Positions 1-64,000 of a DNA stretch of 64,000 nt are shown piece by piece (the first letter of the stretch is position 1; each line of letters opens with the position of its first letter). The notes beneath the pieces were generated by a model that worked only from the letters and a program-made list of their open reading frames with translations, had not been told where the DNA came from and made no database searches. The stretch spans positions 1,841,501 to 1,905,500 of the forward strand of contig NZ_CP045875.1 in assembly GCF_009649955.1 (NCBI RefSeq). The letters run 5' to 3'. Origin of the DNA: Heliorestis convoluta. Lineage in GTDB: Bacteria > Bacillota > Desulfitobacteriia > Heliobacteriales > Heliobacteriaceae. A program made the position numbers and the translations under genes.

Positions 1-280
1 GTTCCTTACAAACAGAACAATGGTAACTATAATGATCAAGCAGATAGTTGCCCCAAAAAATAAAGGGATGTTCACTGTGTTTTGCTTTCTCAACAATAGA
101 GATGTAAGTAGGATCTGACATAGTAGTAACAGCGACGGTAGAGCGGTCTTCTAATAGCAGAATTCGGTCGGGAGAGCTCTCTCGCTTTTTGGAATGATAG
201 ATAAGCAAGCTATAGACAGACCCATTGCGTTCTACTTTGCTAATAGATTTTCCAGGAATCAACCAGGAGAAATAAGCCAA
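1..280 (-). CDS. Hypothetical protein, N-terminal part only
   Basis: A minus-strand reading frame enters from the left edge and has its start inside the window. A TTG start at 278-280 sits just downstream (on the minus strand) of a strong AAGGAGGGGG ribosome binding site at about 287-297, which decides the start. About 93 codons are visible with no stop. The peptide begins MAYFSWLIPGKSISK and ends near a CxxC pair (HCSVC), so a zinc ribbon could begin at the edge. I do not recognise the family and infer no function. The clear ribosome binding site and the unbroken frame support a real gene. Confidence 0.6.
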   Translation of the reverse strand, partial: MAYFSWLIPGKSISKVERNGSVYSLLIYHSKKRESSPDRILLLEDRSTVAVTTMSDPTYISIVEKAKHSEHPFIFWGNYLLDHYSYHCSVCKE

Positions 281-367
281 AAAACCCCCTCCTTATTAAA
301 AGTAACTTACTTTTTTAGTTAACCAGCCATGCTCTGTTGGACACAACCAGAGATGAAAAATGGGTGA

Positions 368-383
368 CAAGCGAAACGTCCCC
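368..383 (+). repeat. 16-base repeat, inverted copy at 5129-5144
   Basis: The motif CAAGCGAAACGTCCCC appears here and, inverted, at 5129-5144. The GTCCCC core resembles REP-like sequences found between genes in many Clostridia. The two copies flank the RidA and aminomutase block, but nothing else marks that block as a mobile unit. Confidence 0.45.
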
Positions 384-424
384 GTGCTACATGACCGAAA
401 CTCAGTCACAACCAGCAAGATGTA

Positions 425-546
425 CCTGGGTCAGGCGTTATGACTTCCTGGAGAGAGGACTTCAGACCTCAGCCATCGGCAGCTTGCTGCCGCTCATGGC
501 GTGGGATGAGTCCGTTCGGAAGGAAATCATAACGCCTGACCCCACC
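425..546. repeat. Nested fold-back element, possible MITE or structured RNA
   Basis: The 22-base arm at 428-449 and the arm at 521-542 are inverted copies with one mismatch. Inside them lie shorter nested pairings: GGAC at 457-460 with GTCC at 510-513, GCCAT at 472-476 with ATGGC at 496-500, and a 7-bp terminal hairpin CGGCAGC/GCTGCCG at 477-492 with a TT loop. The roughly 116-nt unit could fold into one long rod. There is no T-run after it, so a simple terminator is unlikely. No coding capacity was recognised. I cannot assign a known RNA class. Confidence 0.55.
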
Positions 547-799
547 ACAGGGTAGCTATTTTCGTGTTAGCTTTACAAGTCCAACGCACTCTTTTCCGCA
601 TTATACCATCAAAGATATTGCTTACGGAACCATTATATAACAAATAGACATAGGAAACATGTCACAGTATGACAGCGTTTCACTTTCTCATAAATTTTTC
701 AATAAAAATTAATTTCTTAGCAGGAATACCTTGAACAAAGTCGAACTTGTACAAAGTCAAAGAAACATATACAGCCGAGATCATTTCGTAGGGGGCTCT

Positions 800-1159
800 A
801 TGAATCAACTAGGCCATTTCAAGCAACAAATTCAGACCATCAATAATAAAACGAACATGGAAATCTTTCAAACTGGATTGCTGTGGCAGAAAGTAGAAGT
901 TATTGATGATGCTATCCTTCTAATTACTCGCAACAAAAGAGTGCCTGCACTACAAGCTTTAGATCAAAAAGATAGAATAACGACTCGACTGATTGATCAG
1001 GCCTTATTAGAAGAATATAAAGAAAGGCTCAAAAAAGCCTTGGTTGAACAATTAGGGATTGATTTTGTAACAATCTTCAAAGACTATGATCCTGATACAG
1101 AAATATCGGTCACAATTATTATAAAAAAAGGGAAATTAACTCAAAACCTCAGAGGTTGA
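800..1159 (+). CDS. DUF2294 family protein
   Basis: This encodes about 119 residues when started at the ATG at 800, which has a GGGGG-type ribosome binding site nine bases upstream. An in-frame TTG at 731 would add 23 residues with no good site. The pattern of a short amphipathic start, a strand region (VEVIDDAILLITRNK), a central helix with alternating charges and a terminal strand (DTEISVTIII) fits the small DUF2294 family common in Bacilli and Clostridia. The biochemical role of that family is not settled. It is followed by a strong terminator, so it is probably a single-gene unit. Assignment rests on recalled family pattern, not on a search. Confidence 0.6.
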   Translation: MNQLGHFKQQIQTINNKTNMEIFQTGLLWQKVEVIDDAILLITRNKRVPALQALDQKDRITTRLIDQALLEEYKERLKKALVEQLGIDFVTIFKDYDPDTEISVTIIIKKGKLTQNLRG

Positions 1160-1181
1160 GGGAGCTATTATAGAGCCCAAT

Positions 1182-1250
1182 AAAGCCGCTGGAACAAGAT
1201 AAGTATTGTTTTTTTCAATACTTATTATTGTGCTGGCGGTTTTTACTTTT
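1182..1250 (+). terminator. Long hairpin terminator after the DUF2294 gene
   Basis: An imperfect long stem starts with AAGCCGC and closes with GGCGG. Its inner core ATAAGTATTG pairs with CAATACTTAT across a T7 loop. It is followed by TTTTTACTTTTTT, a typical intrinsic terminator. Confidence 0.8.
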
Positions 1251-1284
1251 TTTATCTTGCAAACTACAGGGAAAGGAGGTGGTA

Positions 1285-1326
1285 TTGACGGTTATTGGAC
1301 AATCAGGCTGGAACAGCTTTATGTGA
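1285..1326 (+). CDS. Possible 13-residue leader peptide upstream of ridA
   Basis: A very strong Shine-Dalgarno sequence (AAAGGAGGTGG) at about 1272-1282 is followed by TTG at 1285 and a 13-codon frame MTVIGQSGWNSFM ending in TGA at 1324-1326. The stop lies inside the hairpin that follows. The arrangement of strong site, tiny frame, hairpin and T-run about 100 bases before ridA resembles an attenuation leader. The peptide has no run of one amino acid, so the signal would not be classical amino-acid starvation. Low confidence because such a short frame could be chance. Confidence 0.3.
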   Translation: MTVIGQSGWNSFM

Positions 1327-1372
1327 TGTAATGGTTATTACATTTCACATCTTGTTCTTGTGGTTTTTTTTA
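1321..1372 (+). promoter_or_regulatory. Hairpin plus T-run, possible attenuator before ridA
   Basis: ATGTGA and GTAAT (1321-1332) pair with ATTAC and TCACAT (1337-1350). A T8 tract follows at 1364-1371 after a 13-base spacer. It may terminate transcription of the leader. Confidence 0.4.
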
Positions 1373-1427
1373 CTATTCATTCATCACCCAAGTAAATATA
1401 TTTATAAAAAAAAGGAGAACTCAACAA

Positions 1428-1892
1428 ATGAACTATGAAGCAAAATTAAAAACTTTAGGATTAGAATTGCCGGAGGCCCCTAAGCCTGTTGCTGCCTATA
1501 TTCCAGCTGTAAAAATTGGTGACTATGTATATACATCTGGACAGATTCCACTCTTGAACGGCGAGTTGAAGTACAAAGGCAAAGTAGGATCTGACATTAC
1601 TGAAGAAGAGGCCTATCAAGCTGCCAAGTTATGTGCTTTAAATTGTTTAAGCGTAATCAAGTCTCTGATTGGCACGCTTGATAACATTGAGCAAATTGTC
1701 AAGCTCACTGGATTTGTTGCCAGCAGTGCTGACTATAATATGCAGCCGAAAGTAATCAATGGCGCTTCGGAACTATTGGGAGAAGTATTTGGCGAAAAAG
1801 GATTCCATGCTCGATCGGCTGTTGGTGTCAACGAGTTACCACTGAATGCAACGTGCGAAGTTGAGATGATCGTGAAAATTAAAGCAGACTAA
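1428..1892 (+). CDS. ridA: RidA/YjgF/UK114 family protein
   Basis: This 154-residue protein starts at an ATG with an AAAAAGGAG site nine bases upstream. It fits the RidA superfamily, which removes reactive enamine/imine intermediates released by PLP enzymes. Family features include GDYVYTSGQIPL near residue 30, a long helix with NCLSVIKS, and a C-terminal strand with the LPLNATCEVEM pattern; the conserved Arg (HARSAVGV, near residue 128) that binds the carboxylate is present. It is longer at the N-terminus than E. coli RidA, resembling the variant often annotated in Clostridia and Pseudomonas. It lies upstream of an aminomutase-like enzyme that would also be expected to use PLP, so protection against stray enamines is a reasonable inference. 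Confidence 0.88.
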   Translation: MNYEAKLKTLGLELPEAPKPVAAYIPAVKIGDYVYTSGQIPLLNGELKYKGKVGSDITEEEAYQAAKLCALNCLSVIKSLIGTLDNIEQIVKLTGFVASSADYNMQPKVINGASELLGEVFGEKGFHARSAVGVNELPLNATCEVEMIVKIKAD

Positions 1893-2040
1893 CTAAGGAT
1901 CTAGCAAGATAATCAAAGTTTGATTTCGCTGCAGAAAGTCCTTTTTAGCTTTTTGCAGCAGAATCAAGATTCAACGAAGAACAATGAATCAACGAACCAT
2001 ATATCAACGCTAATAATCCTACATTACCGGAGGGCTCGTA

Positions 2041-2286
2041 TTGACGAACGTTTTATCTCGAGTTACCGACGCCTTAGATGTGGAAACTTTTTTGACATGC
2101 GAAAGTGAAGAGCAAGGTAAAAGCTTAGCTTTGCAAATGATGAAAAATCTAGGATTTGAAGATATTGATCTTCTTTTCATTGAGTTTATGGGTTTCGGAG
2201 CAAGAGTTAGAGTCAGAGCATACTTGCATCGCTCGGGAGATCAATATGGATGGCTCTTTACAGGAACGGATGGTGAAAAGTCGTGA
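2041..2286 (+). CDS. Small protein, possible aminomutase partner subunit
   Basis: This 81-residue protein starts at TTG 2041, supported by an ACCGGAGGG site ten bases upstream. Its stop overlaps the start of the next gene by 4 bases (2283-2286), so the two are translationally coupled. It has no strong resemblance to the 121-residue OraS subunit of ornithine aminomutase that I can see. The sequence is acidic in the middle, then has an alternating strand region (GFGARVRVRAYLH). Position and coupling suggest a small accessory subunit of the B12 enzyme encoded downstream. Function is inferred from context only. Confidence 0.5.
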   Translation: MTNVLSRVTDALDVETFLTCESEEQGKSLALQMMKNLGFEDIDLLFIEFMGFGARVRVRAYLHRSGDQYGWLFTGTDGEKS

Positions 2287-4106
2287 CGAAAAAAGTACTT
2301 TTATCACCTCTTGATCCTGTTCACGATATTGGGTTAAAAATGATTAAGCTTGGTTTAGGAAAAGCAGGGATTGAAACAAAACTGCTGCCGCCCGATTCTC
2401 CACCTGAGGAAATCATTAAGCTTTGCTTGGAGGAAGATTTTGACACCTTGCTATTAGGTAGAACCCTTGGCTATGGTGTCGCTGAACTCTTGTCTCGCTT
2501 TATTGATCTTGCAGATGCTTCAGGAATGAGAGACAAGGTAAAAATCGGGATTGGTGGCATGGCGATAAGACCAGAAATTGCTGCAGAACTGGGCTATGAC
2601 GCAGGCTTTGGACCAGGAACCTCGGTAGAAGAAGTTGTTGCTTTTGTGCAAGACATAGAATATGAGCCCCCATCCAAAGAGATCATTAAGGAAAAAAAGG
2701 ATATAACTACGAACTATAGTTATCAATACAATCATCATAAAATTGGCCTACTTCTGCAAGAAATAAGCCAGCAGATTATAAATTGGGCAGAAAATAGAAC
2801 TTCTATCGGCGTAGAAAGAGCGCAGTTACGGGATCAAGAGTGGGATTATGAAAAGTTTTTACACAATGAGGAAAACGAAGCATTTTATAAGCATTACAGA
2901 GAACTCTGTGATGACATACCGCAGCAGTATTATCTAAAAGGAAAAATTCATCCAAAAACGAGAGAACTGACGAAGCAAGAGCTTACCAGCTTTAATTCTT
3001 ATATCGACGCAGTGAAAGAAAAGATTGTGCTGAAAAAGCTCCAGTTCAACCCCAATGACCCTGTTGTATGGAATCAATATGGTACAGGCTGCCCTTTTAT
3101 GGACATTGCCCATATTAAGGTGAGTGAAGCTTGGGGCGCTGATGGTGTCGTACATTTTGATCCATCTTGGGGAGCAAGAACGGAAGGTTTTCTAGGTGGT
3201 AACGTAACACATGCAGAAGATGGTACCGTCATTACTCCACATAACCTATCTAGAATTCGTCAAGCCTTAGAAAGGTCTACATTATGGCAAGTCAGAGCCC
3301 ATCGCGGACTGAATACAGCAGAGACTGTCGTTTTAGCGGGAAAAATAGGCGCCGATTTAACGAAAATCAATATATGCTACGGTTCTCTCGCTGCAGGAAC
3401 TGATCCAGCTCGGTTAACAATAGATGGTTATCACGCTATAAAATACGCTGCCAAATATAACATGCCTTTTGATATTGTTACGAATGAAGAATTAACAGGT
3501 GTACCCGCCTATAAAGCTTTTGCTGGCATGTTAATCGTCGCTGATCTAGCCGTTCGATTGGGAGCGAGACCTATCTTACAGCCTTTGTTTGCCTATTCAC
3601 CAGAAGTTATGATAGGTGGACAAATGGAAGACAATTATGTAGATTTTAATGTTGCAAAAATTATGGCTTTGCGGGAGATTATCCATGCTCCCATATGGCC
3701 TGGCGCTCCCATTGGCTTCCTTACGCAGAGTGAAGATCGCGTCCAATCTTCATTAAGTACTTCATTGCATGCCATGTTAGCAAAAAGTTTAAATATCGAT
3801 GCCATATCTATCGCCTCGGCAGATGAAGCGTATTCAGGTGGACCGATCAGTGTTCCTTCCAAGATAGATACACTTCGTGGCGTTCAAGAAGCTTTTCGCT
3901 TTTTAGGAAAAGCAAAGATTGAAGCGAATCCTAGAGCGGTACAATGGAAAGAAGAACTCGTTGTGGGAATAGAAAAGGTACTACAAGACGTTGCGAATAA
4001 GAATGATTTTGTAGAAGCCCTATATTCAGGTCTCTTAGGAAGCAAAGAAGATGGTGCTTTTCCTGGAAGAGCCGGACAAAATACGGTTCGGATTAAGAAA
4101 GCATGA
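2283..4106 (+). CDS. Adenosylcobalamin-dependent aminomutase-like enzyme (KamD/OraE type)
   Basis: This 607-residue protein has an N-terminal cobalamin-binding-like domain (about 1-125) with DPVHDIG near residue 11, close to but one residue longer than the usual DxHxxG lower-ligand motif. Later glycine-rich stretches (IGIGGMA, GFGPGTS) fit a Rossmann-type B12 domain. A linker of about 60 residues is followed by a SIGVERAQL segment that resembles VERA in lysine 5,6-aminomutase alpha. The C-terminal part from about 260 looks like a TIM barrel, with ARTEGFLGGN and LSRIRQALE matching the same region of KamD. In known lysine and ornithine aminomutases the B12 domain is on a separate subunit or C-terminal, so this N-terminal order is unusual. 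The enzyme probably moves an amino group on an amino acid; the substrate is unknown. Confidence 0.6.
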   Translation: MTKKVLLSPLDPVHDIGLKMIKLGLGKAGIETKLLPPDSPPEEIIKLCLEEDFDTLLLGRTLGYGVAELLSRFIDLADASGMRDKVKIGIGGMAIRPEIAAELGYDAGFGPGTSVEEVVAFVQDIEYEPPSKEIIKEKKDITTNYSYQYNHHKIGLLLQEISQQIINWAENRTSIGVERAQLRDQEWDYEKFLHNEENEAFYKHYRELCDDIPQQYYLKGKIHPKTRELTKQELTSFNSYIDAVKEKIVLKKLQFNPNDPVVWNQYGTGCPFMDIAHIKVSEAWGADGVVHFDPSWGARTEGFLGGNVTHAEDGTVITPHNLSRIRQALERSTLWQVRAHRGLNTAETVVLAGKIGADLTKINICYGSLAAGTDPARLTIDGYHAIKYAAKYNMPFDIVTNEELTGVPAYKAFAGMLIVADLAVRLGARPILQPLFAYSPEVMIGGQMEDNYVDFNVAKIMALREIIHAPIWPGAPIGFLTQSEDRVQSSLSTSLHAMLAKSLNIDAISIASADEAYSGGPISVPSKIDTLRGVQEAFRFLGKAKIEANPRAVQWKEELVVGIEKVLQDVANKNDFVEALYSGLLGSKEDGAFPGRAGQNTVRIKKA

Positions 4107-5119
4107 AACCAATTGTTGTAGGAATTGCTGGTACTGCGAAAAACACTGGTAAAACAACTACAACCTCAGCCTTGCTAGAAGAAATTCAGAAGAACGATGA
4201 TATAACCTTGGGTTTAACCAGCATTGGTTATGATGGTGAAGATATTGACAACATTACAGGCCTTCCAAAACCGAAAATTGAAGCATGGCCTGGCGTCATC
4301 GTAGCCATTTCTGAAAAATGCTTGGAAAACAGCAGCGCGAAAGTCAAAACCCTCCTTCGAACCAACATTTCAACACCCTTGGGTAAAATACTAATCGCTG
4401 TGGTCAAGGAAAAAGGAAAGCTATTACTGGCTGGCCCCAATAAAAGCAAGGACTTGGCGCAGGTTATCAATATTTTTCATCAACTGCAAGTCAACCTTAC
4501 CTTGGTTGATGGAGCTTTAAATAGGATAGCCCCCATGGTTGAAGTAGACGGAATTATTTTGGCAACAGGCGCTGCTAAAAACAGAGACATTCAACAATTG
4601 ATCCAGGAAACGCAACAAATTGTAGATATTCTAAATTTCCCGATTATGAATCCGACGAACCCCAGCCTCGTAAACTATGTATTAGATGAAAAAGGTGCAG
4701 ATAAAGTTCTAGAAGCTTTCAAGTATCATGATGCACTCTATATTCAAGGTATAATTGGTGAAAAGTATTTTAATTACTTTGCAGATCACTATACCTCGAG
4801 TGCTGGAAAGCAGCTCCTTTTTTCTGATGCTATCAAACTTTTGCTTTCTGGAGAGATATCGAATGTTTGGAATATTCTAGGCAAACTAAAAAAGCTTGAC
4901 CTAAAAGTAGGAGTCAAGAAAAGCGTAGATATTCTTGCAGTGACTGTTAACCCCTACTATCCTCTCTATCGTTTTTCAACAAATGATTACCAGGCTTGCT
5001 ATGTTGATAAAGATAGGTTATTAGACGAATTTACGAATAAATTAACCATTCCTGCTTACGATGTTGTCGTTGATGGCGGTCATAAGCTTTTTAGACAAAT
5101 TCTTTCTTATAGCAAGTAA
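4103..5119 (+). CDS. P-loop NTPase linked to the aminomutase, possible reactivase
   Basis: This 338-residue protein overlaps the aminomutase gene by 4 bases (ATGA). It starts with a clear Walker A motif, GTAKNTGKTTTT, at residues 10-21, and a VDGALNR segment near 137 that could be Walker B-like. B12 aminomutases are inactivated by loss or oxidation of the cobalamin and often have a dedicated NTP-driven reactivating chaperone encoded beside them. The coupling here makes that the favoured role. I recall KamB-type reactivase subunits of about this length in lysine fermenters, but I cannot verify similarity. A metallochaperone-like or biosynthetic NTPase is the alternative. Confidence 0.5.
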   Translation: MKPIVVGIAGTAKNTGKTTTTSALLEEIQKNDDITLGLTSIGYDGEDIDNITGLPKPKIEAWPGVIVAISEKCLENSSAKVKTLLRTNISTPLGKILIAVVKEKGKLLLAGPNKSKDLAQVINIFHQLQVNLTLVDGALNRIAPMVEVDGIILATGAAKNRDIQQLIQETQQIVDILNFPIMNPTNPSLVNYVLDEKGADKVLEAFKYHDALYIQGIIGEKYFNYFADHYTSSAGKQLLFSDAIKLLLSGEISNVWNILGKLKKLDLKVGVKKSVDILAVTVNPYYPLYRFSTNDYQACYVDKDRLLDEFTNKLTIPAYDVVVDGGHKLFRQILSYSK

Positions 5120-5128
5120 ACGTGTCAA

Positions 5129-5144
5129 GGGGACGTTTCGCTTG
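5129..5144 (-). repeat. Inverted copy of the 16-base repeat at 368-383
   Basis: The plus strand reads GGGGACGTTTCGCTTG, the exact reverse complement of the copy at 368. It sits just after the stop of the P-loop gene and before a terminator. Confidence 0.45.
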
Positions 5145-5170
5145 CCATCCTCTCTTTCATAAAGATCAAG

Positions 5171-5206
5171 GCGATTGTTTTACAGCTAAAACAATCGCTT
5201 TTTTGT
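5171..5206 (+). terminator. Terminator of the aminomutase operon
   Basis: GCGATTGTTTTA pairs perfectly with TAAAACAATCGC across a CAGC loop, followed by TTTTTT. The 240 bases after it hold a weak 34-codon frame (5252-5359) with no ribosome binding site and a small AGCCCG/CGGGCT hairpin near 5361; neither is assigned. Confidence 0.88.
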
Positions 5207-5445
5207 GCTTAAGACTATATGTTCCGGAGAAGTTATAGTAAAATATAGACAAAATTGGAATACAAAGAGCTTGGTAATACAATAGAAAATCAATTTCTAC
5301 TGATGTCTAGCCAGATTAAAGGTGAAGCAGCACAGGCTATAGAAGCAATAAAATTAGCCTAAAGCCCGATTCACGGGCTGTATTGCCTTTGTGTTTGCTG
5401 TACTTGGGAAGGTGAACAGAATAAAGGACTAAGCGAGGGTATTAT

Positions 5446-6366
5446 GTGAGCAACTTTATTATCATAATTGTTTGTTTGGGTCTAGGCATTTTGCTTAGGA
5501 GAACGAATGTTTTTCCAGTCAATGCGGATAAGAGTATTAACCAATTTATCATTTACATCAGTTTACCTGCTATGATTCTATATCATCTGCCGCAAGTCAC
5601 CTTTGACTCTAGCTCTGTTATTCCGATAGCTACTTCTTGGATGGTCTTTGCGGGTTCTTACCTTTTCTTTTCATTTTTAGCATGGCTTAAGTCATGGCCT
5701 GAAAAAGTAACAGTATGTCTAATTATTACTGCAGGGTTAGGCAATACATCTTTTATAGGGTTTCCGGTCATTGAAACGTTGGTAGGCTCAGAAGGCTTGC
5801 AGTATGCTATTATGGCCGACCAACCAGGGACTTTTTTGATTTTAACTACGGTAGGCTTGTTTCTTATAAAAAAAGCGACTCAATCATCTTCTAGTATTAT
5901 CGATACTATCAAAGGGCTTTTTTTGTTCCCGCCATTTATGGCCTTTATAGTTGGCTTGATGATTAACTACTTTGGTATAGTTATGCCAGAAGCGCTATCA
6001 TTAGCCTTACTTGGTATAGCAGGCACTGTTTCACCTTTGGCTCTTTTTAGTGTTGGCTTGCAGTTAAAATGGCCGAAACAACATATTTATTTGCCTTTTC
6101 TCTCTTTCGGTTTGCTGTATAAGTTGATACTAGCCCCATTGTTGACTTTACTCGTATGGTACGTTTTGGCTGGAAAAACAGGCATGGAAGTTACTGTTTC
6201 TATATTAGAAGCGGCTATGGCGCCCATGATCACTGCGGCAATTATTGTTGCTACCTATAAGATAAAAAGTAATTTGGCCACCATGATGATTGGAATCGGT
6301 ATTCCACTTTCTATTTTTAGTTTGGCTATTTGGTATTATGTGCTTACGCTATTAGGGCTTTTGTAA
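5446..6366 (+). CDS. AEC-family (auxin efflux carrier-like) transporter
   Basis: This 306-residue hydrophobic protein starts at GTG 5446 behind a weak CGAGGG site. About ten membrane segments are visible, in two halves of five as in the AEC/BASS fold. Family features are the opening IIIIVCLGLGILLRR segment, the NQFIIYISLPAMILYHL stretch near residue 35, GNTSFIGFPV near 100, and the APMITAAII helix near 260. Members export or import small organic anions such as malate in bacteria; the substrate here cannot be read. It is a stand-alone gene with its own intergenic spaces on both sides. Confidence 0.82.
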   Translation: MSNFIIIIVCLGLGILLRRTNVFPVNADKSINQFIIYISLPAMILYHLPQVTFDSSSVIPIATSWMVFAGSYLFFSFLAWLKSWPEKVTVCLIITAGLGNTSFIGFPVIETLVGSEGLQYAIMADQPGTFLILTTVGLFLIKKATQSSSSIIDTIKGLFLFPPFMAFIVGLMINYFGIVMPEALSLALLGIAGTVSPLALFSVGLQLKWPKQHIYLPFLSFGLLYKLILAPLLTLLVWYVLAGKTGMEVTVSILEAAMAPMITAAIIVATYKIKSNLATMMIGIGIPLSIFSLAIWYYVLTLLGLL

Positions 6367-6443
6367 CGCTCAAAACCATCTAGAAAATTTAAAATAAATT
6401 AGATAGAATAGTAAAGGTATAGATCGACGAAAGGAGTACGTTA

Positions 6444-6806
6444 ATGAACAAGAAAATCTTTGTAGTATTTACAGTCGTAGCGTTCCTACTTTTACTTTTT
6501 GGAACAGGTTGTGAAGGCCAAAAAGCTGATGCAGTTGTGGAAGAACCTGTTGCTTCGGACGTTACAGCCCATGTAGAAGAGGATCAGGTTACTGTTTCAT
6601 GGGGTGAAAAACCAACCGGTGGTTATAGCATCTCTATTGTAGACGTAACTTGCCAAGCAGGAACACTTACAGTTTCCTATGAGCTGACGAGTCCAAAACC
6701 AGGCGATTTTGTTACAGAAGCTATAACGTATCCTGAAGATTCCGCGCCCCTTCCCGATGATTGCACCGATTTCACAGAAATTGTCTTAGTGAACGTTTCG
6801 AAATAA
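6444..6806 (+). CDS. PrcB-like C-terminal domain lipoprotein
   Basis: A 120-residue secreted protein with a well placed AAAGGAG site. An N-terminal hydrophobic segment runs to a lipobox-like LLFGTGC at about residue 23, though the -3 residue is not the usual Leu. The mature part has the pattern VSWGEKPTGGYSISI (residues 52-66) and paired acidic turns seen in the small PrcB C-terminal domain, which in Treponema assists the PrtP protease complex and is common in Firmicutes lipoproteins of unknown role. No protease gene is next to it, so function is not assigned beyond a surface lipoprotein. Confidence 0.7.
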   Translation: MNKKIFVVFTVVAFLLLLFGTGCEGQKADAVVEEPVASDVTAHVEEDQVTVSWGEKPTGGYSISIVDVTCQAGTLTVSYELTSPKPGDFVTEAITYPEDSAPLPDDCTDFTEIVLVNVSK

Positions 6807-6819
6807 AGCCTTAACAAGA

Positions 6820-6869
6820 AACTCCTGAATCAACAATCTTTTACTAATTGTTGATTCAGGAGTTTTTTT
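6820..6869 (+). terminator. Strong intrinsic terminator
   Basis: ACTCCTGAATCAACAAT pairs perfectly with ATTGTTGATTCAGGAGT across a 9-base loop and is followed by TTTTTTT. Confidence 0.93.
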
Positions 6870-7114
6870 CATAAAGAAGTCCTTTTAACGGATTGATTCA
6901 ACAAAGAAGGAACTGACGTTTCTATAGCTTGATTAATAATATAAATCACATTCTAAGGTCAAATGGTAGAACCAAACAGTAAAGAGAGTACAGAGGTGTA
7001 GGAAAAAATTAAGATTTACACATAAAGTATGTAAGATTTACTGGCTATGATATAGACAAATGATAAAACCAAGAAAAAGTGATTAGAAGATTGGAGATAA
7101 AGGGGGAAGTAGCA

Positions 7115-7840
7115 ATGAAAAAAATCACTGTACAATTTGATACAGTGACCAAAAAGATAGGCAAAAAAAATATTATTGATGGGATTTCCTTCACCATTGC
7201 ACCAGGCGAGGTTTTTGGCTTGTTAGGGCCAAACGGTGCTGGTAAGACGACCGCATTGCGAATGTTGACAGGGTTGATGAAACCAACGGAAGGCGAGATT
7301 CGTATATGTGGTTATAGCATTCAAAAAGATTTTGAAAAAGCAATTCAACATGTAGGAGCTATCATAGAAAACCCTGACTTATATATGTACCTGACAGGTT
7401 ATCAGAACTTGATTCATTTTGCCCGGATGTCTGGGAACGTGGATAAAAAGCGAATTGAGAATATAATTACGCTTGTGGGGCTCGGAGAAGCGATTCATGA
7501 CAAGGTAAAAACGTATTCTTTGGGCATGCGTCAACGTCTCGGTCTTGCCCAAGCCTTGCTTCATCAGCCTGCTTTGCTCGTACTCGATGAACCGACGAAT
7601 GGACTCGATCCAGCAGGAATTCGGGAACTACGTCAATACTTGCAAAAAGTAGCTCATGAAGAAGGTGTTACTGTCTTCGTATCAAGTCATCTACTTGCGG
7701 AAATGGAACTGCTCTGTGACCGCATTGCCATTATTCAAAAAGGAAAGATAGTGCAGGTTCAAAAAGTAGAAAGCTTTGTACAAAACAGCACTTTAGAAGA
7801 TCGTTTTCTAGAAGTAACGACGATGAATCAGAAAGGATGA
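7115..7840 (+). CDS. ABC transporter ATP-binding protein
   Basis: About 241 residues when started at ATG 7115, which has an AGGGGGAAG site eight bases upstream; the frame extends to a GTG at 7079 without a good site. Walker A is GPNGAGKTT, the signature is SLGMRQR, and Walker B is LLVLDEP followed by the D-loop and switch His in SSHLLAE. The sequence resembles BcrA-type ATPases that power bacitracin or lantibiotic resistance exporters. It overlaps the permease gene by 4 bases and is followed by a two-component system, so the four genes probably form one stress-responsive operon. The substrate is not known. Confidence 0.92.
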   Translation: MKKITVQFDTVTKKIGKKNIIDGISFTIAPGEVFGLLGPNGAGKTTALRMLTGLMKPTEGEIRICGYSIQKDFEKAIQHVGAIIENPDLYMYLTGYQNLIHFARMSGNVDKKRIENIITLVGLGEAIHDKVKTYSLGMRQRLGLAQALLHQPALLVLDEPTNGLDPAGIRELRQYLQKVAHEEGVTVFVSSHLLAEMELLCDRIAIIQKGKIVQVQKVESFVQNSTLEDRFLEVTTMNQKG

Positions 7841-8625
7841 TCCCTATGCTTTCCTTGCGTCAAAGCCTAGCTTTGGTACAAAATGAGAATATGAAAATAT
7901 ATGCGCGCCCAACCACCTGGTTGATGATAGGGTTATTGCTGCTTCTGATTCCAGTTACAGCCTTACTCTTACCATTAGCCACAGGAATAACACAGGACTT
8001 CTGGTCTTTTCTATTTTCCTCAGCGCAGATTGGTGCCATGGTTACCTTGCCTGCTATTGTAATTGCAGGGAACCTTGTGGCCGGAGAGTTTGCCAATGGC
8101 ACGATTAAACTATTGTTGATTCGTCCAGTAAGTCGCGGCAAAATCTTAGGGGCTAAATATATAGCACTCTTGCTTTTTATCATTCTGGTCGTAGCTCTAC
8201 TGTTCATTGCATCTATGGTTACAGCCCTTATCTTTTTCGAAGTACCTCTCGTTACAAACCTAGTTGAAGCTACCATGATACAAGAAAATCTAAACAGACT
8301 TATCGATTTATACCTTTATAGCACTGTAGAAACGGTGATGATGGCTACCTTGGCTTTTATGCTGTCAACACTCTTTAGAAGCAATTCTCTAGCCATCGGC
8401 CTCTCTTACCTTTTACTTTTTACGGGCCCGGGATTGATGATGCTATTACAGAATTTTGAATGGTCTAAGTACCTTCTTTTTGCCAACACCAATCTACGCT
8501 TGATTGCAGAAGGAATAGCGCCTGTAGAAGGGATGACTGTATCCTTTGCCTTGACCATCTTGCTACTCTACTTTATTCTCTTTCAAGCGCTAGCTTGGTA
8601 CAGCTTCGTAAAAAGAGATGTTTAG
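7837..8625 (+). CDS. ABC-2 type permease
   Basis: This 262-residue membrane protein has six predicted membrane helices and the ANGTIKLLLIRPVSRGKILGAK loop after helix 2 that is typical of ABC-2 permeases in BcrB/NatB-like exporters. It starts at ATG 7837 overlapping the ATPase stop; a second ATG at 7846 is also possible. With the ATPase it should form a complete transporter of two permease and two ATPase subunits. Confidence 0.85.
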   Translation: MIPMLSLRQSLALVQNENMKIYARPTTWLMIGLLLLLIPVTALLLPLATGITQDFWSFLFSSAQIGAMVTLPAIVIAGNLVAGEFANGTIKLLLIRPVSRGKILGAKYIALLLFIILVVALLFIASMVTALIFFEVPLVTNLVEATMIQENLNRLIDLYLYSTVETVMMATLAFMLSTLFRSNSLAIGLSYLLLFTGPGLMMLLQNFEWSKYLLFANTNLRLIAEGIAPVEGMTVSFALTILLLYFILFQALAWYSFVKRDV

Positions 8626-8686
8626 GATCGTCACCTTTCGTGGAACGATTTTATCGAAGGCGGTTAGAAAAGGAGAGTATTCAAAT

Positions 8687-9382
8687 ATGAAAAAGATACT
8701 CATAGTCGATGATGAACAAGAAATCGTTGAATTGCTCAGTGATTACCTGAGCTTAGAGGGCTACTCAATTCTAACAGCCTATGATGGGCAATCGGCACTG
8801 CAAAAAGCGAAGCAAGCAAAACCAGACTTGGCTATTTTAGATATTATGATGCCAGAGCTTGACGGTTTTGAAGTCTGCCGTATTTTACGGAAGGATAGCA
8901 ATATCCCTATTCTAATCATTAGTGCTCGTCAAGAAGAAAGCGATAAAGTACTCGGTCTTGGCCTAGGCGCTGATGATTATCTTGTTAAACCTTTTAGCCC
9001 TCGTGAAGTCGTAGCACGAGTAAAAGCACTGTTGCGTCGAGCCACAGTGCTTTCAGGTGTTCCACAGAAACAGGATATATTACGCTTCTCTGGATTGGAA
9101 ATCTATGTGAAAGAGTATCGGGTTTTGAGACAGGGTACAGAAGTCTCTTTGCAAGCCAAAGAATTTGAACTGCTACGGTTACTAGCAGAGCACCCTAGAC
9201 AAGTTTTTACGAAAGATCAACTGCTAGATCGAATCTGGGGTGGCGATTACTTTGGCGACTCGAATGCTTTGTCAGTCTACATAAGAAGACTGCGTGAAAA
9301 AATAGAAGAAAATCCTGCGCAGCCTCGCTATATTAAAACAGTGTGGGGAGTAGGTTATAAGTTCGAAGGTGAGTCTTCATGA
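8687..9382 (+). CDS. OmpR-family response regulator
   Basis: Started at ATG 8687 behind AAAGGAG, the protein is 231 residues. The receiver domain has the acidic pair D8/D9, the phosphoacceptor D52 (ILDIMMPELDG) and the conserved Lys in LVKPF. The C-terminal winged helix shows LLRLLAEHPRQVFTK and RRLREKIEENP. The stop overlaps the kinase start by 4 bases. It probably controls the ABC transporter upstream, the common arrangement for antimicrobial peptide sensing systems, but no operator repeats were found. Confidence 0.92.
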   Translation: MKKILIVDDEQEIVELLSDYLSLEGYSILTAYDGQSALQKAKQAKPDLAILDIMMPELDGFEVCRILRKDSNIPILIISARQEESDKVLGLGLGADDYLVKPFSPREVVARVKALLRRATVLSGVPQKQDILRFSGLEIYVKEYRVLRQGTEVSLQAKEFELLRLLAEHPRQVFTKDQLLDRIWGGDYFGDSNALSVYIRRLREKIEENPAQPRYIKTVWGVGYKFEGESS

Positions 9383-10796
9383 AATCATGGCATCCGGGGA
9401 TTCGATTTAAGCTTTTCTTAATTTTTCTTTTGGCCGTCATGGTGCCTTTGCTAGCTTGATTGGCTCTTTCTTTATTTTAATGAGTCAGGAAAAGTTAGAA
9501 TCGCCCGATGATGTACGGTCCTATCTCTATGCAGAAAAGCTAGGCGGGCTCTTGGTAGAAGAATATAAGCAGAAAGATTCTTTAGAGGAAGCATCTCGTT
9601 CTGTACTAGAACGAACTGAAATACCTACGGAAGTCCGCTTAGAGGTACTTAATGAAGAGGGAATCGTTCTTTTTGATAATTTTGGTCTTCGCGAAGGTGA
9701 AAAAGTTGATGTTATGGAGATGGCCCAACTTTTTGTATTATCGAAAGAAAACGAACCTTTGGAAGAACGGATGAACTATCATATCGTTCCCTTGATAATA
9801 GAAGGAAAAGAGATAGGGCTATTCATCTTGTCCTATCCTGTGACTATAATTCTAGAGCCTCTCTATCGCAACATGGTAGTAACTTTTTTGATAGCTCTTT
9901 TTTCAGCCCTTGTCGTTTTTCTTCTCTTAGCCCTCTTCCTGTCACAATGGCTTTTAAGACCTTTGCAAGAAATGGTCACAGCGACAGAAAAAATTGCTGG
10001 TGGTGATTACGAAAGTCGACTTACCATTCAAAGTGGCGATGAACTAGGTCGCTTAGCAACTGCTTTTAACGAAATGACGGAAAAGCTTTATCAATCTAGA
10101 AAGAGGGAAAAGGAACTAGAGCAATTAAGGCGTGATCTTGTAGCAAACGTTTCCCACGATCTTCGTACACCACTTGCTTCTATCCGAGGGTACGTGGAAG
10201 GACTATTAGATGGCATGGCCGATGATGCCGAGAAAAGAAAGCGCTATTTACAGGTCATTTATGATAAAGCCTTAATCTTACAAAGGTTGATACATGATCT
10301 TTTTGAACTATCTCGATTAGAACGAGGCATTTTGGCAATGGAAAAAGTGAAAGTCCCGGCGTCAGAAATGCTACAAGAGCTGGCTGAAAAATATAGCCAT
10401 GATGCAGAACTTGTAGGCATAACTTTTCAAGTAGAAATTGAGCCTCACTTACCAACCCTATTCGTCGATCCGATTCGAGTTGAACAAGTTTTAACCAATT
10501 TACTGCAAAACGCCTTTCGTCACGCTAGCGCTGTTACTTTACGAGCTACCTTGGAAGAGCAAAAAATCAAAATTTCAGTGGAAGACAACGGTGAAGGTAT
10601 CGCAAGCTCTCAATTGCCTTATATATTTGACCGTTTTTATAGCGGAGAAAAATCAAGATCGAGACAAAGAAACGGTACAGGACTGGGCTTAGCGATTTCC
10701 AAAGAAATCGTTTCAGCCCACGACGGAACAATCTGGGCTGAAAGCGAAGTAGGAAAAGGTTCTACTTTCTCTTTCTTTCTACCGGTTTATCGCTGA
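9379..10796 (+). pseudogene. Sensor histidine kinase, frameshifted in its first membrane helix
   Basis: Translation from ATG 9379 (overlapping the regulator stop) gives MKSWHPGIRFKLFLIFLLAV and then a TGA at 9457-9459. The remaining 446 codons continue in another frame from about 9456. Adding one T at 9455-9457 would rejoin the reading as LLALIGSFFIL, restoring the first membrane segment. Downstream are an extracellular sensor region, a second membrane helix (about 139-165 of the long frame), a HAMP domain, the phosphoacceptor His in NVSHDLRTPLAS (H234), the N box NLLQNAFRH, and G boxes DNGEGI and GTGLGLAI. All catalytic motifs are intact, so this is either a recent mutation or a sequence error. 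The shortened frame would lack its first membrane anchor. Confidence 0.85.
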
Positions 10797-10803
10797 TATG
10801 TGA

Positions 10804-11124
10804 TTAACCCCGGACCAGCCACCCATAATCTTGCCGACAATCGATTATATAGTCAACGTACACCTTTTGATCTTTGATCTGATACAAAATCAGATACCAT
10901 TTTTCTACGAACATTTTGTGATATTTATTCGGCGGAATAAATTCTGCTTCCAGAAAGGGAAAACGTTCTGGCATTATATGTAGAGAACGGATAGCATTTA
11001 TTAAATCGTTTTTTACCTTGTGAGCGGCATCAGGGCTTTTAAGTGCCAAAAAACGAATATGGCCCGCCAACATCTGACGGGCACGGTCTGAAACAATCAC
11101 CTTATATTGAGGTTTCTTTTCCAT
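10804..11124 (-). CDS. RelE/ParE-type toxin
   Basis: About 106 residues from ATG 11124; the frame extends 15 codons further but the shorter start fits the family length. The pattern of a basic N-terminal strand, a SDRARQMLAGHIRFLA helix, a second helix and the ending FVEKWYLILYQIKDQ then VDYIIDCRQDYGWLV matches ParE/RelE-fold toxins. It overlaps the antitoxin gene by 23 bases and shares its promoter. Such toxins cleave mRNA at the ribosome or poison gyrase; which applies here cannot be told. It is convergent with the kinase gene, only 7 bases from its stop. Confidence 0.85.
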   Translation of the reverse strand: MEKKPQYKVIVSDRARQMLAGHIRFLALKSPDAAHKVKNDLINAIRSLHIMPERFPFLEAEFIPPNKYHKMFVEKWYLILYQIKDQKVYVDYIIDCRQDYGWLVRG

Positions 11125-11392
11125 GTTCCACCTCATCAATAATACCTTCAAGGTATTTGTCCAGTTCATCGGGTGTTACTCCTGTGCGTCCCGCCAAACG
11201 GTCTTCTTCAACAGACAGCAGTTCCTCCCTCAATTTCAACATTTTTTCACGGCGGGCAAAAGCCTCTATATCCATAACCACTAGATCACCCTCGCCGTTT
11301 TTTGTAAGGTAGACAGGTTCACCGGTGGACTTGCACAAGGCAGCAATTTCATTATAATTCTGCCGAATGCTCGCAGATGGTTTGATTTGCAT
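11102..11392 (-). CDS. Phd/YefM-family antitoxin
   Basis: This 96-residue protein starts at ATG 11392 with a GAGGAGCGG site. The N-terminal part carries the Phd/YefM pattern: SASIRQNYNEIAALCK, then PVYLTKNGEGDLVVMDIEAF. The C-terminal part is acidic and would wrap the toxin. Members bind their own promoter through the N-terminal domain, so autoregulation is expected. It is the first gene of the pair, as usual. The 284 bases upstream to 11676 hold no gene I can support. Confidence 0.88.
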   Translation of the reverse strand: MQIKPSASIRQNYNEIAALCKSTGEPVYLTKNGEGDLVVMDIEAFARREKMLKLREELLSVEEDRLAGRTGVTPDELDKYLEGIIDEVEHGKETSI

Positions 11393-11676
11393 TGTATCCG
11401 CTCCTCGTAGTAATATTCTACCTATATTTTAACTCTATCCCACCATGAGTTCAAGAGCGCACGAAAGAGTCCGATCTTTCCTTTAGATCATGAATCTCTC
11501 GAAAGGAAAGCCGCTTACTGGTTCTGTGTGTTAGACTGGCCTGTGGGAGTACTTACTGAAGTGGGTACCCTATTTCGAGATTCGCGATCTACTCTGATTC
11601 ATATATAAACAATATTGACAAGCAAGATGATAGAAAATATACTTCTGCTCAGCTACAAAAGATAGGGGAGTATACA

Positions 11677-12834
11677 ATGGCAGAAGTGAGCAAAAGGTTG
11701 CAGCATTTTGGCGAGTCTGTAATTCGAAGAATGACACGAGTCGCTCAAACTTATGGCGCCATCAACTTATCTCAAGGATTCCCTGATTTTGATCCACCCC
11801 AGCAGTTGTTAGAGTCTTTGCATAGAGTGTCTTATGAAGGGCCTCATCAGTATGCAATCACTTGGGGAGCACCGAATTTTCGAGAAGCGTTGGCTCGTAA
11901 ACAATCACGCTTTATGAATCTACCGATCGATCCAGAGAAAAATATTGTAGTAACCTGCGGCAGTACGGAGGCCATGATGGTTGCCATGATGACAATCTGC
12001 GATCCTGGAGACAAGGTCATCGTTTTTTCACCTTTTTATGAAAACTATGTAGCTGATACAATCTTAACGGGAGCTGAACCAATTTACGTCCCTTTACGTC
12101 CACCTACCTATAACTTTGATGAGGCCGAACTTCGTCGCGCCTTTGAACAAAAACCGAAAGCCTTGATACTTTGCAATCCTGCCAATCCAAGTGGAAAAGT
12201 CTTTAGCCTTGAAGAACTGCAATTGATCGCGAAATTTGCGGAAGAATTTGATACTTTTGTGATTACCGATGAAGTGTATGAGCATATTGTCTATGGGCCC
12301 TATGTGCACACATATTTTGCTTCCCTTCCTGGGATGTTTCAGCGAACCCTTTCTTGTAGTTCCCTTTCCAAAACATATTCGATCACGGGCTGGCGTCTTG
12401 GCTATGTGATTGCGCCACCTCACTTGATTGATGGTGCACGCAAAATCCATGATTTTCTAACCGTTGGCGCTGCTGCACCTTTGCAGGAAGCAGCTGTGAC
12501 AGCACTTAATTTTCCTGACGACTATTACCAAGATCTAACGCTGCAATATCAAGAAAAGCGCGATACTTTTCTTCAATATTTAAACGCTTTAGGGTTGAAC
12601 TACACGAACCCTCAAGGTGCCTATTACGTCATGGTAGATATAACGCCTTTTGGCTATCAAGACGACAATAGATTTTGCGAGTGGATGGCCCAGGAAATCG
12701 GTGTTGCCGCTGTGCCAGGGTCAAGCTTCTTTCGCGAGCCCATTCATCAATGGATTCGATTGAATTTTGCCAAACGCAAGGAAACATTAGATGCGGCGGG
12801 ACGACGGTTGCTTCGGTTAAAGGAGTTTGGTTGA
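11677..12834 (+). CDS. Class I/II PLP-dependent aminotransferase
   Basis: A full-length 385-residue fold-type I aminotransferase starting at ATG 11677 with a TAGGGGAG site. Visible motifs are INLSQGFPDFDPP (29-41), CGSTEAM (94-100), CNPANPSGK (166-174), DEVY (198-201), the PLP lysine K232 in SLSKTYSITGWRLG, and the substrate-carboxylate Arg in WIRLNFAK near the end. It resembles the kynurenine/methionine/aspartate aminotransferase group. The exact amino acid specificity cannot be set. It stands alone and ends in a terminator. Confidence 0.9.
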   Translation: MAEVSKRLQHFGESVIRRMTRVAQTYGAINLSQGFPDFDPPQQLLESLHRVSYEGPHQYAITWGAPNFREALARKQSRFMNLPIDPEKNIVVTCGSTEAMMVAMMTICDPGDKVIVFSPFYENYVADTILTGAEPIYVPLRPPTYNFDEAELRRAFEQKPKALILCNPANPSGKVFSLEELQLIAKFAEEFDTFVITDEVYEHIVYGPYVHTYFASLPGMFQRTLSCSSLSKTYSITGWRLGYVIAPPHLIDGARKIHDFLTVGAAAPLQEAAVTALNFPDDYYQDLTLQYQEKRDTFLQYLNALGLNYTNPQGAYYVMVDITPFGYQDDNRFCEWMAQEIGVAAVPGSSFFREPIHQWIRLNFAKRKETLDAAGRRLLRLKEFG

Positions 12835-12892
12835 AAACTCAAGAAATTGAGAAGGTAGCACAACGCAGCAATCTTCTTAAAGAAATGCTATG

Positions 12893-12939
12893 AAATCCAT
12901 CTTTCGGTAAAAAGTATTTTTACCAAAAGATGGATTTTT
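12893..12939 (+). terminator. Terminator after the aminotransferase gene
   Basis: AATCCATCTTT and GGTAAAAA pair with TTTTTACC and AAAGATGGATT, with one mismatch, followed by TTTTC. Confidence 0.85.
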
Positions 12940-13072
12940 CTCGTCCAAAAATAGAAACCTCAAAAACGTATAGAACAATCAAACCACTAATAGGCTATAA
13001 AGGAAAATGACACCATAGCCCAATAAGGAGCCCTTACGAACAAACGAACGATAAAACAAGGTAGGATGGTGT

Positions 13073-16000
13073 TTGCAAATGCAAAATATGGCCAATACAG
13101 TGCCATCTACAGAAGCAAAGGATAAACTGCTGCAAGTATTCCGCTTTGCTCACGCACTCAACCAACTACGAAACCCAGTGCAAAAAAACATTGACGACTA
13201 TTCTTGGACTTTTTGGCTTCATCAATTACCAGAACATGATAGTGTCCGAAGAGGCACAGTCAATCAAAATGAAGAAACAGATGAATTTATTTTTAAGATA
13301 AAAAGGGCTGAAAAAACCCTACCACCGAAAGTACCCAAAGAATTAGAGCCTTGGATTTCACGCACTTATATGGATCCTTTTCAAGAGCTTCAGTTGAACA
13401 AAAGCATTACGATTAAAAACGAACTAGATGAAACCATCACCGTATCATTCGAAGAAGAACGAGAAAGAATTATGAAATTTAAAGCTTGGAAAACAAAATA
13501 CGATGAATGGCAATTAAAAGAAAAACCAGCCCGCCGATCGATAGAGATTTTTGAAAGACTATATAATCTATACGCTAGATTAGAACGAGAAAATGAACAG
13601 TTAGAATTGATTCTAGGCGACGGAATACTCTACTGGTTAAAGACAGAGGGCAACACAATCAAGCATCCCATGCTGCTTCAACGTGTTCAAGTCCACTTTG
13701 ACCCTCCCATACCTGAGTTTACACTTACCTATACAGATCATCCGAAAGAACTATATACTGCTGCCTTGCGAATCTTAGATGAAGTAAGCCCGAAAGTAAT
13801 CAATCAACTACAGGAAGAAATAAATAACAACAACTACCATCCCCTTGAGGAAAAAGAAACAACAGAATTCTTAAAAAGTATGGTCAACCAACTGGCTTCC
13901 AATGGAGAATTTACAGGTCAAGAAGTACCCAGTGGAAAAAGAGATAGACCGCAAATAGGCAGAGACCCTGTAATATTTCTTCGCAAGAGAAACATGGGCA
14001 TGACTGCAACCATAGAACAGATCATTGAAGATTTGACAGAAAGAGAAGATAATCTTCCAAGCTTTCTAAAAAACATTGTTGGCTTAGAGGAAAGGATAAC
14101 AACAGCCAATGAAGCAACAGCAAGAATTACTTTGGATCCCAATGGAGAAGACGAACAAATCCTTTTATGTAAAGAAGCGAATGCCGAACAACTTCAAATT
14201 GCCAGGCAACTGGAGAGTTCAGGCGCTGTGATGGTACAAGGACCACCGGGAACAGGGAAAACCCATACGATAGCAAATCTATTAGGGCATCTATTAGCAC
14301 AAGGTAAGAATGTACTCGTTACCAGCCATACATCGAAAGCCTTAAAAGTATTGAGGGAGAAAGTTGTAGAACCACTGCAACCCCTCTGCGTCAGTGTCCT
14401 TGCTGATGACAATCGTCAACAATTGGGCAGCGCCATTGATGCAATAACAGAAAAACTATCGAACTCCATTCCAGAACAGCTCGATGAAGAAGCGGAAAAG
14501 CTTTTAGCAGAACGGAAAAAAGTTCTTGCAAAACTACGAGATAAGAGAGAGCAACTAAAGTCTGCTTGCTACGATGAATATCGCTCCATCGTAGTCGCCG
14601 GAGAAACCTATGAACCATCGAAAGCAGCACGCATACTGCACGAAGGCATAGGGAAGCATGATTGGATTCCATCACCTGTTACACTTGGAGCGCCTCTACC
14701 TCTAGCAGAAAAGGAACTGAAGGAACTATATCAGTTAAATCATTCGATCTCTACAGATGATAAAAAAGATCTGATACTTCCTCTACCAAATCCAAGTACC
14801 CTTTTAACAGAGCTAGAATTTCAAGAACTAGTTCAGAAGCGGAAAGAGCTCTTGGAGCAGAATCTAAAGCATCGTAAAGACTTATGGGATCATAGCAAGG
14901 AAAGAAAATACGAAGAACTGCAAGAACTCATGAATCAGTTACAACAAGTCCTTTCCTTCATCAATCAAAGAGAATCGTGGAAACTCAACATTATTGAAGC
15001 CGGAAAAAAAGGGCCTCTCTATTGTCAACCCTGGATTAACCTGCTCGATCAGATCAAAAATACTTACGAAGAAGCAGCAAAAGCGCAAGAAAAAATCTTC
15101 GAATACGGTCCCTTGATCCCTCCAAAGCTGCTTCATGAAGAGACGGAAGTAGTTTTACAAGGCTTACTTGAAGCAATCAAGCAAAAGGGAAAAATAACTA
15201 GGTTTGATTTATTATTCAAAGGTGAGTGGAAAAAAATCCTTGCAACAGTAAAAGTTAACGGCAAAGAACCATCCCAACCTCAACATTTTGAAGCTCTGCT
15301 TGCTTATCTAAAAGTCATGACAGCAAGGAAAAAACTTATCGATCGCTGGGAAAGACAAGCCGTAACAATTGGTGCGCCCACTGTACAGGAGCAGCAAGAA
15401 CCTGAACAAATCTTATATCAATTTTACCAACCTATTCAGAATTGCCTAGATTGGTATCAAGACAAATGGCTCAAGATGGAGCATACCCTTCAAAGACAAG
15501 GTTTCAATTGGGATGTACTCATCAATGAAAGCGATCTGAGCTTTTCCGAATATCAGGACCTATTAAAGATTCAAAATGCTGTAGAAAAGAAACTCCCAGC
15601 CATTATGCAAGCAGAGCAACATAGAATTCAACTTAAAGAAATAACAAATCAAATCAATGAACAGAGTAAGAAACTTGAAAAAGAAGGGTACTCACACCAG
15701 GGGATTGGAAAAGAGCTTTACAGCGCTCTAATAAACTCAAACACTGCCGAATACCAAAAAGCCTATCAACGGCTGATCGAATTAAAAACTATACTCAAAG
15801 ATTACAATAGAAAAAATGTTCTCTTACAACAACTTAACAACAGTGCTCCAGCTTGGGCTTCTGCATTGATGACGAAAAAAGAGCCCCATAATCAAGCAAG
15901 CACTCCTGGTCCTGCAAAAGAAGCATGGATCTGGCGACAGCTTCGAGATGAGTTAGATAGAAGGCACAATATATCGGTAGAAGAATTACAACAAGAAATA

Positions 16001-17593
16001 GAAGGCTTGCGAAAGACATTGATAGAGATGACAGCATCATTGGTAGAGAAAAAAGCCTGGTCAGCGCAAGTACGCAGAACAACCTTAAAACAAAGGCAGG
16101 CTTTACAAGGCTGGAAACAAATTATGAGAAGAGTTGGCAAAGGTACAGGCATTCGAGCGCCTCAGCTACTAGCAGAAGCCAGACAACTCATGCCTATTTG
16201 CCAAACAGCAGTGCCAGTTTGGATCATGCCTCTTAATAGAATGACTGAAGCCTTCAGTCCAAAAGAAAATCGTTTTGATGTGGTAATCATTGATGAAGCA
16301 AGCCAGTCCGATATCATGGCTCTCGTAGCTTTATACCTAGGAAAACAGATCGTCATCGTAGGAGATGATCAACAAGTCAGCCCTATGGCTGTAGGGGAAA
16401 GACAAGGAGAAGTACAGAAGCTCATAGACACTTACTTAGCAGCACACAACATTCCTAACGCCAAGCTTTATGACGGGATGTTTTCCATATATGATCTAGC
16501 CAAGACAACGTACCAACCTGTTTGTCTTAGAGAACATTTCCGCTGTGTTGCACCGATTATTCAATATAGCAATGACCTATCTTATGAAGGAAAAATTAAA
16601 GCCCTTCGAGATGATAGTACGACAAGAATCAAACCACCTACAGTAGCCTATCGAGTAGAAAAGGCTGAAATCAACAGGAGAGTCAACGTAGAAGAAGCTA
16701 AAGCAGTTGCATCCCTATTGATTGCTTGCACAGAACAGCAAGAGTATGCAAAAGCCTCTTTTGGCGTCATCTCTCTTTCAGGAGATCAACAAGCAGGATA
16801 CATTGATTCCTTGCTTCAAAAACACCTTTCTACTCAAGATTATATAGAACGAAAAATCCAATGTGGCAATCCTGCACATTTTCAAGGTGATGAAAGAGAC
16901 GTTATCTTCCTATCCCTTGTCGATGGTCCTGACGAAAAAGGAGGTCCCTTACGAAGAAAGACAGAGGGAAACCAAGATCTATTCAAGAAACGATACAACG
17001 TGGCGGCGAGTAGAGCTCGTGACCAATTGTGGGTCGTCCATTCACTCGATCCATCTAATGATCTTAAAGAAGGCGATCTACGACTAGGACTCATTCGCCA
17101 TGCCGAAGATCCTTTTTCTAAGATCAATGAATTAAAGCAAAAGAGCAAAAAAGCAGAATCGGAATTTGAGAGAGAAGTACTAAAGCGATTAATCCATAAA
17201 GGCTATAAAGTCACACCGCAATGGCACGTAGGCGCTTACCGCATTGATATGGTAGTAGAAGGGAATGGCAACAGATTGGCCATAGAATGTGATGGTGACA
17301 AATATCACACCCTAGACAATCTAGAAGATGACATGAACAGACAGGCAATACTAGAACGATTGGGTTGGCGCTTTGCTCGCATTCGAGGAAGTCAATTCTA
17401 CAGCGACCCCGATCATAGGATGGAAAGACTCTATAAAAAACTAAGCAACCTAGAAATATATCCATCCTTCGAGAAAGGACAACTAGAAATAGACTTTACT
17501 CATGATGCAGCAAAGGAAAAAGTAATCATTCGAGCCGCAGAGATTCGACGGGAATGGGAGAGCCAGGAAGAAAAGCAGGGATGGGTTTCGTAA
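13073..17593 (+). CDS. SF1 (UPF1-like) helicase with C-terminal Vsr/MTES_1575-like nuclease
   Basis: A 1,506-residue protein starting at TTG 13073 or ATG 13079 behind GTAGGATGG. Walker A is GPPGTGKTH at about residue 390. A long charged coiled-coil insertion (about 450-1000) follows, then the DEAS box in VVIIDEASQSD near 1070, VGDDQQVSP, the REHFRC motif, QGDERDVIFLS and NVAASRARDQLWVVHS, all of the UPF1/DNA2 type. The last 150 residues hold a PD-(D/E)XK-like nuclease: YRIDMVV then LAIECDGDKYH, and RLGWRFARIRGSQFY, as in very-short-patch-repair-type endonucleases. Proteins of this layout recur in phage defence islands. No partner gene is adjacent, so it may act alone. The biological role is inferred, the domain reading is firm. 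Confidence 0.8.
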   Translation: MQMQNMANTVPSTEAKDKLLQVFRFAHALNQLRNPVQKNIDDYSWTFWLHQLPEHDSVRRGTVNQNEETDEFIFKIKRAEKTLPPKVPKELEPWISRTYMDPFQELQLNKSITIKNELDETITVSFEEERERIMKFKAWKTKYDEWQLKEKPARRSIEIFERLYNLYARLERENEQLELILGDGILYWLKTEGNTIKHPMLLQRVQVHFDPPIPEFTLTYTDHPKELYTAALRILDEVSPKVINQLQEEINNNNYHPLEEKETTEFLKSMVNQLASNGEFTGQEVPSGKRDRPQIGRDPVIFLRKRNMGMTATIEQIIEDLTEREDNLPSFLKNIVGLEERITTANEATARITLDPNGEDEQILLCKEANAEQLQIARQLESSGAVMVQGPPGTGKTHTIANLLGHLLAQGKNVLVTSHTSKALKVLREKVVEPLQPLCVSVLADDNRQQLGSAIDAITEKLSNSIPEQLDEEAEKLLAERKKVLAKLRDKREQLKSACYDEYRSIVVAGETYEPSKAARILHEGIGKHDWIPSPVTLGAPLPLAEKELKELYQLNHSISTDDKKDLILPLPNPSTLLTELEFQELVQKRKELLEQNLKHRKDLWDHSKERKYEELQELMNQLQQVLSFINQRESWKLNIIEAGKKGPLYCQPWINLLDQIKNTYEEAAKAQEKIFEYGPLIPPKLLHEETEVVLQGLLEAIKQKGKITRFDLLFKGEWKKILATVKVNGKEPSQPQHFEALLAYLKVMTARKKLIDRWERQAVTIGAPTVQEQQEPEQILYQFYQPIQNCLDWYQDKWLKMEHTLQRQGFNWDVLINESDLSFSEYQDLLKIQNAVEKKLPAIMQAEQHRIQLKEITNQINEQSKKLEKEGYSHQGIGKELYSALINSNTAEYQKAYQRLIELKTILKDYNRKNVLLQQLNNSAPAWASALMTKKEPHNQASTPGPAKEAWIWRQLRDELDRRHNISVEELQQEIEGLRKTLIEMTASLVEKKAWSAQVRRTTLKQRQALQGWKQIMRRVGKGTGIRAPQLLAEARQLMPICQTAVPVWIMPLNRMTEAFSPKENRFDVVIIDEASQSDIMALVALYLGKQIVIVGDDQQVSPMAVGERQGEVQKLIDTYLAAHNIPNAKLYDGMFSIYDLAKTTYQPVCLREHFRCVAPIIQYSNDLSYEGKIKALRDDSTTRIKPPTVAYRVEKAEINRRVNVEEAKAVASLLIACTEQQEYAKASFGVISLSGDQQAGYIDSLLQKHLSTQDYIERKIQCGNPAHFQGDERDVIFLSLVDGPDEKGGPLRRKTEGNQDLFKKRYNVAASRARDQLWVVHSLDPSNDLKEGDLRLGLIRHAEDPFSKINELKQKSKKAESEFEREVLKRLIHKGYKVTPQWHVGAYRIDMVVEGNGNRLAIECDGDKYHTLDNLEDDMNRQAILERLGWRFARIRGSQFYSDPDHRMERLYKKLSNLEIYPSFEKGQLEIDFTHDAAKEKVIIRAAEIRREWESQEEKQGWVS

Positions 17594-17692
17594 GGGTGCG
17601 AGAGGGACGCTTGTGTGTCACGGCGGTGGACCAAGGAAGTTTTGTGCGCTACTATAACAGGAAAATTCTATAGAATTGAATAGAAATGCAGA

Positions 17693-17734
17693 AAAGCCGT
17701 CTCATGCTAGAAAAACTAGACAGGAGACGGCTTC
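17693..17734. terminator. Bidirectional hairpin between convergent genes
   Basis: AAGCCGTCTC pairs with GAGACGGCTT, with an inner CTAG/CTAG pairing. It lies between the helicase gene and the convergent TspO gene. Confidence 0.75.
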
Positions 17735-17736
17735 TT

Positions 17737-18513
17737 CTATCTTCTTCTTTGCCGAAAAATGATCAAGCTCATAAGCGCCAAGAAAGCAGCAAAGGCAAAA
17801 GCGATGGCAGAGATAAGTGAATTGTCTTTTTGGTTTACACCTATCGCTATCAGGGCCCAGATAATTACAAGCATAAAGGCTATATCGCCGTAACGATTCC
17901 CAAAGTAAAGAGCGAGGAACAAAGCTATCACAAGCGTCATGATCGCTAGAAATAGCTCGCCCATTCCCCAATGACCTGACGTGAAGACAGAAAACAGAAC
18001 ATTCATATTGATAAGAGTAGCCGCGGCAACCCAAGCTAGATAAATACGAAAAGGCAAGTGAACTAACAGGCGCTCTATTCCGAGGAACTGTTGCACTTCC
18101 TGTGCATAGGCATTCATTCTTCTGTATATCAAGAATAAAGTAGTCAAAAGAGCAACGATGATCAAGGTAGCTGATATTACATAGAGATAATGCCACAACA
18201 ATATCCAAAGCGCATTAAAAAGGCAACTAAGGAAAAACCAAGGACCAATGCATTCAAGTATTTTATCGTTTCGCCACCGTGGTATTAACTGAAGGATTAC
18301 AAAACCAGCCAGTAATAGATAGATAAGCCCCCAGATAGAAAAAGCATAAGAAGCCGGTGTTACTAAAACAGGATAGAGTGCAGAAACTTCACCCGTTGTC
18401 CTTCCCCCAATGGGCAATGCGTTAGCCAAATAATTAACCGATACCATAATAATGAAGCCCATAAGATTCAATAGAGCCCACAGAGAAGCTGGCCATTTAC
18501 TCAATTTGGACAC
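17737..18513 (-). CDS. TspO/MBR-family membrane protein (tryptophan-rich sensory protein)
   Basis: A 258-residue membrane protein with seven or more hydrophobic segments. Start ATG 18513 has an AGAGGGGTG site. The N-terminal half carries the TspO-type pattern: NYLANALPIGGRTTGE, TPASYAFSIWGLIYL (about 52-66), and FLSCLFNALWILLWH, with the expected Trp-rich helices. It is longer than five-helix TspO, matching the extended form seen in many Firmicutes and in plants. TspO proteins bind tetrapyrroles and respond to light, oxygen or stress; no tetrapyrrole gene is next to it here. Confidence 0.82.
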   Translation of the reverse strand: MSKLSKWPASLWALLNLMGFIIMVSVNYLANALPIGGRTTGEVSALYPVLVTPASYAFSIWGLIYLLLAGFVILQLIPRWRNDKILECIGPWFFLSCLFNALWILLWHYLYVISATLIIVALLTTLFLIYRRMNAYAQEVQQFLGIERLLVHLPFRIYLAWVAAATLINMNVLFSVFTSGHWGMGELFLAIMTLVIALFLALYFGNRYGDIAFMLVIIWALIAIGVNQKDNSLISAIAFAFAAFLALMSLIIFRQRRR

Positions 18514-19196
18514 CCCTCTAGGAGTTTATGTAAAGACAAAAGAAGTATGAGGGCTTTTTAAGAAGCTAAATTACGGTCACTAGGGGGGGAGTGACTGTAA
18601 TTATGGTACCGGAGTGGATTGGTGCTGGCTTACATCTTGCTATGCTAAGGCCTATCATCGTAGAAGGAATTTTTCTCCCGAGCCTGGTGCTTTTAATGTT
18701 AGTGAAGTCGTTAAGAGAAGAATTGCTGAATAGTCATAGGCATGGTTACAATGTTGAAAAAAGAGTCAAGCAATTGAAGAGTACGTTCATTTTTACAATA
18801 ACGAACGACTTTAGAAATGACTAAATGGCTTCAGCCCCATTGAATTAGGAGCAAAGCCGCTGGTTTTTGATCGTTTTATATTCGTTGGATAACGATTATA
18901 TTTCTTTGTTATTTCAGGATATAACCTCTATTATAGCTTAAAAATAAGTTAGCACAATTATCGCGGGGACGCACCCCTCGCTGGCAAAGGTTGGCTTTAA
19001 ATACTTTTCCAATCCGCGCTCATGAAGCCTCCGTAGGTTAGCAAGCAAAGCGTGCCGGAGGCTTTTATTCTTGCCCAGACCCAATCACTGAGGCCACAAA
19101 AAAGTCAGTTCCTTTGAAAAAACCAATCGGGCTGTGAGTCTACTTTCGGGATTTATTTTGGGGCTTTGTTTTCACTATCGCTACATTTTTCGACAA
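18514..19196. other. Intergenic region with one terminator and no supported gene
   Basis: A 77-codon frame at 18591-18824 has no ribosome binding site or family pattern and is not called. A GCGGGGACGCACCCC stretch near 18962 resembles the GTCCCC repeats elsewhere. A hairpin GCCTCCG/CGGAGGC with a T-run lies at 19025-19067 and acts as a plus-strand terminator, although no gene before it is intact. Confidence 0.5.
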
Positions 19197-19223
19197 TTTA
19201 CAAACTACGCAAGATGTTATAAT
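19197..19223 (+). promoter_or_regulatory. Likely promoter of the SNF2-Mod-Res operon
   Basis: TTTACA at 19197-19202 and TATAAT at 19218-19223 are separated by 15 bases. An AT-rich run follows and the first start codon is 56 bases downstream. The spacer is short for a strong promoter. Confidence 0.5.
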
Positions 19224-19279
19224 AAAAAATAACAATAACAATAACAACATAATCCACAATACATCGGGAGGGATTGCCG

Positions 19280-22200
19280 ATGAATGAGGTTATCAGTTCC
19301 AACGATCAACTCATAGCAAAAATGAATGAAGTACTACAAGCCAGAAAAGGCAGTAAAATAAACATCATTAACGACAAACTAACCCTATCGGTTTTCGGAG
19401 AACTTTCAAAAAACCTAAAAAACGTCGATAAGATCAACTTTATCATTCGCAATACCAACTATGTACCCCAGGGTCACGAACTACCCCGAGAGTTTGAGAT
19501 ACGTCAAAGCGATACAGACCTTTTCTTCAACTCCTATGACATCATCCAAAAAAACAAACTACAACACTTTTCCAAAGCAAAATCGATGTACAACTTCATC
19601 CAAAAACATGTCAATGTACACAAAACCAAAGAAGCAGACAAAATCGCAGGCAACATTATCATGATAGACGATGAAATCGCCATCCACGGTACTTCATCTT
19701 TGGAAATATCAAGAAAAACAAAACGCGGAGAGCTAGCTCCCATCCATTTCAACTCCACCATCACAGAAAAAGCACAGCTAGACAAACTACAAAAGATGTT
19801 CCAGACCGTATGGAACAATAAAGAATACACCGAAGACTATAAAAAACAACTGCTCCAGAGCTTGAAGTATGTCTATAAAGATTACTCCCCCGAATTCCTC
19901 TACTACTTTACCCTCAAAGAGCTCTTCGGCAATCAACTAGACAACGGTCTTGATCGCTTTGAAAAAGATAAAACAGGCTTCAGGAAGTCAATCATCTGGA
20001 ATAGCCTCTATGAATTTCAGAAAGATGCTGTCGTATCAGCCATTCAAAAGATCAACAAATACAACGGTTGCATCATCGCCGACAGCGTGGGACTGGGAAA
20101 AACCTTCGAAGCCCTCGCTGTTATCAAATATTTCGAACTCCGAGAAGACAACGTTCTTGTCCTATGTCCGGCCAAACTCTACGACAACTGGGATTCTTTC
20201 AAAAACCCTTACATAGATAATGCCTTCGTCAAAGACAACTTCAACTACAAAATCCTTTGCCACACCGATTTAACAAGAACAAAAGGCTATTCCAGAAGTG
20301 GCATCGACTTATCCAGGATAAAATGGAGTCACTTCGACCTCGTCGTCATAGATGAATCTCATAATTTTCGCAACCGCAACGAAAACATAGAACACATTAG
20401 TCGCTACATGAAGCTCATGAACGATGTTATAAAAAAAGGCCACGGAACAAAAGTACTTATGCTATCAGCAACACCCGTCAACAACTCACTCATTGATCTA
20501 AAAAACCAGATCAGCATCATTACAGCCGATAAAGATCATGCCCTAGAAGAAGCAGGGATCAGTAGCATATCCAATCTGCTACGCAAATCACAAAAAGAAA
20601 TCAACGACTGGCTCAAAGGAGAAGAACGGACGAAAAATGCTCTTCTCGACAAGCTGCCTGCAGAATTCTACAAACTACTTGAAATGCTCACCATCTCTCG
20701 CAGCCGCAAACATATTACAGGCTATTACGGCAACCAAAACATCGGAAAATTTCCCGACAAATTGCCTCCCAAAACCTATCACCCCGAAATCGATAGCCAA
20801 AAAAGATTGCTAAAATTCGATGAAACCAACGAAGTACTAGAATCTCTCAAGCTAGCCGTCTACTCTCCCATGTCCTACATCCGATCAGAATACAAAGAGT
20901 ACTACCGCAGAAAATACCAGACTGTTCACGGCGACAGAGTCCTGTTCTACCATGAAAACCGTGAACAGATCACCGCACGATTACACAGATTCAACCTCTT
21001 TAAGCGCCTAGAAAGCTCTGTCTTCGCATTTGCAGAAACCATCCGAAGACTCATAGCTAGAATCGACGATTACATAGAAGCCCTATCTCGTAGCAAATCA
21101 GGAGAAGTACAACTAGAAGGCGAAGAATATACCGAAGAAGAGGTAGTCCTGAACTATAAATATGAGATAAAAGTTGAACATCTGATCGCAGCCGATTTCC
21201 TAGAAGATCTATACTACGACAAGAAAATACTTGAAGATCTCTACAGTGACGTATTAAAAATACTGAATGACAAAAGAGACGCCAAGCTGAAAAAGCTAGA
21301 AGAACTCATCATCGATAAAATTATAGAGACACCTTATAACCCAGGGAACAGAAAAATGCTCATCTTCTCAGCCTTTGCAGACACAGCCAACTATCTCTAT
21401 AACAGCATTGCTCAAGAACTTTCCCAGCATGGGATCAATGTAGCTTGCATTACCGGATCAAGCGAACCAAGAACAACAATGAAAAAAGTTCGCTCCGAGT
21501 TCAACACCATCTTGCGCCACTTTTCTCCTAAGTCTAAGCTTGGACAAGACTTGCCCAGGCAAGAACAAATTGACGTCGTCATTGCCACTGACTGTATATC
21601 AGAAGGACAAAACCTACAAGATTGCGACACCGTAATCAACTATGACATTCAATGGAATCCTGTCGTCCTTATCCAGCGCTTCGGTCGCATCGATCGCATT
21701 GGCAGTCAAAACAAACAAATCGCCATGATCAACTTTTTCCCCAACATGGCCTTAAATGATTACTTACAACTTGAGCAAAGAGTCAAAGGAAAAATGATGG
21801 CAGTGAACTTAACAGCCACAGGCGATGAAGACTTCCTATCACCAGAAATGAACGATTTCATCTTCAGGAAAAAACAACTAGAAAAATTGCAAGAAGAAGT
21901 CATTGAAATCGATGAGCTCAATGACAACATCTCACTAACCGACTTGAATATGAACGATTATCTCTATGAACTATCGGGATATATCAAAAATCATCCTGAA
22001 ATTAATAAAATACCCCGAGGTGTCTACTCAGTTGCCCAAGGCGATAAAAAAGGATGCCTCTTTTGCTTCAAATATCAAAAAGAAAAGGCCAAACCCACCA
22101 AAGAAAGCTCTCTCTACCCTTACTACATCATGTATATCGGTAAAGATGGCCAAGTCTACTACGGCAATGGTAACGCTCGTGAAGCTCTGAAAGAGTTTAG

Positions 22201-22444
22201 AAAAATAGCCTACGGCAAAGACAAGCCTGAGCCTGTTTTGTTCAAAGCCTTTAACAAACGTACCAAGAACGCTGAAGATATGTCTTTTTACTCACGATTG
22301 CTCAACAAAGCCATAGAAGCCATCCAAGGCGACGAAGACAAAATCGCCGAAACAACCATCTTCGATTTTGGAGGATATAACAACGACTTTGCCAACGCAA
22401 GCAGTGATGACTTTGAGTTAATATCTTTTCTCGTCGTGGAATAG
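19280..22444 (+). CDS. SNF2-type helicase of an R-M-like operon
   Basis: About 1,054 residues from ATG 19280, whose GGGAGGG site is seven bases upstream; a TTG at 19274 is in frame but worse placed. After a 230-residue N-terminal domain of unknown type come Walker A SVGLGKT (about 268), the DEAH-like box VIDESHNFRN (about 357), SATPVNN, a long insertion with YRRKY-type basic clusters, and the C-terminal helicase motif QRFGRIDRIGSQNKQ (about 799). It is the first of four tightly spaced genes (12, 19 and 12 base gaps). Helicases of this type accompany DUF4391 proteins and adenine methyltransferases in defence loci. Likely a DNA translocase of a restriction-like system. Confidence 0.82.
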   Translation: MNEVISSNDQLIAKMNEVLQARKGSKINIINDKLTLSVFGELSKNLKNVDKINFIIRNTNYVPQGHELPREFEIRQSDTDLFFNSYDIIQKNKLQHFSKAKSMYNFIQKHVNVHKTKEADKIAGNIIMIDDEIAIHGTSSLEISRKTKRGELAPIHFNSTITEKAQLDKLQKMFQTVWNNKEYTEDYKKQLLQSLKYVYKDYSPEFLYYFTLKELFGNQLDNGLDRFEKDKTGFRKSIIWNSLYEFQKDAVVSAIQKINKYNGCIIADSVGLGKTFEALAVIKYFELREDNVLVLCPAKLYDNWDSFKNPYIDNAFVKDNFNYKILCHTDLTRTKGYSRSGIDLSRIKWSHFDLVVIDESHNFRNRNENIEHISRYMKLMNDVIKKGHGTKVLMLSATPVNNSLIDLKNQISIITADKDHALEEAGISSISNLLRKSQKEINDWLKGEERTKNALLDKLPAEFYKLLEMLTISRSRKHITGYYGNQNIGKFPDKLPPKTYHPEIDSQKRLLKFDETNEVLESLKLAVYSPMSYIRSEYKEYYRRKYQTVHGDRVLFYHENREQITARLHRFNLFKRLESSVFAFAETIRRLIARIDDYIEALSRSKSGEVQLEGEEYTEEEVVLNYKYEIKVEHLIAADFLEDLYYDKKILEDLYSDVLKILNDKRDAKLKKLEELIIDKIIETPYNPGNRKMLIFSAFADTANYLYNSIAQELSQHGINVACITGSSEPRTTMKKVRSEFNTILRHFSPKSKLGQDLPRQEQIDVVIATDCISEGQNLQDCDTVINYDIQWNPVVLIQRFGRIDRIGSQNKQIAMINFFPNMALNDYLQLEQRVKGKMMAVNLTATGDEDFLSPEMNDFIFRKKQLEKLQEEVIEIDELNDNISLTDLNMNDYLYELSGYIKNHPEINKIPRGVYSVAQGDKKGCLFCFKYQKEKAKPTKESSLYPYYIMYIGKDGQVYYGNGNAREALKEFRKIAYGKDKPEPVLFKAFNKRTKNAEDMSFYSRLLNKAIEAIQGDEDKIAETTIFDFGGYNNDFANASSDDFELISFLVVE

Positions 22445-22456
22445 AGGTGAAGCAAA

Positions 22457-23185
22457 GTGCTAGACATTCCCTCTCGCTATAAAATCGATAAAACTTTTTC
22501 CATAAAAACATTTATTACCGCTGACTTAACACCCAAAGAGAAAAAACGTTTCAAAGAAGAAGTTATAGAAATAAAACTATCCCATCAAATAGCAGGAGAA
22601 GAGATCCCTTCTTTTGTCAACGACGAATACGACTGCCAGGTCATTCTTTTCTTCACAGTCCAGTTAAAGAAATTAAAATATGCCAACTTTGTGGGACCCA
22701 TTATCCAAGGTCTCGTCAAGTCTTTATGTGTTATTGAATTTTATGACCATAGTAGCCAACAAGTCTACTGCTTTTCCCACAAAAGGCTCAACATACAAGA
22801 TAAAAGCCAAATCGTCGTAGAAGAAACAGTCTATTCATCGCTTACTTCCATGCAATTTACCGATGAAATCAATGGCCTCTTGAAAGAGTACATTGCCTAT
22901 GACAACATCTATAACAGAGGCAACAAGCTGGACTTTTATCTGGAAATGATGATCAAAGCTTATATCATCTCCAACCTATCTTTATGGTCTGGAACAAGAG
23001 CGCTGCTTGCTTCAAATGTATGGTATAACAGAGATACCATGTTAAAGCTCTACCATGGGCTAAAAGAAGTAGAGCAACGAAAAAAAGAGCTGAAATCAGC
23101 CAGAACCATCGCGGAACAGTCTACAATCAATGCAAAACTAAAAAAGAGCTATGCTCAATTTAAGGAAATGATGGAGAAAACATAG
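22457..23185 (+). CDS. DUF4391-family protein
   Basis: A 242-residue protein starting at GTG 22457 with an AGAGGTG site eight bases upstream. It begins with a basic segment (LDIPSRYKIDKTF) followed by alternating helix and strand segments and a lysine-rich coiled-coil tail (KKELKSARTIAEQ). I recognise the DUF4391 pattern, a family known mainly from its place between a SNF2-like helicase and a methyltransferase. Its function is unknown. It lies 12 bases after the helicase gene and 19 before the methyltransferase gene, so it is very likely a subunit or adaptor of the same complex. Confidence 0.65.
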   Translation: MLDIPSRYKIDKTFSIKTFITADLTPKEKKRFKEEVIEIKLSHQIAGEEIPSFVNDEYDCQVILFFTVQLKKLKYANFVGPIIQGLVKSLCVIEFYDHSSQQVYCFSHKRLNIQDKSQIVVEETVYSSLTSMQFTDEINGLLKEYIAYDNIYNRGNKLDFYLEMMIKAYIISNLSLWSGTRALLASNVWYNRDTMLKLYHGLKEVEQRKKELKSARTIAEQSTINAKLKKSYAQFKEMMEKT

Positions 23186-23204
23186 GACATAGGAGGCTAA
23201 TAAA

Positions 23205-25214
23205 ATGGAGTTTCCCAAAGTGCCAAAAGAGATCTTCAATCCCATCAATGAAAATATAAAAAAGCTAGCCGAGCTATTTCCTTCCGTTGTAAAAGACGGA
23301 CAAATAGATCTTGAAGCATTGAAAGCCGAATTGGGACACTTTGAAAGTACCAGTGAAAAGCTATCAGAACGCTACGAACTTGGCTGGGCTGGCAAAGAAG
23401 CATCCAAGAAACTGGCCAATCAAGATGTTGTAGGACGGACCTTGAAATACATTCCCGAAGATAGCAAAAACCCCGAAACTACAGAGAACTTGTATATTGA
23501 AGGGGACAATCTGGAAGTTTTGAAGTTGCTTCGGAATTGTTACTATAACAAGATTAAGATGATCTATATTGATCCGCCCTATAATACGGGGAATGACTTT
23601 GTGTACAAAGATAATTTTTCGATTGCTCAAAAAGAAAATGGTGTTTTAGAAGGGGAGTTAGATAAAAACGGAGAGCGGTTGATAGTAAATCAGAAAAGCA
23701 GTGGTAGGTATCATTCTAATTGGTTGTCTATGATGTATCCGAGGTTGAAAATTTCTAAGGACTTATTAACTGAAGATGGAGTTGTATTTATCAGTATTGA
23801 TGATAATGAAATTGAGAACTTAAGGAAACTATGCAACGAGATTTTTGGCAGGGAAAATTATATAGAATCAATAATATGGTATAAGAATTCAACAAAAAAT
23901 GATTCGAAAGATTTTGCTACAATTCATGAATACATAATATGTTATGCTAAGAACAAAGCACACAGAAGAGATAGAGGATTAACTTTTAGAGAAAAAAAAC
24001 TTGGTTTTGAACAAGTTATGAATCTTGCTCAAAAATGGGAATTGGAAAATACTGACATAGAAGATGCACAAAAAGAGGTTAGGTTATTGTATAGAAATAA
24101 CCGAGACTTTAAAGGCTTATCGCAATATAAATATGTCGAGATTGTTGAAGGAAAATATAAAATATACAGAAAAGATAATGCAGCTTGGCCTCAAGGAGAA
24201 GGACCAAAATATGATGTTATTCATCCAATAACTAAAAAGCCATGTCAAACTCCCAAGAGAGGCTGGAGATGGAAAAAAGAAACAATGGATGATCTTTTAA
24301 AGCATAGATTAATATGTTTTGGTGAAGATGAATCCATAGTACCTCAGTTCAAAAGATATTTAGATACAATGGAAAGCAATATTGTTAAATCGGTATATGT
24401 TAACAATAATAATGGTGATGTAGATTTACGAGAAACCTTTAAAAAAACTGTTTTTGAACATCCTAAGCCGATTTCATTAATTAAGGATCTTTGCTTGTGG
24501 GCAACAAGAAAAGATTCAATGATACTCGACTTCTTTTCAGGATCTGCAACCACAGCTCATTCCGTTATGCAATTAAATGCTGAAGATGACGGTTGTCGTA
24601 AATTCATCATGGTTCAACTCCCAGAACCATGCGATGAAAAAAGCGAAGCCTACAAAGCAGGTTATAAAAACATCTGCGAAATCGGAAAAGAACGCATCCG
24701 CAGAGCCGGAGAAAAAATTCTAGAAGAAAACAAAGATAAAGCAGGCATTGAAAATCTTGACATAGGATTTAAAGTCTTTAGAACAGCAGATACCAACATC
24801 CGCTGGTTCAGCGAAGCCATAAAGAACAACGAACTCTTTGACTATGATAATCGAAGGTCTGACAAAGACAATTTAGACTTTAACCCAAGCTATAAGGACA
24901 TCGACGTAGTCTATGAAATCTTACTTCGCCACAGAGATATTCCCCTTTCTTCAAGTGTAGACAAGCTTTCTTCTATTGGCGAACGAACTTATATCTTTGC
25001 AGACACAGTATTGGTCTGCCTAGAAGAAAACATAACGGAAACGATGATTGACAAGATTGCAGCCATAGAACCAATGCCTTCCAAGATCATCTTCCGTGAT
25101 AGTGCTTTTGAAGCCGATATTTCTTTGAAAAGCAACAGCATGCTACGCTTAGAAGCGCAAATGAAAAAAAACAGCGGCACCAAGAAAAAGGCTTACCGCG
25201 TCGAGTTTATATAA
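23205..25214 (+). CDS. mod: Type III-like DNA adenine methyltransferase (Mod)
   Basis: A 669-residue methyltransferase with a TAGGAGGC site. DPPYNTG lies near residue 123 and the AdoMet motif FFSGSATTAHS near 445, the DPPY-first order of beta-class enzymes. The N-terminal 100 residues (LGHFESTSEKLSERYELGWAGK) match type III Mod subunits. The region between the motifs holds the target recognition domain. From about 23490 to 24550 the codon choice turns AT-rich, while both ends share the C-ending codons of the neighbours, which points to a swapped recognition segment. It should modify adenine at a short asymmetric site for the Res subunit downstream. Confidence 0.88.
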   Translation: MEFPKVPKEIFNPINENIKKLAELFPSVVKDGQIDLEALKAELGHFESTSEKLSERYELGWAGKEASKKLANQDVVGRTLKYIPEDSKNPETTENLYIEGDNLEVLKLLRNCYYNKIKMIYIDPPYNTGNDFVYKDNFSIAQKENGVLEGELDKNGERLIVNQKSSGRYHSNWLSMMYPRLKISKDLLTEDGVVFISIDDNEIENLRKLCNEIFGRENYIESIIWYKNSTKNDSKDFATIHEYIICYAKNKAHRRDRGLTFREKKLGFEQVMNLAQKWELENTDIEDAQKEVRLLYRNNRDFKGLSQYKYVEIVEGKYKIYRKDNAAWPQGEGPKYDVIHPITKKPCQTPKRGWRWKKETMDDLLKHRLICFGEDESIVPQFKRYLDTMESNIVKSVYVNNNNGDVDLRETFKKTVFEHPKPISLIKDLCLWATRKDSMILDFFSGSATTAHSVMQLNAEDDGCRKFIMVQLPEPCDEKSEAYKAGYKNICEIGKERIRRAGEKILEENKDKAGIENLDIGFKVFRTADTNIRWFSEAIKNNELFDYDNRRSDKDNLDFNPSYKDIDVVYEILLRHRDIPLSSSVDKLSSIGERTYIFADTVLVCLEENITETMIDKIAAIEPMPSKIIFRDSAFEADISLKSNSMLRLEAQMKKNSGTKKKAYRVEFI

Positions 25215-25226
25215 GGGGGGCGAACA

Positions 25227-28200
25227 GTGGCCAACCGCATTTCTTTTCAATTCGAAGATGGACTGAAATTCCAGCAAGATGCTATAAAATCAGTCATCAA
25301 TCTTTTTAAAGGCGTTAGCCGCCAAGATGAAGGGACCATCTACTACAATCTGAACAGAATCAAAAAAATCACAGAAGGCGACCCTGTTCGTAACCCTCAA
25401 CTTGTAAAACCCACAAGGCTTTTACATAATCTTCGAGAAGTGCAACTCAATAATAGGCTCTTCATGGCTCAAGAGCTTCAAGGCAATAACTTCACCATTG
25501 AAATGGAAACAGGCACAGGGAAGACCTATGTATATCTCAGAACAATACTTGAACTATATAGAACCTACGGATTTACCAAGTTTATGATTGTTGTCCCGAC
25601 CATCGCCATTCGAAAAGGCGTCGAAAAAAGCATAGACATGTTGCGAGACCACTTTAAAAGCCTTTATCATGGCCTCGATATTAAGAACCATGCTTTTGTC
25701 TATGATTCCAAGAGCCTCAATAAGATTAGCAGTAGTTTTGTTGAAACGAGAGATTTAAGTATCGTCATAATGAACATCCAAGCATTTAATAAAGATTCCA
25801 ATAAAATTCGTCAATCTGATGAAGGCGGGCAAATTCTATGGGAAGACATCAAATACATCAATCCTATTGTCATTATCGACGAACCGCAAAAAATAGAGGG
25901 AACAACGAAGAAAAAGAGTGCTTCCTTAGAAGCCATTGAAATGATTAACCCTTTGTTCATATTACGATACTCGGCGACCCATAAAAAGCTTTTCAACCAG
26001 ATCTACAAGCTTGACTCTTACGACGCCTATCAACATAATCTGGTAAAAAAAATCGAAGTCAAGACCATTCACGGCACCATTCCTAAAGATTATCCCTATG
26101 TACGTTACGTAGAATTTACTAAAGACTTGTATGCCAAAATCGAATTATTTTGCGTGGAGCAAGGTGGCATGATCCGCAAAAAACAACTGAAAGTACGAGG
26201 TGGAGATTCTTTATACGAATGCTCTGGTAACTTAGAGCAATATAGAAACATGATTGTCATGGAAGATCCACACAAATTGAAAAAGCTCATCATCGGCAAA
26301 TGGGATGACCGCTTGGAACTTGCTGTTGGCGAAAGCAACTTCAATATCGGTGATGAAGAAGCAGTTAGAATCCAGATCAGACTGGCTCTCAAAAGCCACT
26401 TGGAAAAACAGTATAGAAACTTAAGAGCAGGGAAAAAGATAAAAGTTTTAACTCTCTTTTTCATTGATGCCGTTAACAAATTCAGAGACAACCAAAGTGC
26501 CGACGGCCGTGGTGAATACCTGCGTATTTTTGACGAAGAATACAACAAAATGATTGTCGACACCCAATGGAACAAAATATTCAAAGAGTACCCAGAGCTA
26601 TTCAAGGAATACAAGAATGTGCACAAAGTCCGTGAAGGATATTTTGCAGTAGATAAAAATAAAAAAGCCGTTGAAGTTGAAAACTGGGAAAACACAATGG
26701 ATGAGGGAAAACTAAAAGCCAAATCGCAAGAAGATGTCGATCGAGGTATCGAACTGATTCTAGAGAAAAAGGACGAGCTCATTTCCTTTGAAGAACCGCT
26801 GGCTTTTATATTCTCTCACTCTGCTTTGCGAGAAGGATGGGACAACCCCAATGTTTTCACCCTATGTACCTTAAAAAAAGGTGGCTCCGACATTGCCAAA
26901 AAGCAAGAAATCGGTCGAGGTCTAAGGCTTTCCGTTGATATCGATGGCAACCGTTGCACCGATGAGAAGATAAACGAATTAACAGTCATCGCCAATGATC
27001 ATTACGACCATTTTGCAGAAGCACTTCAACAGGACTTCAACGAAAGTTCCGGCTTTAACAAAGACGAAGTTACCTACGATGTGATCTATAAGACCTTACA
27101 AGATGCAGGCATACCAGAAGATAAAATCATGGAACTAGCAGAACCTTTTAAAAGTGAGCTTAAGCAACAAAACATCATTAACAAAGATGGCGTGCTGACC
27201 AGAGACGCCAAGAAAATAGAAAACATTACCTTTATTCATAAAACGCTTAAGGAACACAGCATCTTAATTAAGAAAAAGTTCATTGAAACAATGCAAGCAA
27301 AGGGCACTAAGAAAATTGTCATCATAAATGGTGATGAAGTACCTGTCGACAATGGCAAACACAGCTTCATTTCGGAAGATTTTTTTGAGCACCTACTCAA
27401 AGAATTGGGCAAGCGGATGTCACAACGAACCATGTACCAGGTCCAAATCGACAGCGATGCTTTTATAGAAGAATCGGTGACAGAATTAAACGATCTATTG
27501 CGTTACAAACGAGTCAAGTATGAGTACAACATAGAGACAGGTAAAGTAGAATATGACGAACAGAAGAAATTTCGCCTCTCCGACCCTTCCGTGCAAAACG
27601 TTTTCTACGAGCTTGAGGGAATGGATACGCAAAAAAGCCAATTCGAGATCATCAACTATATCATGTACCACACCATGCTCCCTCGCCTAGCCATTTACAG
27701 GATCATATCCAAATTTGAGAAAACGGAAATTCTAAAGAACCAGGATATCCTTGACTTCGTAACGCAAAAGATCAAAGAAAAGCTTACCGATTTCATGGCC
27801 AAAGGCGTCGTTACATACGAAGCCATTGATGGCTATGTATTTGATGAATCCACCATATTCGAAACTGATCAAATCGATTTATCCATGCTCAATGATGCCA
27901 CATCCCTCGTCTTCAAAACCAACGCCGACAGCCGTAGAGCAGTTTAGCAAGTACTATAAATTCGACAGCAAAGGAGAACTTGACTTCGCCAAACGGCTTG
28001 ACGTCGATGAAAAAGTGCTCCTATATACCAAGATAAGAAAAGGCGGCTTTGTCATCGATACACCCTATGGCGAATACTCGCCTGACTGGGCTGTGATCCG
28101 AAAAGGGGAGAATAACAAAGCAAGACTTTTCTTCATCGTAGAAACCAAAATAGACAAAATTGAACGCGATTTAAGCGAAGTCGAAAAGACCAAGATAAAG

Positions 28201-28296
28201 TGTGGAAAGCTTCACTTTAAAGCCGTTGCCCAAGATGTTCAGTTTAAGCAGGCTAAAAATTATGATGACTTTTTGCAGAAGATTGGGGTTTCGTAG
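25227..28296 (+). pseudogene. res: Type III restriction subunit (Res), nuclease end out of frame
   Basis: Starts at GTG 25227 behind AGGGGGGCG. The first 906 codons carry the translocase: METGTGKTYV near residue 92, DEPQK near 216, SATHKK, and EIGRGLRLS of motif VI. The frame then stops at 27945-27947 right after NADSRRAV. From about 27936 the next frame reads VEQFSKYYKFDSKGELDFAK and continues to 28296 with YSPDWAV and FFIVETK, which is the PD-(D/E)XK nuclease of Res. So the nuclease is present but displaced. Family wording suggests the ancestral codons were RRAVEQF, which would follow from loss of one copy of an 8-base tandem AGAGCAGT. If the sequence is right, the subunit would translocate but not cut. 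Confidence 0.85.
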
Positions 28297-28332
28297 GGTT
28301 AGAGTTGTAAAAATAAGTATGTGGTTATAGAA

Positions 28333-28374
28333 AAGCAGTCCAGGTTGTTTTGAGCAACCTGGACTGCTTTTTTA
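28333..28374 (+). terminator. Terminator of the Mod-Res operon
   Basis: GCAGTCCAGGTTG pairs perfectly with CAACCTGGACTGC across a 7-base loop, followed by TTTTTT. Confidence 0.93.
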
Positions 28375-28418
28375 AAGAGGCGAATGGGGATTACTTTGGT
28401 TGGCTGGAGTTAGCATAG

Positions 28419-28703
28419 TTTTACAAAAAAGCTCAGGAGTGCTTTAGTGTTGATGTAATCATAGAAAAAGCAGCTTGGAAAATTGCAATTCAGGCCAAAC
28501 GCTACCAAAGCTACGTAGGCCTCGATGCGGCACAGGAAGTTATTGGAGCACGAGGTTTTTACAAAGCTCATGAGGCATGGGGTGTATCAAATGCAGATTT
28601 TAAGCAATTAACGAAGCAACTTGCAATGAGCAAGCATGTAAAGATGGAAGAATCACCAATTATATTAGCTAACAAGAGAAAGATAAATGCCAAGAGCTTA
28701 TAA
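28419..28703 (+). pseudogene. Mrr-type restriction endonuclease, C-terminal remnant
   Basis: An unannotated frame of about 94 codons reads IAIQAKRYQSYVGLDAAQEV and then IGARGFYKAHEAWGVSNADF. This is the Mrr catalytic domain: the QAK motif (third catalytic element) and the following YxxxVGxxAxQEV helix and A.E..GV.N..F region. There is no start codon with a ribosome binding site, a stop lies just upstream at 28416, and the first half of the domain with its catalytic Asp is missing. It is a broken type IV restriction gene. It ends at TAA 28701. Confidence 0.75.
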
Positions 28704-28751
28704 AGATGAAGATTTTTGGACGAAGTCTATTGACGGATTTTTGAATGTTAC

Positions 28752-28780
28752 AAGATCCTTGTTCAATGGGATCTTTTTTC
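28752..28780 (+). terminator. Short hairpin terminator
   Basis: AGATCC pairs with GGATCT across about 10 bases, followed by a T6 run at 28773-28779. Confidence 0.6.
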
Positions 28781-28880
28781 TTTATAAAAATGGCTAATAT
28801 ATACAATGCATAAAAAGAGAATACAGGTGATATGAAAATAGGTCTTAAAAAGAATTATCGCAAGATGTTTGGTTAAAGAG

Positions 28881-30420
28881 ATGAAAAAAAGCTACAGTTG
28901 GACTAAACCAAATATACCCAAATTAATTGGAAGAAAAAAAGTCGACCTTTCTACTTTTGAATACGCGATTCATATTCCTAGAGACTTTATTGTGGATTTT
29001 GTTCAAGCTAATGATGGATTTCACTTGGAGCGCGGAAATAGAATTGAAATAGTTTTAATGCATGATGGGATTCTTTATAAAGCTTTTTTGCACAATGTAA
29101 ATCAACAGAAAAACGAGGGTGATGTATTACAGATACGTTATGACAATAGCGAAGAATTAAAGCAAGTACTCAGGGAAAGATTAAATAGAAGTTACTCATA
29201 TATTCAAGAACAAAAAGCGATAAAGGAAGATTCAGCGAGAATAAAGATACCAAACGAAATTGCCGAATATGTAGATTTCTATGACACAGGTAAACCTTTT
29301 GAATATCGAATAGAGCTTATTACGGCAGGTAACAAAGAAGCTCTAACCACCACAGGATTTCATCAAGAAAAATGATGATGATGAAATAAGTACATGGATT
29401 TTTCAGGCTAACCCCAAAAAGTATGACCTTTCTGGGGCTTTACATGCTCTTGAAAAGCTAACCTGGGGTACTTTTCGCTATAAAACGAAGATTCGCAAAG
29501 GACATAAGGTGTATTTATGGGAGGCTGGTGAAAAATCAGGAATTGTTACTACTGCAACGGTCTTAATAGAGCCAGAAATGGTTCAAGCAACTCCAGAAGA
29601 AGAGCCTTACTTTATTGCAAGAGAAATAGAACGGGTAGGAGTTTGGCTCAAAATAGAAGCTATACTTCCAAAGAGAATTTTACGTAAAGACATACTTGAC
29701 CATCCTGTATTAAAGGAAATGCTAATCATTCGACAAGCCAATGGCACCAATTTTCCAGTTACAGCAGATCAAGAAGAAGCCATAGAAGCGTTAATCCAAT
29801 CAAAAGAACAGATAAAGGCAGTTTACGATGATGAGACTATGGAGGATGATCATACTTTTTTTTCACCGAATCCCGAATACTCATTAGCTGAATGTGCTGA
29901 AGAGACTGGGGTTAGCGAAGAAGAACTATCTAAGTGGATACGAGTGATTCAATCTAAAGGACAAGCTATTTTTTATGGACCACCTGGAACAGGGAAAACG
30001 TACTTAGCACAGCGTCTAGCTAAACACCTTATTGGAGACGGTAACGGCTTTCAAAAACTAATTCAGTTTCATCCTGCCTATGCTTATGAAGATTTTATAC
30101 AGGAAATACGGCCTGCAGTTAATCGGCATGGTCAATTGGAGTATAAGCTTACTCCAGGACGATTTATGGAGTTTTGCCAAGAGGCAGAAAAAAGAAATGG
30201 CATATGTGTTCTTATCGTAGATGAAATTAATCGAGCTAATCTGACTCGGGTTTTCGGTGAATTAATGTATTTATTAGAGTACAGAGATCGAAATATTCCG
30301 TTGTCCTGTAGTGGTCATTTCACAATCCCACAAAACGTACGCATTATAGGAACCATGAACACGGCTGATCGTTCCATTGCATTAGTTTTCTTGACAATAT
30401 TGGTCCAGGTCATCATGTAG
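28881..30420 (+). pseudogene. EVE-McrB-type AAA+ protein, frameshifted and truncated
   Basis: The first frame (ATG 28881 to TGA 29373) encodes an N-terminal domain I do not recognise. A second frame takes over near 29360 and reads STWIFQANPKKYDL then KLTWGTFRYKTKIRKG and GHKVYLWEAG, an EVE domain, a fold that binds modified bases. It continues into a McrB-type GTPase/AAA+ domain: GPPGTGKTYLA, then VDEINRANLTRVFGELMYLLE and the McrB hallmark MNTADRSIALV. Right after that hallmark the expected RRRF segment is missing; the frame runs into McrC sequence. So the gene has a frameshift between the N-terminal and EVE domains and a deletion of its end. The intact parent would be a type IV, modification-dependent restriction subunit. 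Confidence 0.8.
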
Positions 30421-30851
30421 GAACACATACAATGTTACCTTTTTTGATCAATATGGCTCGTCTATACGAACAGTTCGTAGCTCAGTGGTTGGTAGAGAAT
30501 TTACCAGAGCAATATCGATTAAAAAAGCAGGAGCGTGTTCAAATTGACCACGACGGTGAATTAATAGCTTCTATTGATCTAGTGATTTATGATTGGCGAA
30601 CCAATCAAGTTCTACATATTTTAGATACGAAGTATAAAGTCGTTGAACGCCCAAGTCCACAGGATGTTTATCAAATTGTAGCCTATGCAGTGGCCAAAGA
30701 ATGTCATGAAGCGATACTTGTATATCCTTTTCAGGTAACAAATCAAAGAATAAGAAGAATTGGCCAAATTCGTTTGAGGATGCTTTCTTTTCCGCTAGGT
30801 GGTGACTTAGGGGAAGCGGGACAGGCTTTTCTTAGAGACTTGTTGGAGTAA
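30387..30851 (+). pseudogene. McrC-type nuclease subunit, C-terminal remnant
   Basis: From 30387 the frame FLDNIGPGHHVGTHTMLPFL leads into ARLYEQFVAQWL, the McrC conserved segment, and then the nuclease core SIDLVIYD and LDTKYK, followed by QIVAYA. The N-terminal half of McrC and the end of McrB are both gone, joined by one deletion at about 30385-30395. No start codon with ribosome binding site precedes it. An ATG at 30432 could start a 139-residue nuclease-only product, but no function is expected without the McrB motor. Confidence 0.8.
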
Positions 30852-31115
30852 TCAAGTTAATTTAATGATTGGCAGTACACTTTAGCGAAAGCTCATTAAT
30901 TAAAGTTTCAAAAATTAGGGAAAGAAACACCAAAGGAACTCTGAAAAACAACTCATAAGATGAAAGAAAATTGAGCAGACGCCTTAATCCATGATGGGGT
31001 GAGAAGCTCAATTTTTTTAATGGGAACAAATAAGAGAGGACTGAAGCCTATCTTTATACCAATAATAGCTTAACCAGTGCGACATTGCGACGGTATAAAA
31101 TTAAAAAATTAAACA
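30852..31115. other. Intergenic region with terminator-like hairpin
   Basis: The only clear structure is AAATTGAGC pairing with GCTCAATTT (30969-31013) around a 30-base loop, then a T-rich tract to 31018. No gene is supported. Confidence 0.5.
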
Positions 31116-31144
31116 TTGACAAGTCGTTGCAATGGTGCTACTAT
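31116..31144 (+). promoter_or_regulatory. Sigma-A type promoter of the small RHH cluster
   Basis: A perfect TTGACA at 31116-31121 is followed after 17 bases by TACTAT at 31139-31144. Confidence 0.7.
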
Positions 31145-31179
31145 AACTGTGAGAAATGAAAAACATGGAGGTATTTAAG

Positions 31180-31356
31180 GTGGTTGAAGAAACAACGAAA
31201 AGGGTAACGCTTTACGTTACAGAAGAATTTAGAGAGGCATATGCAAGGGCAGAAGATGTTGCAAACCAAAAGAAAACATCTATTTCGTCAGAGATTCTTA
31301 ACGCACTAAAAGAATATTTTGATCAAAGGAGAGATTTAAAATTTCATTATTATTAA
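31180..31356 (+). CDS. Ribbon-helix-helix type small protein
   Basis: GTG 31180 has a GGAGGT site nine bases upstream, better placed than the in-frame ATGs at 31156 and 31165. The 58-residue product TKRVTLYVTEEFREAYARAE, with a beta strand followed by two helices, then KKTSISSEILNALKEYF, fits a MetJ/Arc or CopG-type repressor. It is first in a three-gene cluster and overlaps the next frame. Such proteins often repress their own operon or act as antitoxins. Confidence 0.6.
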   Translation: MVEETTKRVTLYVTEEFREAYARAEDVANQKKTSISSEILNALKEYFDQRRDLKFHYY

Positions 31357-31760
31357 AGCAAGCTGATGAAAGTGGCCAAATACGACATAAAAGAATTGGA
31401 TTTGAAGGAAATAAGATTATTGAAGCCGATTATGATGGTTGGGATGATGAGACTAAACAAAAATATTACCCAGCTTATGATCCTTCGGTACCTTCTGAAG
31501 ATGTAAAATGCTTCATGGAAATCTACCAGACAGTTACTAGTAAGCTACTGGTATATATCAAAGCTTGGTTTGTGGTCTATCCAAATTATTGTCATGAATA
31601 CGGGCGTGATCCTGAAGATTTTGAAATTAAAAATGAAAAGACATATTATCAAGTATTTGAATCAGTAGATGATGTCGTGCTTACTTTTCCTAATTTGCGT
31701 TCGGATATAGTTGATACGTTAATCATGAACGCTTGTCCGATTGAGTATTTAGAAATTTAA
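31341..31760 (+). CDS. Unknown protein with possible ATT start
   Basis: An open frame runs from just after TGA 31320 to TAA 31758 and reads ISLLLKQADESGQIRHKRIG and on through YYPAYDPSVPSEDVK to the end IEYLEI. The best-placed ribosome binding site (AAAGGAGAG, 31325-31333) points to ATT 31341; no ATG, GTG or TTG occurs in this frame until ATG 31515, which would cut off half of a conserved-looking product. It overlaps the RHH gene by 16 bases. I do not recognise the family. Pairing with an RHH protein suggests a regulator or toxin-antitoxin partner, without proof. Confidence 0.5.
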   Translation: MSLLLKQADESGQIRHKRIGFEGNKIIEADYDGWDDETKQKYYPAYDPSVPSEDVKCFMEIYQTVTSKLLVYIKAWFVVYPNYCHEYGRDPEDFEIKNEKTYYQVFESVDDVVLTFPNLRSDIVDTLIMNACPIEYLEI

Positions 31761-31808
31761 AAAACTCGTTGTATTATTCGTTTTATTTTATTGAGGGAGT
31801 GGTTTGTC

Positions 31809-31973
31809 ATGAGATGTCCTTTTTATGGTTCCGAAGATGTAAAGCACAATGGTTCGCATTTTGATGGTGAAGGTTTCAAATGCAATATATGTAAAGAAGA
31901 CTATATTATTGATAACGGGTATGGTGAAACTGCTTCAGATAAACTCTTAGGAAGTTATAGTTCAAAGAAATAA
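31809..31973 (+). CDS. Small zinc-ribbon protein
   Basis: A 54-residue protein from ATG 31809 with a GAGGGAG site at 31793-31799. Cys residues occur as C-P-F-Y-G-S near the start and CNIC at the centre, a degenerate two-knuckle zinc ribbon; the first knuckle has only one Cys (CPFYGS instead of CPxCxS), which may be a mutation. Function unknown. Confidence 0.5.
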   Translation: MRCPFYGSEDVKHNGSHFDGEGFKCNICKEDYIIDNGYGETASDKLLGSYSSKK

Positions 31974-32009
31974 TTTGATAAACTTTTCTTACACATAAAA
32001 GTTTACGAA

Positions 32010-32052
32010 AAAACCAGCCAAGGTTGTCAACCATGTGGCTGGTTTTGCTTTT
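32010..32052. terminator. Hairpin terminator, likely bidirectional
   Basis: AACCAGCCA pairs with TGGCTGGTT followed by TTGCTTTT on the plus strand. A related hairpin occurs at 37139-37180. It separates the zinc-ribbon gene from the convergent helicase gene. Confidence 0.8.
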
Positions 32053-32101
32053 CTACAAGTTTTTTGTTTCTTGAAAAGATCCGGAGTAATAGTAAAATAA
32101 A

Positions 32102-35100
32102 TTACGATTTGTATACTTGTTCTTTTCTGAACTTAAGTACACCTTTACTGTCTGACCTATTCATAGGACATTGATTATATCTTAAGCATTTCACACATTC
32201 CGCCTTATTAAATTGCACAGTAAATTTTTTATTGTTCGAGTTATACTTAATATTTAAGGGTATTGCTTTTTCTATACAATCTGTAATAGTTCTTCTAGTA
32301 GAGTCGAAATTAAAACAAGAAAAATCTTGGTCTATTTGATTACTATTGTGTTGCGTGTCTTTTTGAAAAGTATTTCTAATATTACTTTTTAGCTCTTCTT
32401 CAGAAGAAGCGGTCTTTCCATTTAGCTCAACCGCAGAAATATGCTTAAATAATAAGTTAAAATTATCCATAGTACCAAGCATATCTAATATATCTTTAGA
32501 CAAGTTCATTGAGGAAAGCACTTTTTGAAAAGTTTTAATATAAAAAATTTCTTTAAGTGCTAAAGATGAGACTGTTGAATCATTATTCAAGTAAAGTATT
32601 TGATTAAAGTCTTCTATGGCTTTATCAAATTGATAAATCATAATATATAATTTGCCACGATTATAGTAAGCTATCGATACATTAGGATCAAGTTCAATGG
32701 ATGTTGTATAGGCGTTGATAGCATTCGTATACGCTTTAATACCTTTATAAGCTTCACCTAAAGTATAATAAACCAAGGGATAGGGTGGTTTCGAACTAAC
32801 AATATTCTCCAAAACATCTACTGCTTCATTGTACTTTTCTAGTTCGTTAAGAACATAGCCCTTATAATTGAGAATTTCAAAATCATTAGGACTGAATTTC
32901 AATGCTTTTTCTAAATAGATTAAAGCCTCTTCAAACTCATTATTATCTATAAAGGTTAATGCGTATTGTTTATATTTCTTTGCTTTTGGATGTCTGTTAG
33001 AAGTTACTGACCATAAAAACATTACTCGTTCTAATTCAGTAGGTGGTTTTGCTTCTGTTTTACTATTTAATGCATTTTTACATTCTGTTATATGCTTTCT
33101 TATATTATTCTTAAATATACTCTCTTTATCAGTAGAAGGATTTCTATTCCAACTTTTATCAATAGTATCAAAAATATAACAAGGTAGAGTTAATGCTTTC
33201 TCAAATAATTGAATAGCTTCTACATATTTACCTAAATCATACAGCAAGAGACCTTTGATAAAGTAACCATTTCCAATAGTTGCGTCAACAGCAATAGCAT
33301 TGTCCATTGTTTCTATAGCTTTTTCATAATTTTTAAGAAATCTAAGTGTAGAGGCCTTGTCTAAATAGACTTCATACCATTCCGGCTTAATGCTCAAAGT
33401 CTGGTCAAAATAGCGTATTGAATAATCAGACCCGCTAACCATATAAGAGTAGGCTACACCTAGATAATAATAGCCTTCTGCGTGGTCAGGGTACTTTTCT
33501 ATAACATTATTAAAAAAATCCACAGCTTTTGTAAAATCTTTCTTGCGTATACTATACTTTCCTTTTTGTAGATACTGTTCAAAGTCATGCTTATCTTTTA
33601 ATTTTTGGAAGTCTTTTGTTATATTACTGACTTCTTTTTCTTCTATTTGTTTGTTAACTTGGCGTATATATTCTTCTCGAGGTAGATCTCTAGATAACTT
33701 AAGTGCGTAATCACTCTTTTTGGTGTTTCCGATTTTCTCCAATCTATATGCTTCTTTAGCCCAATCTTCTTTTGTTGATTTATTTTTCAAAGATAGTTTT
33801 TCATAATTACACTCAGTCATTGTTTCAACGTAACTGGATATTTCATTCAGCATTAAATTTTTTGTATCTTCTTCGTAGATATAAAGATTATCCATTGCAC
33901 GACTTGTAGCTACATAAAAAAGGTTAAAGGAATGCCTATATTTTGTTTGACGTTTCCCTAAACCCTTTACTATATCCTCCCAGATTGCACTATTTTTTGT
34001 GATAACATTGATGCAGAATACAGTAGAATATTCTAATCCTTTTATCTCATTAATAGTAAAAATTCGACCAGTTGCTTCAGGATTTATTTTTTCTAGTCGC
34101 GCCCGTTCTTCTTCATCTGGAACAATTACGGCTGAATAATGCTTATCTTTTACTGAATCCAAAATCATAGAAAGTACATCTTCTTTAGGTGTAACTAATG
34201 TGGGCTTTTGGCCTATACGTATATACCCTTCTTCGTAATCAAACGGGGTAAAGCCTATTTTTGTTTTGCGTATCTCAATCAATCTATTCAAAAATGTTAC
34301 AATACCTGATACGCTTCTATAATTTTTAGATAAGATTCTTTCTTCAGTATCAGTATTTAATGAATAATACATATTTTTAAGTCTTCCAAATTCAAAAAAA
34401 GTAGCGATGATCATTTGATGCAAATCGCCAGTATAAAGAATTTGACTTTGATCTTTAACCATTTGACTTAATAAATATAATTGTACTTCTGTAAAATCTT
34501 GAACTTCATCTACAATAATAAAATCATACTTTGGTTGTTCATTTAAGTTAGTCAAACATTCAAATGAAAGATCACATTCGTCATATCTGTTAGTTTCATT
34601 TAGCCATTTAGTATAAGCTTCAGTGAGATCATAAATCGCTTCTTTAGTAGATTTGTCAAAAATGGAGTAATCTTTTGGAATTAATAGATACTCTTCTTTG
34701 CTTAGGATATTATTGTTTCTTACAAATTTATTTTTAAGCTTAAACTCAAAACCCATGAAACCTTTTATTAAAGTTCGAATTTCACTCCATATATAAAAAG
34801 TATTTATTTTCTTAAGCTTTTTATACTTGTAGCGATTAGACACAAACCAATTGTTAAATTCTTCGAAGGTGACCAAAAGTGAATTATCTTGTTTTATTTC
34901 TTGAGCCCATTTTTTTATGGAATAAAAAGTTGCTATGTTTTCTGACGATAATTTGTATTTTTCATATAAATTTTTTATATTTTCCATTAATAAATCTGAA
35001 TTTGTAATATAACAAGCTTTTAACCTATTTTTTTGACACCATAGTAACTTCTGAACAGCAACTGTAGTTTTTCCACTTCCTGCTGCTCCTAATAACAAAA

Positions 35101-35659
35101 TAGGTTTATCTCGATGTTCTAGGCATTTCCATTGCTCATTGGATAAATAATATAAGTAATCGCTATTTTTTTCATCTAATAATAAAGATATATAATGATC
35201 TTCGACTACTATAGATACAAGATCATTTAGAATCAAAGAATTATTAGTTCTTTGACTTTTTACGAAAGTATTATCATTATCTTCTACTTCTGCATGATTC
35301 CAAGTAGAAGAAGTTAAAATATCAAGATCTATACTTTTTTCTAAAGATGCCTGAGTGTCCATTCTTTGGCCTTTTCTAATTTGCTCATCATGATTACAAT
35401 AATCCAAAAATATTATCTTTGCAGTTTTATCGATTTTTTGATCTTTAATATAAGTAAAGAGAATACGATCTTTGTTATTCAATCGAAACTTAAATATGTT
35501 AGTTCCAGTAATTTTTTTTATCCAAAAACCAGCAGGAAGCTCTTTTATGTGACCTTGTGCTTTTTCCAACATATCATTAAAGTAACTTAATTTAACTAAT
35601 ATAGATTCTTTTAAATTAGATGGAACTTTTTTCAAAAAGTCTTTAGTTATCAATATCAA
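32102..35659 (-). CDS. RelE-like/UvrD helicase/TPR fusion protein
   Basis: About 1,185 residues. A TTG at 35659 lies six bases after AAAGGTG, better than the ATG at 35692. Residue numbers below use the longer frame. Residues 14-110 resemble a RelE/HigB-type fold (LKESILVKLSYFNDML, then GFWIKKITGTNIFKFRL and RILFTYI). A UvrD-like helicase follows: Walker A GAAGSGKTT at 202-210, VDEVQDFTEVQ, NYRSVSG, and ATSRAMDNLYIYE. From about 720 to 1050 there are six or more TPR units (GYYYLGVAYSYMVSG, GYVLNELEKYNEAVDVLEN). The last 60 residues hold CVKCLRYNQC, a possible metal or Fe-S cluster site. The gene is AT-rich compared with its neighbours, a sign of transfer. Such toxin-like/helicase fusions are likely defence proteins; the target is unknown. 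Confidence 0.72.
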   Translation of the reverse strand: MILITKDFLKKVPSNLKESILVKLSYFNDMLEKAQGHIKELPAGFWIKKITGTNIFKFRLNNKDRILFTYIKDQKIDKTAKIIFLDYCNHDEQIRKGQRMDTQASLEKSIDLDILTSSTWNHAEVEDNDNTFVKSQRTNNSLILNDLVSIVVEDHYISLLLDEKNSDYLYYLSNEQWKCLEHRDKPILLLGAAGSGKTTVAVQKLLWCQKNRLKACYITNSDLLMENIKNLYEKYKLSSENIATFYSIKKWAQEIKQDNSLLVTFEEFNNWFVSNRYKYKKLKKINTFYIWSEIRTLIKGFMGFEFKLKNKFVRNNNILSKEEYLLIPKDYSIFDKSTKEAIYDLTEAYTKWLNETNRYDECDLSFECLTNLNEQPKYDFIIVDEVQDFTEVQLYLLSQMVKDQSQILYTGDLHQMIIATFFEFGRLKNMYYSLNTDTEERILSKNYRSVSGIVTFLNRLIEIRKTKIGFTPFDYEEGYIRIGQKPTLVTPKEDVLSMILDSVKDKHYSAVIVPDEEERARLEKINPEATGRIFTINEIKGLEYSTVFCINVITKNSAIWEDIVKGLGKRQTKYRHSFNLFYVATSRAMDNLYIYEEDTKNLMLNEISSYVETMTECNYEKLSLKNKSTKEDWAKEAYRLEKIGNTKKSDYALKLSRDLPREEYIRQVNKQIEEKEVSNITKDFQKLKDKHDFEQYLQKGKYSIRKKDFTKAVDFFNNVIEKYPDHAEGYYYLGVAYSYMVSGSDYSIRYFDQTLSIKPEWYEVYLDKASTLRFLKNYEKAIETMDNAIAVDATIGNGYFIKGLLLYDLGKYVEAIQLFEKALTLPCYIFDTIDKSWNRNPSTDKESIFKNNIRKHITECKNALNSKTEAKPPTELERVMFLWSVTSNRHPKAKKYKQYALTFIDNNEFEEALIYLEKALKFSPNDFEILNYKGYVLNELEKYNEAVDVLENIVSSKPPYPLVYYTLGEAYKGIKAYTNAINAYTTSIELDPNVSIAYYNRGKLYIMIYQFDKAIEDFNQILYLNNDSTVSSLALKEIFYIKTFQKVLSSMNLSKDILDMLGTMDNFNLLFKHISAVELNGKTASSEEELKSNIRNTFQKDTQHNSNQIDQDFSCFNFDSTRRTITDCIEKAIPLNIKYNSNNKKFTVQFNKAECVKCLRYNQCPMNRSDSKGVLKFRKEQVYKS

Positions 35660-35924
35660 ACAAATCACCTTTCTTTCTCTCAGTATGTTCAAAACTAACC
35701 AATCATTGTTTAACTATTTAAAAGAATATCTTATCTATTATTAATGAACATAGATCCTGCTTACTTTTAAGCATATCCCCCCTATTTAATACTAAAGAGG
35801 CAATAGAAACGTGACATATAGTATTGGAATTATATAGTATTAATTATAACAAAGATTAAGAGAGTCGTTAAGATTGTTTGGTCACAAATTTCACATGTAG
35901 GAACAATAAAAATCCTCAGTTTAA

Positions 35925-36228
35925 AAATTACTTATTAACGCTCCTCTTCATAAAACTGTAGGAATACCAGTGAAAGTATTCTCTGGTGTGGTTCGTGGGT
36001 ATGGCTTACAAGATAAAGAGTGGCATGAAATTGATTTAAATCAATCCAATCTCGCATGGAATGAAGTGTACATAAACGGTCGTTGGGTTATACAAGACCC
36101 TACTTGGAATGCTGGTTATGTAACGATGGATGGAGAATTTGTTTTTTTCACTAAACCATAAGTACTATGATCCCGCTCCATTGGTTTTTTCTGAAGATCA
36201 TCGTAAATTAAGGGAATTTGAATACTAA
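35925..36228 (+). pseudogene. Transglutaminase-like protein, C-terminal remnant
   Basis: The frame reads GIPVKVFSGVVRGYGLQDKE, then AWNEVYINGRWVIQDPTWNAG, which is the His-to-Asp active-site region of microbial transglutaminase-like proteins with the His replaced (usually HAWNEV; here LAWNEV). After FFTKP the frame is broken by one base and resumes as KYYDPAPLVFSEDHRKLREF before TAA 36226. The catalytic Cys part is missing and there is no start site. A decayed gene. Confidence 0.75.
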
Positions 36229-36320
36229 CGCTTAAACTTATTTTTCTAATCTCAATCTTGCGATAAGCCATCCTCTACATCATCTATGAGTATTTGTAAA
36301 GCAAAAGTATTGAAATTAAT

Positions 36321-36360
36321 AAGGGCCAGCATATCAACTATGACATGCTGGCCCTTATTT
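36321..36360. terminator. Perfect 12-bp hairpin between convergent remnants
   Basis: AAGGGCCAGCAT pairs with ATGCTGGCCCTT around a 12-base loop with T-rich flanks on the plus side. Confidence 0.8.
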
Positions 36361-37020
36361 TATCTCTTGCTTGCTCGAAAACCGGCTGATCTAGCTTCTT
36401 CTTCTGTGAAGAACCAAGCTTCTGGTACTGTTTGCTCGTAGAACTGACCGCCAGGAACGTGATGGATCTTTTCCCCTTTGCTATTTATGTTCCCTTTGAT
36501 CGGTTCTCCATTGGGTCCAGGTCCTGTTGCGGTGGAGGTACTACTGGAAGATGCAGATTTTGTTTCTGCTTGATTAATAGTGGATTTGTCTTCTAGATCC
36601 CATAGACCTATTTTTGCAGCCCTTGCTTCTTTAGCATAGGTGCATTCGGTGGGATGGTCAACTGCTGGCCAGAACCTTGTAGTAACAGCTGAGCGTTAAA
36701 CATTTTCTTTCGTACTTCCTGATCGGAATCATTTTCTGGTTCGGACAGCCATACATAGGCTAGTATTCTGCCGTATTTGTCTCTAGGTTGAAGATCGAAC
36801 TCTAAGAAAACTTTCTTGCCGGTCAACTTATTCTTAGTTAGTAAAATCAGAAGCCTCGGGGGCATAAGGCTCTACAAGCTTGCTAGGATGCTTGAGCTCT
36901 CTGGGGTGGGGACATCTGTTAATCTTACCGTTTCTTCTTTTCCATCTATAGTAACTATGATAGTGTCTCCATCCACTACTCGAGTTACCTTTGCTTCAAT
37001 TAAGGGAGAGGGAAGAAGGT
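36360..37020 (-). pseudogene. Staphylococcal-nuclease-like (SNase) protein with three frameshifts
   Basis: Read on the minus strand, three frames in turn give one protein: EAKVTRVVDGDTIIVTIDG and RLTDVPTPES, then KHPSKLVEPYAPEASDFT, then KNKLTGKKVFLEFDLQPRD and KYGRILAYVWL, and finally ECTYAKEARAAKIGLWDLED. This is the thermonuclease domain. The end, GPNGEPIKGNINSKGEKIHH and then PEAWFFTEEEARSAGFRASKR, is a typical secreted-SNase C-terminal module. The N-terminal signal region is not found. Three single-base breaks within 650 bases make this a pseudogene unless the assembly is poor here. The frames share one composition, so the decay looks recent. Confidence 0.8.
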
Positions 37021-37444
37021 ATCGTAGATTAATTTATTCAAAAAAATAGCGTCAATATATCAGAAAAGTAACAAAATTCGACATAGTTCTAGGATTTTAC
37101 GTGGTATAATAAGTATAAACTTAGTAATATTTCATTAAAAACCAGCCCAAGGTTGTTCCTAGCAACCAAGTGGTTGGTTTATGTGTTTTATGCGATGAAA
37201 TCATCGACTAGGATTAAGCATAGATATAACAACTTCAATTCGTGACATCGAAGAGTGGTTAATTAGTCATCTACATATTGCATACATAGGCACGTAAGAC
37301 ACTTGGAAATAAAAGCCATACATAAACTTGGGCTGTGTCCTGTTACAGGTGGTCGTTATAATCAGCGGTCTGTACAGCAAGAAACTAATGGGCATTGCTA
37401 ATAAAGATTGTTAGAGTTTTATATTACATTTTGGAGAGATTTTA
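37021..37444. other. Intergenic region with one hairpin
   Basis: A hairpin AAACCA...TGGTTT at 37139-37180 resembles the terminator at 32010. A TATAAT lies at 37106-37111 with no clear -35. The rest (37185-37440) holds no gene I can support. Confidence 0.45.
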
Positions 37445-38140
37445 ATGATTCCTGGTGAATACTTTGATGAAGATAATAATTGGGTTATTGATATACAACA
37501 TGGAGTCTATTCTAGGGTCGTGGTAGATATGATTTGGTTTGCTCGGAATGCATATAGGCATGCTGAGCAAACAATTGGCGTTAGTACTGAGTTAGGAAAG
37601 AACATGTATGCAAGCACTTTTCATTATCGTGGTTTACAGTATTTTCATGATATGATTGCTGCTCGTTTTCGTTATAAGTATGCTAATGAAATTGAGCCGT
37701 GTCTTCCCGGTTTATTAGACGATTTTACGGATGAAGAACGAGTACTGATTCTATGGAATGAGTTTTATCCCGATGAAGTTAAGCGTCTTTTTTTGCGTTA
37801 TCCAGAATTACCAAGACTGATTGTTACTGCAGCAGTTTACAATAATCCAGATCGCAGGGGCATAGAAGCGGAAGAATGGATTTACCAAATTATAAATGAT
37901 GCATACCCAGAAACTAGAGAGTGGCGGAATAAAAAGTTAGGAAAAAGTGGGTTAAAACTGAAACTGAAGATTGGCTCAGAACCAGTGAACATTAAAATAG
38001 AGGATAATATGCGTACTATATTGGAAGATTGTATGAGGGAGAAAAATATCTCACTTGAAGAAGCGATGAACTATCTTATCAGTGTTGGATGGAAGGAATA
38101 TCGTCTGGTTAACGAAGTAATCCCAAAAAAGGATGATTGA
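37445..38140 (+). CDS. Unknown protein upstream of an HNH gene
   Basis: A 231-residue soluble protein starting at ATG 37445 with a TGGAGAG site. It begins MIPGEYFDEDNNWVIDIQHG, continues mostly alpha-helical, and ends with a KLKIGSEPVNIKIEDNMRTI strand region and a helix resembling an RHH-type tail (LEEAMNYLISVGW). I do not recognise the family. It is followed 21 bases later by an HNH protein on the same strand, so the two are probably one operon and one functional unit. A nuclease regulator or specificity subunit is possible but unproven. Confidence 0.6.
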   Translation: MIPGEYFDEDNNWVIDIQHGVYSRVVVDMIWFARNAYRHAEQTIGVSTELGKNMYASTFHYRGLQYFHDMIAARFRYKYANEIEPCLPGLLDDFTDEERVLILWNEFYPDEVKRLFLRYPELPRLIVTAAVYNNPDRRGIEAEEWIYQIINDAYPETREWRNKKLGKSGLKLKLKIGSEPVNIKIEDNMRTILEDCMREKNISLEEAMNYLISVGWKEYRLVNEVIPKKDD

Positions 38141-38161
38141 GTTGGTTTAGGAGGGACAAGT

Positions 38162-39151
38162 TTGAATTACTACGAAAAGTGTATCAACTCTTTCTTGTCC
38201 AATGTCTCTTCTAAAATGTCGGCACTCTACCTACCAGTTATGTTTCTTTCCTTGATTGAATTATTGGAAGATCACTACAAATTTGATGTTGTTTACGGTG
38301 AGCACATTCAAGTGACAAACACTCGAGTAAAAATCTCTTATCCTTTAATATCTTCGTACTTTTTATCCTATCTGCTGCGGATAAGAAAAGAGATTCCTTC
38401 TATAAAAATGGCACCAACAAAAAATAGAACACATGATGAAGCCTTTATCGAAGATCAAGAAGGGTTACTAAAAGAACTTGCATTACCAGGTCAGATTCTT
38501 TATTCATCTGTCTTCGAACAAAGAGGGAAGACAGTTCTTAGTCGAATGAGGAAATCAGATAACGTTTTTCCCGTTTTTGAGAGACATTGTCCGATTTTGG
38601 TCTGTGAAAAAACGCATATAGAAATGGATATTGCAGCCGTGCATGCCCTAAAAAGCAATTCTGTGCTGTACGCTCGTATGGGTGAGCTAATTTGCTTCCA
38701 GTACCTTAGCAGAATTTCATTTAATTACGATTTGCGTGAGAAGATTGAACAATACTTCATCCGAGGGGATAACCGTGTTGATTTCCCGGGCCAAGCAAAG
38801 TCCTATGTAATTGACTTTCAAAAGAACCGTTGTTATTACTGTGAACGTGAATTAGATGGTAGTTCGTCTAAAAGTCAGCCAAGGGCAGATCACTTCATAC
38901 CTTGGGTCTTCGTAAAGACGTCGACTTTAGAAAATTTTATTTATGCTTGTAACGAATGCAATGGAACAAAGCTTCATCGGCTGCCGAAGTTGGTTTACTT
39001 CAATAAGCTCTTACAACGGAATGCGTCAAATGGAGATTTTATATCGAGTTATCCTGAGCTAATTCCTAACTGGACAGAACCTGTAGAGAGATGGGTTAAG
39101 AATTATCATCAGGCAACGGAGCAGCTGAGTACGGGGTGGGGGCCACGGTAA
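38162..39151 (+). CDS. HNH endonuclease-domain protein
   Basis: A 329-residue protein from TTG 38162 with an AGGAGGGAC site. The last third carries an HNH nuclease: CYYCERELD at about 230, the catalytic ADHFIPW at about 247, FIYACNECNGTK at about 265. The CxxC pairs bind structural zinc. The N-terminal 220 residues are helical and unrecognised, and may confer target recognition. It is the second gene of a pair and lies just before a dGTPase-like gene, within a defence-rich stretch. Likely an effector nuclease. Confidence 0.75.
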   Translation: MNYYEKCINSFLSNVSSKMSALYLPVMFLSLIELLEDHYKFDVVYGEHIQVTNTRVKISYPLISSYFLSYLLRIRKEIPSIKMAPTKNRTHDEAFIEDQEGLLKELALPGQILYSSVFEQRGKTVLSRMRKSDNVFPVFERHCPILVCEKTHIEMDIAAVHALKSNSVLYARMGELICFQYLSRISFNYDLREKIEQYFIRGDNRVDFPGQAKSYVIDFQKNRCYYCERELDGSSSKSQPRADHFIPWVFVKTSTLENFIYACNECNGTKLHRLPKLVYFNKLLQRNASNGDFISSYPELIPNWTEPVERWVKNYHQATEQLSTGWGPR

Positions 39152-39430
39152 AAAGGAAGCAATGGTGAAAAAATTAAACTTCTTTTTCTTTGACAAGAAA
39201 CTTTTTAGGCTTCTGACCTATAAATGTACGATTTTCAGCCTTTCATGATGAGAAAGAGAATATCTTTTTTGAACCTAACGTTACAATTATGGGAGTTTTT
39301 GTTGCTGATTTACTGTAGTTATATCAAATATATTGCAAAAACGACATCTTAATTTATTCGTTTCCAATAGTAAGAAATAGCTCTTGTGAAGGGAAAAAGT
39401 AGTTCATCAGAATATGAGGGAGGGGTATTT

Positions 39431-41023
39431 GTGCTTTGCCAAAATGGATCAAATAAGAACTCGGTCGTTAGTTTTGGGTGTCTTTCTGAACAGGATAAAC
39501 AGTATTGCACCGAACAACGTAACTTGGCATCATACCGTTCAAAGTTTATGCAGGATCGTGATCGTGTTCTATATAGTCGCCCTTTTTTACGTTTAGCAGG
39601 TAAAACTCAAGTGTATGGAACTGGTTATGATGATCACGCTCGAAACAGACTAACGCATTCATTAGAAGTAGCCCAAATTTCTAAAACAATAGCATCTGCG
39701 TTAAATTTGGAATATGGATCAATAATTAAAATCGATTTAGACCTAGTAGAGGCAATAGCTTTGGGGCACGATATAGGTCATACACCCTTTGGGCATGCCG
39801 GGGAGCGAAAATTAGATGAAATCTTGAACTATGAAGACGAAGATATTAACAAGAGACTTGAATTACCATCAAGCCCATGTATAGACCTAATATCAATAAT
39901 GGATAAAAACAGAGGATTTAAGCATAATTGGCAAAGTGTTCGTATTGTCAATGATTTAAGTCGTGATTTTTATGACTTTAATATGGAATTAAGTTCAATC
40001 ACTGTTTCAGGAATTTTATTTCACAGTTCTTTAAAATTTACAAAACGGGAAGAACCACCTCAGTTTTACTTGGATAGATACAAAAAACAAATAATAGTAA
40101 ATCAAGGTAATTATGTCTGGTCTTTAGAGGGTCTGATAGTTGAAATAGCAGATGAAATAGCACAGCGCCATCACGACATCGAAGATGCAATTTCTTGCCA
40201 TTATTTAACGCCCAAAAAGGTAATTGAATTACTTAAAAACAGCTTAGACGAACTTGAAAAAAGAGACGAGAAGTTTAAAAACAAGGAGATTCCAGATGGC
40301 TTTAATAACATATTAGATGAAATATTAAAAGCAAATGATTCTTCAGAAAAAGAACTAGAAGAATACAAGGATACAGACATATTTTTAAGACAAATTTCAA
40401 AATATATAGTAAACTGGTTGGTTGCAGATTGTGTGCAAACAACTGCTGAACAATTAAAAGAAGTAATAAAAGATTCTGAAATTCGTGATATGAATATTAT
40501 CGACGATAAATATGAGTATGAACGTCGTATAAAAAAAGACATTGTCAAGTTATCACCGAAAACAGCTTTTGCTGACAAACTACTACAATATCGTCTAAAG
40601 AAAGTAGTATTGAATTCAAGAAATGTTCAACGTATGGATAACCGAGGTAGTTTCATTATAAGGAAACTCGTATTAGCATATATAACTTCGCCCCAGCAAA
40701 TGCCTGACAAAACCATATTTTCTTTGTTTCGGGAATATGTAAAGAACTTTTACAATGAACACATGAGTGAAATTGAAAAAGAATGTAATAGATATTTATT
40801 TAAAGATGCTGCTGATGCACGGAATGCCCTAGACTACTGTTTGAACGACGAAAAGAGTACAGAGATTATCTTTTCCAAGGAGCACAAAGTGTCTCTTGAT
40901 AAAACCAAGTTTAAACTGTCTTTACTTCGGGTTATAGCTGACTATATTGCTGGAATGACTGATTCTTATGCTGAAAAAGAATACAGAAAACTCTACGCGA
41001 TTGATCACGATATTGAGGCATAA
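39431..41023 (+). CDS. dGTPase-like HD-domain triphosphohydrolase
   Basis: About 530 residues from GTG 39431 with a strong GAGGGAGGGG site; an in-frame GTG at 39386 lacks one. It has the dGTP triphosphohydrolase pattern: RDRVLYSRPFLRLAGKTQVY, RNRLTHSLEVAQI with the first metal His, LGHDIGHTPFGHAGE with the HD pair and the conserved downstream His, and EIADEIAQRHHD with the last metal Asp. The family cleaves dGTP to deoxyguanosine and triphosphate; some members protect against phage by draining dNTPs. Its length and place in a defence island make that role plausible. It ends before a strong terminator. Confidence 0.85.
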   Translation: MLCQNGSNKNSVVSFGCLSEQDKQYCTEQRNLASYRSKFMQDRDRVLYSRPFLRLAGKTQVYGTGYDDHARNRLTHSLEVAQISKTIASALNLEYGSIIKIDLDLVEAIALGHDIGHTPFGHAGERKLDEILNYEDEDINKRLELPSSPCIDLISIMDKNRGFKHNWQSVRIVNDLSRDFYDFNMELSSITVSGILFHSSLKFTKREEPPQFYLDRYKKQIIVNQGNYVWSLEGLIVEIADEIAQRHHDIEDAISCHYLTPKKVIELLKNSLDELEKRDEKFKNKEIPDGFNNILDEILKANDSSEKELEEYKDTDIFLRQISKYIVNWLVADCVQTTAEQLKEVIKDSEIRDMNIIDDKYEYERRIKKDIVKLSPKTAFADKLLQYRLKKVVLNSRNVQRMDNRGSFIIRKLVLAYITSPQQMPDKTIFSLFREYVKNFYNEHMSEIEKECNRYLFKDAADARNALDYCLNDEKSTEIIFSKEHKVSLDKTKFKLSLLRVIADYIAGMTDSYAEKEYRKLYAIDHDIEA

Positions 41024-41115
41024 TTGCTGTAAACAAGGAATTTTATCAGAGGGACTACCGAGGACAACACTCTTCAAGAGTCAAGTTCTTCTTAAAATCA
41101 GTCTTTTGATTAAAA

Positions 41116-41160
41116 GAAAAACTTCCTAGAACCATGCCTCTAGGAAGTTTTTCTTTTTTT
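41116..41160 (+). terminator. Terminator after the dGTPase-like gene
   Basis: AAAAACTTCCTAGA pairs with TCTAGGAAGTTTTT around an 8-base loop, followed by a T7 run. The sequence AACTTCCTAGAACC recurs at 41208 without the second arm. Confidence 0.88.
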
Positions 41161-41344
41161 ATGCTATGTAAAACTTCTTAGAACCCGTAAAATAAGCATA
41201 GAAAAAAACTTCCTAGAACCCGGCAATAAAAGGAGCATTCGACTATGTTTAACGAGTGGTTACCGACAACAAGAAGGAAAAAACATTAAAACGATTCAGT
41301 CCTACAATCGTAAGCGGTTAATAATCGGGTGCATTGAAGTAAAA

Positions 41345-41378
41345 ACCCCAGTACGATACCATATAATCGTACTGGGGT
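41345..41378. terminator. Perfect 13-bp hairpin beside an IS66 remnant
   Basis: ACCCCAGTACGAT pairs with ATCGTACTGGGGT across 8 bases. It is 16 bases beyond the stop of the IS66 fragment on the minus strand, so it may be that element's terminator. The stretch 41161-41344 holds no supported gene. Confidence 0.7.
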
Positions 41379-41393
41379 TAAATTTCATGTTCG

Positions 41394-41675
41394 TTAATTT
41401 GTCTTGTGGCAATAAGCCGGCAATTTATCAGACCATGGCATAAAGTCCTCTAGCAGTTCAGGGTTGGCCTTGAAGTCTAGCTCTGGAAGCTTGCTGAAGA
41501 TATGTACCAGATACATGTACACATTAAGATTATTTCTCTTTGCTGTTTCCACAATACTGTAAACGACAGCACTGGCATTAGCTCCTTTTTTCGTGTCTGA
41601 AAAGCCAAGCCTTGCGGCCAATCACAAAGGGCTGAATGGCATTTTCGGCACGAAATTTTCATATAAGTTAATCTT
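41394..41675 (-). mobile_element. IS66-family transposase C-terminal remnant
   Basis: One frame reads ENAIQPFVIGRKAWLF and the next continues SDTKKGANASAVVYSIVETA and LNVYMYLVHIFSKLPELDF to LPAYCHKTN. That is the conserved end of IS66 TnpC (family wording: ENAIRPFVIGRKNWLFS then GAKASA). A single-base shift near 41600 separates the parts. The rest of the transposase and the terminal repeats are absent. Confidence 0.8.
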
Positions 41676-41703
41676 CATTTTTAGAATACGCGATTATAGT
41701 GTT

Positions 41704-42150
41704 ATGGTTTGCGATGGATGGCATTGGAAATGTAAGATAAGTCAATCAAACAATACTATTAAAAAAGTGGTTGGTTCTGTTGAACCGCCACCAAATGGAG
41801 ATGCTGATATTAAAGAATTGCTGATTGAAATGGAAGCAGAGATAAATGACAAATATGGTCACGAGATTTATCGTTGTGCTAAATGTGGAGAGTTTTACGA
41901 AAGGTTTTATCTAAGGTTGAACTTTAGCGAAGGGAGCTATGAAGTAGCTTATAAAAAAATGTTCAACAGCCTTCCAGATATTGAATCATTAAAGATAAAA
42001 GGCATTGTTTTCGGTATGTCGCACAAACACTGCCGACTGATTGTCAGTACAAGTCAGACGTTTTTAAATGGCAAGGGGCTCCGCCCGCATCTTCGAGGCC
42101 CATTAACAGATGTTAGTCTTGAATGGGTAGGTCATTTAGGTGGTGAGTAG
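41704..42150 (+). CDS. Hypothetical protein with a CxxC motif, probably truncated
   Basis: An open frame adjoining the IS66 remnant. From about ATG 41704 it reads MVCDGWHWKCKISQSNNTIK, then an acidic helix and YRCAKCGEFYERFYLRLNF. Beyond 41980 the sequence looks less coding-like. There is no ribosome binding site, so it may be a gene whose 5' part was lost to the insertion. Confidence 0.35.
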   Translation: MVCDGWHWKCKISQSNNTIKKVVGSVEPPPNGDADIKELLIEMEAEINDKYGHEIYRCAKCGEFYERFYLRLNFSEGSYEVAYKKMFNSLPDIESLKIKGIVFGMSHKHCRLIVSTSQTFLNGKGLRPHLRGPLTDVSLEWVGHLGGE

Positions 42151-42161
42151 CTTTGTGTTTT

Positions 42162-42212
42162 GTGGCTCACAATCTCCAAAAAGGTGGCTCATTTTTTCCA
42201 GAGAAGTGGCTC
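42162..42212. repeat. Three GTGGCTC repeats at 22-bp spacing, likely IS21-type end
   Basis: GTGGCTC starts at 42162, 42184 and 42206, exactly 22 bases apart, with a degenerate fourth near 42231. Evenly spaced subterminal repeats are typical of IS21-family ends, where IstA binds. No IS21 gene is directly attached, so this is probably a stranded end. Confidence 0.5.
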
Positions 42213-42459
42213 TCTCACCACCAAAATAACGGTGCTCTGGAACCGTAATATGCAAGAAAGTATGAAAAGATTCGATAAAAGGTTAAGATGATCTATGTAC
42301 TCGTTTTAAAAATTTTATGAATTGAATAATCGTATATGAGTGTTATAATCAGTGTAAACCTTAGCTCTTAAATGTCTTTAGATTGATTAAGGCAAAAATT
42401 TATCTATCTTGATAAATACCGATGTAAAGTAGAAGTGGATAAAAGGGAGACGAATAATA

Positions 42460-44672
42460 ATGGTAGAAAAGTTTACTACTCAAAAAATAAATGAAGTGAA
42501 AAAATTAAATGTTGATAAAAAGATAAAAAATAAAGAACACAAAGAAGTTGTTGATTCATATTGCATAAATGAAAAATATGCTATAAAAAACCTAGAATGT
42601 TTTTTATATAGTTTTTATAGCCTTGTAGAAGAACATAAGTATGCTGAATACTGTGAAAAAGCAATTGCTATTATAAAAGAACTAGACTGTTTATATAACA
42701 AAGAAGATTTTTCATCTTATGAAATAGATAAAAAAAAGAACTTGCAAATTAAAGAACTATTTTTTATTAACGTTTTAGATAAGGATGAATTTGACCATTG
42801 GTTGAGAAAAATTATCTTAAAATATAATCTAGCAGAAAAAAACGAAGAATTTGATATAGTATTAAAGGATTGTGATTACGTATTACAAAGGTTTGAGCCT
42901 CTTGCTAATAAAGATAAATCAAGTATTTTACAATATAAAGGTAAAATATTAAATAAAAAAGGCTCTTATAAACAAGCCCTAGATAATCTTAATAGTGCTT
43001 TAAAATTATTTCCTAATAAAAACGTAGAAGTTGATATTGCAAATGCTTTATATAGTATTTCAATAGAAAAAGTTAAAACAGGTGACCTAGAAGAAGCTTT
43101 TGAATATAGCTTGAATGTGTTGGAGTTAGATGGTTTTTACAACTGGACTGTTTTTCATGAACAGTGCAATAACGTAAAAAATATAATTTCTCTGCTTTAT
43201 GAAAAATATGCTGATAGTAAACAAATATTTCAAATGCAAAGAATTTTTTTAAAACTAGTTGAGTTTCTTGAAAAAAATCATACGAATCCTACGCAAATAA
43301 AAAAACAATTTAATATATGCTTTGAAGATAAACATAAACCACCTTTTCTTAAAGGTAATTCTGTTAAAGAAATTTTTTTGTATGACATGAAAATAAAAGA
43401 GCTAATAAATATTTACGTTAAGCTTAATATGGAAGAAAAAATCAAGGAGATTTTTAAAGAAATTTCTTCTTCTAAATTGGAAAAAACTATACCAACATAT
43501 TATTATTTTGAGTGCTTAGATACGGCTATAGAAATTGATCCAGTTAACTATACTTACTATATAAGCTTAAAAGTAAAAAGCTATCAAGAAAAAATATTTA
43601 ATTGTTATGAAGAAATAATACGCAAATTCAATATATATAACGATGAAATTTTAGATAAATATAATGAAGAAGTTTTAATGAGGGAGAAAGAGTTGCAGTC
43701 GAAAAGGCAACTTACGAATTTAATAGACATATGGCTATTAATGAAGGTGAACTTTCTTACGAAGACGGTAATGATACTTACTTAGACTTAGGATATGCTA
43801 ATGGTTATACAATGATGAAAGAAGAGTTGGAACAACAACAAATAAAAGGGATAGAAAGTGTTATACAAGCATATGAAAATATCATATCTATGATAAGTAA
43901 AGATAGTAGTTTTGGAACCGAAAAAGATTTAAAGAATTATATAGATAACTTGATAGATTTATACACCAAGTATATTAATCATGTCATCGAGGAAGATAGT
44001 ATACAAAATCATGAAAATGCAATTTCTTATTGTGAAAAAGCAATAGAATTAGATAAGAACAGGCAAGATCGGTTTTTTGAAAATTCAAAAGAAAAGCTGC
44101 TCAATAGAATGTTAAAGGTGTTTACACATTCTGATGATATTGATTTTTTCAAAGATTTCTATGAAATTAACGATATTGAAGTTATTATAGATCGTCTAAT
44201 TAGGTTAAATCCTCAAAAGCAATATTATCACATAGTAAAAGGAGATATTTATAAATTTAAGATTGATGAATTTATTGAAAAATATTTAGGACATAGCAAT
44301 GGCTATAATTATAGAAGTGTTGCGGGTTCAGGTTATATAGAAATAGATGAAAAATTTTCAATGAGTAGAATACCTAAAAAGATGATAGAAATGGCTCTAG
44401 ATAGCTATAATACTGCTATTTCAATTGATAGTTGTGATTTTACTGCAAACAAAAAGAAGTTAACGTTTTTAGTTAATTTAGGTATGCATCAAGAAGCTCT
44501 GGAACAATGTATCGTTACTTTGAGATTATGTAAAAAATTTAAAGAACTTACTATCAATAATCACGATACCAACTGTGACTTAACAAATGAACTTAATAAA
44601 CTATCAACACTTGAACGACATCTTCTTTATAAAATATCCGATTTCTACAGTAAAAATTTACCACTAGAATAA
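42460..44672 (+). pseudogene. Large AT-rich TPR-like protein, split in two frames
   Basis: ATG 42460 has an AAAGGGAG site, with TTGAAT/TATAAT promoter-like boxes at 42321 and 42342. The first frame (441 codons, to 43785) and the second (open to 44672) overlap by 55 bases if started at ATG 43731. Upstream of that ATG the second frame reads GERVAVEKATYEFNRH without a start site, so one gene broken by a single-base shift near 43680 is more likely. The joined product would be about 735 residues. It is helical with TPR-like units (ALDNLNSALKLFPNK; ENAISYCEKAIELDKN; ALDSYNTAISIDSC). No catalytic domain is seen. Its AT-rich codons resemble those of the TPR helicase at 32-35.7 kb. Confidence 0.6.
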
Positions 44673-44687
44673 AATACGCTAGAAAAA

Positions 44688-44893
44688 AAGTTGACCACCC
44701 TGACCATAAAACTTGCAAGCTGGAGTTGTCAAGACACAAGTAAAGGCAAGTAGAAAAGGATGATCAAGGTAGACACATATAAGCATATCAAAGATCTTCA
44801 CATTAAAGAACGAAGTCAATTCGGTTTAGCAACAGCAAAGCTTTTTACGTCTGGTTTTACCCACATCAGAGGCAAGAAGAATTTTTGCGCGGC
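44688..44893 (+). mobile_element. IS21-family element, internally deleted relic
   Basis: AGTTGACCACCCTGACCAT at 44691 marks the end, matching an inverted copy near 48900. The IstA start (ATG 44761) reads MIKVDTYKHIKDLHIKER, then jumps to FSNSKAFYVWFYPHQRQEEF of the IstA catalytic core, so about 100 codons are missing. The frame LRGLVKSFQ then enters the two-hairpin repeat. Not functional. Confidence 0.7.
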
Positions 44894-45062
44894 CTGGTAA
44901 AGTCTTTTCAGGAAGACTTTACCATCGAGGGTCCGACCCCGCGACAATTCAGAAACAATTATGAATATTTAGAAATTTTAACACAAAAGAAGTAGGAAAG
45001 GTATCTACCGGGAAATAAAGCCCAGTAGGTACCTTTTTATTGAGGCTAGGTTTGAGTCACCA
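44891..45062. repeat. Two-hairpin dispersed element, copy A
   Basis: Begins GGCCTGG; hairpin 1 is GGTAAAGTCTT/AAGACTTTACC at 44896-44923. A conserved block GACAATTCAGAAACAATTAT follows, then hairpin 2 (GGTATCTACCGGG with CCCAGTAGGTACC, about 44999-45034) ending in a T-run. Related copies are at 50455, 57472, and partial ones at 52161 and 54271. Confidence 0.7.
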
Positions 45063-45164
45063 TCTATAATCCCCAATAAAATCTCATGAGATCATTTCAA
45101 AGGGAAAGGGCAGTCAGGTGTTGAAAAAGAATCTAAAAGCTTCAAAAGATAGAGGTGCTTTCCT

Positions 45165-46634
45165 ATGAAAAAACTCCTCCACGTAATCCATAACCCCGAA
45201 AAAGATCGTTGGCAGAACCGCAATCAAGAAGCTTTTGAAGAGCTTTTCGGTGCTGGTAGTGGTCGTTATCCTGAGCGAGCCAAGAGCGCTTTCACATTAC
45301 GAGCGCCTGAATTTAGCGGTGGCAGTGGCGTCCCTTTTGCAGCTTATATTCACCCGAACAATCCTGATACGGGCGCTTACGGCGGTATGAGTTTTGTTCT
45401 TTTTCCCATACCGGACGGACCGGCGCTACTCGCTATGGTTGTCGGAACGCAAGGGCTAAGTCCTGATGAAGAAGTCTTAGGTCGACCGGGCCACAGTCGT
45501 AAAGTAAAAGCGATATGTGCCTGGCTCAATAAAAAGTATGGACAAGGCAAAATGGTAGCATGGGCCAAAGAAGATCCGGTACGAACCGATCTAGATATCC
45601 CCAATCATATTAAGCAAAGTTTTCATCTTTATCACGATGCTTTTAAGCGCTATGGTAAAGTGATTTATGGCTTTTTTGCACCTCAAGAAGATCAAAAGAT
45701 GACAGAAGAAGCACTCAAAGCTTTTCTCGATCTATTATTAGAAGAGCGAGGGCAAGGTCTTCTTAAAGGAAGCCAAAAAGATGGAGAGACGATTCGGGAA
45801 GCGTACTTTTCTCACCTTATGGCGCCTGTGAATGAAAACGAAGTTCTCGATTTGTTACGAAAAAAACGCTTTGTTATCTTACAAGGTCCACCGGGCACAG
45901 GTAAAACGCGGATGGCTCGAAACATTGTAGAAAGATTTTATGATCATCACGGTACAACTGTTCAATTTCACCCCAACACGACCTATGAAAACGTTATCGG
46001 CGGTCTGGCTCCTCTACAATCTGATGAAGGATTGGGCTTTCGCTTTGCACCGCAGAAAGGTTTTTTAATGAAAGCAGCTGAAATAGCGGCTCAAGACCCA
46101 ACAAGGTCTTATCTTTTACATATTGATGAAATCAATCGCGCTGATCTTTCCAAAGTGCTTGGTGAAGCTTTGTATCTTTTAGAAGCGCAGGAAGTTAGGT
46201 CAAGGCAGTTAGAACTTCCTTATGATTTCGGATCGCCTTTTGGGAATCGCTTAACTCTACCTCAGAATCTACATATTATCGGTACGATGAACAGTGCCGA
46301 TCGAAGCATTGCTATTGTTGATATTGCCGTTCGTCGTCGTTTTGCTTTTGTAAAAATGTGGCCCCAAATGGCTGTTGTCCAAAAGTACGGTTGTCCTTTA
46401 ATGATACAAGCTTACCGTGAATTGTTGTCACTTTTTATTGAACAAGCCAGTGATGATGCGTTGGAATTGCTACCGGGGCATTCTTATTTTCTAGAATCGA
46501 ATGAAGAGGTAGCTGCAAAAGCTCTTCAAGTTACACTTGTACCGCTACTCGAAGAATATATTGCCCAGGGCTATGTAGCAGGCTTTGCTGATTCCGTTCG
46601 TGCTTACATCCAGTGGGTGAACAGTCTCCGATGA
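45165..46634 (+). CDS. McrB-type AAA+ GTPase subunit
   Basis: A 489-residue protein starting at ATG 45165 with an AGAGGTG site. The N-terminal 230 residues would be the modified-DNA or specificity domain (FSGGSGVPFAAYIHPNNPDTG is a recognisable start) and are not the DUF3578 or EVE type as far as I can tell. The AAA+ part has GPPGTGKTRMA at about 241, IDEINRADLSKVLGEALYLLE, the McrB hallmark MNSADRSIAIVDIAVRRRF at about 375, and a C-terminal lid. Its stop overlaps the McrC start by 4 bases. With McrC it forms a type IV restriction complex that cuts DNA carrying modified cytosines or other marks. Confidence 0.88.
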   Translation: MKKLLHVIHNPEKDRWQNRNQEAFEELFGAGSGRYPERAKSAFTLRAPEFSGGSGVPFAAYIHPNNPDTGAYGGMSFVLFPIPDGPALLAMVVGTQGLSPDEEVLGRPGHSRKVKAICAWLNKKYGQGKMVAWAKEDPVRTDLDIPNHIKQSFHLYHDAFKRYGKVIYGFFAPQEDQKMTEEALKAFLDLLLEERGQGLLKGSQKDGETIREAYFSHLMAPVNENEVLDLLRKKRFVILQGPPGTGKTRMARNIVERFYDHHGTTVQFHPNTTYENVIGGLAPLQSDEGLGFRFAPQKGFLMKAAEIAAQDPTRSYLLHIDEINRADLSKVLGEALYLLEAQEVRSRQLELPYDFGSPFGNRLTLPQNLHIIGTMNSADRSIAIVDIAVRRRFAFVKMWPQMAVVQKYGCPLMIQAYRELLSLFIEQASDDALELLPGHSYFLESNEEVAAKALQVTLVPLLEEYIAQGYVAGFADSVRAYIQWVNSLR

Positions 46635-48056
46635 CAAGAAAAAAAGGCCTTTCAGAGGCAAATTGTTTTGAAGCTATTAATTCTTCGACTTTTTCAGTAC
46701 CTGCAACCTTTTTGATTCGTGGTGACTCTGTTCGAGATCCACAGTCTCAAGGGGCTCGATTGGCCCATCATTTTCTAGAGCAAAATCGCGGAATTCTCTC
46801 GAATTTTGCTGTGCAAAGTGATATCCATTATGATGGACGCGCTGTACAACTGCGCTTTCAGACAGGTACGCAGATCGGGGCTTTTCCATTGTTATCGCCA
46901 ACGACGAGCAAACCTGATTATGGCCTTGTCATCAAACCTCGTTTTGGTTGGAGTGGCATCGGTCCTTTGCTCGCTCAGATGGGTTGGCGTGTCTTACCGT
47001 CTCCGCTAAAGCTTCCTTTGTTACGTCAATCGGAACGAAAAGTACCGCCTTGGGTTTTATCATCGGTTATTTTACATCGCATTAAGGCTCTTTTAGGTCA
47101 AGTTGATCGGACTTTTGATTATGTAGAAAGATGTACCGGCTCCTAAAGGAACGGTGCAGTGGTCTCGCTATGTTACATCGAAGATGACCAAGGGGCAGTT
47201 CTTGCAAGTGCCTTGTCGCTATCCGGAGTTGCAAGAAGATCGAGAATTGAAGTCCATGATTCATTATACTTTGCGCAGGCAGCTTGCTTCACTGGAAAGC
47301 CAGCGTTCCATGGGCTTAGTTGTTCTGCAGTTGATAGATTTATGTCAGGGTCTTATCGAAAAGGTGCGAACGGTGCCACCACTGCCAGCGTCTTCTTTGA
47401 AAGTGCAAGAATGGTACGGCAATGCTATGAAGCCGGAGCTTTTTCGGGATGGTTTGCAAGCGATGGAGTGGACTGTTGAAGAACGAGGTTTGGCGGGATT
47501 GGGCGATTTGCAAGGAATACCTTGGATGATGGCCATGGAAAACTTTTTCGAAGCCTGGGTGGAAACGGTGATGACGAAAGTGGCTCGCTCTATGGGCGGT
47601 CAGCTACGAGTCGGTCGGAAGAGAGAATCTCTGGTGCCGTTACATTGGGATCCGCCGTATCAGGGCTCCCAACGTTTTTTATTGCCTGATCTGGTTCTGG
47701 AAAGAGAAGATCGAACGATTATCGTAGATGCCAAGTATAAGCGCCATTGGGAAGAACTAAGTCATCAAAAGTGGAGCCACCTAGGAGATGGTATGCGAGA
47801 AAGCCATCGCCATGATCTATTGCAAATCTTAGCGTATGCTTCGATTTCTCCTAACAAAAATACGACTTGTTGTCTCGCCTATCCATGCCAGGAGGAGACT
47901 TATCGATCGCTGAAGCAGCGAGGTCGGTTGTTCCATAAAGCGAGAGTGGCCCATGGAGATAGGGCTGTTGATCTTGCCTTGGTGGCGTTGCCTTTGTCGG
48001 CGCAGTCTTTTGAATCCGTGGTGCAAGATTTGACGGGGTTGTTGAGGGATTCTTAA
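46631..48056 (+). pseudogene. McrC-type nuclease subunit with one frameshift
   Basis: Starts at ATG 46631 inside the McrB stop (ATGA). The first frame reads to TAA 47144 after TFDYVERCTGS. The next frame resumes as VPAPKGTVQWSRYVTSKMTK from about 47130 and runs to 48056. Together they give a full McrC of about 475 residues: N-terminal beta domain, the MENFFEAWVETVMTK helix, and the PD-(D/E)XK core LPDLVLERED and IIVDAKYK followed by LLQILAYA. Only one base separates the halves. The second copy of the locus has lost this region, so it cannot be used to check the reading. Confidence 0.82.
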
Positions 48057-48074
48057 TCTAATGATTTCAGAGGT

Positions 48075-48418
48075 ACCTAAACAACCTAGAAGGGGAACAA
48101 CTGGAGGAGATAGCCATGGAGAACCCGGCCATAAAAAAAGCCCTCACCATAGAACAAGCCTTCATGAAAAGCAAAATCGAACGCCGAATCTACGAACTAA
48201 GAGAAAAAGCAGTGCGCGACGAAATATCCGCTTTAGCCGGAGCTAAAGAAGAAGGTCTTCAACAAGGTCACCAAAAAGCAGTACGGGAAAATACCATAGC
48301 CGCCCTTAGAGCTGGTCTCGATGTTAACCTCGTAGCTCAGATCACGGGATTAGATATAGAAGAAGTGCAAAAACTAAAAGAAGATTTGAACAAACAAAGC
48401 ATAACAACAAAAACGTAA
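48075..48418 (+). pseudogene. Rpn-family nuclease, C-terminal remnant
   Basis: From YLNNLEGEQLEEIAMENPAI the frame matches the C-terminal half of the intact Rpn genes at 49468 and 51030, but it ends in a different tail (GLQQGHQKAVRENTIAALRA, LVAQITGLDIEEVQKLKEDL) typical of other Rpn family members. It abuts the end of mcrC. An ATG at 48116 behind GGAGGAGATAG could express a 100-residue piece. No PD-(D/E)XK core is present. Confidence 0.75.
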
Positions 48419-48471
48419 GTGTAAAAGAATCCCCACCCTGTTTTCAAGGTGGGGATTCTTTATGCTTACGT
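48413..48471. repeat. Dispersed palindrome, copy 1
   Basis: ACGTAAG...GAATCCCCACC pairs with GGTGGGGATTC...CTTACGT around CTGTTTTCAA. Other copies are at 53899 and 58552. It follows the Rpn remnant and could also terminate transcription. Confidence 0.8.
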
Positions 48472-48630
48472 ATCAAAGCAAGAGCAAGCAACAAAGAAAA
48501 ATAAACCGAGGAGCCCGTTCTGAAGAATTTGTATGGTTCTTATACAAAATTCGACAAGGTTTTTGCCATGTCAGTTGTGGTGTGGTGTGCAACTCCCATC
48601 CCATAATCAGCGTGCTTTATCTACTGATTT

Positions 48631-48920
48631 CTACTGACCGACTTCCCTTTGTTCCTTGCTCGGTGGTGCTGGTGGCGGTACATTCCTTTTGTATTGTGTA
48701 GCCTCTTCCACTGAACCATATAGTATTTTGCGGATGGTTTGCCGGGAAAGCCCTGTTTCCCTAGAAATATATCGAATTGACTTGCGTTCCTTAATGTGAA
48801 GATCTTTGATATACTTATATGTGTCCACCTTGATCATCCTTTTCTACCTGCCTTTGCTGTTGTCTCGTCAACTCCAGCTTAGCAGGTTTGATGGTCAGGG
48901 TGGTCAACTTTTTTTTCTAG
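48631..48920 (-). mobile_element. IS21-family istA 5' fragment with terminal sequence
   Basis: On the minus strand, ATG 48837 behind AAAGGATG starts MIKVDTYKYIKDLHIKERKS followed by IRYISRETGLSRQTIRKIL, the N-terminal helix-turn-helix of IstA, ending at TGA after 68 codons. Upstream is the end sequence with AGTTGACCACCCTGACCAT, the same as at 44691 in opposite orientation. The catalytic part and istB are absent. Confidence 0.8.
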
Positions 48921-49467
48921 CGTTTTTTATTCTAGTGGTCAATTTTTATTATAGCGATTGCATCAGATGATGTGGAGTCGAATGAACCTTTTTTTAACCC
49001 CAAAGACTCTGTGGAAAAAAATGCAAGAAGATTTATTGATGATTTTTTCCTTATTCAATCATCAATACCACTGATCTTTTTATGAGGATGCTTGTAAAAA
49101 AATAAACAAAAAGCATTTTCTGGGAATAAAACCCATGAATATGCTTTTTGACTTTAAATACACTGCACAAAACATCGAGTGCCTACAAAAAAACCATCCT
49201 GGTAGCCTCGCAATAAAAGACTAACAGCAACAACAGAGCTGACCTGCTACGAAAATGACTGGAATCGAAGAAGATAGATTGTCTAAATTACCATTATATA
49301 GAAACAAAAAATTAATTGTGATATAATTAATTACAAAAACACAAGCCTATCCCCATCCCACCATATGGAAATTACAAACAATTCTATAACAATAAAGTTA
49401 GAAGAAACTGAAGCCATGAAACGTACAAGCAGAAAAAAGAATTCTAAAAGAAGAGGCAGATGTCAAA
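48921..49467. other. Intergenic region with a gene fragment and a hairpin
   Basis: A short open stretch at about 48955-49080 reads IASDDVESNEPFFNPKDSVE, then NARRFIDDFF; it could be a gene remnant of unknown family. AAAAAGCATTT/AAATGCTTTTT-like arms near 49108-49150 form a terminator-like hairpin. A TATAAT lies at 49322-49327 upstream of the Rpn gene. Nothing else is supported. Confidence 0.4.
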
Positions 49468-50412
49468 ATGACAAAACTAAGAAGCAACCTAAAAGAAATC
49501 AAAGCAATCAACCGTACCAACGACTACGCCTTTAAAAGAATATTCGGCTCCGAAGAAGGCAAGGAAGTACTCATCAACTTTCTTAACGCAGTACTGCAAC
49601 TCTCAGCGCCAAAAGAAATCAAAACTATAGAACTCCTAGACCGAGAAATCGAACCTACCTACTTATTAGACCGAGGAGCCCGTCTAGACGTATTGGCCAA
49701 AACAGCAAAAGGAATCCTAATCAACATAGAAGTACAAATAGGCAACCAATACAACATAGACAAAAGAACCCTCTACTACTGGGCTGGCCTCTACCACGGT
49801 CAACTTACCCAAGGTCAACAATTCAAGGAACTGAGAAAAACAATAACCATAAACATCATAGCCTTCGACTGGTTTACCGATGAAACCCGCTACCACCACA
49901 AATTCCACATCCAAGAAGCCGAGACAAAACAAATCCTCAATGACGACCTAGAAATTCACTTCCTTGAATTAAAAAAAGCCAAAAAACTAAAACGAAAACC
50001 CCAAAAAACCCTAGAAGCATGGCTCATGTACCTAAACAACCTAGAAGGGGAAGAACTGGAGGAGATAGCCATGGAGAATCCGGCCATAAAAAAAGCCATC
50101 ACTATAGAACAAGCCTTCATGAAAAACAAAATCGAACGCCGAATCTACGAACTAAGAGAAAAAGCAGTGCGAGACGAAATATCCGCTTTAGCCGGAGCTA
50201 AAGAAGAAGGAAGAGCCGAAGGAAAAGCCGAGGGTAAAGCAGAAGGTGTCCAAGATTCAATATGCAAGTACCTAGAAGCTAGGTTTGGAAAAGCATCGCT
50301 TGAAGTGCAAAAAAAGTTGAGAACCATAGATGATCTAGAAAAACTGAACTCGATCATAAATAAAATCTATAAACAAGATACCATAGAAGAAATAAGGGAT
50401 CTACTTAGCTAA
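49468..50412 (+). CDS. Rpn-family recombination-promoting nuclease/putative transposase
   Basis: A 314-residue protein starting at ATG 49468 behind AGAGGCAG. The PD-(D/E)XK core is visible: NDYAFKRIFGSEEGKEVLI (about 18-36), LLDRGARLDVLAKTAKG with the catalytic Asp, and INIEVQIGNQYNID with the E-x-Q pair, then YYWAGLYHGQL. A lysine-rich linker, EELEEIAMENPAI, and a short repeat AEGKAEGKAEG precede the C-terminal helices. Rpn proteins are recombination-promoting nucleases that spread in clonal families. It is one of two intact copies here, 1.5 kb apart, with many remnants around. Confidence 0.88.
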   Translation: MTKLRSNLKEIKAINRTNDYAFKRIFGSEEGKEVLINFLNAVLQLSAPKEIKTIELLDREIEPTYLLDRGARLDVLAKTAKGILINIEVQIGNQYNIDKRTLYYWAGLYHGQLTQGQQFKELRKTITINIIAFDWFTDETRYHHKFHIQEAETKQILNDDLEIHFLELKKAKKLKRKPQKTLEAWLMYLNNLEGEELEEIAMENPAIKKAITIEQAFMKNKIERRIYELREKAVRDEISALAGAKEEGRAEGKAEGKAEGVQDSICKYLEARFGKASLEVQKKLRTIDDLEKLNSIINKIYKQDTIEEIRDLLS

Positions 50413-50454
50413 AAGATATAGGAAAGGCACCTACTGCTCGCATGGTTGTTGCTC

Positions 50455-50603
50455 GGCCTGGATAAGCCTTCCAAGTCAGTCTCATCCAGCAGGGGTCTGG
50501 CCCCGCGACAATTCAGAAACAATTATGAATATTCAGAATTCATAATACATAAGAAGTATGAAAGGTACTTACTGGGAAATAAAGCCCAGCAGGTACCTTT
50601 TTT
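50455..50603. repeat. Two-hairpin dispersed element, copy B
   Basis: GGCCTGGATAAG...ATCCAG forms hairpin 1 with bases different from copy A but pairing kept. The shared block GCGACAATTCAGAAACAAT follows, then hairpin 2 GGTACTTACTGGG with CCCAGCAGGTACC (about 50560-50597) and a T6 run. It directly follows the first Rpn gene. Confidence 0.7.
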
Positions 50604-50814
50604 AGTTAAGAGGACCGCGCAAAATAACATTTGACGAGGTAAGAACAAATGCTAACAAAAAACTACGCAAAAAATTCCATTACTGCTACAATAAAAGAAA
50701 AAGCTTGTATAAAGAAAGACAATCAACCAAATAAAAAAGAAAAAACATTTCAAGAACAGGTATTCCATAAAGGTAAAATATATGATAAAATTCAAATAAA
50801 TAGAAAAAAGCCGC

Positions 50815-50979
50815 ATTCTAAACATAAAAGCCAAAGACAATCATGTTCATCATCATAACATAGAAATTCAACTTCGCAATAACTATGACATGGGGAATCG
50901 AAGCGTCTACTACAATGCCCGCATGTTTTACGTACCCGCCTGGGTACAACCGAAAATTCCACACAATGATATCGCATAG
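50815..50979 (+). pseudogene. Second-type Rpn family fragment (catalytic core only)
   Basis: The frame reads ILNIKAKDNHVHHHNIEIQL, RNNYDMGNRSVYYNARMFYV and stops at TAG 50977. This is the PD-(D/E)XK core (E-x-Q) of an Rpn/PDDEXK-type putative transposase from a different subfamily than the intact genes, related to the remnant at 60256. Both ends are missing. Confidence 0.7.
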
Positions 50980-51029
50980 AACGTCCACGAATAAAAGCGG
51001 CACAAGCTCAAAAAAAGGCAGGTGAAAAA

Positions 51030-52010
51030 ATGGTAAAGAAAAAAACCCTTCCCGAAGAAATGAAAGCAATCAATCGCATCAACGACTATGCCTTCAAAAG
51101 AATATTCGGCTCCGAAGAAGGCAAAGAAGTACTTATCAACTTTCTCAACGCAGTACTGCAACTTCCAGCCTCAAAAGAAATCAAAACCATAGAACTCCTA
51201 GACCGAGAAATCGACCCCACTTACTTACTAGACCGAGGAGCCCGCCTAGATGTATTAGCCAAAACAGTACAAGGAACCCTAATCAACATAGAAGTACAAA
51301 TAGGCAACCAATACAATATAGACAAAAGAACTCTCTACTACTGGGCTGGCCTCTACCACGGTCAACTAACCCAAGGCCAACAATTCAAGGAACTGAAAAA
51401 AACAATAACCATAAACATAATAGCCTTTGACTGGTTTCCGGATGAAACCCGCTACCATAATAAATTCCACATCCAAGAAGTCGATACAAAACAATTACTT
51501 AACGAAGACCTAGAAATCCACTTCCTTGAACTAGACAAAGCCAAAAAACTAAAGCGAAAACCCCAAAACACCTTAGAAGCATGGCTCATGTACCTAAACA
51601 ATTTAGAAGGAGAACAACTGGAGGAGATAGCCATGGAGAACCCGGCCATAAAAAAAGCCGTCACCATAGAACAAGCCTTCATGAAAAACAAAATCGAACG
51701 CCGAATCTACGAACTAAGAGAAAAAGCAGTACGCGACGAAATCTCCGCCTTAGCCGGAGCCAAAGAAGAAGGACGAGCTGAAGGAAAAGCTGAAGGAAAA
51801 GCTGAAGGAAAAGCCGAAGGAAAAGCCGAAGGAAAAGCAGAAGGCGTCCAAGATTCAATATGCAAGTACTTAGAAGCTAGGTTTGGAAAAGCATCGCTTG
51901 AAGCGCAAAAAAAGTTGAGAACCATAGATGATCTAGAAAAACTGAACTGGATCACAAATAGAATCTACAAACAAGATACGATAGAAGAAATAATGGAGCT
52001 ACTTAGATAG
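51030..52010 (+). CDS. Rpn-family nuclease/putative transposase, second intact copy
   Basis: A 326-residue protein from ATG 51030 with a GGCAGGTG site. It is nearly the same as the copy at 49468 across the catalytic core (LLDRGARLDVLAKT; INIEVQIGNQ). It differs in N-terminal residues, scattered substitutions, and chiefly in the number of KAEG repeats (five here, two there) before VQDSICKYLEARFGKASLE. The divergence suggests an older duplication or separate arrivals rather than a fresh copy. Role as for the first copy. Confidence 0.88.
   Translation: MVKKKTLPEEMKAINRINDYAFKRIFGSEEGKEVLINFLNAVLQLPASKEIKTIELLDREIDPTYLLDRGARLDVLAKTVQGTLINIEVQIGNQYNIDKRTLYYWAGLYHGQLTQGQQFKELKKTITINIIAFDWFPDETRYHNKFHIQEVDTKQLLNEDLEIHFLELDKAKKLKRKPQNTLEAWLMYLNNLEGEQLEEIAMENPAIKKAVTIEQAFMKNKIERRIYELREKAVRDEISALAGAKEEGRAEGKAEGKAEGKAEGKAEGKAEGVQDSICKYLEARFGKASLEAQKKLRTIDDLEKLNWITNRIYKQDTIEEIMELLR
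51768..51843 (+). repeat. In-frame 12-bp tandem repeat in the Rpn gene
   Basis: Units of the form GAAGGAAAAGCY are repeated five times (51780-51839), preceded by a degenerate unit. Each encodes EGKA, so copy number changes keep the frame. The paralogue has about three units at 50215-50250. Confidence 0.85.
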
Positions 52011-52076
52011 CGGAAGAATTGAACAAACCATAATCCTGTACTTAGCAGCCAACAAGATCACCATATGTAATGTCAA

Positions 52077-52117
52077 AAAGCTCCTTGCCTACAACTGTGA
52101 GGCAAGGAGCTTTAGAA
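52077..52117 (+). terminator. Terminator after the second Rpn gene
   Basis: AAAGCTCCTTGCCT pairs perfectly with AGGCAAGGAGCTTT around a 9-base loop. The T-run is weak. Confidence 0.75.
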
Positions 52118-52330
52118 AAGCGTGCGTCAAGTAAAGGGCGTAAGCATGAAGCCTTAAGTAAGAAAGGAACCTACTGGAAAATAAAGCCCAGTAGGTACCT
52201 TTTTATTTAGGCTATGCTTGAGTCACCATCTATAATCCCCAATACAATCTCATGAGATCATTTCAAAGGGAAAGAGCAGTCAGGTGTTGAAAAAGAATCT
52301 ATAAGCTTCAAAAGATAGAGGTGCTTTCTC

Positions 52331-53309
52331 ATGAAAAAACTCCTCCACATAATCTATAACCCCGAAAAAGATCGTTGGCAGAACCGCAATCAAGAAGCTT
52401 TTGAAGAGCTTTAAAGTAAAAGCGATATGTACCTGGCTTAATAAAAAGCATGGACAAGGCAAAATGCTAGCATGGGCCAAAGAAGATCCGGTACGAACCG
52501 ATCTAGATATCCCCAATCATATTAAGCAAAATTTTCATTCTTATCACGATGCTTTTAAGCGCTATGGTAAAGTGATTTATGGCTTTTTTGCACCTCAAGA
52601 AGATCAAAAGATGACAGAAGAAGCACTCAAAGCTTTTCTCGATCTATTATTAGAAGAGCGAGGGCAAGGCCTTCTTAAAGGAAGCCAAAAAGATGGAGAG
52701 ACGATTCGGGAAGCGTACTTTTCCCATCTTATGGCGCCTGTGAATGAAAACGAAGTTCTCGATTTGTTACGAAAAAAACGCTTTGTTATTTTACAAGGTC
52801 CACCGGGCACAGGTAAAACGCGGATGGCTCGAAACATTGTAGAAAGATTTTATGATCATCACGGTACAACTGTTCAATTTCACCCCAACACGACCTATGA
52901 AAATGTCATCGGTGGCCTGGCACCTCTACAATCTGACAAAGGATTGGGCTTTCGCTTTGCACCGCAGAAAGGTTTTTTGATGAAAGCAGCTGAAATAGCG
53001 GCTCAAGACCCAACAAGGTCTTATCTTTTACATATTGATGAAATCAATCGCGCCGATCTTTCCAAAGTACTTGGTGAAGCTTTGTATCTTTTAGAAGCGC
53101 AGGAAGATAAGTCAAGGCAGTTAGAACTTCCTTATGATTTCGGATCGCCTTTTGGGAATCGCTTAACTCTACCGCAGAATCTACATATTATCGGTACGAT
53201 GAACAGTGCCGACCGAAGTATTGCTATTGTTGATATTGCCGTTCGTCGCCGTTTTGCTTTTGTAAAAATGTGGCCCCAAATGGCTGTTGTCCAAAAGTAC
53301 GGTTGTCCT
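52331..53309 (+). pseudogene. mcrB duplicate with 254-bp deletion
   Basis: The start ATG 52331 and first 27 codons equal those of the gene at 45165. Then 254 bases are missing and the frame ends at once in TAA (52411-52413). The rest, open from 52401, is nearly identical to the parent through GPPGTGKTRMA and MNSADRSIA up to KYGCP, where the second deletion begins. No ribosome binding site serves the internal frame. Confidence 0.88.
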
Positions 53310-53542
53310 AAAATCTGAGCGTATGCTTCGATTTCTCCTAACAAAAATACGACTTGTTGTCTCGCCTATCCATGCCAGGAGGAGACTTATCGATCACTGA
53401 AGCAGCGAGGTCGGTTATTCCATAAAGCGAGAGTGGCCCATGGAGATAGGGCTGTTGATCTTGTCTTGGTAGCGTTGCCTTTGTCGGCGCAGTCTTTTGA
53501 ATCAGTGGTGCAAGATTTGACGGGGTTGTTGAGGGAGTCTTA
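53310..53542 (+). pseudogene. mcrC duplicate, 3' end only
   Basis: From about 53311 the sequence equals mcrC copy 1 from 47825 onward (AYASISPNKNTTCCLAYPCQ and the final VQDLTGLLRES). The first five sixths of the gene are missing. Confidence 0.85.
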
Positions 53543-53561
53543 ATCTAATGATTTCAGAGGT

Positions 53562-53904
53562 ACCTAAACAACCTAGAAGGGGAAGAATTGGAGGAGATAG
53601 CCATGGAGAACCCGGCCATAAAAAAGCCCTCACCATAGAACAAGCCTTCATGAAAAGCAAAATCGAACGCCGAATCTACGAACTAAGAGAAAAAGCAGTA
53701 CGCGACGAAATATCCGCTTTAGCTGGAGCTAAAGAAGAAGGTCTTCAACAAGGTCACCAAAAAGCAGTACGGGAAAATACCATAGCCGCCCTTAGAGCTG
53801 GTCTCGATGTCAACCTCGTAGCTCAGATCACGGGATTAGATATAGAAGAAGTGCAAAAACTAAAAGAAGATTTGAACAAACAAAGCATAACAACAAAAAC
53901 GTAA
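53562..53904 (+). pseudogene. Rpn C-terminal remnant, duplicate
   Basis: The same remnant as at 48075. An A7 tract has become A6 near 53625, so here the upstream out-of-frame ATG at 53548 is joined to the Rpn tail (118 codons). This is a chance fusion, not a designed gene. Confidence 0.75.
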
Positions 53905-53956
53905 GCATAAAGAGTCCCCACCCTGTTTTCAAGGTGGGGATTCTTTATGCTTACGT
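53899..53956. repeat. Dispersed palindrome, copy 2
   Basis: Arms ACGTAAGCATAAAGA plus TCCCCACC pair with GGTGGGGA plus TTCTTTATGCTTACGT around the same 10-base loop, with one unpaired base. Confidence 0.82.
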
Positions 53957-54120
53957 ATCAAAGCAAGAGCAAACAACAAAGAAAAATAAACCGAGGAGCC
54001 CGTTCTGAAGAATTTTTGTTAAGGATAACCCAAGTAGCCAGAACAAAGCCAGAAGAGAAGCTAACCTCACTTGAACATCTTATCAGAAGTGTACATATCC
54101 TAAAAATTAGGGGTTTGTGA
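53947..54120 (+). pseudogene. Possible group II intron maturase N-terminal fragment
   Basis: The frame MLTYQSKSKQQRKINRGARS continues EEFLLRITQVARTKPEEKLT and SLEHLI before ending in TGA. ITQVARTKPEEKLTSLEHLI matches the short N-terminal helix pattern of bacterial group II intron reverse transcriptases. No catalytic YADD part is present. Confidence 0.45.
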
Positions 54121-54176
54121 TAGAAGTACAAGTAGGCAACCAATACAACATAGACAAAAGAACCCTCTACTACTGA
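54121..54176 (+). pseudogene. Rpn core fragment
   Basis: IEVQVGNQYNIDKRTLYY is the catalytic E-x-Q segment of the intact Rpn genes, with no flanking parts. Confidence 0.8.
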
Positions 54177-54186
54177 TCTGGCCTCA

Positions 54187-54267
54187 GTTGGTACGTGAAT
54201 TTAGAGAAAGAATCAAGTGAGGGTAATGATGAAAGTAAAAGAGGCGGCTCAACTTTTTCAGATGATG
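54187..54267 (+). repeat. 81-bp duplicate of the parA 3' end and next start
   Basis: This piece equals 59685-59765 except one base. It covers the last codons of parA (LVREFRERIK), its stop, and the first codons of the next gene (MKVKEAAQLFQMM). It shows that material from the 59 kb locus was copied here. Confidence 0.88.
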
Positions 54268-54270
54268 CGC

Positions 54271-54402
54271 GAGCTGGGACAGCCTGCCAAGTCAGTCTCT
54301 CCCAGCTAGAATCAGTCCGGGAGGAACTCTGGAATGAGTGAAAAAAATAGCTTGCGTGGAAAAAAGACCTACTGAGAATGGTGACTCAGTAGGTCTTTTT
54401 AA
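54271..54402. repeat. Two-hairpin element, diverged copy C, and terminator
   Basis: GCTGGGA...TCCCAGC at 54272-54306 is hairpin 1 with a third stem sequence but the same inner AAGTCAGTCTC as copy B. The middle block is lost. A hairpin AAGACCTACTGAG/CTCAGTAGGTCTT with a T5 run lies at 54364-54401. Confidence 0.6.
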
Positions 54403-54564
54403 AAATGCGGACTAGTTTGGTAAAACCAACATGGGTGGCTCATGTATGGTTTTTGCTATGGAGCTTCGTCAATGGAACAGTGGGCTTTTTGCGAGGACTG
54501 GCTTACCCACTCTCCGTTGATGCCTAACATGCGAACATATGAAGCCTTGTAATCATTTCCAAAG

Positions 54565-54629
54565 TGTCACCAAAGTGTCACATAATCTTTACAGAACTGT
54601 CACTTTATCGTCACAACGAAATGCTATAC
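54565..54629 (+). promoter_or_regulatory. Promoter with 11-bp-spaced TGTCAC repeats (PhoB/OmpR-type box)
   Basis: TGTCAC lies at 54565, 54576 and 54598, and CGTCAC at 54609, all in an 11-base register. This spacing is the hallmark of OmpR/PhoB-family regulator sites. TATACT at 54624-54629 serves as -10; the start codon is 52 bases further. No good -35 is seen, as expected for an activated promoter. Confidence 0.6.
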
Positions 54630-54680
54630 TTTTTCTAAAGTTTGATGTAGATTGATAGAAATTCAAGGAGTGACGCTTTT

Positions 54681-55496
54681 ATGAAAGACTTTAATATGAG
54701 AAGCTTTGTTTCGCTCACTTTGACAGTAAGCTTGATTCTTCTTGTCTTTACAGGAGTAGTACTTTATATTGCGCCTGCAGGACGTATTGCCAACTGGACG
54801 AATTGGGTTATTTTTGGTCTGTCAAAAGAAACACATCAGGCCATCCATACAACTTCTTCCTTTCTTTTTGTCTTTTTTTCAGCCTGGCACATTGTTTTAA
54901 ATGGTAAAGCAATACTCTGTTATATGAAGAATAAAGCGCGTAAGACTGTTATTTTTACAAAAGAGATGGTTGCAGCGCTCGCTTTGGTTGTTTTTTTCTT
55001 TGTAAGCACACAATATAACGTTCCACCTGTAAGCATGATTATGGAAATAGGCGATTCGCTCAAAGCAAGCTGGGAAGAAAAAGCTCAAAATCCTCCTTTT
55101 AGTCAGGCTGAGTCGGTACCGTTAGAAGATTTTGCGAAGTACTTAGACTCTACAGAAAATGAAGTGGTTACGCTGCTTGAACAATCAGGAATTGTAGTGC
55201 AAGACAATGAAATGACTTTAGAGGAGATTGCTAAAGAAAATAATATGTCGCCACAACAAATATACGAACAAGTAGAAAAACAAGGTTTGCAAGTTGTCGA
55301 TAAGGAATATAGATCTGGTCAGGGTTCGAAAACGATTGCACAATTGGCTGAAGAGCATGAGATCCCTGTGGAAGTGGCTTTACAGCGATTGCAAGAAAAA
55401 GGAATTCAAGCATCTGCGTCAACTCGTCTTCAGGAAATAGCATTACAACAGAATCTTACGTCTCATGATGCGATTATATTGATTACAGAACCGTAG
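54681..55496 (+). CDS. DUF4405 membrane protein with C-terminal helical repeats
   Basis: A 271-residue protein from ATG 54681 with a CAAGGAGTG site. Three membrane helices (about 9-31, 55-75, 93-111) carry His52, His56 (THQAIHTTSS) and His70 (AWHIVLN), the cytochrome b-like pattern of DUF4405, so heme binding is likely. After residue 120 the extracytoplasmic part has four related units of 30-40 residues with a pattern L-x-E-I-A-x(6)-P/S-x(3)-x(3)-L-x(3)-G-I (PLEDFAKYL..., TLEEIAKENNMSP, TIAQLAEEHEIPV, RLQEIALQQNLTS). It probably senses or transfers electrons at the membrane. The upstream TGTCAC array points to control by a PhoB/OmpR-type regulator. Confidence 0.75.
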   Translation: MKDFNMRSFVSLTLTVSLILLVFTGVVLYIAPAGRIANWTNWVIFGLSKETHQAIHTTSSFLFVFFSAWHIVLNGKAILCYMKNKARKTVIFTKEMVAALALVVFFFVSTQYNVPPVSMIMEIGDSLKASWEEKAQNPPFSQAESVPLEDFAKYLDSTENEVVTLLEQSGIVVQDNEMTLEEIAKENNMSPQQIYEQVEKQGLQVVDKEYRSGQGSKTIAQLAEEHEIPVEVALQRLQEKGIQASASTRLQEIALQQNLTSHDAIILITEP

Positions 55497-55858
55497 CCGA
55501 AAGCCCACGGTTTTTCATTAAGCGGTATCTTTTCTATTTTCATGTGATTTATGGCATTTTACCAGTTCTTCATTGAGCCGCTTGTGTAGTGGCTTTCTGC
55601 CCTGAAGGAAGGTATTCCTTTATCGACGGTAGCAAAAATCACCGGATTATCAGAAGAAGAGATCTTGAAGCTACAAAACGGCAATGAATAGCATCATCAA
55701 AGCCCCTGTTGAACATTGAAAATATCGGAACTGTCATAACGTGGAGAATTCACCAGCGTAGAAACTTCTTGAACAGCCATCCTTTCCAATCATTTATAAT
55801 TTGTCGCATTACTATATCATAATAAAACCCTAATGAGCCCTCAGCTTCTTAGGGATTT
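55497..55858. other. Intergenic region holding an Rpn 3' remnant
   Basis: The frame EGIPLSTVAKITGLSEEEIL to stop TAG 55689 (55608-55691) is the C-terminal tail of an Rpn family member. The remaining bases hold no gene. Confidence 0.65.
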
Positions 55859-56644
55859 TCACATGGCATATTTAAGAAAATTTTTGTATGAAACAGGCTT
55901 ACTTAATAGAACACTCATAAAGTCACTATAGGAAATTGGTTCAATTATATCTGCATCCTCCCATACAATCGTTTGAGCCTTATTATTATTCACAATAATT
56001 GGAAGCATTTTATTTTTTCTTATACCTTCTTTACTAACAACCTCGGTTCTTAACCAAGAATATACACCTGTAATGATAATAACAACTTTTGAGATATCTT
56101 TTAGCAAGCTCTCTAGTCCTCTAACAGTGGTAACGTACTCCCAATTTACATCTGTTACTCTATTCTTTTCAGCAAAGTCCTTAAGATGTTTCTTATCTCT
56201 TGAATTCTTTAATTCAATGTATTTACTATGAACTTTTAGATAAAAAGATGTTAATTGATCCGCTAGAACTGATCAAGGAACTTCGTCTAAAATATATCTT
56301 GGCGACGTATGGTTCTTTAACCACTCGCCCCAATCGGCCCATAATTTTTCCTCTAGTATTATTTCATCATCCAAAATGATTTCAGTATACTTGCGCTTCA
56401 CTAACTTGTAATGAAATTCTCTTGCGCTCGCAACAGCCTCAAGTGAAAAACCCTTTGATAGCATACGATGGGCTGTTATCGCCTCAAATGCTACTGAAAA
56501 ATCATAAATTGTTTTCTTGCCTTGTTTCGCTCCAGCAGAAATTAAAGCAGAATCCACCCATTTTTTTAGAGTCCATTTGGTAAACTTATCATTTGCGTTT
56601 TTTTTCACGAACTCTATAAATTTCTTTTCACACCACAATGTCAA
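55859..56644 (-). CDS. Unknown protein interrupted by an in-frame TGA
   Basis: On the minus strand, one frame is open from GTG/ATG 56644 to 55859 (262 codons) except for a single TGA at 56273-56275 (codon 124). The part before reads MTLWCEKKFIEFVKKNANDK ... ILDEVP; the part after reads SVLADQLTSFYLKVHSKYIE and KKHLKDFAEKNRVTDVNWEY through IIITGVYSWL to NFLKYAM. The second part has no start with a ribosome binding site near its beginning; ATG 56107 is far inside. A nonsense mutation of CGA or TGG is the simplest reading. No family is recognised, and no selenocysteine signal was checked by folding. Confidence 0.6.
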
Positions 56645-56678
56645 ATCGACCTCTATTCTAGTCTAGATTTTTTATATG

Positions 56679-56729
56679 TTCAAAATAACTGGACTTCCAA
56701 AAGAAGAGGTGTTAGAACTCAAAAAGTAA
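56679..56729 (+). pseudogene. Tiny Rpn 3' remnant
   Basis: FKITGLPKEEVLELKK then TAA is the ending of Rpn-type proteins (ITGL..EEV..L). Only 16 codons remain. Confidence 0.55.
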
Positions 56730-56914
56730 ATCTGTTAATCGCAGATAATATCATAAGGCCTGATGAGATACTTTGAATTTTCTAAAGAGGATAAACTTGC
56801 AGATTGTCCCAGTTTTTTGTGTTACACTACAATCTAGAAGAAGACTTGCCATGGTTAGAGCCCTTTTTTAAGCTGTGGAAAAGATTTTCAGAAATATCAG
56901 GAGAGTGTTTTGCC

Positions 56915-57481
56915 ATGTCTTCACCAAATAAAAAGAGCGATACTCCCTTTCCAGTATCTTTCTGGGTCATACCTGGTACCTTGCTTGCCGGGCAATATCC
57001 TCGGAATGAAGGGGAAGAAGATTCGAAAGAAAAACTGCGTCAATTGCTAACAATAGGTCAAGTAAATCATATTATTGATTTGACAGAGTCGGGCGAAAAA
57101 AACTACGTAAGCGTACCTCTTCAACCTTATGATGAATTGTTAAATAGGGTCAGCAAAGAACTATCTTGGTTCTGTACTGTTGAACGTATGCCGATTCAAG
57201 ATAGAAATGTGCCCAGTCAAAAAGAGATGAACGCTATTTTAAATGCTATTGATGAACATAGGTCAAAAGGCAAAAGGGTGTATATTCACTGCTGGGGTGG
57301 TCATGGACGAACTGGTACTGTTATCGGTTGCTACTTGATTCGTCATAAAATGGTTGAAAAAGATGCTGTCTTTGAACGTATCATAGAGCTACGCCAGGCG
57401 ATCACTGATCCGGTAAGAAGAGATTTTCCATCTCCAGAAACTGATGAACAAAGGGACTTTGTATTGAATTGGGCCTGGTAA
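56915..57481 (+). CDS. Cysteine-based protein phosphatase (dual-specificity type)
   Basis: About 188 residues from ATG 56915, which has a GGAGAG site 11 bases upstream; a TTG at 56804 is in frame without a site. The active-site loop is VYIHCWGGHGRTGTVIGCYL (HCxxGxxRT with Cys and Arg in place), and a general-acid Asp is present in PIQDRNVP. Upstream IDLTESGE matches the family beta strand. Such enzymes dephosphorylate proteins, inositol phosphates or tRNA-like substrates; the target is unknown. Its TAA stop is part of the dispersed two-hairpin element that follows, so the element landed against or replaced the gene end. Confidence 0.85.
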   Translation: MSSPNKKSDTPFPVSFWVIPGTLLAGQYPRNEGEEDSKEKLRQLLTIGQVNHIIDLTESGEKNYVSVPLQPYDELLNRVSKELSWFCTVERMPIQDRNVPSQKEMNAILNAIDEHRSKGKRVYIHCWGGHGRTGTVIGCYLIRHKMVEKDAVFERIIELRQAITDPVRRDFPSPETDEQRDFVLNWAW

Positions 57482-57641
57482 AGTCTTTTTAGGAAGACTT
57501 TACCATCGGGGTCCGACCGTGCGATAATTCAGATACAATTATGAATATTTAGAAATCTTAACACAAAAGAAGTAGAAAAGGTATCTACCGGGAAATAAAG
57601 CCCAGTAGGTACCTTTTTATTGAGGCTAGGTTTGAGTCAGC
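57472..57641. repeat. Two-hairpin dispersed element, copy D
   Basis: Nearly the same as copy A: GGTAAAGTCTT/AAGACTTTACC, the AATTCAGATACAATTATGAA block, hairpin 2 with GGTATCTACCGGG/CCCAGTAGGTACC, T5, and the tail GAGGCTAGGTTTGAGTCA. The 100 bases that follow (57642-57742) hold nothing recognised. Confidence 0.75.
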
Positions 57642-57742
57642 ATCAAGGTGTCACGGCAAAGCCATTACTACAATTGATAAATCTTTCTTCTTTCGATGAC
57701 TTGCGCCGACCGCTGTGAACGCAAAGGGAAGCAGCCAGCAAA

Positions 57743-58039
57743 TCAGAAAGTCAATAGAACATATTTTCTTAAAATGATTTTTTGAAACTCCGGTGAGACT
57801 CTGTGATAATCGACGATATCGACTCTAAAAGGAAGATCAGATTCTTGAAAGCCATCCCTAATATTGGCTACAAGCAATAGATCAAGCTTGTCTTTTCCTT
57901 TTAAAGCGATATCTAAATCGGAGTGCTTATGAACTTTTCCAGTAGCTCGAGAGCCAAATACTAGAACTTCAAGGTCTGAAGCATAGTTTTTGAGGATGTT
58001 TTTCACAATCTTCAGTTCTTCTTCCGTTAACTTAATCAT
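57743..58039 (-). CDS. mntA: MntA-type minimal nucleotidyltransferase (antitoxin)
   Basis: A 98-residue MNT-fold protein. The active-site pattern GSRATGKVHKHSDLD fits GSx10DxD of MntA antitoxins, and RVDIVDYHRVS supplies the third carboxylate. It overlaps the HepT gene by 8 bases and follows it in the transcript. In characterised pairs MntA uses ATP to add AMP to a tyrosine of HepT and so silences it. The motif is intact, so the antitoxin is probably active. Confidence 0.85.
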   Translation of the reverse strand: MIKLTEEELKIVKNILKNYASDLEVLVFGSRATGKVHKHSDLDIALKGKDKLDLLLVANIRDGFQESDLPFRVDIVDYHRVSPEFQKIILRKYVLLTF

Positions 58040-58463
58040 TGCGCACCTCTAAGGACTTTAGAAGATAGAGAGCATCTTCTAAAAAAACTTTGCTCATACC
58101 GTAAATTTCATCGGCTACTTCTCGGTTATAAGTATGGGAAGTAGTGTTTCTAAGTTCATGATATTTAACCCAAATTGAAAAGTCGGAGATCAATTTTTGT
58201 TCAACGGCATGTCTGAATAATTCTTTTCTAGTAGCTCCGTCTAATAAACCTGGCATGAGATTTAATTCCAACCAACGTTTCATAAACTTCCAACAAAGTT
58301 CGTAGGTGAATTCAAAATTTTGTATAACGCCTGCTTGAATAACTTCTTTCTCATCAAGTGATATATTGTTGTTAGCGAGTCTCACCTGCGCGAAGTTTAG
58401 AGCTCGCTCCAATGATGCAACGGCTTTTCTTAGGCTACTTAAATCTAACAAATCTCTTGTCAC
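58032..58463 (-). CDS. hepT: HepT-type HEPN RNase toxin (HI0074-like)
   Basis: A 143-residue all-helical protein with the family pattern LRKAVASLERALNFA, GVIQNFEFTYELCWKFMK and YHELRNTTSHTYNREVA. RNTTSHTY fits the Rx4HxY motif of HEPN toxins: the Arg and His cleave RNA and the Tyr is the site of AMP addition by MntA. Older annotation calls the family nucleotidyltransferase substrate-binding protein HI0074. With the next gene it makes a type VII toxin-antitoxin pair. Start ATG 58463 lacks a strong ribosome binding site on inspection. Confidence 0.85.
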   Translation of the reverse strand: MTRDLLDLSSLRKAVASLERALNFAQVRLANNNISLDEKEVIQAGVIQNFEFTYELCWKFMKRWLELNLMPGLLDGATRKELFRHAVEQKLISDFSIWVKYHELRNTTSHTYNREVADEIYGMSKVFLEDALYLLKSLEVRND

Positions 58464-58551
58464 CCCAGACTTTCAGTAACTCTAAAAGTTTTTGGTAATC
58501 TTTTCTAAGTGTAGTATACCATAATTCAAGCCTAAAAGCATAACAAGAAAA

Positions 58552-58609
58552 ACGTAAGCATAAAGAACCCCCACCCTGTTTTGAAGGTGGGGATTCTTTA
58601 TGCTTACGT
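58552..58609. repeat. Dispersed palindrome, copy 3
   Basis: Same arms as copies 1 and 2 with two changes (CCCCCACC; loop CTGTTTTGAA). It is followed by the same 45-base tail ending CCGAGGAGCC. On its left, AGCATAACAAGAAAAACG matches the end of the Rpn remnants, so it travelled with that sequence. The rest of 58464-58755 holds no gene. Confidence 0.8.
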
Positions 58610-58761
58610 ACCAAAGCAAGAGCAAACAACAAAGAAAAATAAACCGAGGAGCCAAAGGCTTTTTTTCATTATTTTACCACAAGCTTTTCCCATCCTATAA
58701 TGGCATCATTAACCAAAGAATTCGATAAATTTTACCATCACAGATAAAAGGTGGGGTGGTT

Positions 58762-59718
58762 GTGGCTAAAGTAATTAGTATGATCAACTGGAAAGGCGGT
58801 GTCGGAAAAACCACGTTGACACTGCATCTGGCGGTAGGACTGAATCAAGAATACAATAGCAAAGTGCTTCTCATTGATCTTGATCCGCAAAGCAACTTAT
58901 CCTTTCTAGTCTTAGGCTATGATAAATATGGAGAATTAATCGATAAAGAGAAACATCCTTCACTGAAAAGAGTCTTTGACAGCTACCTGTACAGCGAGCA
59001 AGATCATAAGCCGATTCACATTGAAGAAGTAATTTTATCAGATGCCGTACAAAAAAATGGAAAGGGAGAAACTTACGAAGGCGTCGACCTTATTTTATCT
59101 CAGCAGGAGCTGGTTATGCTCGATCTAAACTTAGCTCGTGTTAGAAAAAAAGGAATTAACCACAAAGAAGATACGCGCTATGAACTGGAGCGCCTCAGTA
59201 TTTTGCACAGATTGCTCCAGGATGCAAAAGAACGTTATGAATACATCTTTCTTGATTGCCCACCGAACTTAAACTTGGTCACACAAAACGCTTTTTACAC
59301 CAGCAACTATTACGTCATTCCCGCCATTCCAGACTTTTTATCAACGACAGGGATCACACTTATTCGAACATACATGAACCGATTCAATAAAGATTTTGAA
59401 AAAATGCACGCCTACGCTGAAGTAGATGAGCCCTATCAAGAAACAAGATTTGGCGGCATTATCTTCAATAAAGTAAGAGAGCAAAAGGGAGTTATCATTA
59501 CCCATCGTGAGACAATCACTGAAGTAAAAACAAAAAATAAACCACTGGACTTATTTGCATCTTATATCACCTATGGCGATGGTCTAGCTGTAGCGTCTCG
59601 AGCCAACCTTCCTGTCTATGCTTATAAGCACATACAAGATCGCGCCCGTAGTAATGCAAAAAAACAAGCAGAATATATGTTGGCGTTGGTACGTGAATTT
59701 AGAGAAAGAATCAAGTGA
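58762..59718 (+). CDS. parA: ParA-family ATPase
   Basis: About 318 residues from GTG 58762 behind AAAAGGTGGGG; an earlier GTG 58756 is inside that site. The deviant Walker A is WKGGVGKTTLT, and later motifs are LLIDLDPQSNLS and IFLDCPPNLNLVTQNAF with PAIPDFLSTTGI. This is a chromosome or plasmid partition-type ATPase of the Soj/ParA class. Its partner is expected downstream. A copy of its 3' end lies at 54187. It may belong to an integrated mobile element rather than the main chromosome partition locus, since no ParB is next to it. Confidence 0.88.
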   Translation: MAKVISMINWKGGVGKTTLTLHLAVGLNQEYNSKVLLIDLDPQSNLSFLVLGYDKYGELIDKEKHPSLKRVFDSYLYSEQDHKPIHIEEVILSDAVQKNGKGETYEGVDLILSQQELVMLDLNLARVRKKGINHKEDTRYELERLSILHRLLQDAKERYEYIFLDCPPNLNLVTQNAFYTSNYYVIPAIPDFLSTTGITLIRTYMNRFNKDFEKMHAYAEVDEPYQETRFGGIIFNKVREQKGVIITHRETITEVKTKNKPLDLFASYITYGDGLAVASRANLPVYAYKHIQDRARSNAKKQAEYMLALVREFRERIK

Positions 59719-59723
59719 GGGTA

Positions 59724-60194
59724 ATGATGAAAGCAAAAGAGGCGGCTCAACTTTTTCAGATGATGGCGCAGCTCTTACAACACTTTGGAGAAAAGCCAGC
59801 GCTAGAAGTGTTAGAGGAGCTAATTCGTTTACAAAAAAAGCAGACCACTTCCCCAAGCCTGCTACATCATGAACAAGAACAAGGCGCTTTTCAAGGTGAG
59901 AAGGCTTCAGATGCTCCAAATTCTCATCATAAAGATCAGAGCACCCTCAAAAAAGAGGTAATATCACAGCCTTCAGTCGATATAGCAGACCCCTGGATTG
60001 AGAAATTATTCACCATGACAAGAAAAGAGCTTGAAGAAATCTTAGGAAAAGAAAAAGGCGTAAAAACGAAAAAAGAGCTTCAAGAGCTAGGAAAAAAATT
60101 CGGGCTCAGCTTATCCAGCGGAGCCCGAAAGGATGTCATGATTTATGATATTATCAAATATTTAGAGCGGATTCGTTTTACTCATCACCCTTAA
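59724..60194 (+). CDS. Small ParA-linked protein of unknown family
   Basis: About 156 residues from ATG 59724 or 59727, with the GAGGG site inside the end of parA. The N-terminal helix KAKEAAQLFQMMAQLLQHFG, an unstructured Gln/His-rich middle, and a C-terminal helical domain (TRKELEEILGKEKGVKTKKE then LSLSSGARKDVMIYDIIKYL) resemble an SAP-like or partner-binding tail. No ParB domain or DNA-binding motif is clear. Close coupling to parA suggests a partner or regulator. Confidence 0.65.
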   Translation: MMKAKEAAQLFQMMAQLLQHFGEKPALEVLEELIRLQKKQTTSPSLLHHEQEQGAFQGEKASDAPNSHHKDQSTLKKEVISQPSVDIADPWIEKLFTMTRKELEEILGKEKGVKTKKELQELGKKFGLSLSSGARKDVMIYDIIKYLERIRFTHHP

Positions 60195-60255
60195 TTAACT
60201 CAGTACTACCTTTAAGACAGAACAAAGAAAACACCCCAAAGACAAAGCAATTATA

Positions 60256-60547
60256 ATGGATCTACAGGCTGAAGATAGTCAAGGAAATCGTTATGACGTA
60301 GAAATTCAGCTAAAAAATCGCTATGATATGGGTCAAGAGAAAAAGCGATCGCAGTATTACGTGGATGTTGTTTTTGTTAGCAAAAGAAAACGATGCCATA
60401 GCCAGGGAGGTAGAAGAAATGGGTCTGCATGATCCTACGTTAGAAAAAGCAATCCGTGATCTCGAAAGAATTAGTAGCGATCCGAAGGTTATTGCGGAAT
60501 ATGAAGCCCGTCTCAAATATGAGTATGATCAAGCTAAAAAAATCTAG
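60256..60547 (+). pseudogene. Rpn-family (second subfamily) remnant
   Basis: MDLQAEDSQGNRYDVEIQLK, NRYDMGQ is the PD-(D/E)XK core of the second Rpn subfamily. After a deletion and frame change, LAKENDAIAREVEEM and LEKAIRDLERISSDPKVIAE to YEYDQAKKI is the family C-terminus. It overlaps the end of the convergent propeller gene by 14 bases. Confidence 0.75.
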
Positions 60548-62090
60548 GGCAATGCTCTTTGGGTAAAAACTTCATAATAACAGGCATATGCTGGCTTATA
60601 ATAGCGTAATTATCGGTTATTATTTTCCTAACTTTCCACAAACATTTATAATGGTCATCATTACAGAATTGTGTATCACAATCGCAGGATTCTGCATTAT
60701 AATCTTCCGTATCATCTGTTCGCCAAACTTCACAGCCCTGGAAGGGGTTGGCTGTTCCAATATACAAGTCATTACGTCGGTCTACGTAAAGTATCCTTCC
60801 GCCATAATTGTTGGGATTGTTAAGCCCGTCGAGGAATACTGGACTGAAATGAATGCCATCTCCCGATACATACAAATCAAAACCGATGGGATATCTGGCG
60901 GCCCTTAGAATCGCTACAACATTTTTATATATTTGTATTAATATATTTGTTACGACAGGACCTATTAATTGCTCTAAAGCGAGTCTGTTGGCCAAAAGAG
61001 TGGTCAGAATGACTTCCATATTGCTGGAATCATCAAAAGTGCTTATGAACAGTTTGCCATCGTATTCCTGTATCTGCCAGGCGTAAACATTAAATGGATT
61101 ATTAAATCCTGAGCCCAGGCCTGAAGCGCTTTTCTGAGTTTCTGATGGTGCTGTTACTGGGAAAAGGGGATTTCCACCTACTACCAGCTTCCATTTATCA
61201 TTCTTATTTATTCTTATGAGATCAAAGCCTCTGGGAAAAGCCCAGGCCAATGGTAATTCCTTGGTAGCGCTTACATAGAGGTGATTTTTAAAGACACCCA
61301 TGGCGAGCGTATACCTGTTATCAGGATCTCCAAATCCTCTATCAGCGATAAGTGTCCAGTCGTTAAGCCTTGGCTCCGGCCCGTTCGTTCGCCAGACTTC
61401 AACGCCTTCTGGGCTGATTACGCCTACATATATCCTGTTGTTGAATACCTCCATGTTGCTTATGGGGTTTGTTGGATTGCGGGTAGGATCAAAGCCTGGT
61501 ACAGTTGTATCTATAACACTTTCCCAGGGAATGAATTCTGGATCTTCGCTTCTATATAGTAGAGGTGGATTTTGGCCCCCTTCTTCTATGGTGGACATAT
61601 ATATTTTGCCCTTCTGTATTACCATTGCTCTTGAGGAGGTTCCCTGCAGGACATTGTCCGGTAAAATAAACCAGTTTACACCGTTTGTGGATTTTAATAC
61701 TTGCACGCTTGGGCCAATGGTAGCTGCATAAAGGCTAGACCCGCCTCTGAAAGGTCTATGCCTGATCATAAACCGGAAGCCAATAATACCTGAACCTTCT
61801 GGCGCTTTATAAACTCTTTGCCATGGTAGGGAGCCATCCTTTTTGTATCGCCAGATTTCAGCGCGATTGTCTATGGGGCCGGGGTCTATGAGGGCAGGAA
61901 GCTGAGCCCCGGGCGTAATAGAATTAATGATATTTACGAGTATATTTCTGCCGGTACCTACATAGATGTAGTCTCCCAACTCACTCATAGACCAGGCATA
62001 GTTGTTTTGCCTTGCATTGTTGAGATTTGTCATGTCAAATCCATTTACCGGCGTTAAGTTTCGAAAACATATTTTTTTCCTACTTATCAA
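60534..62090 (-). CDS. Beta-propeller-like protein
   Basis: A 518-residue protein starting at TTG 62090, nine bases after AAAGGAG. There is no signal peptide. Repeated blade-like units of the form NRIYVG / HLYVS / KLFIST / DLYIGT followed by G.EVWR (for example GVEVWRTNGPEP and GCEVWRTDDTED) recur about every 50-60 residues, giving a six- or seven-bladed propeller. The C-terminus has a cysteine-rich piece CDCDTQFCNDDHYKC and a helical tail. Its role is unknown; similar proteins occur as stand-alone genes in Clostridia and some Proteobacteria. Confidence 0.7.
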   Translation of the reverse strand: MISRKKICFRNLTPVNGFDMTNLNNARQNNYAWSMSELGDYIYVGTGRNILVNIINSITPGAQLPALIDPGPIDNRAEIWRYKKDGSLPWQRVYKAPEGSGIIGFRFMIRHRPFRGGSSLYAATIGPSVQVLKSTNGVNWFILPDNVLQGTSSRAMVIQKGKIYMSTIEEGGQNPPLLYRSEDPEFIPWESVIDTTVPGFDPTRNPTNPISNMEVFNNRIYVGVISPEGVEVWRTNGPEPRLNDWTLIADRGFGDPDNRYTLAMGVFKNHLYVSATKELPLAWAFPRGFDLIRINKNDKWKLVVGGNPLFPVTAPSETQKSASGLGSGFNNPFNVYAWQIQEYDGKLFISTFDDSSNMEVILTTLLANRLALEQLIGPVVTNILIQIYKNVVAILRAARYPIGFDLYVSGDGIHFSPVFLDGLNNPNNYGGRILYVDRRNDLYIGTANPFQGCEVWRTDDTEDYNAESCDCDTQFCNDDHYKCLWKVRKIITDNYAIISQHMPVIMKFLPKEHCPRFF

Positions 62091-62191
62091 ATCAAGTTTC
62101 TCCTTTCCATTAATATAGTGAGTACCGCTGTTGACTCTTCCAATTTATGGTACTTAATATATTGATATTCGGTCATCCCCCATAAGGTGAA

Positions 62192-62247
62192 AACGGCTCA
62201 CCCTCGTTGTCGGAAATCAAATTTTCCGACAACGAGGGTGAGCCGTT
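62192..62247. terminator. Perfect 25-bp inverted repeat, bidirectional terminator or protein site
   Basis: The 25-base arms at 62192-62216 and 62223-62247 are exact inverted copies with a 6-base spacer. The arm starts AACGGCTCACCCTCG. There are only short T-runs, so it is stronger as a structure than needed for a terminator. It lies after the YheC/D gene on the minus strand. Confidence 0.8.
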
Positions 62248-62288
62248 CGTTGTTTGTTATACTTGCTCAGCTTGTCAAAAAGCTTTAA

Positions 62289-63146
62289 TTATAGATAGGA
62301 TTTGATAGTACGAAGCATGGCGGGATCTAATTTTTTATTTTTGAATTTTGATAGATCTGGGTAACTGCTAACTTCTATTAATAATATTTGTCCTGACCTA
62401 TTGATGGCTAAATCAAGTCCCCATAGGTGTTTATGGGGAAAATGTTTATCCAATTGCTGAACAATTTGTAATGCAGTGTGCTGTAATTCCGTAATGATAT
62501 TTTCTGATGTAAGTTCCCTTAAATGATTTTGAAGACTCGCTTCAAGAGGAATAATCGAACCTCCAGCAGATGTATTGCTTAAAAAGGAGGTTTTGCTAGT
62601 AAGCTGGCCAAACCATCCTGTTAGTTTCCAATTGGAATCTTTTTTCTGAAGGATGACCCTTATATCAAAAAAACGGTTATTAATTTTCAATCGATCAATA
62701 TATTCTTGAATTAGATAAGGTTTACCATTTATCTTTTTTTCTAAAAAGTTTAACAAATCTTCGGCTTTGTCCAGTATAAATCTTTTTGATTTTGTATCGA
62801 TAATGAAGTGCCTATATCCTACCTTTACTTTAATGATTCCTGTTCCACTTGTTCCTTGCACAGGTTTTAGTATAGCTACACCATAATCTTTTAGATATCT
62901 ACAGCAAGCGTTTATAGAATAAGGCACTGTTTCAGGCAGGTGTTTTATGATATCTTTATTTTCCTTTAGGATGGAAAACATATATGATTTGTCTGATAAC
63001 AATTCGAACCACCCCCTAATCCTTTTATGGCTTGACGTCAGTCGCTTTCCGCCTCTTAAAATTATATTCACCACAGACGGGATGTGTGGAATAGTTATGC
63101 AGTGAAAAAAAGAAAAGGTATGGTAGGTTGATGTTATGGAGACCAC
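62289..63146 (-). CDS. YheC/YheD-type spore coat-associated ATP-grasp protein
   Basis: A frame of 285 codons. The long start GTG 63146 lacks a ribosome binding site; a TTG within FELLSDKSYMF sits well after AGGGGGTGG (about 63010) and would give about 237 residues. The ATP-grasp pattern is visible: LPETVPYS, ILKPVQGTSGTGIIKV, YLIQEYIDRLKINNRFFDIR, GGSIIPLE, and the metal site LWGLDLAINRSGQILLIEVS. Family members associate with the endospore coat. The N-terminal YheC part is short or missing, so this may be a shortened member. Confidence 0.78.
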   Translation of the reverse strand: MVSITSTYHTFSFFHCITIPHIPSVVNIILRGGKRLTSSHKRIRGWFELLSDKSYMFSILKENKDIIKHLPETVPYSINACCRYLKDYGVAILKPVQGTSGTGIIKVKVGYRHFIIDTKSKRFILDKAEDLLNFLEKKINGKPYLIQEYIDRLKINNRFFDIRVILQKKDSNWKLTGWFGQLTSKTSFLSNTSAGGSIIPLEASLQNHLRELTSENIITELQHTALQIVQQLDKHFPHKHLWGLDLAINRSGQILLIEVSSYPDLSKFKNKKLDPAMLRTIKSYL

Positions 63147-63222
63147 TTGGATTATTATGAAAAATCAAAATCAACGATAATGATAGAAAAAAAAAGCTAC
63201 GTCCTGTAAAATAGAACGCAAG

Positions 63223-63290
63223 AAAAGATCATGAAGCAGTGAATATCTATGTAGATAAAGAATAGCTACTGCTTTGATCTTTCTTAAAAA
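63223..63290. terminator. Imperfect hairpin between divergent genes
   Basis: AAAGATC and GCAGT pair with ACTGC and GATCTTT (63224-63282) with internal mismatches, then TTC and A-rich sequence. It sits between divergent genes, so it may rather be part of a leader. Confidence 0.45.
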
Positions 63291-63361
63291 AAGATGGTTA
63301 CTAATACAGTCATCAATGTGCTAGTGGTAGCTAGAGCAAGCAAGGAGGGAGTGTATCCTAG

Positions 63362-64000
63362 ATGAAAAGAATCATTGCTGTAATGGTTGTAATGATGTCT
63401 ATACTAATGGCGGCCCTTACGATTGTTACAATCCAGAAAGGCACTGTAGAAAATGCCTACGCATCAACTTTCAAGGAAGACGGCACGAAATGGCGCATCG
63501 GTTATTGTGAAAGTGAAGATTTTATCACTTTTACCGAAACGCTCATAGGCATTGTACATGGTCTTGAAGAACTTGGATGGATTCGTAACCTCGACGGCTT
63601 CGATATTGTTGCGTATACTCGCGATAGCAAAGCTATATGGAATTATTTAGCGAACAGGGATATAGGCCCTTACATAGAGTTTGTCGACGATGGTTTTTAT
63701 AACTTAAGAGATGAAGGCGTCACACCCGAAGACATCGTCGATAGATTACAAAGAAATAAAGACATCGATCTTATGCTCGTCATGGGAACTCAAGCAGGCA
63801 TTTCTTTAAGTACTGATGACCATGATACCAATATTTTTGTTTTTGCTGCTTCTAATGCAGTTCGCTCTGGGATCATTGATTCTGTTGAAGATTCGGGGAA
63901 AGACCATGTTTGGGCTCACATGGACGAACAGCGTTTTGAACGACAAATTAAAGCATTTCATGACATTGTACAGTTTGAAAAAATAGGTATGGTTTATGAA
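63362..64000 (+). CDS. Secreted ABC-type substrate-binding protein, N-terminal part
   Basis: The frame opens at ATG 63362, behind AAGGAGGGAG, and runs off the right edge after 213 codons. A signal peptide (MKRIIAVMVVMMSILMAALT, cleavage near NAYAS at residue 36) is followed by WRIGYCESEDFITFTETLIG and LEELGWI, DFDIVAYTRDS-like and IDLMLVMGTQAGISLS segments. This is the layout of ABC-type sugar/amino-acid-like substrate-binding proteins of the PF04392 kind. No transporter partner is visible because the window ends. Confidence 0.7.
   Translation, partial: MKRIIAVMVVMMSILMAALTIVTIQKGTVENAYASTFKEDGTKWRIGYCESEDFITFTETLIGIVHGLEELGWIRNLDGFDIVAYTRDSKAIWNYLANRDIGPYIEFVDDGFYNLRDEGVTPEDIVDRLQRNKDIDLMLVMGTQAGISLSTDDHDTNIFVFAASNAVRSGIIDSVEDSGKDHVWAHMDEQRFERQIKAFHDIVQFEKIGMVYE

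What the first reader, a model, noticed from the sequence alone, without database searches (positions are those of the whole stretch)
19280..28296. Four-gene SNF2 helicase, DUF4391, Mod, Res operon
A SNF2-type helicase and a DUF4391 protein of unknown function are fused into one transcript (gaps of 12, 19 and 12 bases) with a type III-like Mod and Res pair. Standard type III systems need only Mod and Res. The extra pair suggests a composite defence system in which DUF4391 and SNF2 add sensing or remodelling.
Basis: partly seen in the sequence, partly recalled or inferred. Interest (0 to 1): 0.6.

Follow-up and report, generated by a model that had tools for sequence, protein, structure and literature searches.

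The report
Four-gene type III restriction system
This is one copy of a widespread, seemingly unnamed variant of a classic bacterial anti-phage system (type III restriction-modification) in which the usual methylase-nuclease pair nearly always travels with a DNA motor protein and a small protein of apparently new fold (DUF4391), which suggests that textbook two-part systems of this branch really have four parts.

Summary
In detail: SNF2 helicase, DUF4391, type III Mod and type III Res lie in tandem at 19280-28296 with gaps of 12, 19 and 12 bases, closed by a strong terminator-like hairpin. Two details were missed. Res is split by a net one-base insertion near 27946, so its endonuclease domain is out of frame here. 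The helicase carries an N-terminal phospholipase-D-like domain whose catalytic HKD motif is lost in nearly all relatives.

The four genes form one real module. Of 94 loci with room on the contig, 92 carry all four, from Bacillota to E. coli plasmids. One has the order permuted to Mod-Res-SNF2-DUF4391. Helicase and Res distances correlate at r=0.92. The Res proteins form a clade far from EcoPI; some two-gene members inside it keep decayed remnants of the front pair. DUF4391 folds confidently and matches no solved structure.

Murray 2021 reported an extra helicase 5' of type III mod. That description better fits a second, DrmD-like class found here without DUF4391. No named system covering all four genes was found. 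Likeliest role: an accessory translocase-adaptor module that boosts type III restriction (inferred, not shown). Novelty: new variant (subtype) of type III restriction-modification.

The parts
19280..22444 (+). SNF2-family (RapA-like) helicase/translocase with an N-terminal degenerate PLD (HKD) domain; 1054 aa from ATG 19280
   Evidence: PADLOC C3a139 902 bits; PF00176, PF00271; Walker A GLGKT, DESH and motif VI RIDRIGS kept in 70 of 70 complete systems; best PDB fold RapA; HxK motif absent here and in nearly all of 112 relatives
22457..23185 (+). DUF4391 protein, 242 aa, probable non-enzymatic adaptor with C-terminal helical hairpin
   Evidence: PF14335 159.5 bits; model pLDDT 94.5; no PDB or viral fold match with E <= 0.001; no invariant column in 26 sequences
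23205..25214 (+). Type III DNA methyltransferase (Mod), 669 aa
   Evidence: MTase_III 651 bits; PF01555; similar to EcoP15I Mod 4zcf_A, E 4.6e-88; DPPY at residue 123 and DFFSGSAT at 442
25227..27947 (+). Type III Res, helicase part, 906 aa; frame ends early
   Evidence: REase_III 568 bits; EcoP15I Res 4zcf_C, E 7.8e-47; Walker A TGTGKT, DEPQ; 79% identical over 906 aa to L074 Res
27948..28296 (+). Res C-terminal endonuclease domain in a shifted frame (mechanical ORF 27826-28296)
   Evidence: PF19778 4.3e-27; 88% identical to the C-terminus of L074 Res; net +1 base at about 27946
28328..28374 (+). terminator-like hairpin closing the operon
   Evidence: 22-bp stem, -33.7 kcal/mol, z-score -9.42

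Best explanation
The locus is one copy of a four-gene subtype of type III restriction-modification. Mod (probably as a dimer) reads an asymmetric site, methylates it on one strand, and with one Res makes the restriction complex (inferred from homology to EcoP15I). The SNF2 protein is an ATP-driven duplex-DNA translocase without a nuclease of its own, because its PLD/HKD domain is degenerate. DUF4391 is its small obligate, non-enzymatic partner and likely the adaptor that couples the motor to the Mod-Res complex. Most likely the pair helps restriction, not methylation: it moves along unmodified invader DNA and clears or bypasses bound proteins such as RNA polymerase (the closest fold is RapA), so that Res complexes can meet and cut where plain sliding would be blocked. 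Shown here: conserved linkage, order, co-inheritance, loss of the HKD motif, no known fold for DUF4391. Inferred: complex formation, translocation and the stimulating role. In this genome Res lacks an in-frame nuclease domain, so this copy may methylate but not restrict, unless the frameshift is a sequencing error.
For: DUF4391 occurs in 33 of 398 sampled phylum genomes. Wherever the contig allows, the helicase is linked to DUF4391, Mod and Res: 92 of 94 loci, median helicase-DUF4391 gap 1 base, over many phyla and on E. coli, Acinetobacter, Lactococcus and E. faecium plasmids. One locus keeps the two pairs in swapped order, Mod-Res-SNF2-DUF4391 (L155). Distances of helicase and Res correlate at 0.92, above Mod and Res at 0.82, permuted maximum 0.15. 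Asymmetric decay: Mod-Res stay intact with a broken or remnant front pair (L086, L092, L184); among loci with enough sequence one intact front pair was seen with a broken Mod and no Res (L146). Motor motifs are kept in 70 of 70 systems, HKD is lost in at least 109 of 112, closest fold RapA. An extra helicase was dispensable for methylation and was not detected in a cutting enzyme preparation of a related system (PMC8259958).
Against: No biochemical or phage data were found for this family. Co-occurrence shows linkage, not direction: the pair could act on methylation, on self-protection, or as a separate effector licensed by methylation. The Eco86II result concerns a helicase that is probably of another class. 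The helicase model has only moderate confidence (mean pLDDT 69.3), and no complex was modelled. Loci with Mod-Res alone (L185, L186, L191, L193) show that the pair is not essential for this clade of Mod-Res.
Confidence: 0.5

Rival explanations
1. The SNF2-DUF4391 pair is a second, separate effector arm that shares the operon and uses Mod methylation only as a self-mark, like helicase effectors in DISARM or BREX-related systems. It would block replication or expression of unmethylated DNA without Res.
For: Methylase plus SNF2 helicase is the core of DISARM and of BREX-related systems; a Type-2 BREX-related system has an HKD-SNF2 effector and a standalone small DUF3780 (PMC12839542). The helicase scores against DrmD.
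Against: The HKD nuclease motif is lost, DUF4391 has no enzyme-like invariant residues, and the pair is essentially always with Res too, with helicase-Res distances the most tightly correlated pair.
Confidence: 0.2
2. The pair acts on the self side: SNF2-DUF4391 resets or removes Mod-Res complexes from freshly replicated, one-strand-methylated host DNA, or opens protein-covered sites for Mod, so preventing self-restriction.
For: Type III enzymes methylate one strand only, so daughter duplexes carry unmodified sites; a SNF2 remodeller could strip enzymes. The pair lies 5' in the operon, so it would be made before Res (inference).
Against: Loci keep intact Mod-Res after losing or breaking the pair (L086, L092, L184; two-gene L186, L191, L193), which would be toxic if the pair were a needed safeguard. 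A related extra helicase was not required for methylation (PMC8259958).
Confidence: 0.15
3. Plain type III restriction-modification with two hitch-hiking genes of no joint function, as often seen in defence islands.
For: The locus lies among other defence genes (helicase-REase 13073-17593, McrBC fragments 29509-30851), and other defence genes do insert into this operon.
Against: Hitch-hikers vary between loci, as the inserts here do; these two do not: 92 of 94 loci, close spacing, both pairs kept when the order is permuted, correlated divergence.
Confidence: 0.04

Closest known systems
Type III restriction-modification (EcoP15I, EcoPI)
   Same: Mod and Res are homologues of EcoP15I Mod (E 4.6e-88) and Res (E 7.8e-47), with the same motifs and order mod-res.
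   Different: Two extra conserved genes; Res falls in a clade separated from phage P1 EcoPI by a long supported branch.
Type III systems with an extra helicase/ATPase 5' of mod (BspHIV, Eco86II; Murray et al. 2021, PMC8259958)
   Same: A SNF2/SF2 helicase without a nuclease motif 5' of type III mod and res.
   Different: BspHIV has about 140 bp of non-coding sequence between helicase and mod, leaving no room for DUF4391; the paper never mentions a DUF. A DrmD-like class with that layout was found here (L215, 171-bp gap; L225, L226). Direct identity with Eco86II/BspHIV was not tested, as those sequences were not held.
PADLOC C3a139 'HKD+Snf2'
   Same: The helicase family itself: full-length match, 902 bits.
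   Different: A single-gene profile, not a defined four-gene system; and 'HKD' is a misnomer for most members because the motif is lost.
DISARM (DrmD plus methylase)
   Same: SNF2 helicase paired with an N6/N4-type DNA methylase.
   Different: The helicase is far below the NCBIfam DrmD cut-off (160.7 of 610 bits); no DrmA, DrmB or DrmC was found in the locus; a type III Res is present.
Type-2 BREX-related systems (PMC12839542)
   Same: HKD-SNF2 helicase, adenine methylase and a small standalone DUF (DUF3780) of unmatched fold.
   Different: Core there is a DUF499 ATPase, with the HKD nuclease as effector; here type III Mod-Res, a degenerate HKD and DUF4391.

Membership tests
Type III restriction-modification | Mod: beta-class aminomethyltransferase with DPPY and motif I | tested here: met
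   MTase_III 651 bits; DPPYN at 123, DFFSGSAT at 442
Type III restriction-modification | Res: SF2 helicase plus C-terminal PD-ExK endonuclease in one protein | tested here: inconclusive
   Both domains are encoded, but in this genome a net +1 base separates them into two frames; intact in relatives (about 1000 aa)
Type III restriction-modification | One-strand methylation of an asymmetric site; cleavage needs two inverted sites | not testable with these tools
   Needs methylome sequencing and cleavage assays
Type III restriction-modification | Composed of Mod and Res only (classical form; not strictly required, since helicase-bearing type III systems are published) | tested here: not met
   SNF2 and DUF4391 accompany Mod-Res in 92 of 94 loci with room; hence filed as a variant, not as the classical form
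Murray 2021 helicase-associated type III | Helicase immediately 5' of mod with no gene between | tested here: not met
   DUF4391 lies between in the window and in the canonical-order relatives; the matching layout belongs to DrmD-like loci
Murray 2021 helicase-associated type III | m4C methylation by Mod | not testable with these tools
   m6A and m4C type III Mods share DPPY; methylome needed
DISARM | DrmD equivalog plus DrmA, DrmB, DrmC | tested here: not met
   DrmD 160.7 bits against a cut-off of 610; neighbours are not Drm genes
HKD (PLD) nuclease-helicase effectors | Intact HxK(x)nD / GSxN catalytic motif | tested here: not met
   Window has KIAGNIIMIDDEIAIHGTSSLE; HxK-GSxN in at most 3 of 112 relatives

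The most novel reading that the evidence does not exclude
SNF2-DUF4391-Mod-Res is a distinct, ancient subtype of type III restriction-modification, the main form of its Res clade, in which a dedicated SNF2 motor and an adaptor of new fold are integral to restriction. The spaces between DUF4391, Mod and Res are preferred slots for backup effectors (SIR2-HerA, PrrC-like, Schlafen, RhuM, Fic), making the operon a carrier of layered immunity.
Probability: 0.5. Interest if true: 0.75.

Novelty: new variant of a known kind. Interest (0 to 1): 0.6.

Why it matters
Type III restriction is textbook two-subunit machinery. Here, about 8% of sampled genomes of one phylum (33 of 398) carry a form with two further conserved genes, one of unmatched fold, found across many bacterial phyla and on plasmids. 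Defence annotation tools split it into 'type III RM' plus a helicase and miss DUF4391. Close homologues exist in E. coli, including CFT073 and plasmids, so the roles can be tested directly after cloning into laboratory strains. It also makes testable a question left open in 2021: why hundreds of type III systems carry an extra helicase.

Tried and rejected
DUF4391 as a single-sequence query in genome contigs found nothing; a helicase alignment worked. Fold searches of DUF4391 in PDB and viral libraries gave no match; the weak sequence hits are designed coiled coils. An active HKD nuclease in the helicase was considered and rejected. Identity with the Murray 2021 helicase was considered and judged unlikely because of the layout; a direct test failed because E. 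coli NCTC86 is not held. L155 first looked like a pair without Mod-Res; reading upstream showed a permuted order. Monophyly of four-gene Res was tested and is not strict: the tree needs 13 label changes, against 19.4 in shuffles, but many two-gene rows near four-gene ones are cut by contig ends or carry remnants. Promoter scan was uninformative.

Full report
Observation. The window holds, on the + strand, a SNF2 helicase (19280-22444), a DUF4391 protein (22457-23185), a type III Mod (23205-25214) and a type III Res starting at 25227, with gaps of 12, 19 and 12 bases. Profile searches give HKD+Snf2 (C3a139, 1.2e-271), DUF4391 (PF14335, 1.7e-46), MTase_III (6.1e-196) and REase_III (1.2e-170). 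Mod and Res match the EcoP15I subunits of PDB 4zcf (4.6e-88 and 7.8e-47). A 22-bp hairpin follows Res at 28328-28374 (-33.7 kcal/mol, z -9.4), in keeping with one transcription unit, which itself was not tested. Both sides are otherwise well preserved, so the event is recent or a sequencing error.

Co-occurrence. In 398 genomes drawn across the phylum, 33 carry DUF4391. The loci were fetched and read gene by gene; 80 further loci came from a helicase search over a collection of species genomes, spanning Bacillota, Pseudomonadota, Bacteroidota, Verrucomicrobiota, Acidobacteriota, Planctomycetota, Campylobacterota, Actinomycetota and others, and one archaeon, Methanobrevibacter, whose copy is decayed; a further archaeal helicase match is on a Methanomethylovorans plasmid (neighbours not read). 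Plasmid records of E. coli, Acinetobacter, Lactococcus and E. faecium show the same four neighbours as annotated. Of 94 helicase loci with more than 2.8 kb of contig after the helicase, 92 carry DUF4391, Mod and Res; the two exceptions are decayed (L146 has a broken Mod and no Res, L096 a truncated helicase). The other incomplete loci have less than 2.8 kb left on the contig. The helicase and DUF4391 lie a median of 1 base apart. In L155 the order is Mod-Res-helicase-DUF4391: the two pairs have swapped places but stayed together. Sampling was by DUF4391 or helicase, so these figures measure what accompanies the pair; a few loci may be the same species reached by two routes (for example L083 and L137 are identical). 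From the Res side, 49 of the same 398 genomes have a related Res.

Evolution. In a tree of 76 Res proteins, those from four-gene loci and their near relatives are separated from phage P1 EcoPI and two classical-looking Res by long, fully supported branches. Two-gene loci are scattered inside. Many are simply cut by contig ends; L092 and L184 keep helicase remnants next to intact Mod-Res, and L086 has a shattered helicase and a split DUF4391 beside intact Mod-Res. L185, L186, L191 and L193 look like true two-gene forms. Decay is thus mostly one-sided: Mod-Res often outlive the front pair, while the reverse was seen only in L146. Pairwise distances of 70 complete systems correlate: helicase-Res 0.92, helicase-DUF4391 0.82, Mod-Res 0.82, DUF4391-Mod 0.73, with permuted maxima below 0.15. 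Shared vertical descent contributes to these values; no species-tree control was made.

Parts. The helicase keeps its motor motifs in 70 of 70 systems, and its closest solved fold is the RNA-polymerase recycling SNF2 protein RapA (model mean pLDDT 69.3). The N-terminal domain is labelled HKD by PADLOC and looks PLD-like, but HxK...GSxN is recognisable in at most 3 of 112 relatives and absent in the window, so the label describes ancestry, not activity. DUF4391 gives a confident model (pLDDT 94.5, pTM 0.89): an alpha/beta core with a long C-terminal helical hairpin carrying the family motif E.QFN.K.ELN in many members. No PDB or viral structure matches with E <= 0.001. It has no invariant column, which argues for a binding or adaptor role rather than catalysis.

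Inserts. In 49 of the 91 canonical-order systems the four genes are not strictly contiguous (some of this is broken frames or insertion sequences). 72 of 78 inserted ORFs lie between DUF4391 and Mod or between Mod and Res, only 6 between helicase and DUF4391. They are mostly unrelated to one another. The representatives scanned include SIR2-HerA, a PrrC-like AAA_13 protein, Schlafen AlbA_2 proteins (the commonest cluster, 11 members), RhuM, Fic, HEC-07, GmrSD-type and YhcG nucleases. The operon therefore seems to carry exchangeable backup effectors in set places.

Comparison with known systems. Murray et al. 2021 (PMC8259958) reported an extra helicase/ATPase 5' of mod in two m4C type III systems and close proximity in over 500 genomes; it was not needed for methylation and was not found in a cutting Eco86II preparation. 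Their BspHIV map has only about 140 bp between helicase and mod. Among Pseudomonadales I found a second class with just that layout, a DrmD-like helicase (about 650 bits to PDLC02619) 5' of Mod-Res and no DUF4391 (L207, L210, L215), with a similar layout in E. coli (L225, L226). I therefore think the published helicase is the DrmD-like one; this is inference from layout, as the original sequences were not held. If it is wrong, the helicase association is known and only the DUF4391 link is new. NCBIfam and PADLOC gave no match for DUF4391. The only held paper naming DUF4391 lists it as a domain enriched in one group of Actinomyces hosts. Literature coverage is limited to open-licence papers.

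Mechanism. The pair is a predicted motor plus adaptor attached to a type III enzyme. Because the motor has no recognisable nuclease, because the pair tends to be lost before Mod-Res, and because a related extra helicase is dispensable for methylation, I favour an accessory role in restriction: translocation or roadblock clearing that lets Res complexes meet. Rivals are a separate effector arm and a self-protection role. None is excluded; a deletion series in a laboratory strain would separate them.

Noticed in passing
L207:3122-12332, L210:3502-12690, L215:144-7998, L192:946-13569, L225:8983-18382, L226:8986-18506: A second composite type III class: DrmD-like SNF2 helicase directly 5' of Mod-Res, no DUF4391, sometimes with Schlafen-type or other genes between; related helicases on E. 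coli and Klebsiella plasmids. Probably the Murray 2021 helicase.
   Followed up: partly
L069:6096-9619, L073:6387-8798, L076:8341-9243, L072:5474-6511, L136:13908-20446, L149:13876-19002: The DUF4391-Mod and Mod-Res spaces are recurrent insertion slots for other defence genes (SIR2-HerA, PrrC-like, Fic, RhuM, Schlafen, HEC-07, DUF2779).
   Followed up: partly
L155:4885-13830: Permuted gene order Mod-Res-SNF2-DUF4391 in a Chitinophagaceae genome, all four intact.
   Followed up: yes
L183:12001-21661 (E. coli CFT073 chromosome 5116943-5126603): The four-gene system sits beside a tRNA-Leu gene in CFT073 with an upstream helix-turn-helix regulator, next to remnants of BrxA and of a phosphorothioate-dependent endonuclease.
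   Followed up: no
window 13073-17593: 1506-aa helicase with C-terminal REase_MTES_1575 nuclease (PADLOC PDC-S37-like), another defence-type gene upstream.
   Followed up: no
window 28431-28700: Remnant of an Mrr-type restriction endonuclease (PF04471, 3.3e-9) just after the operon.
   Followed up: partly
window 29509-30851: Short McrB-like (weak EVE plus AAA_5) and McrC-like ORFs, apparently truncated.
   Followed up: no
window 32102-35692 (-): 1196-aa UvrD-type helicase fused to many TPR repeats.
   Followed up: no
L093:5129-13816: A longer HKD-SNF2 relative (1293 aa, 581 bits to C3a139) next to a DruE-like helicase, with no DUF4391: a possible sister system.
   Followed up: no
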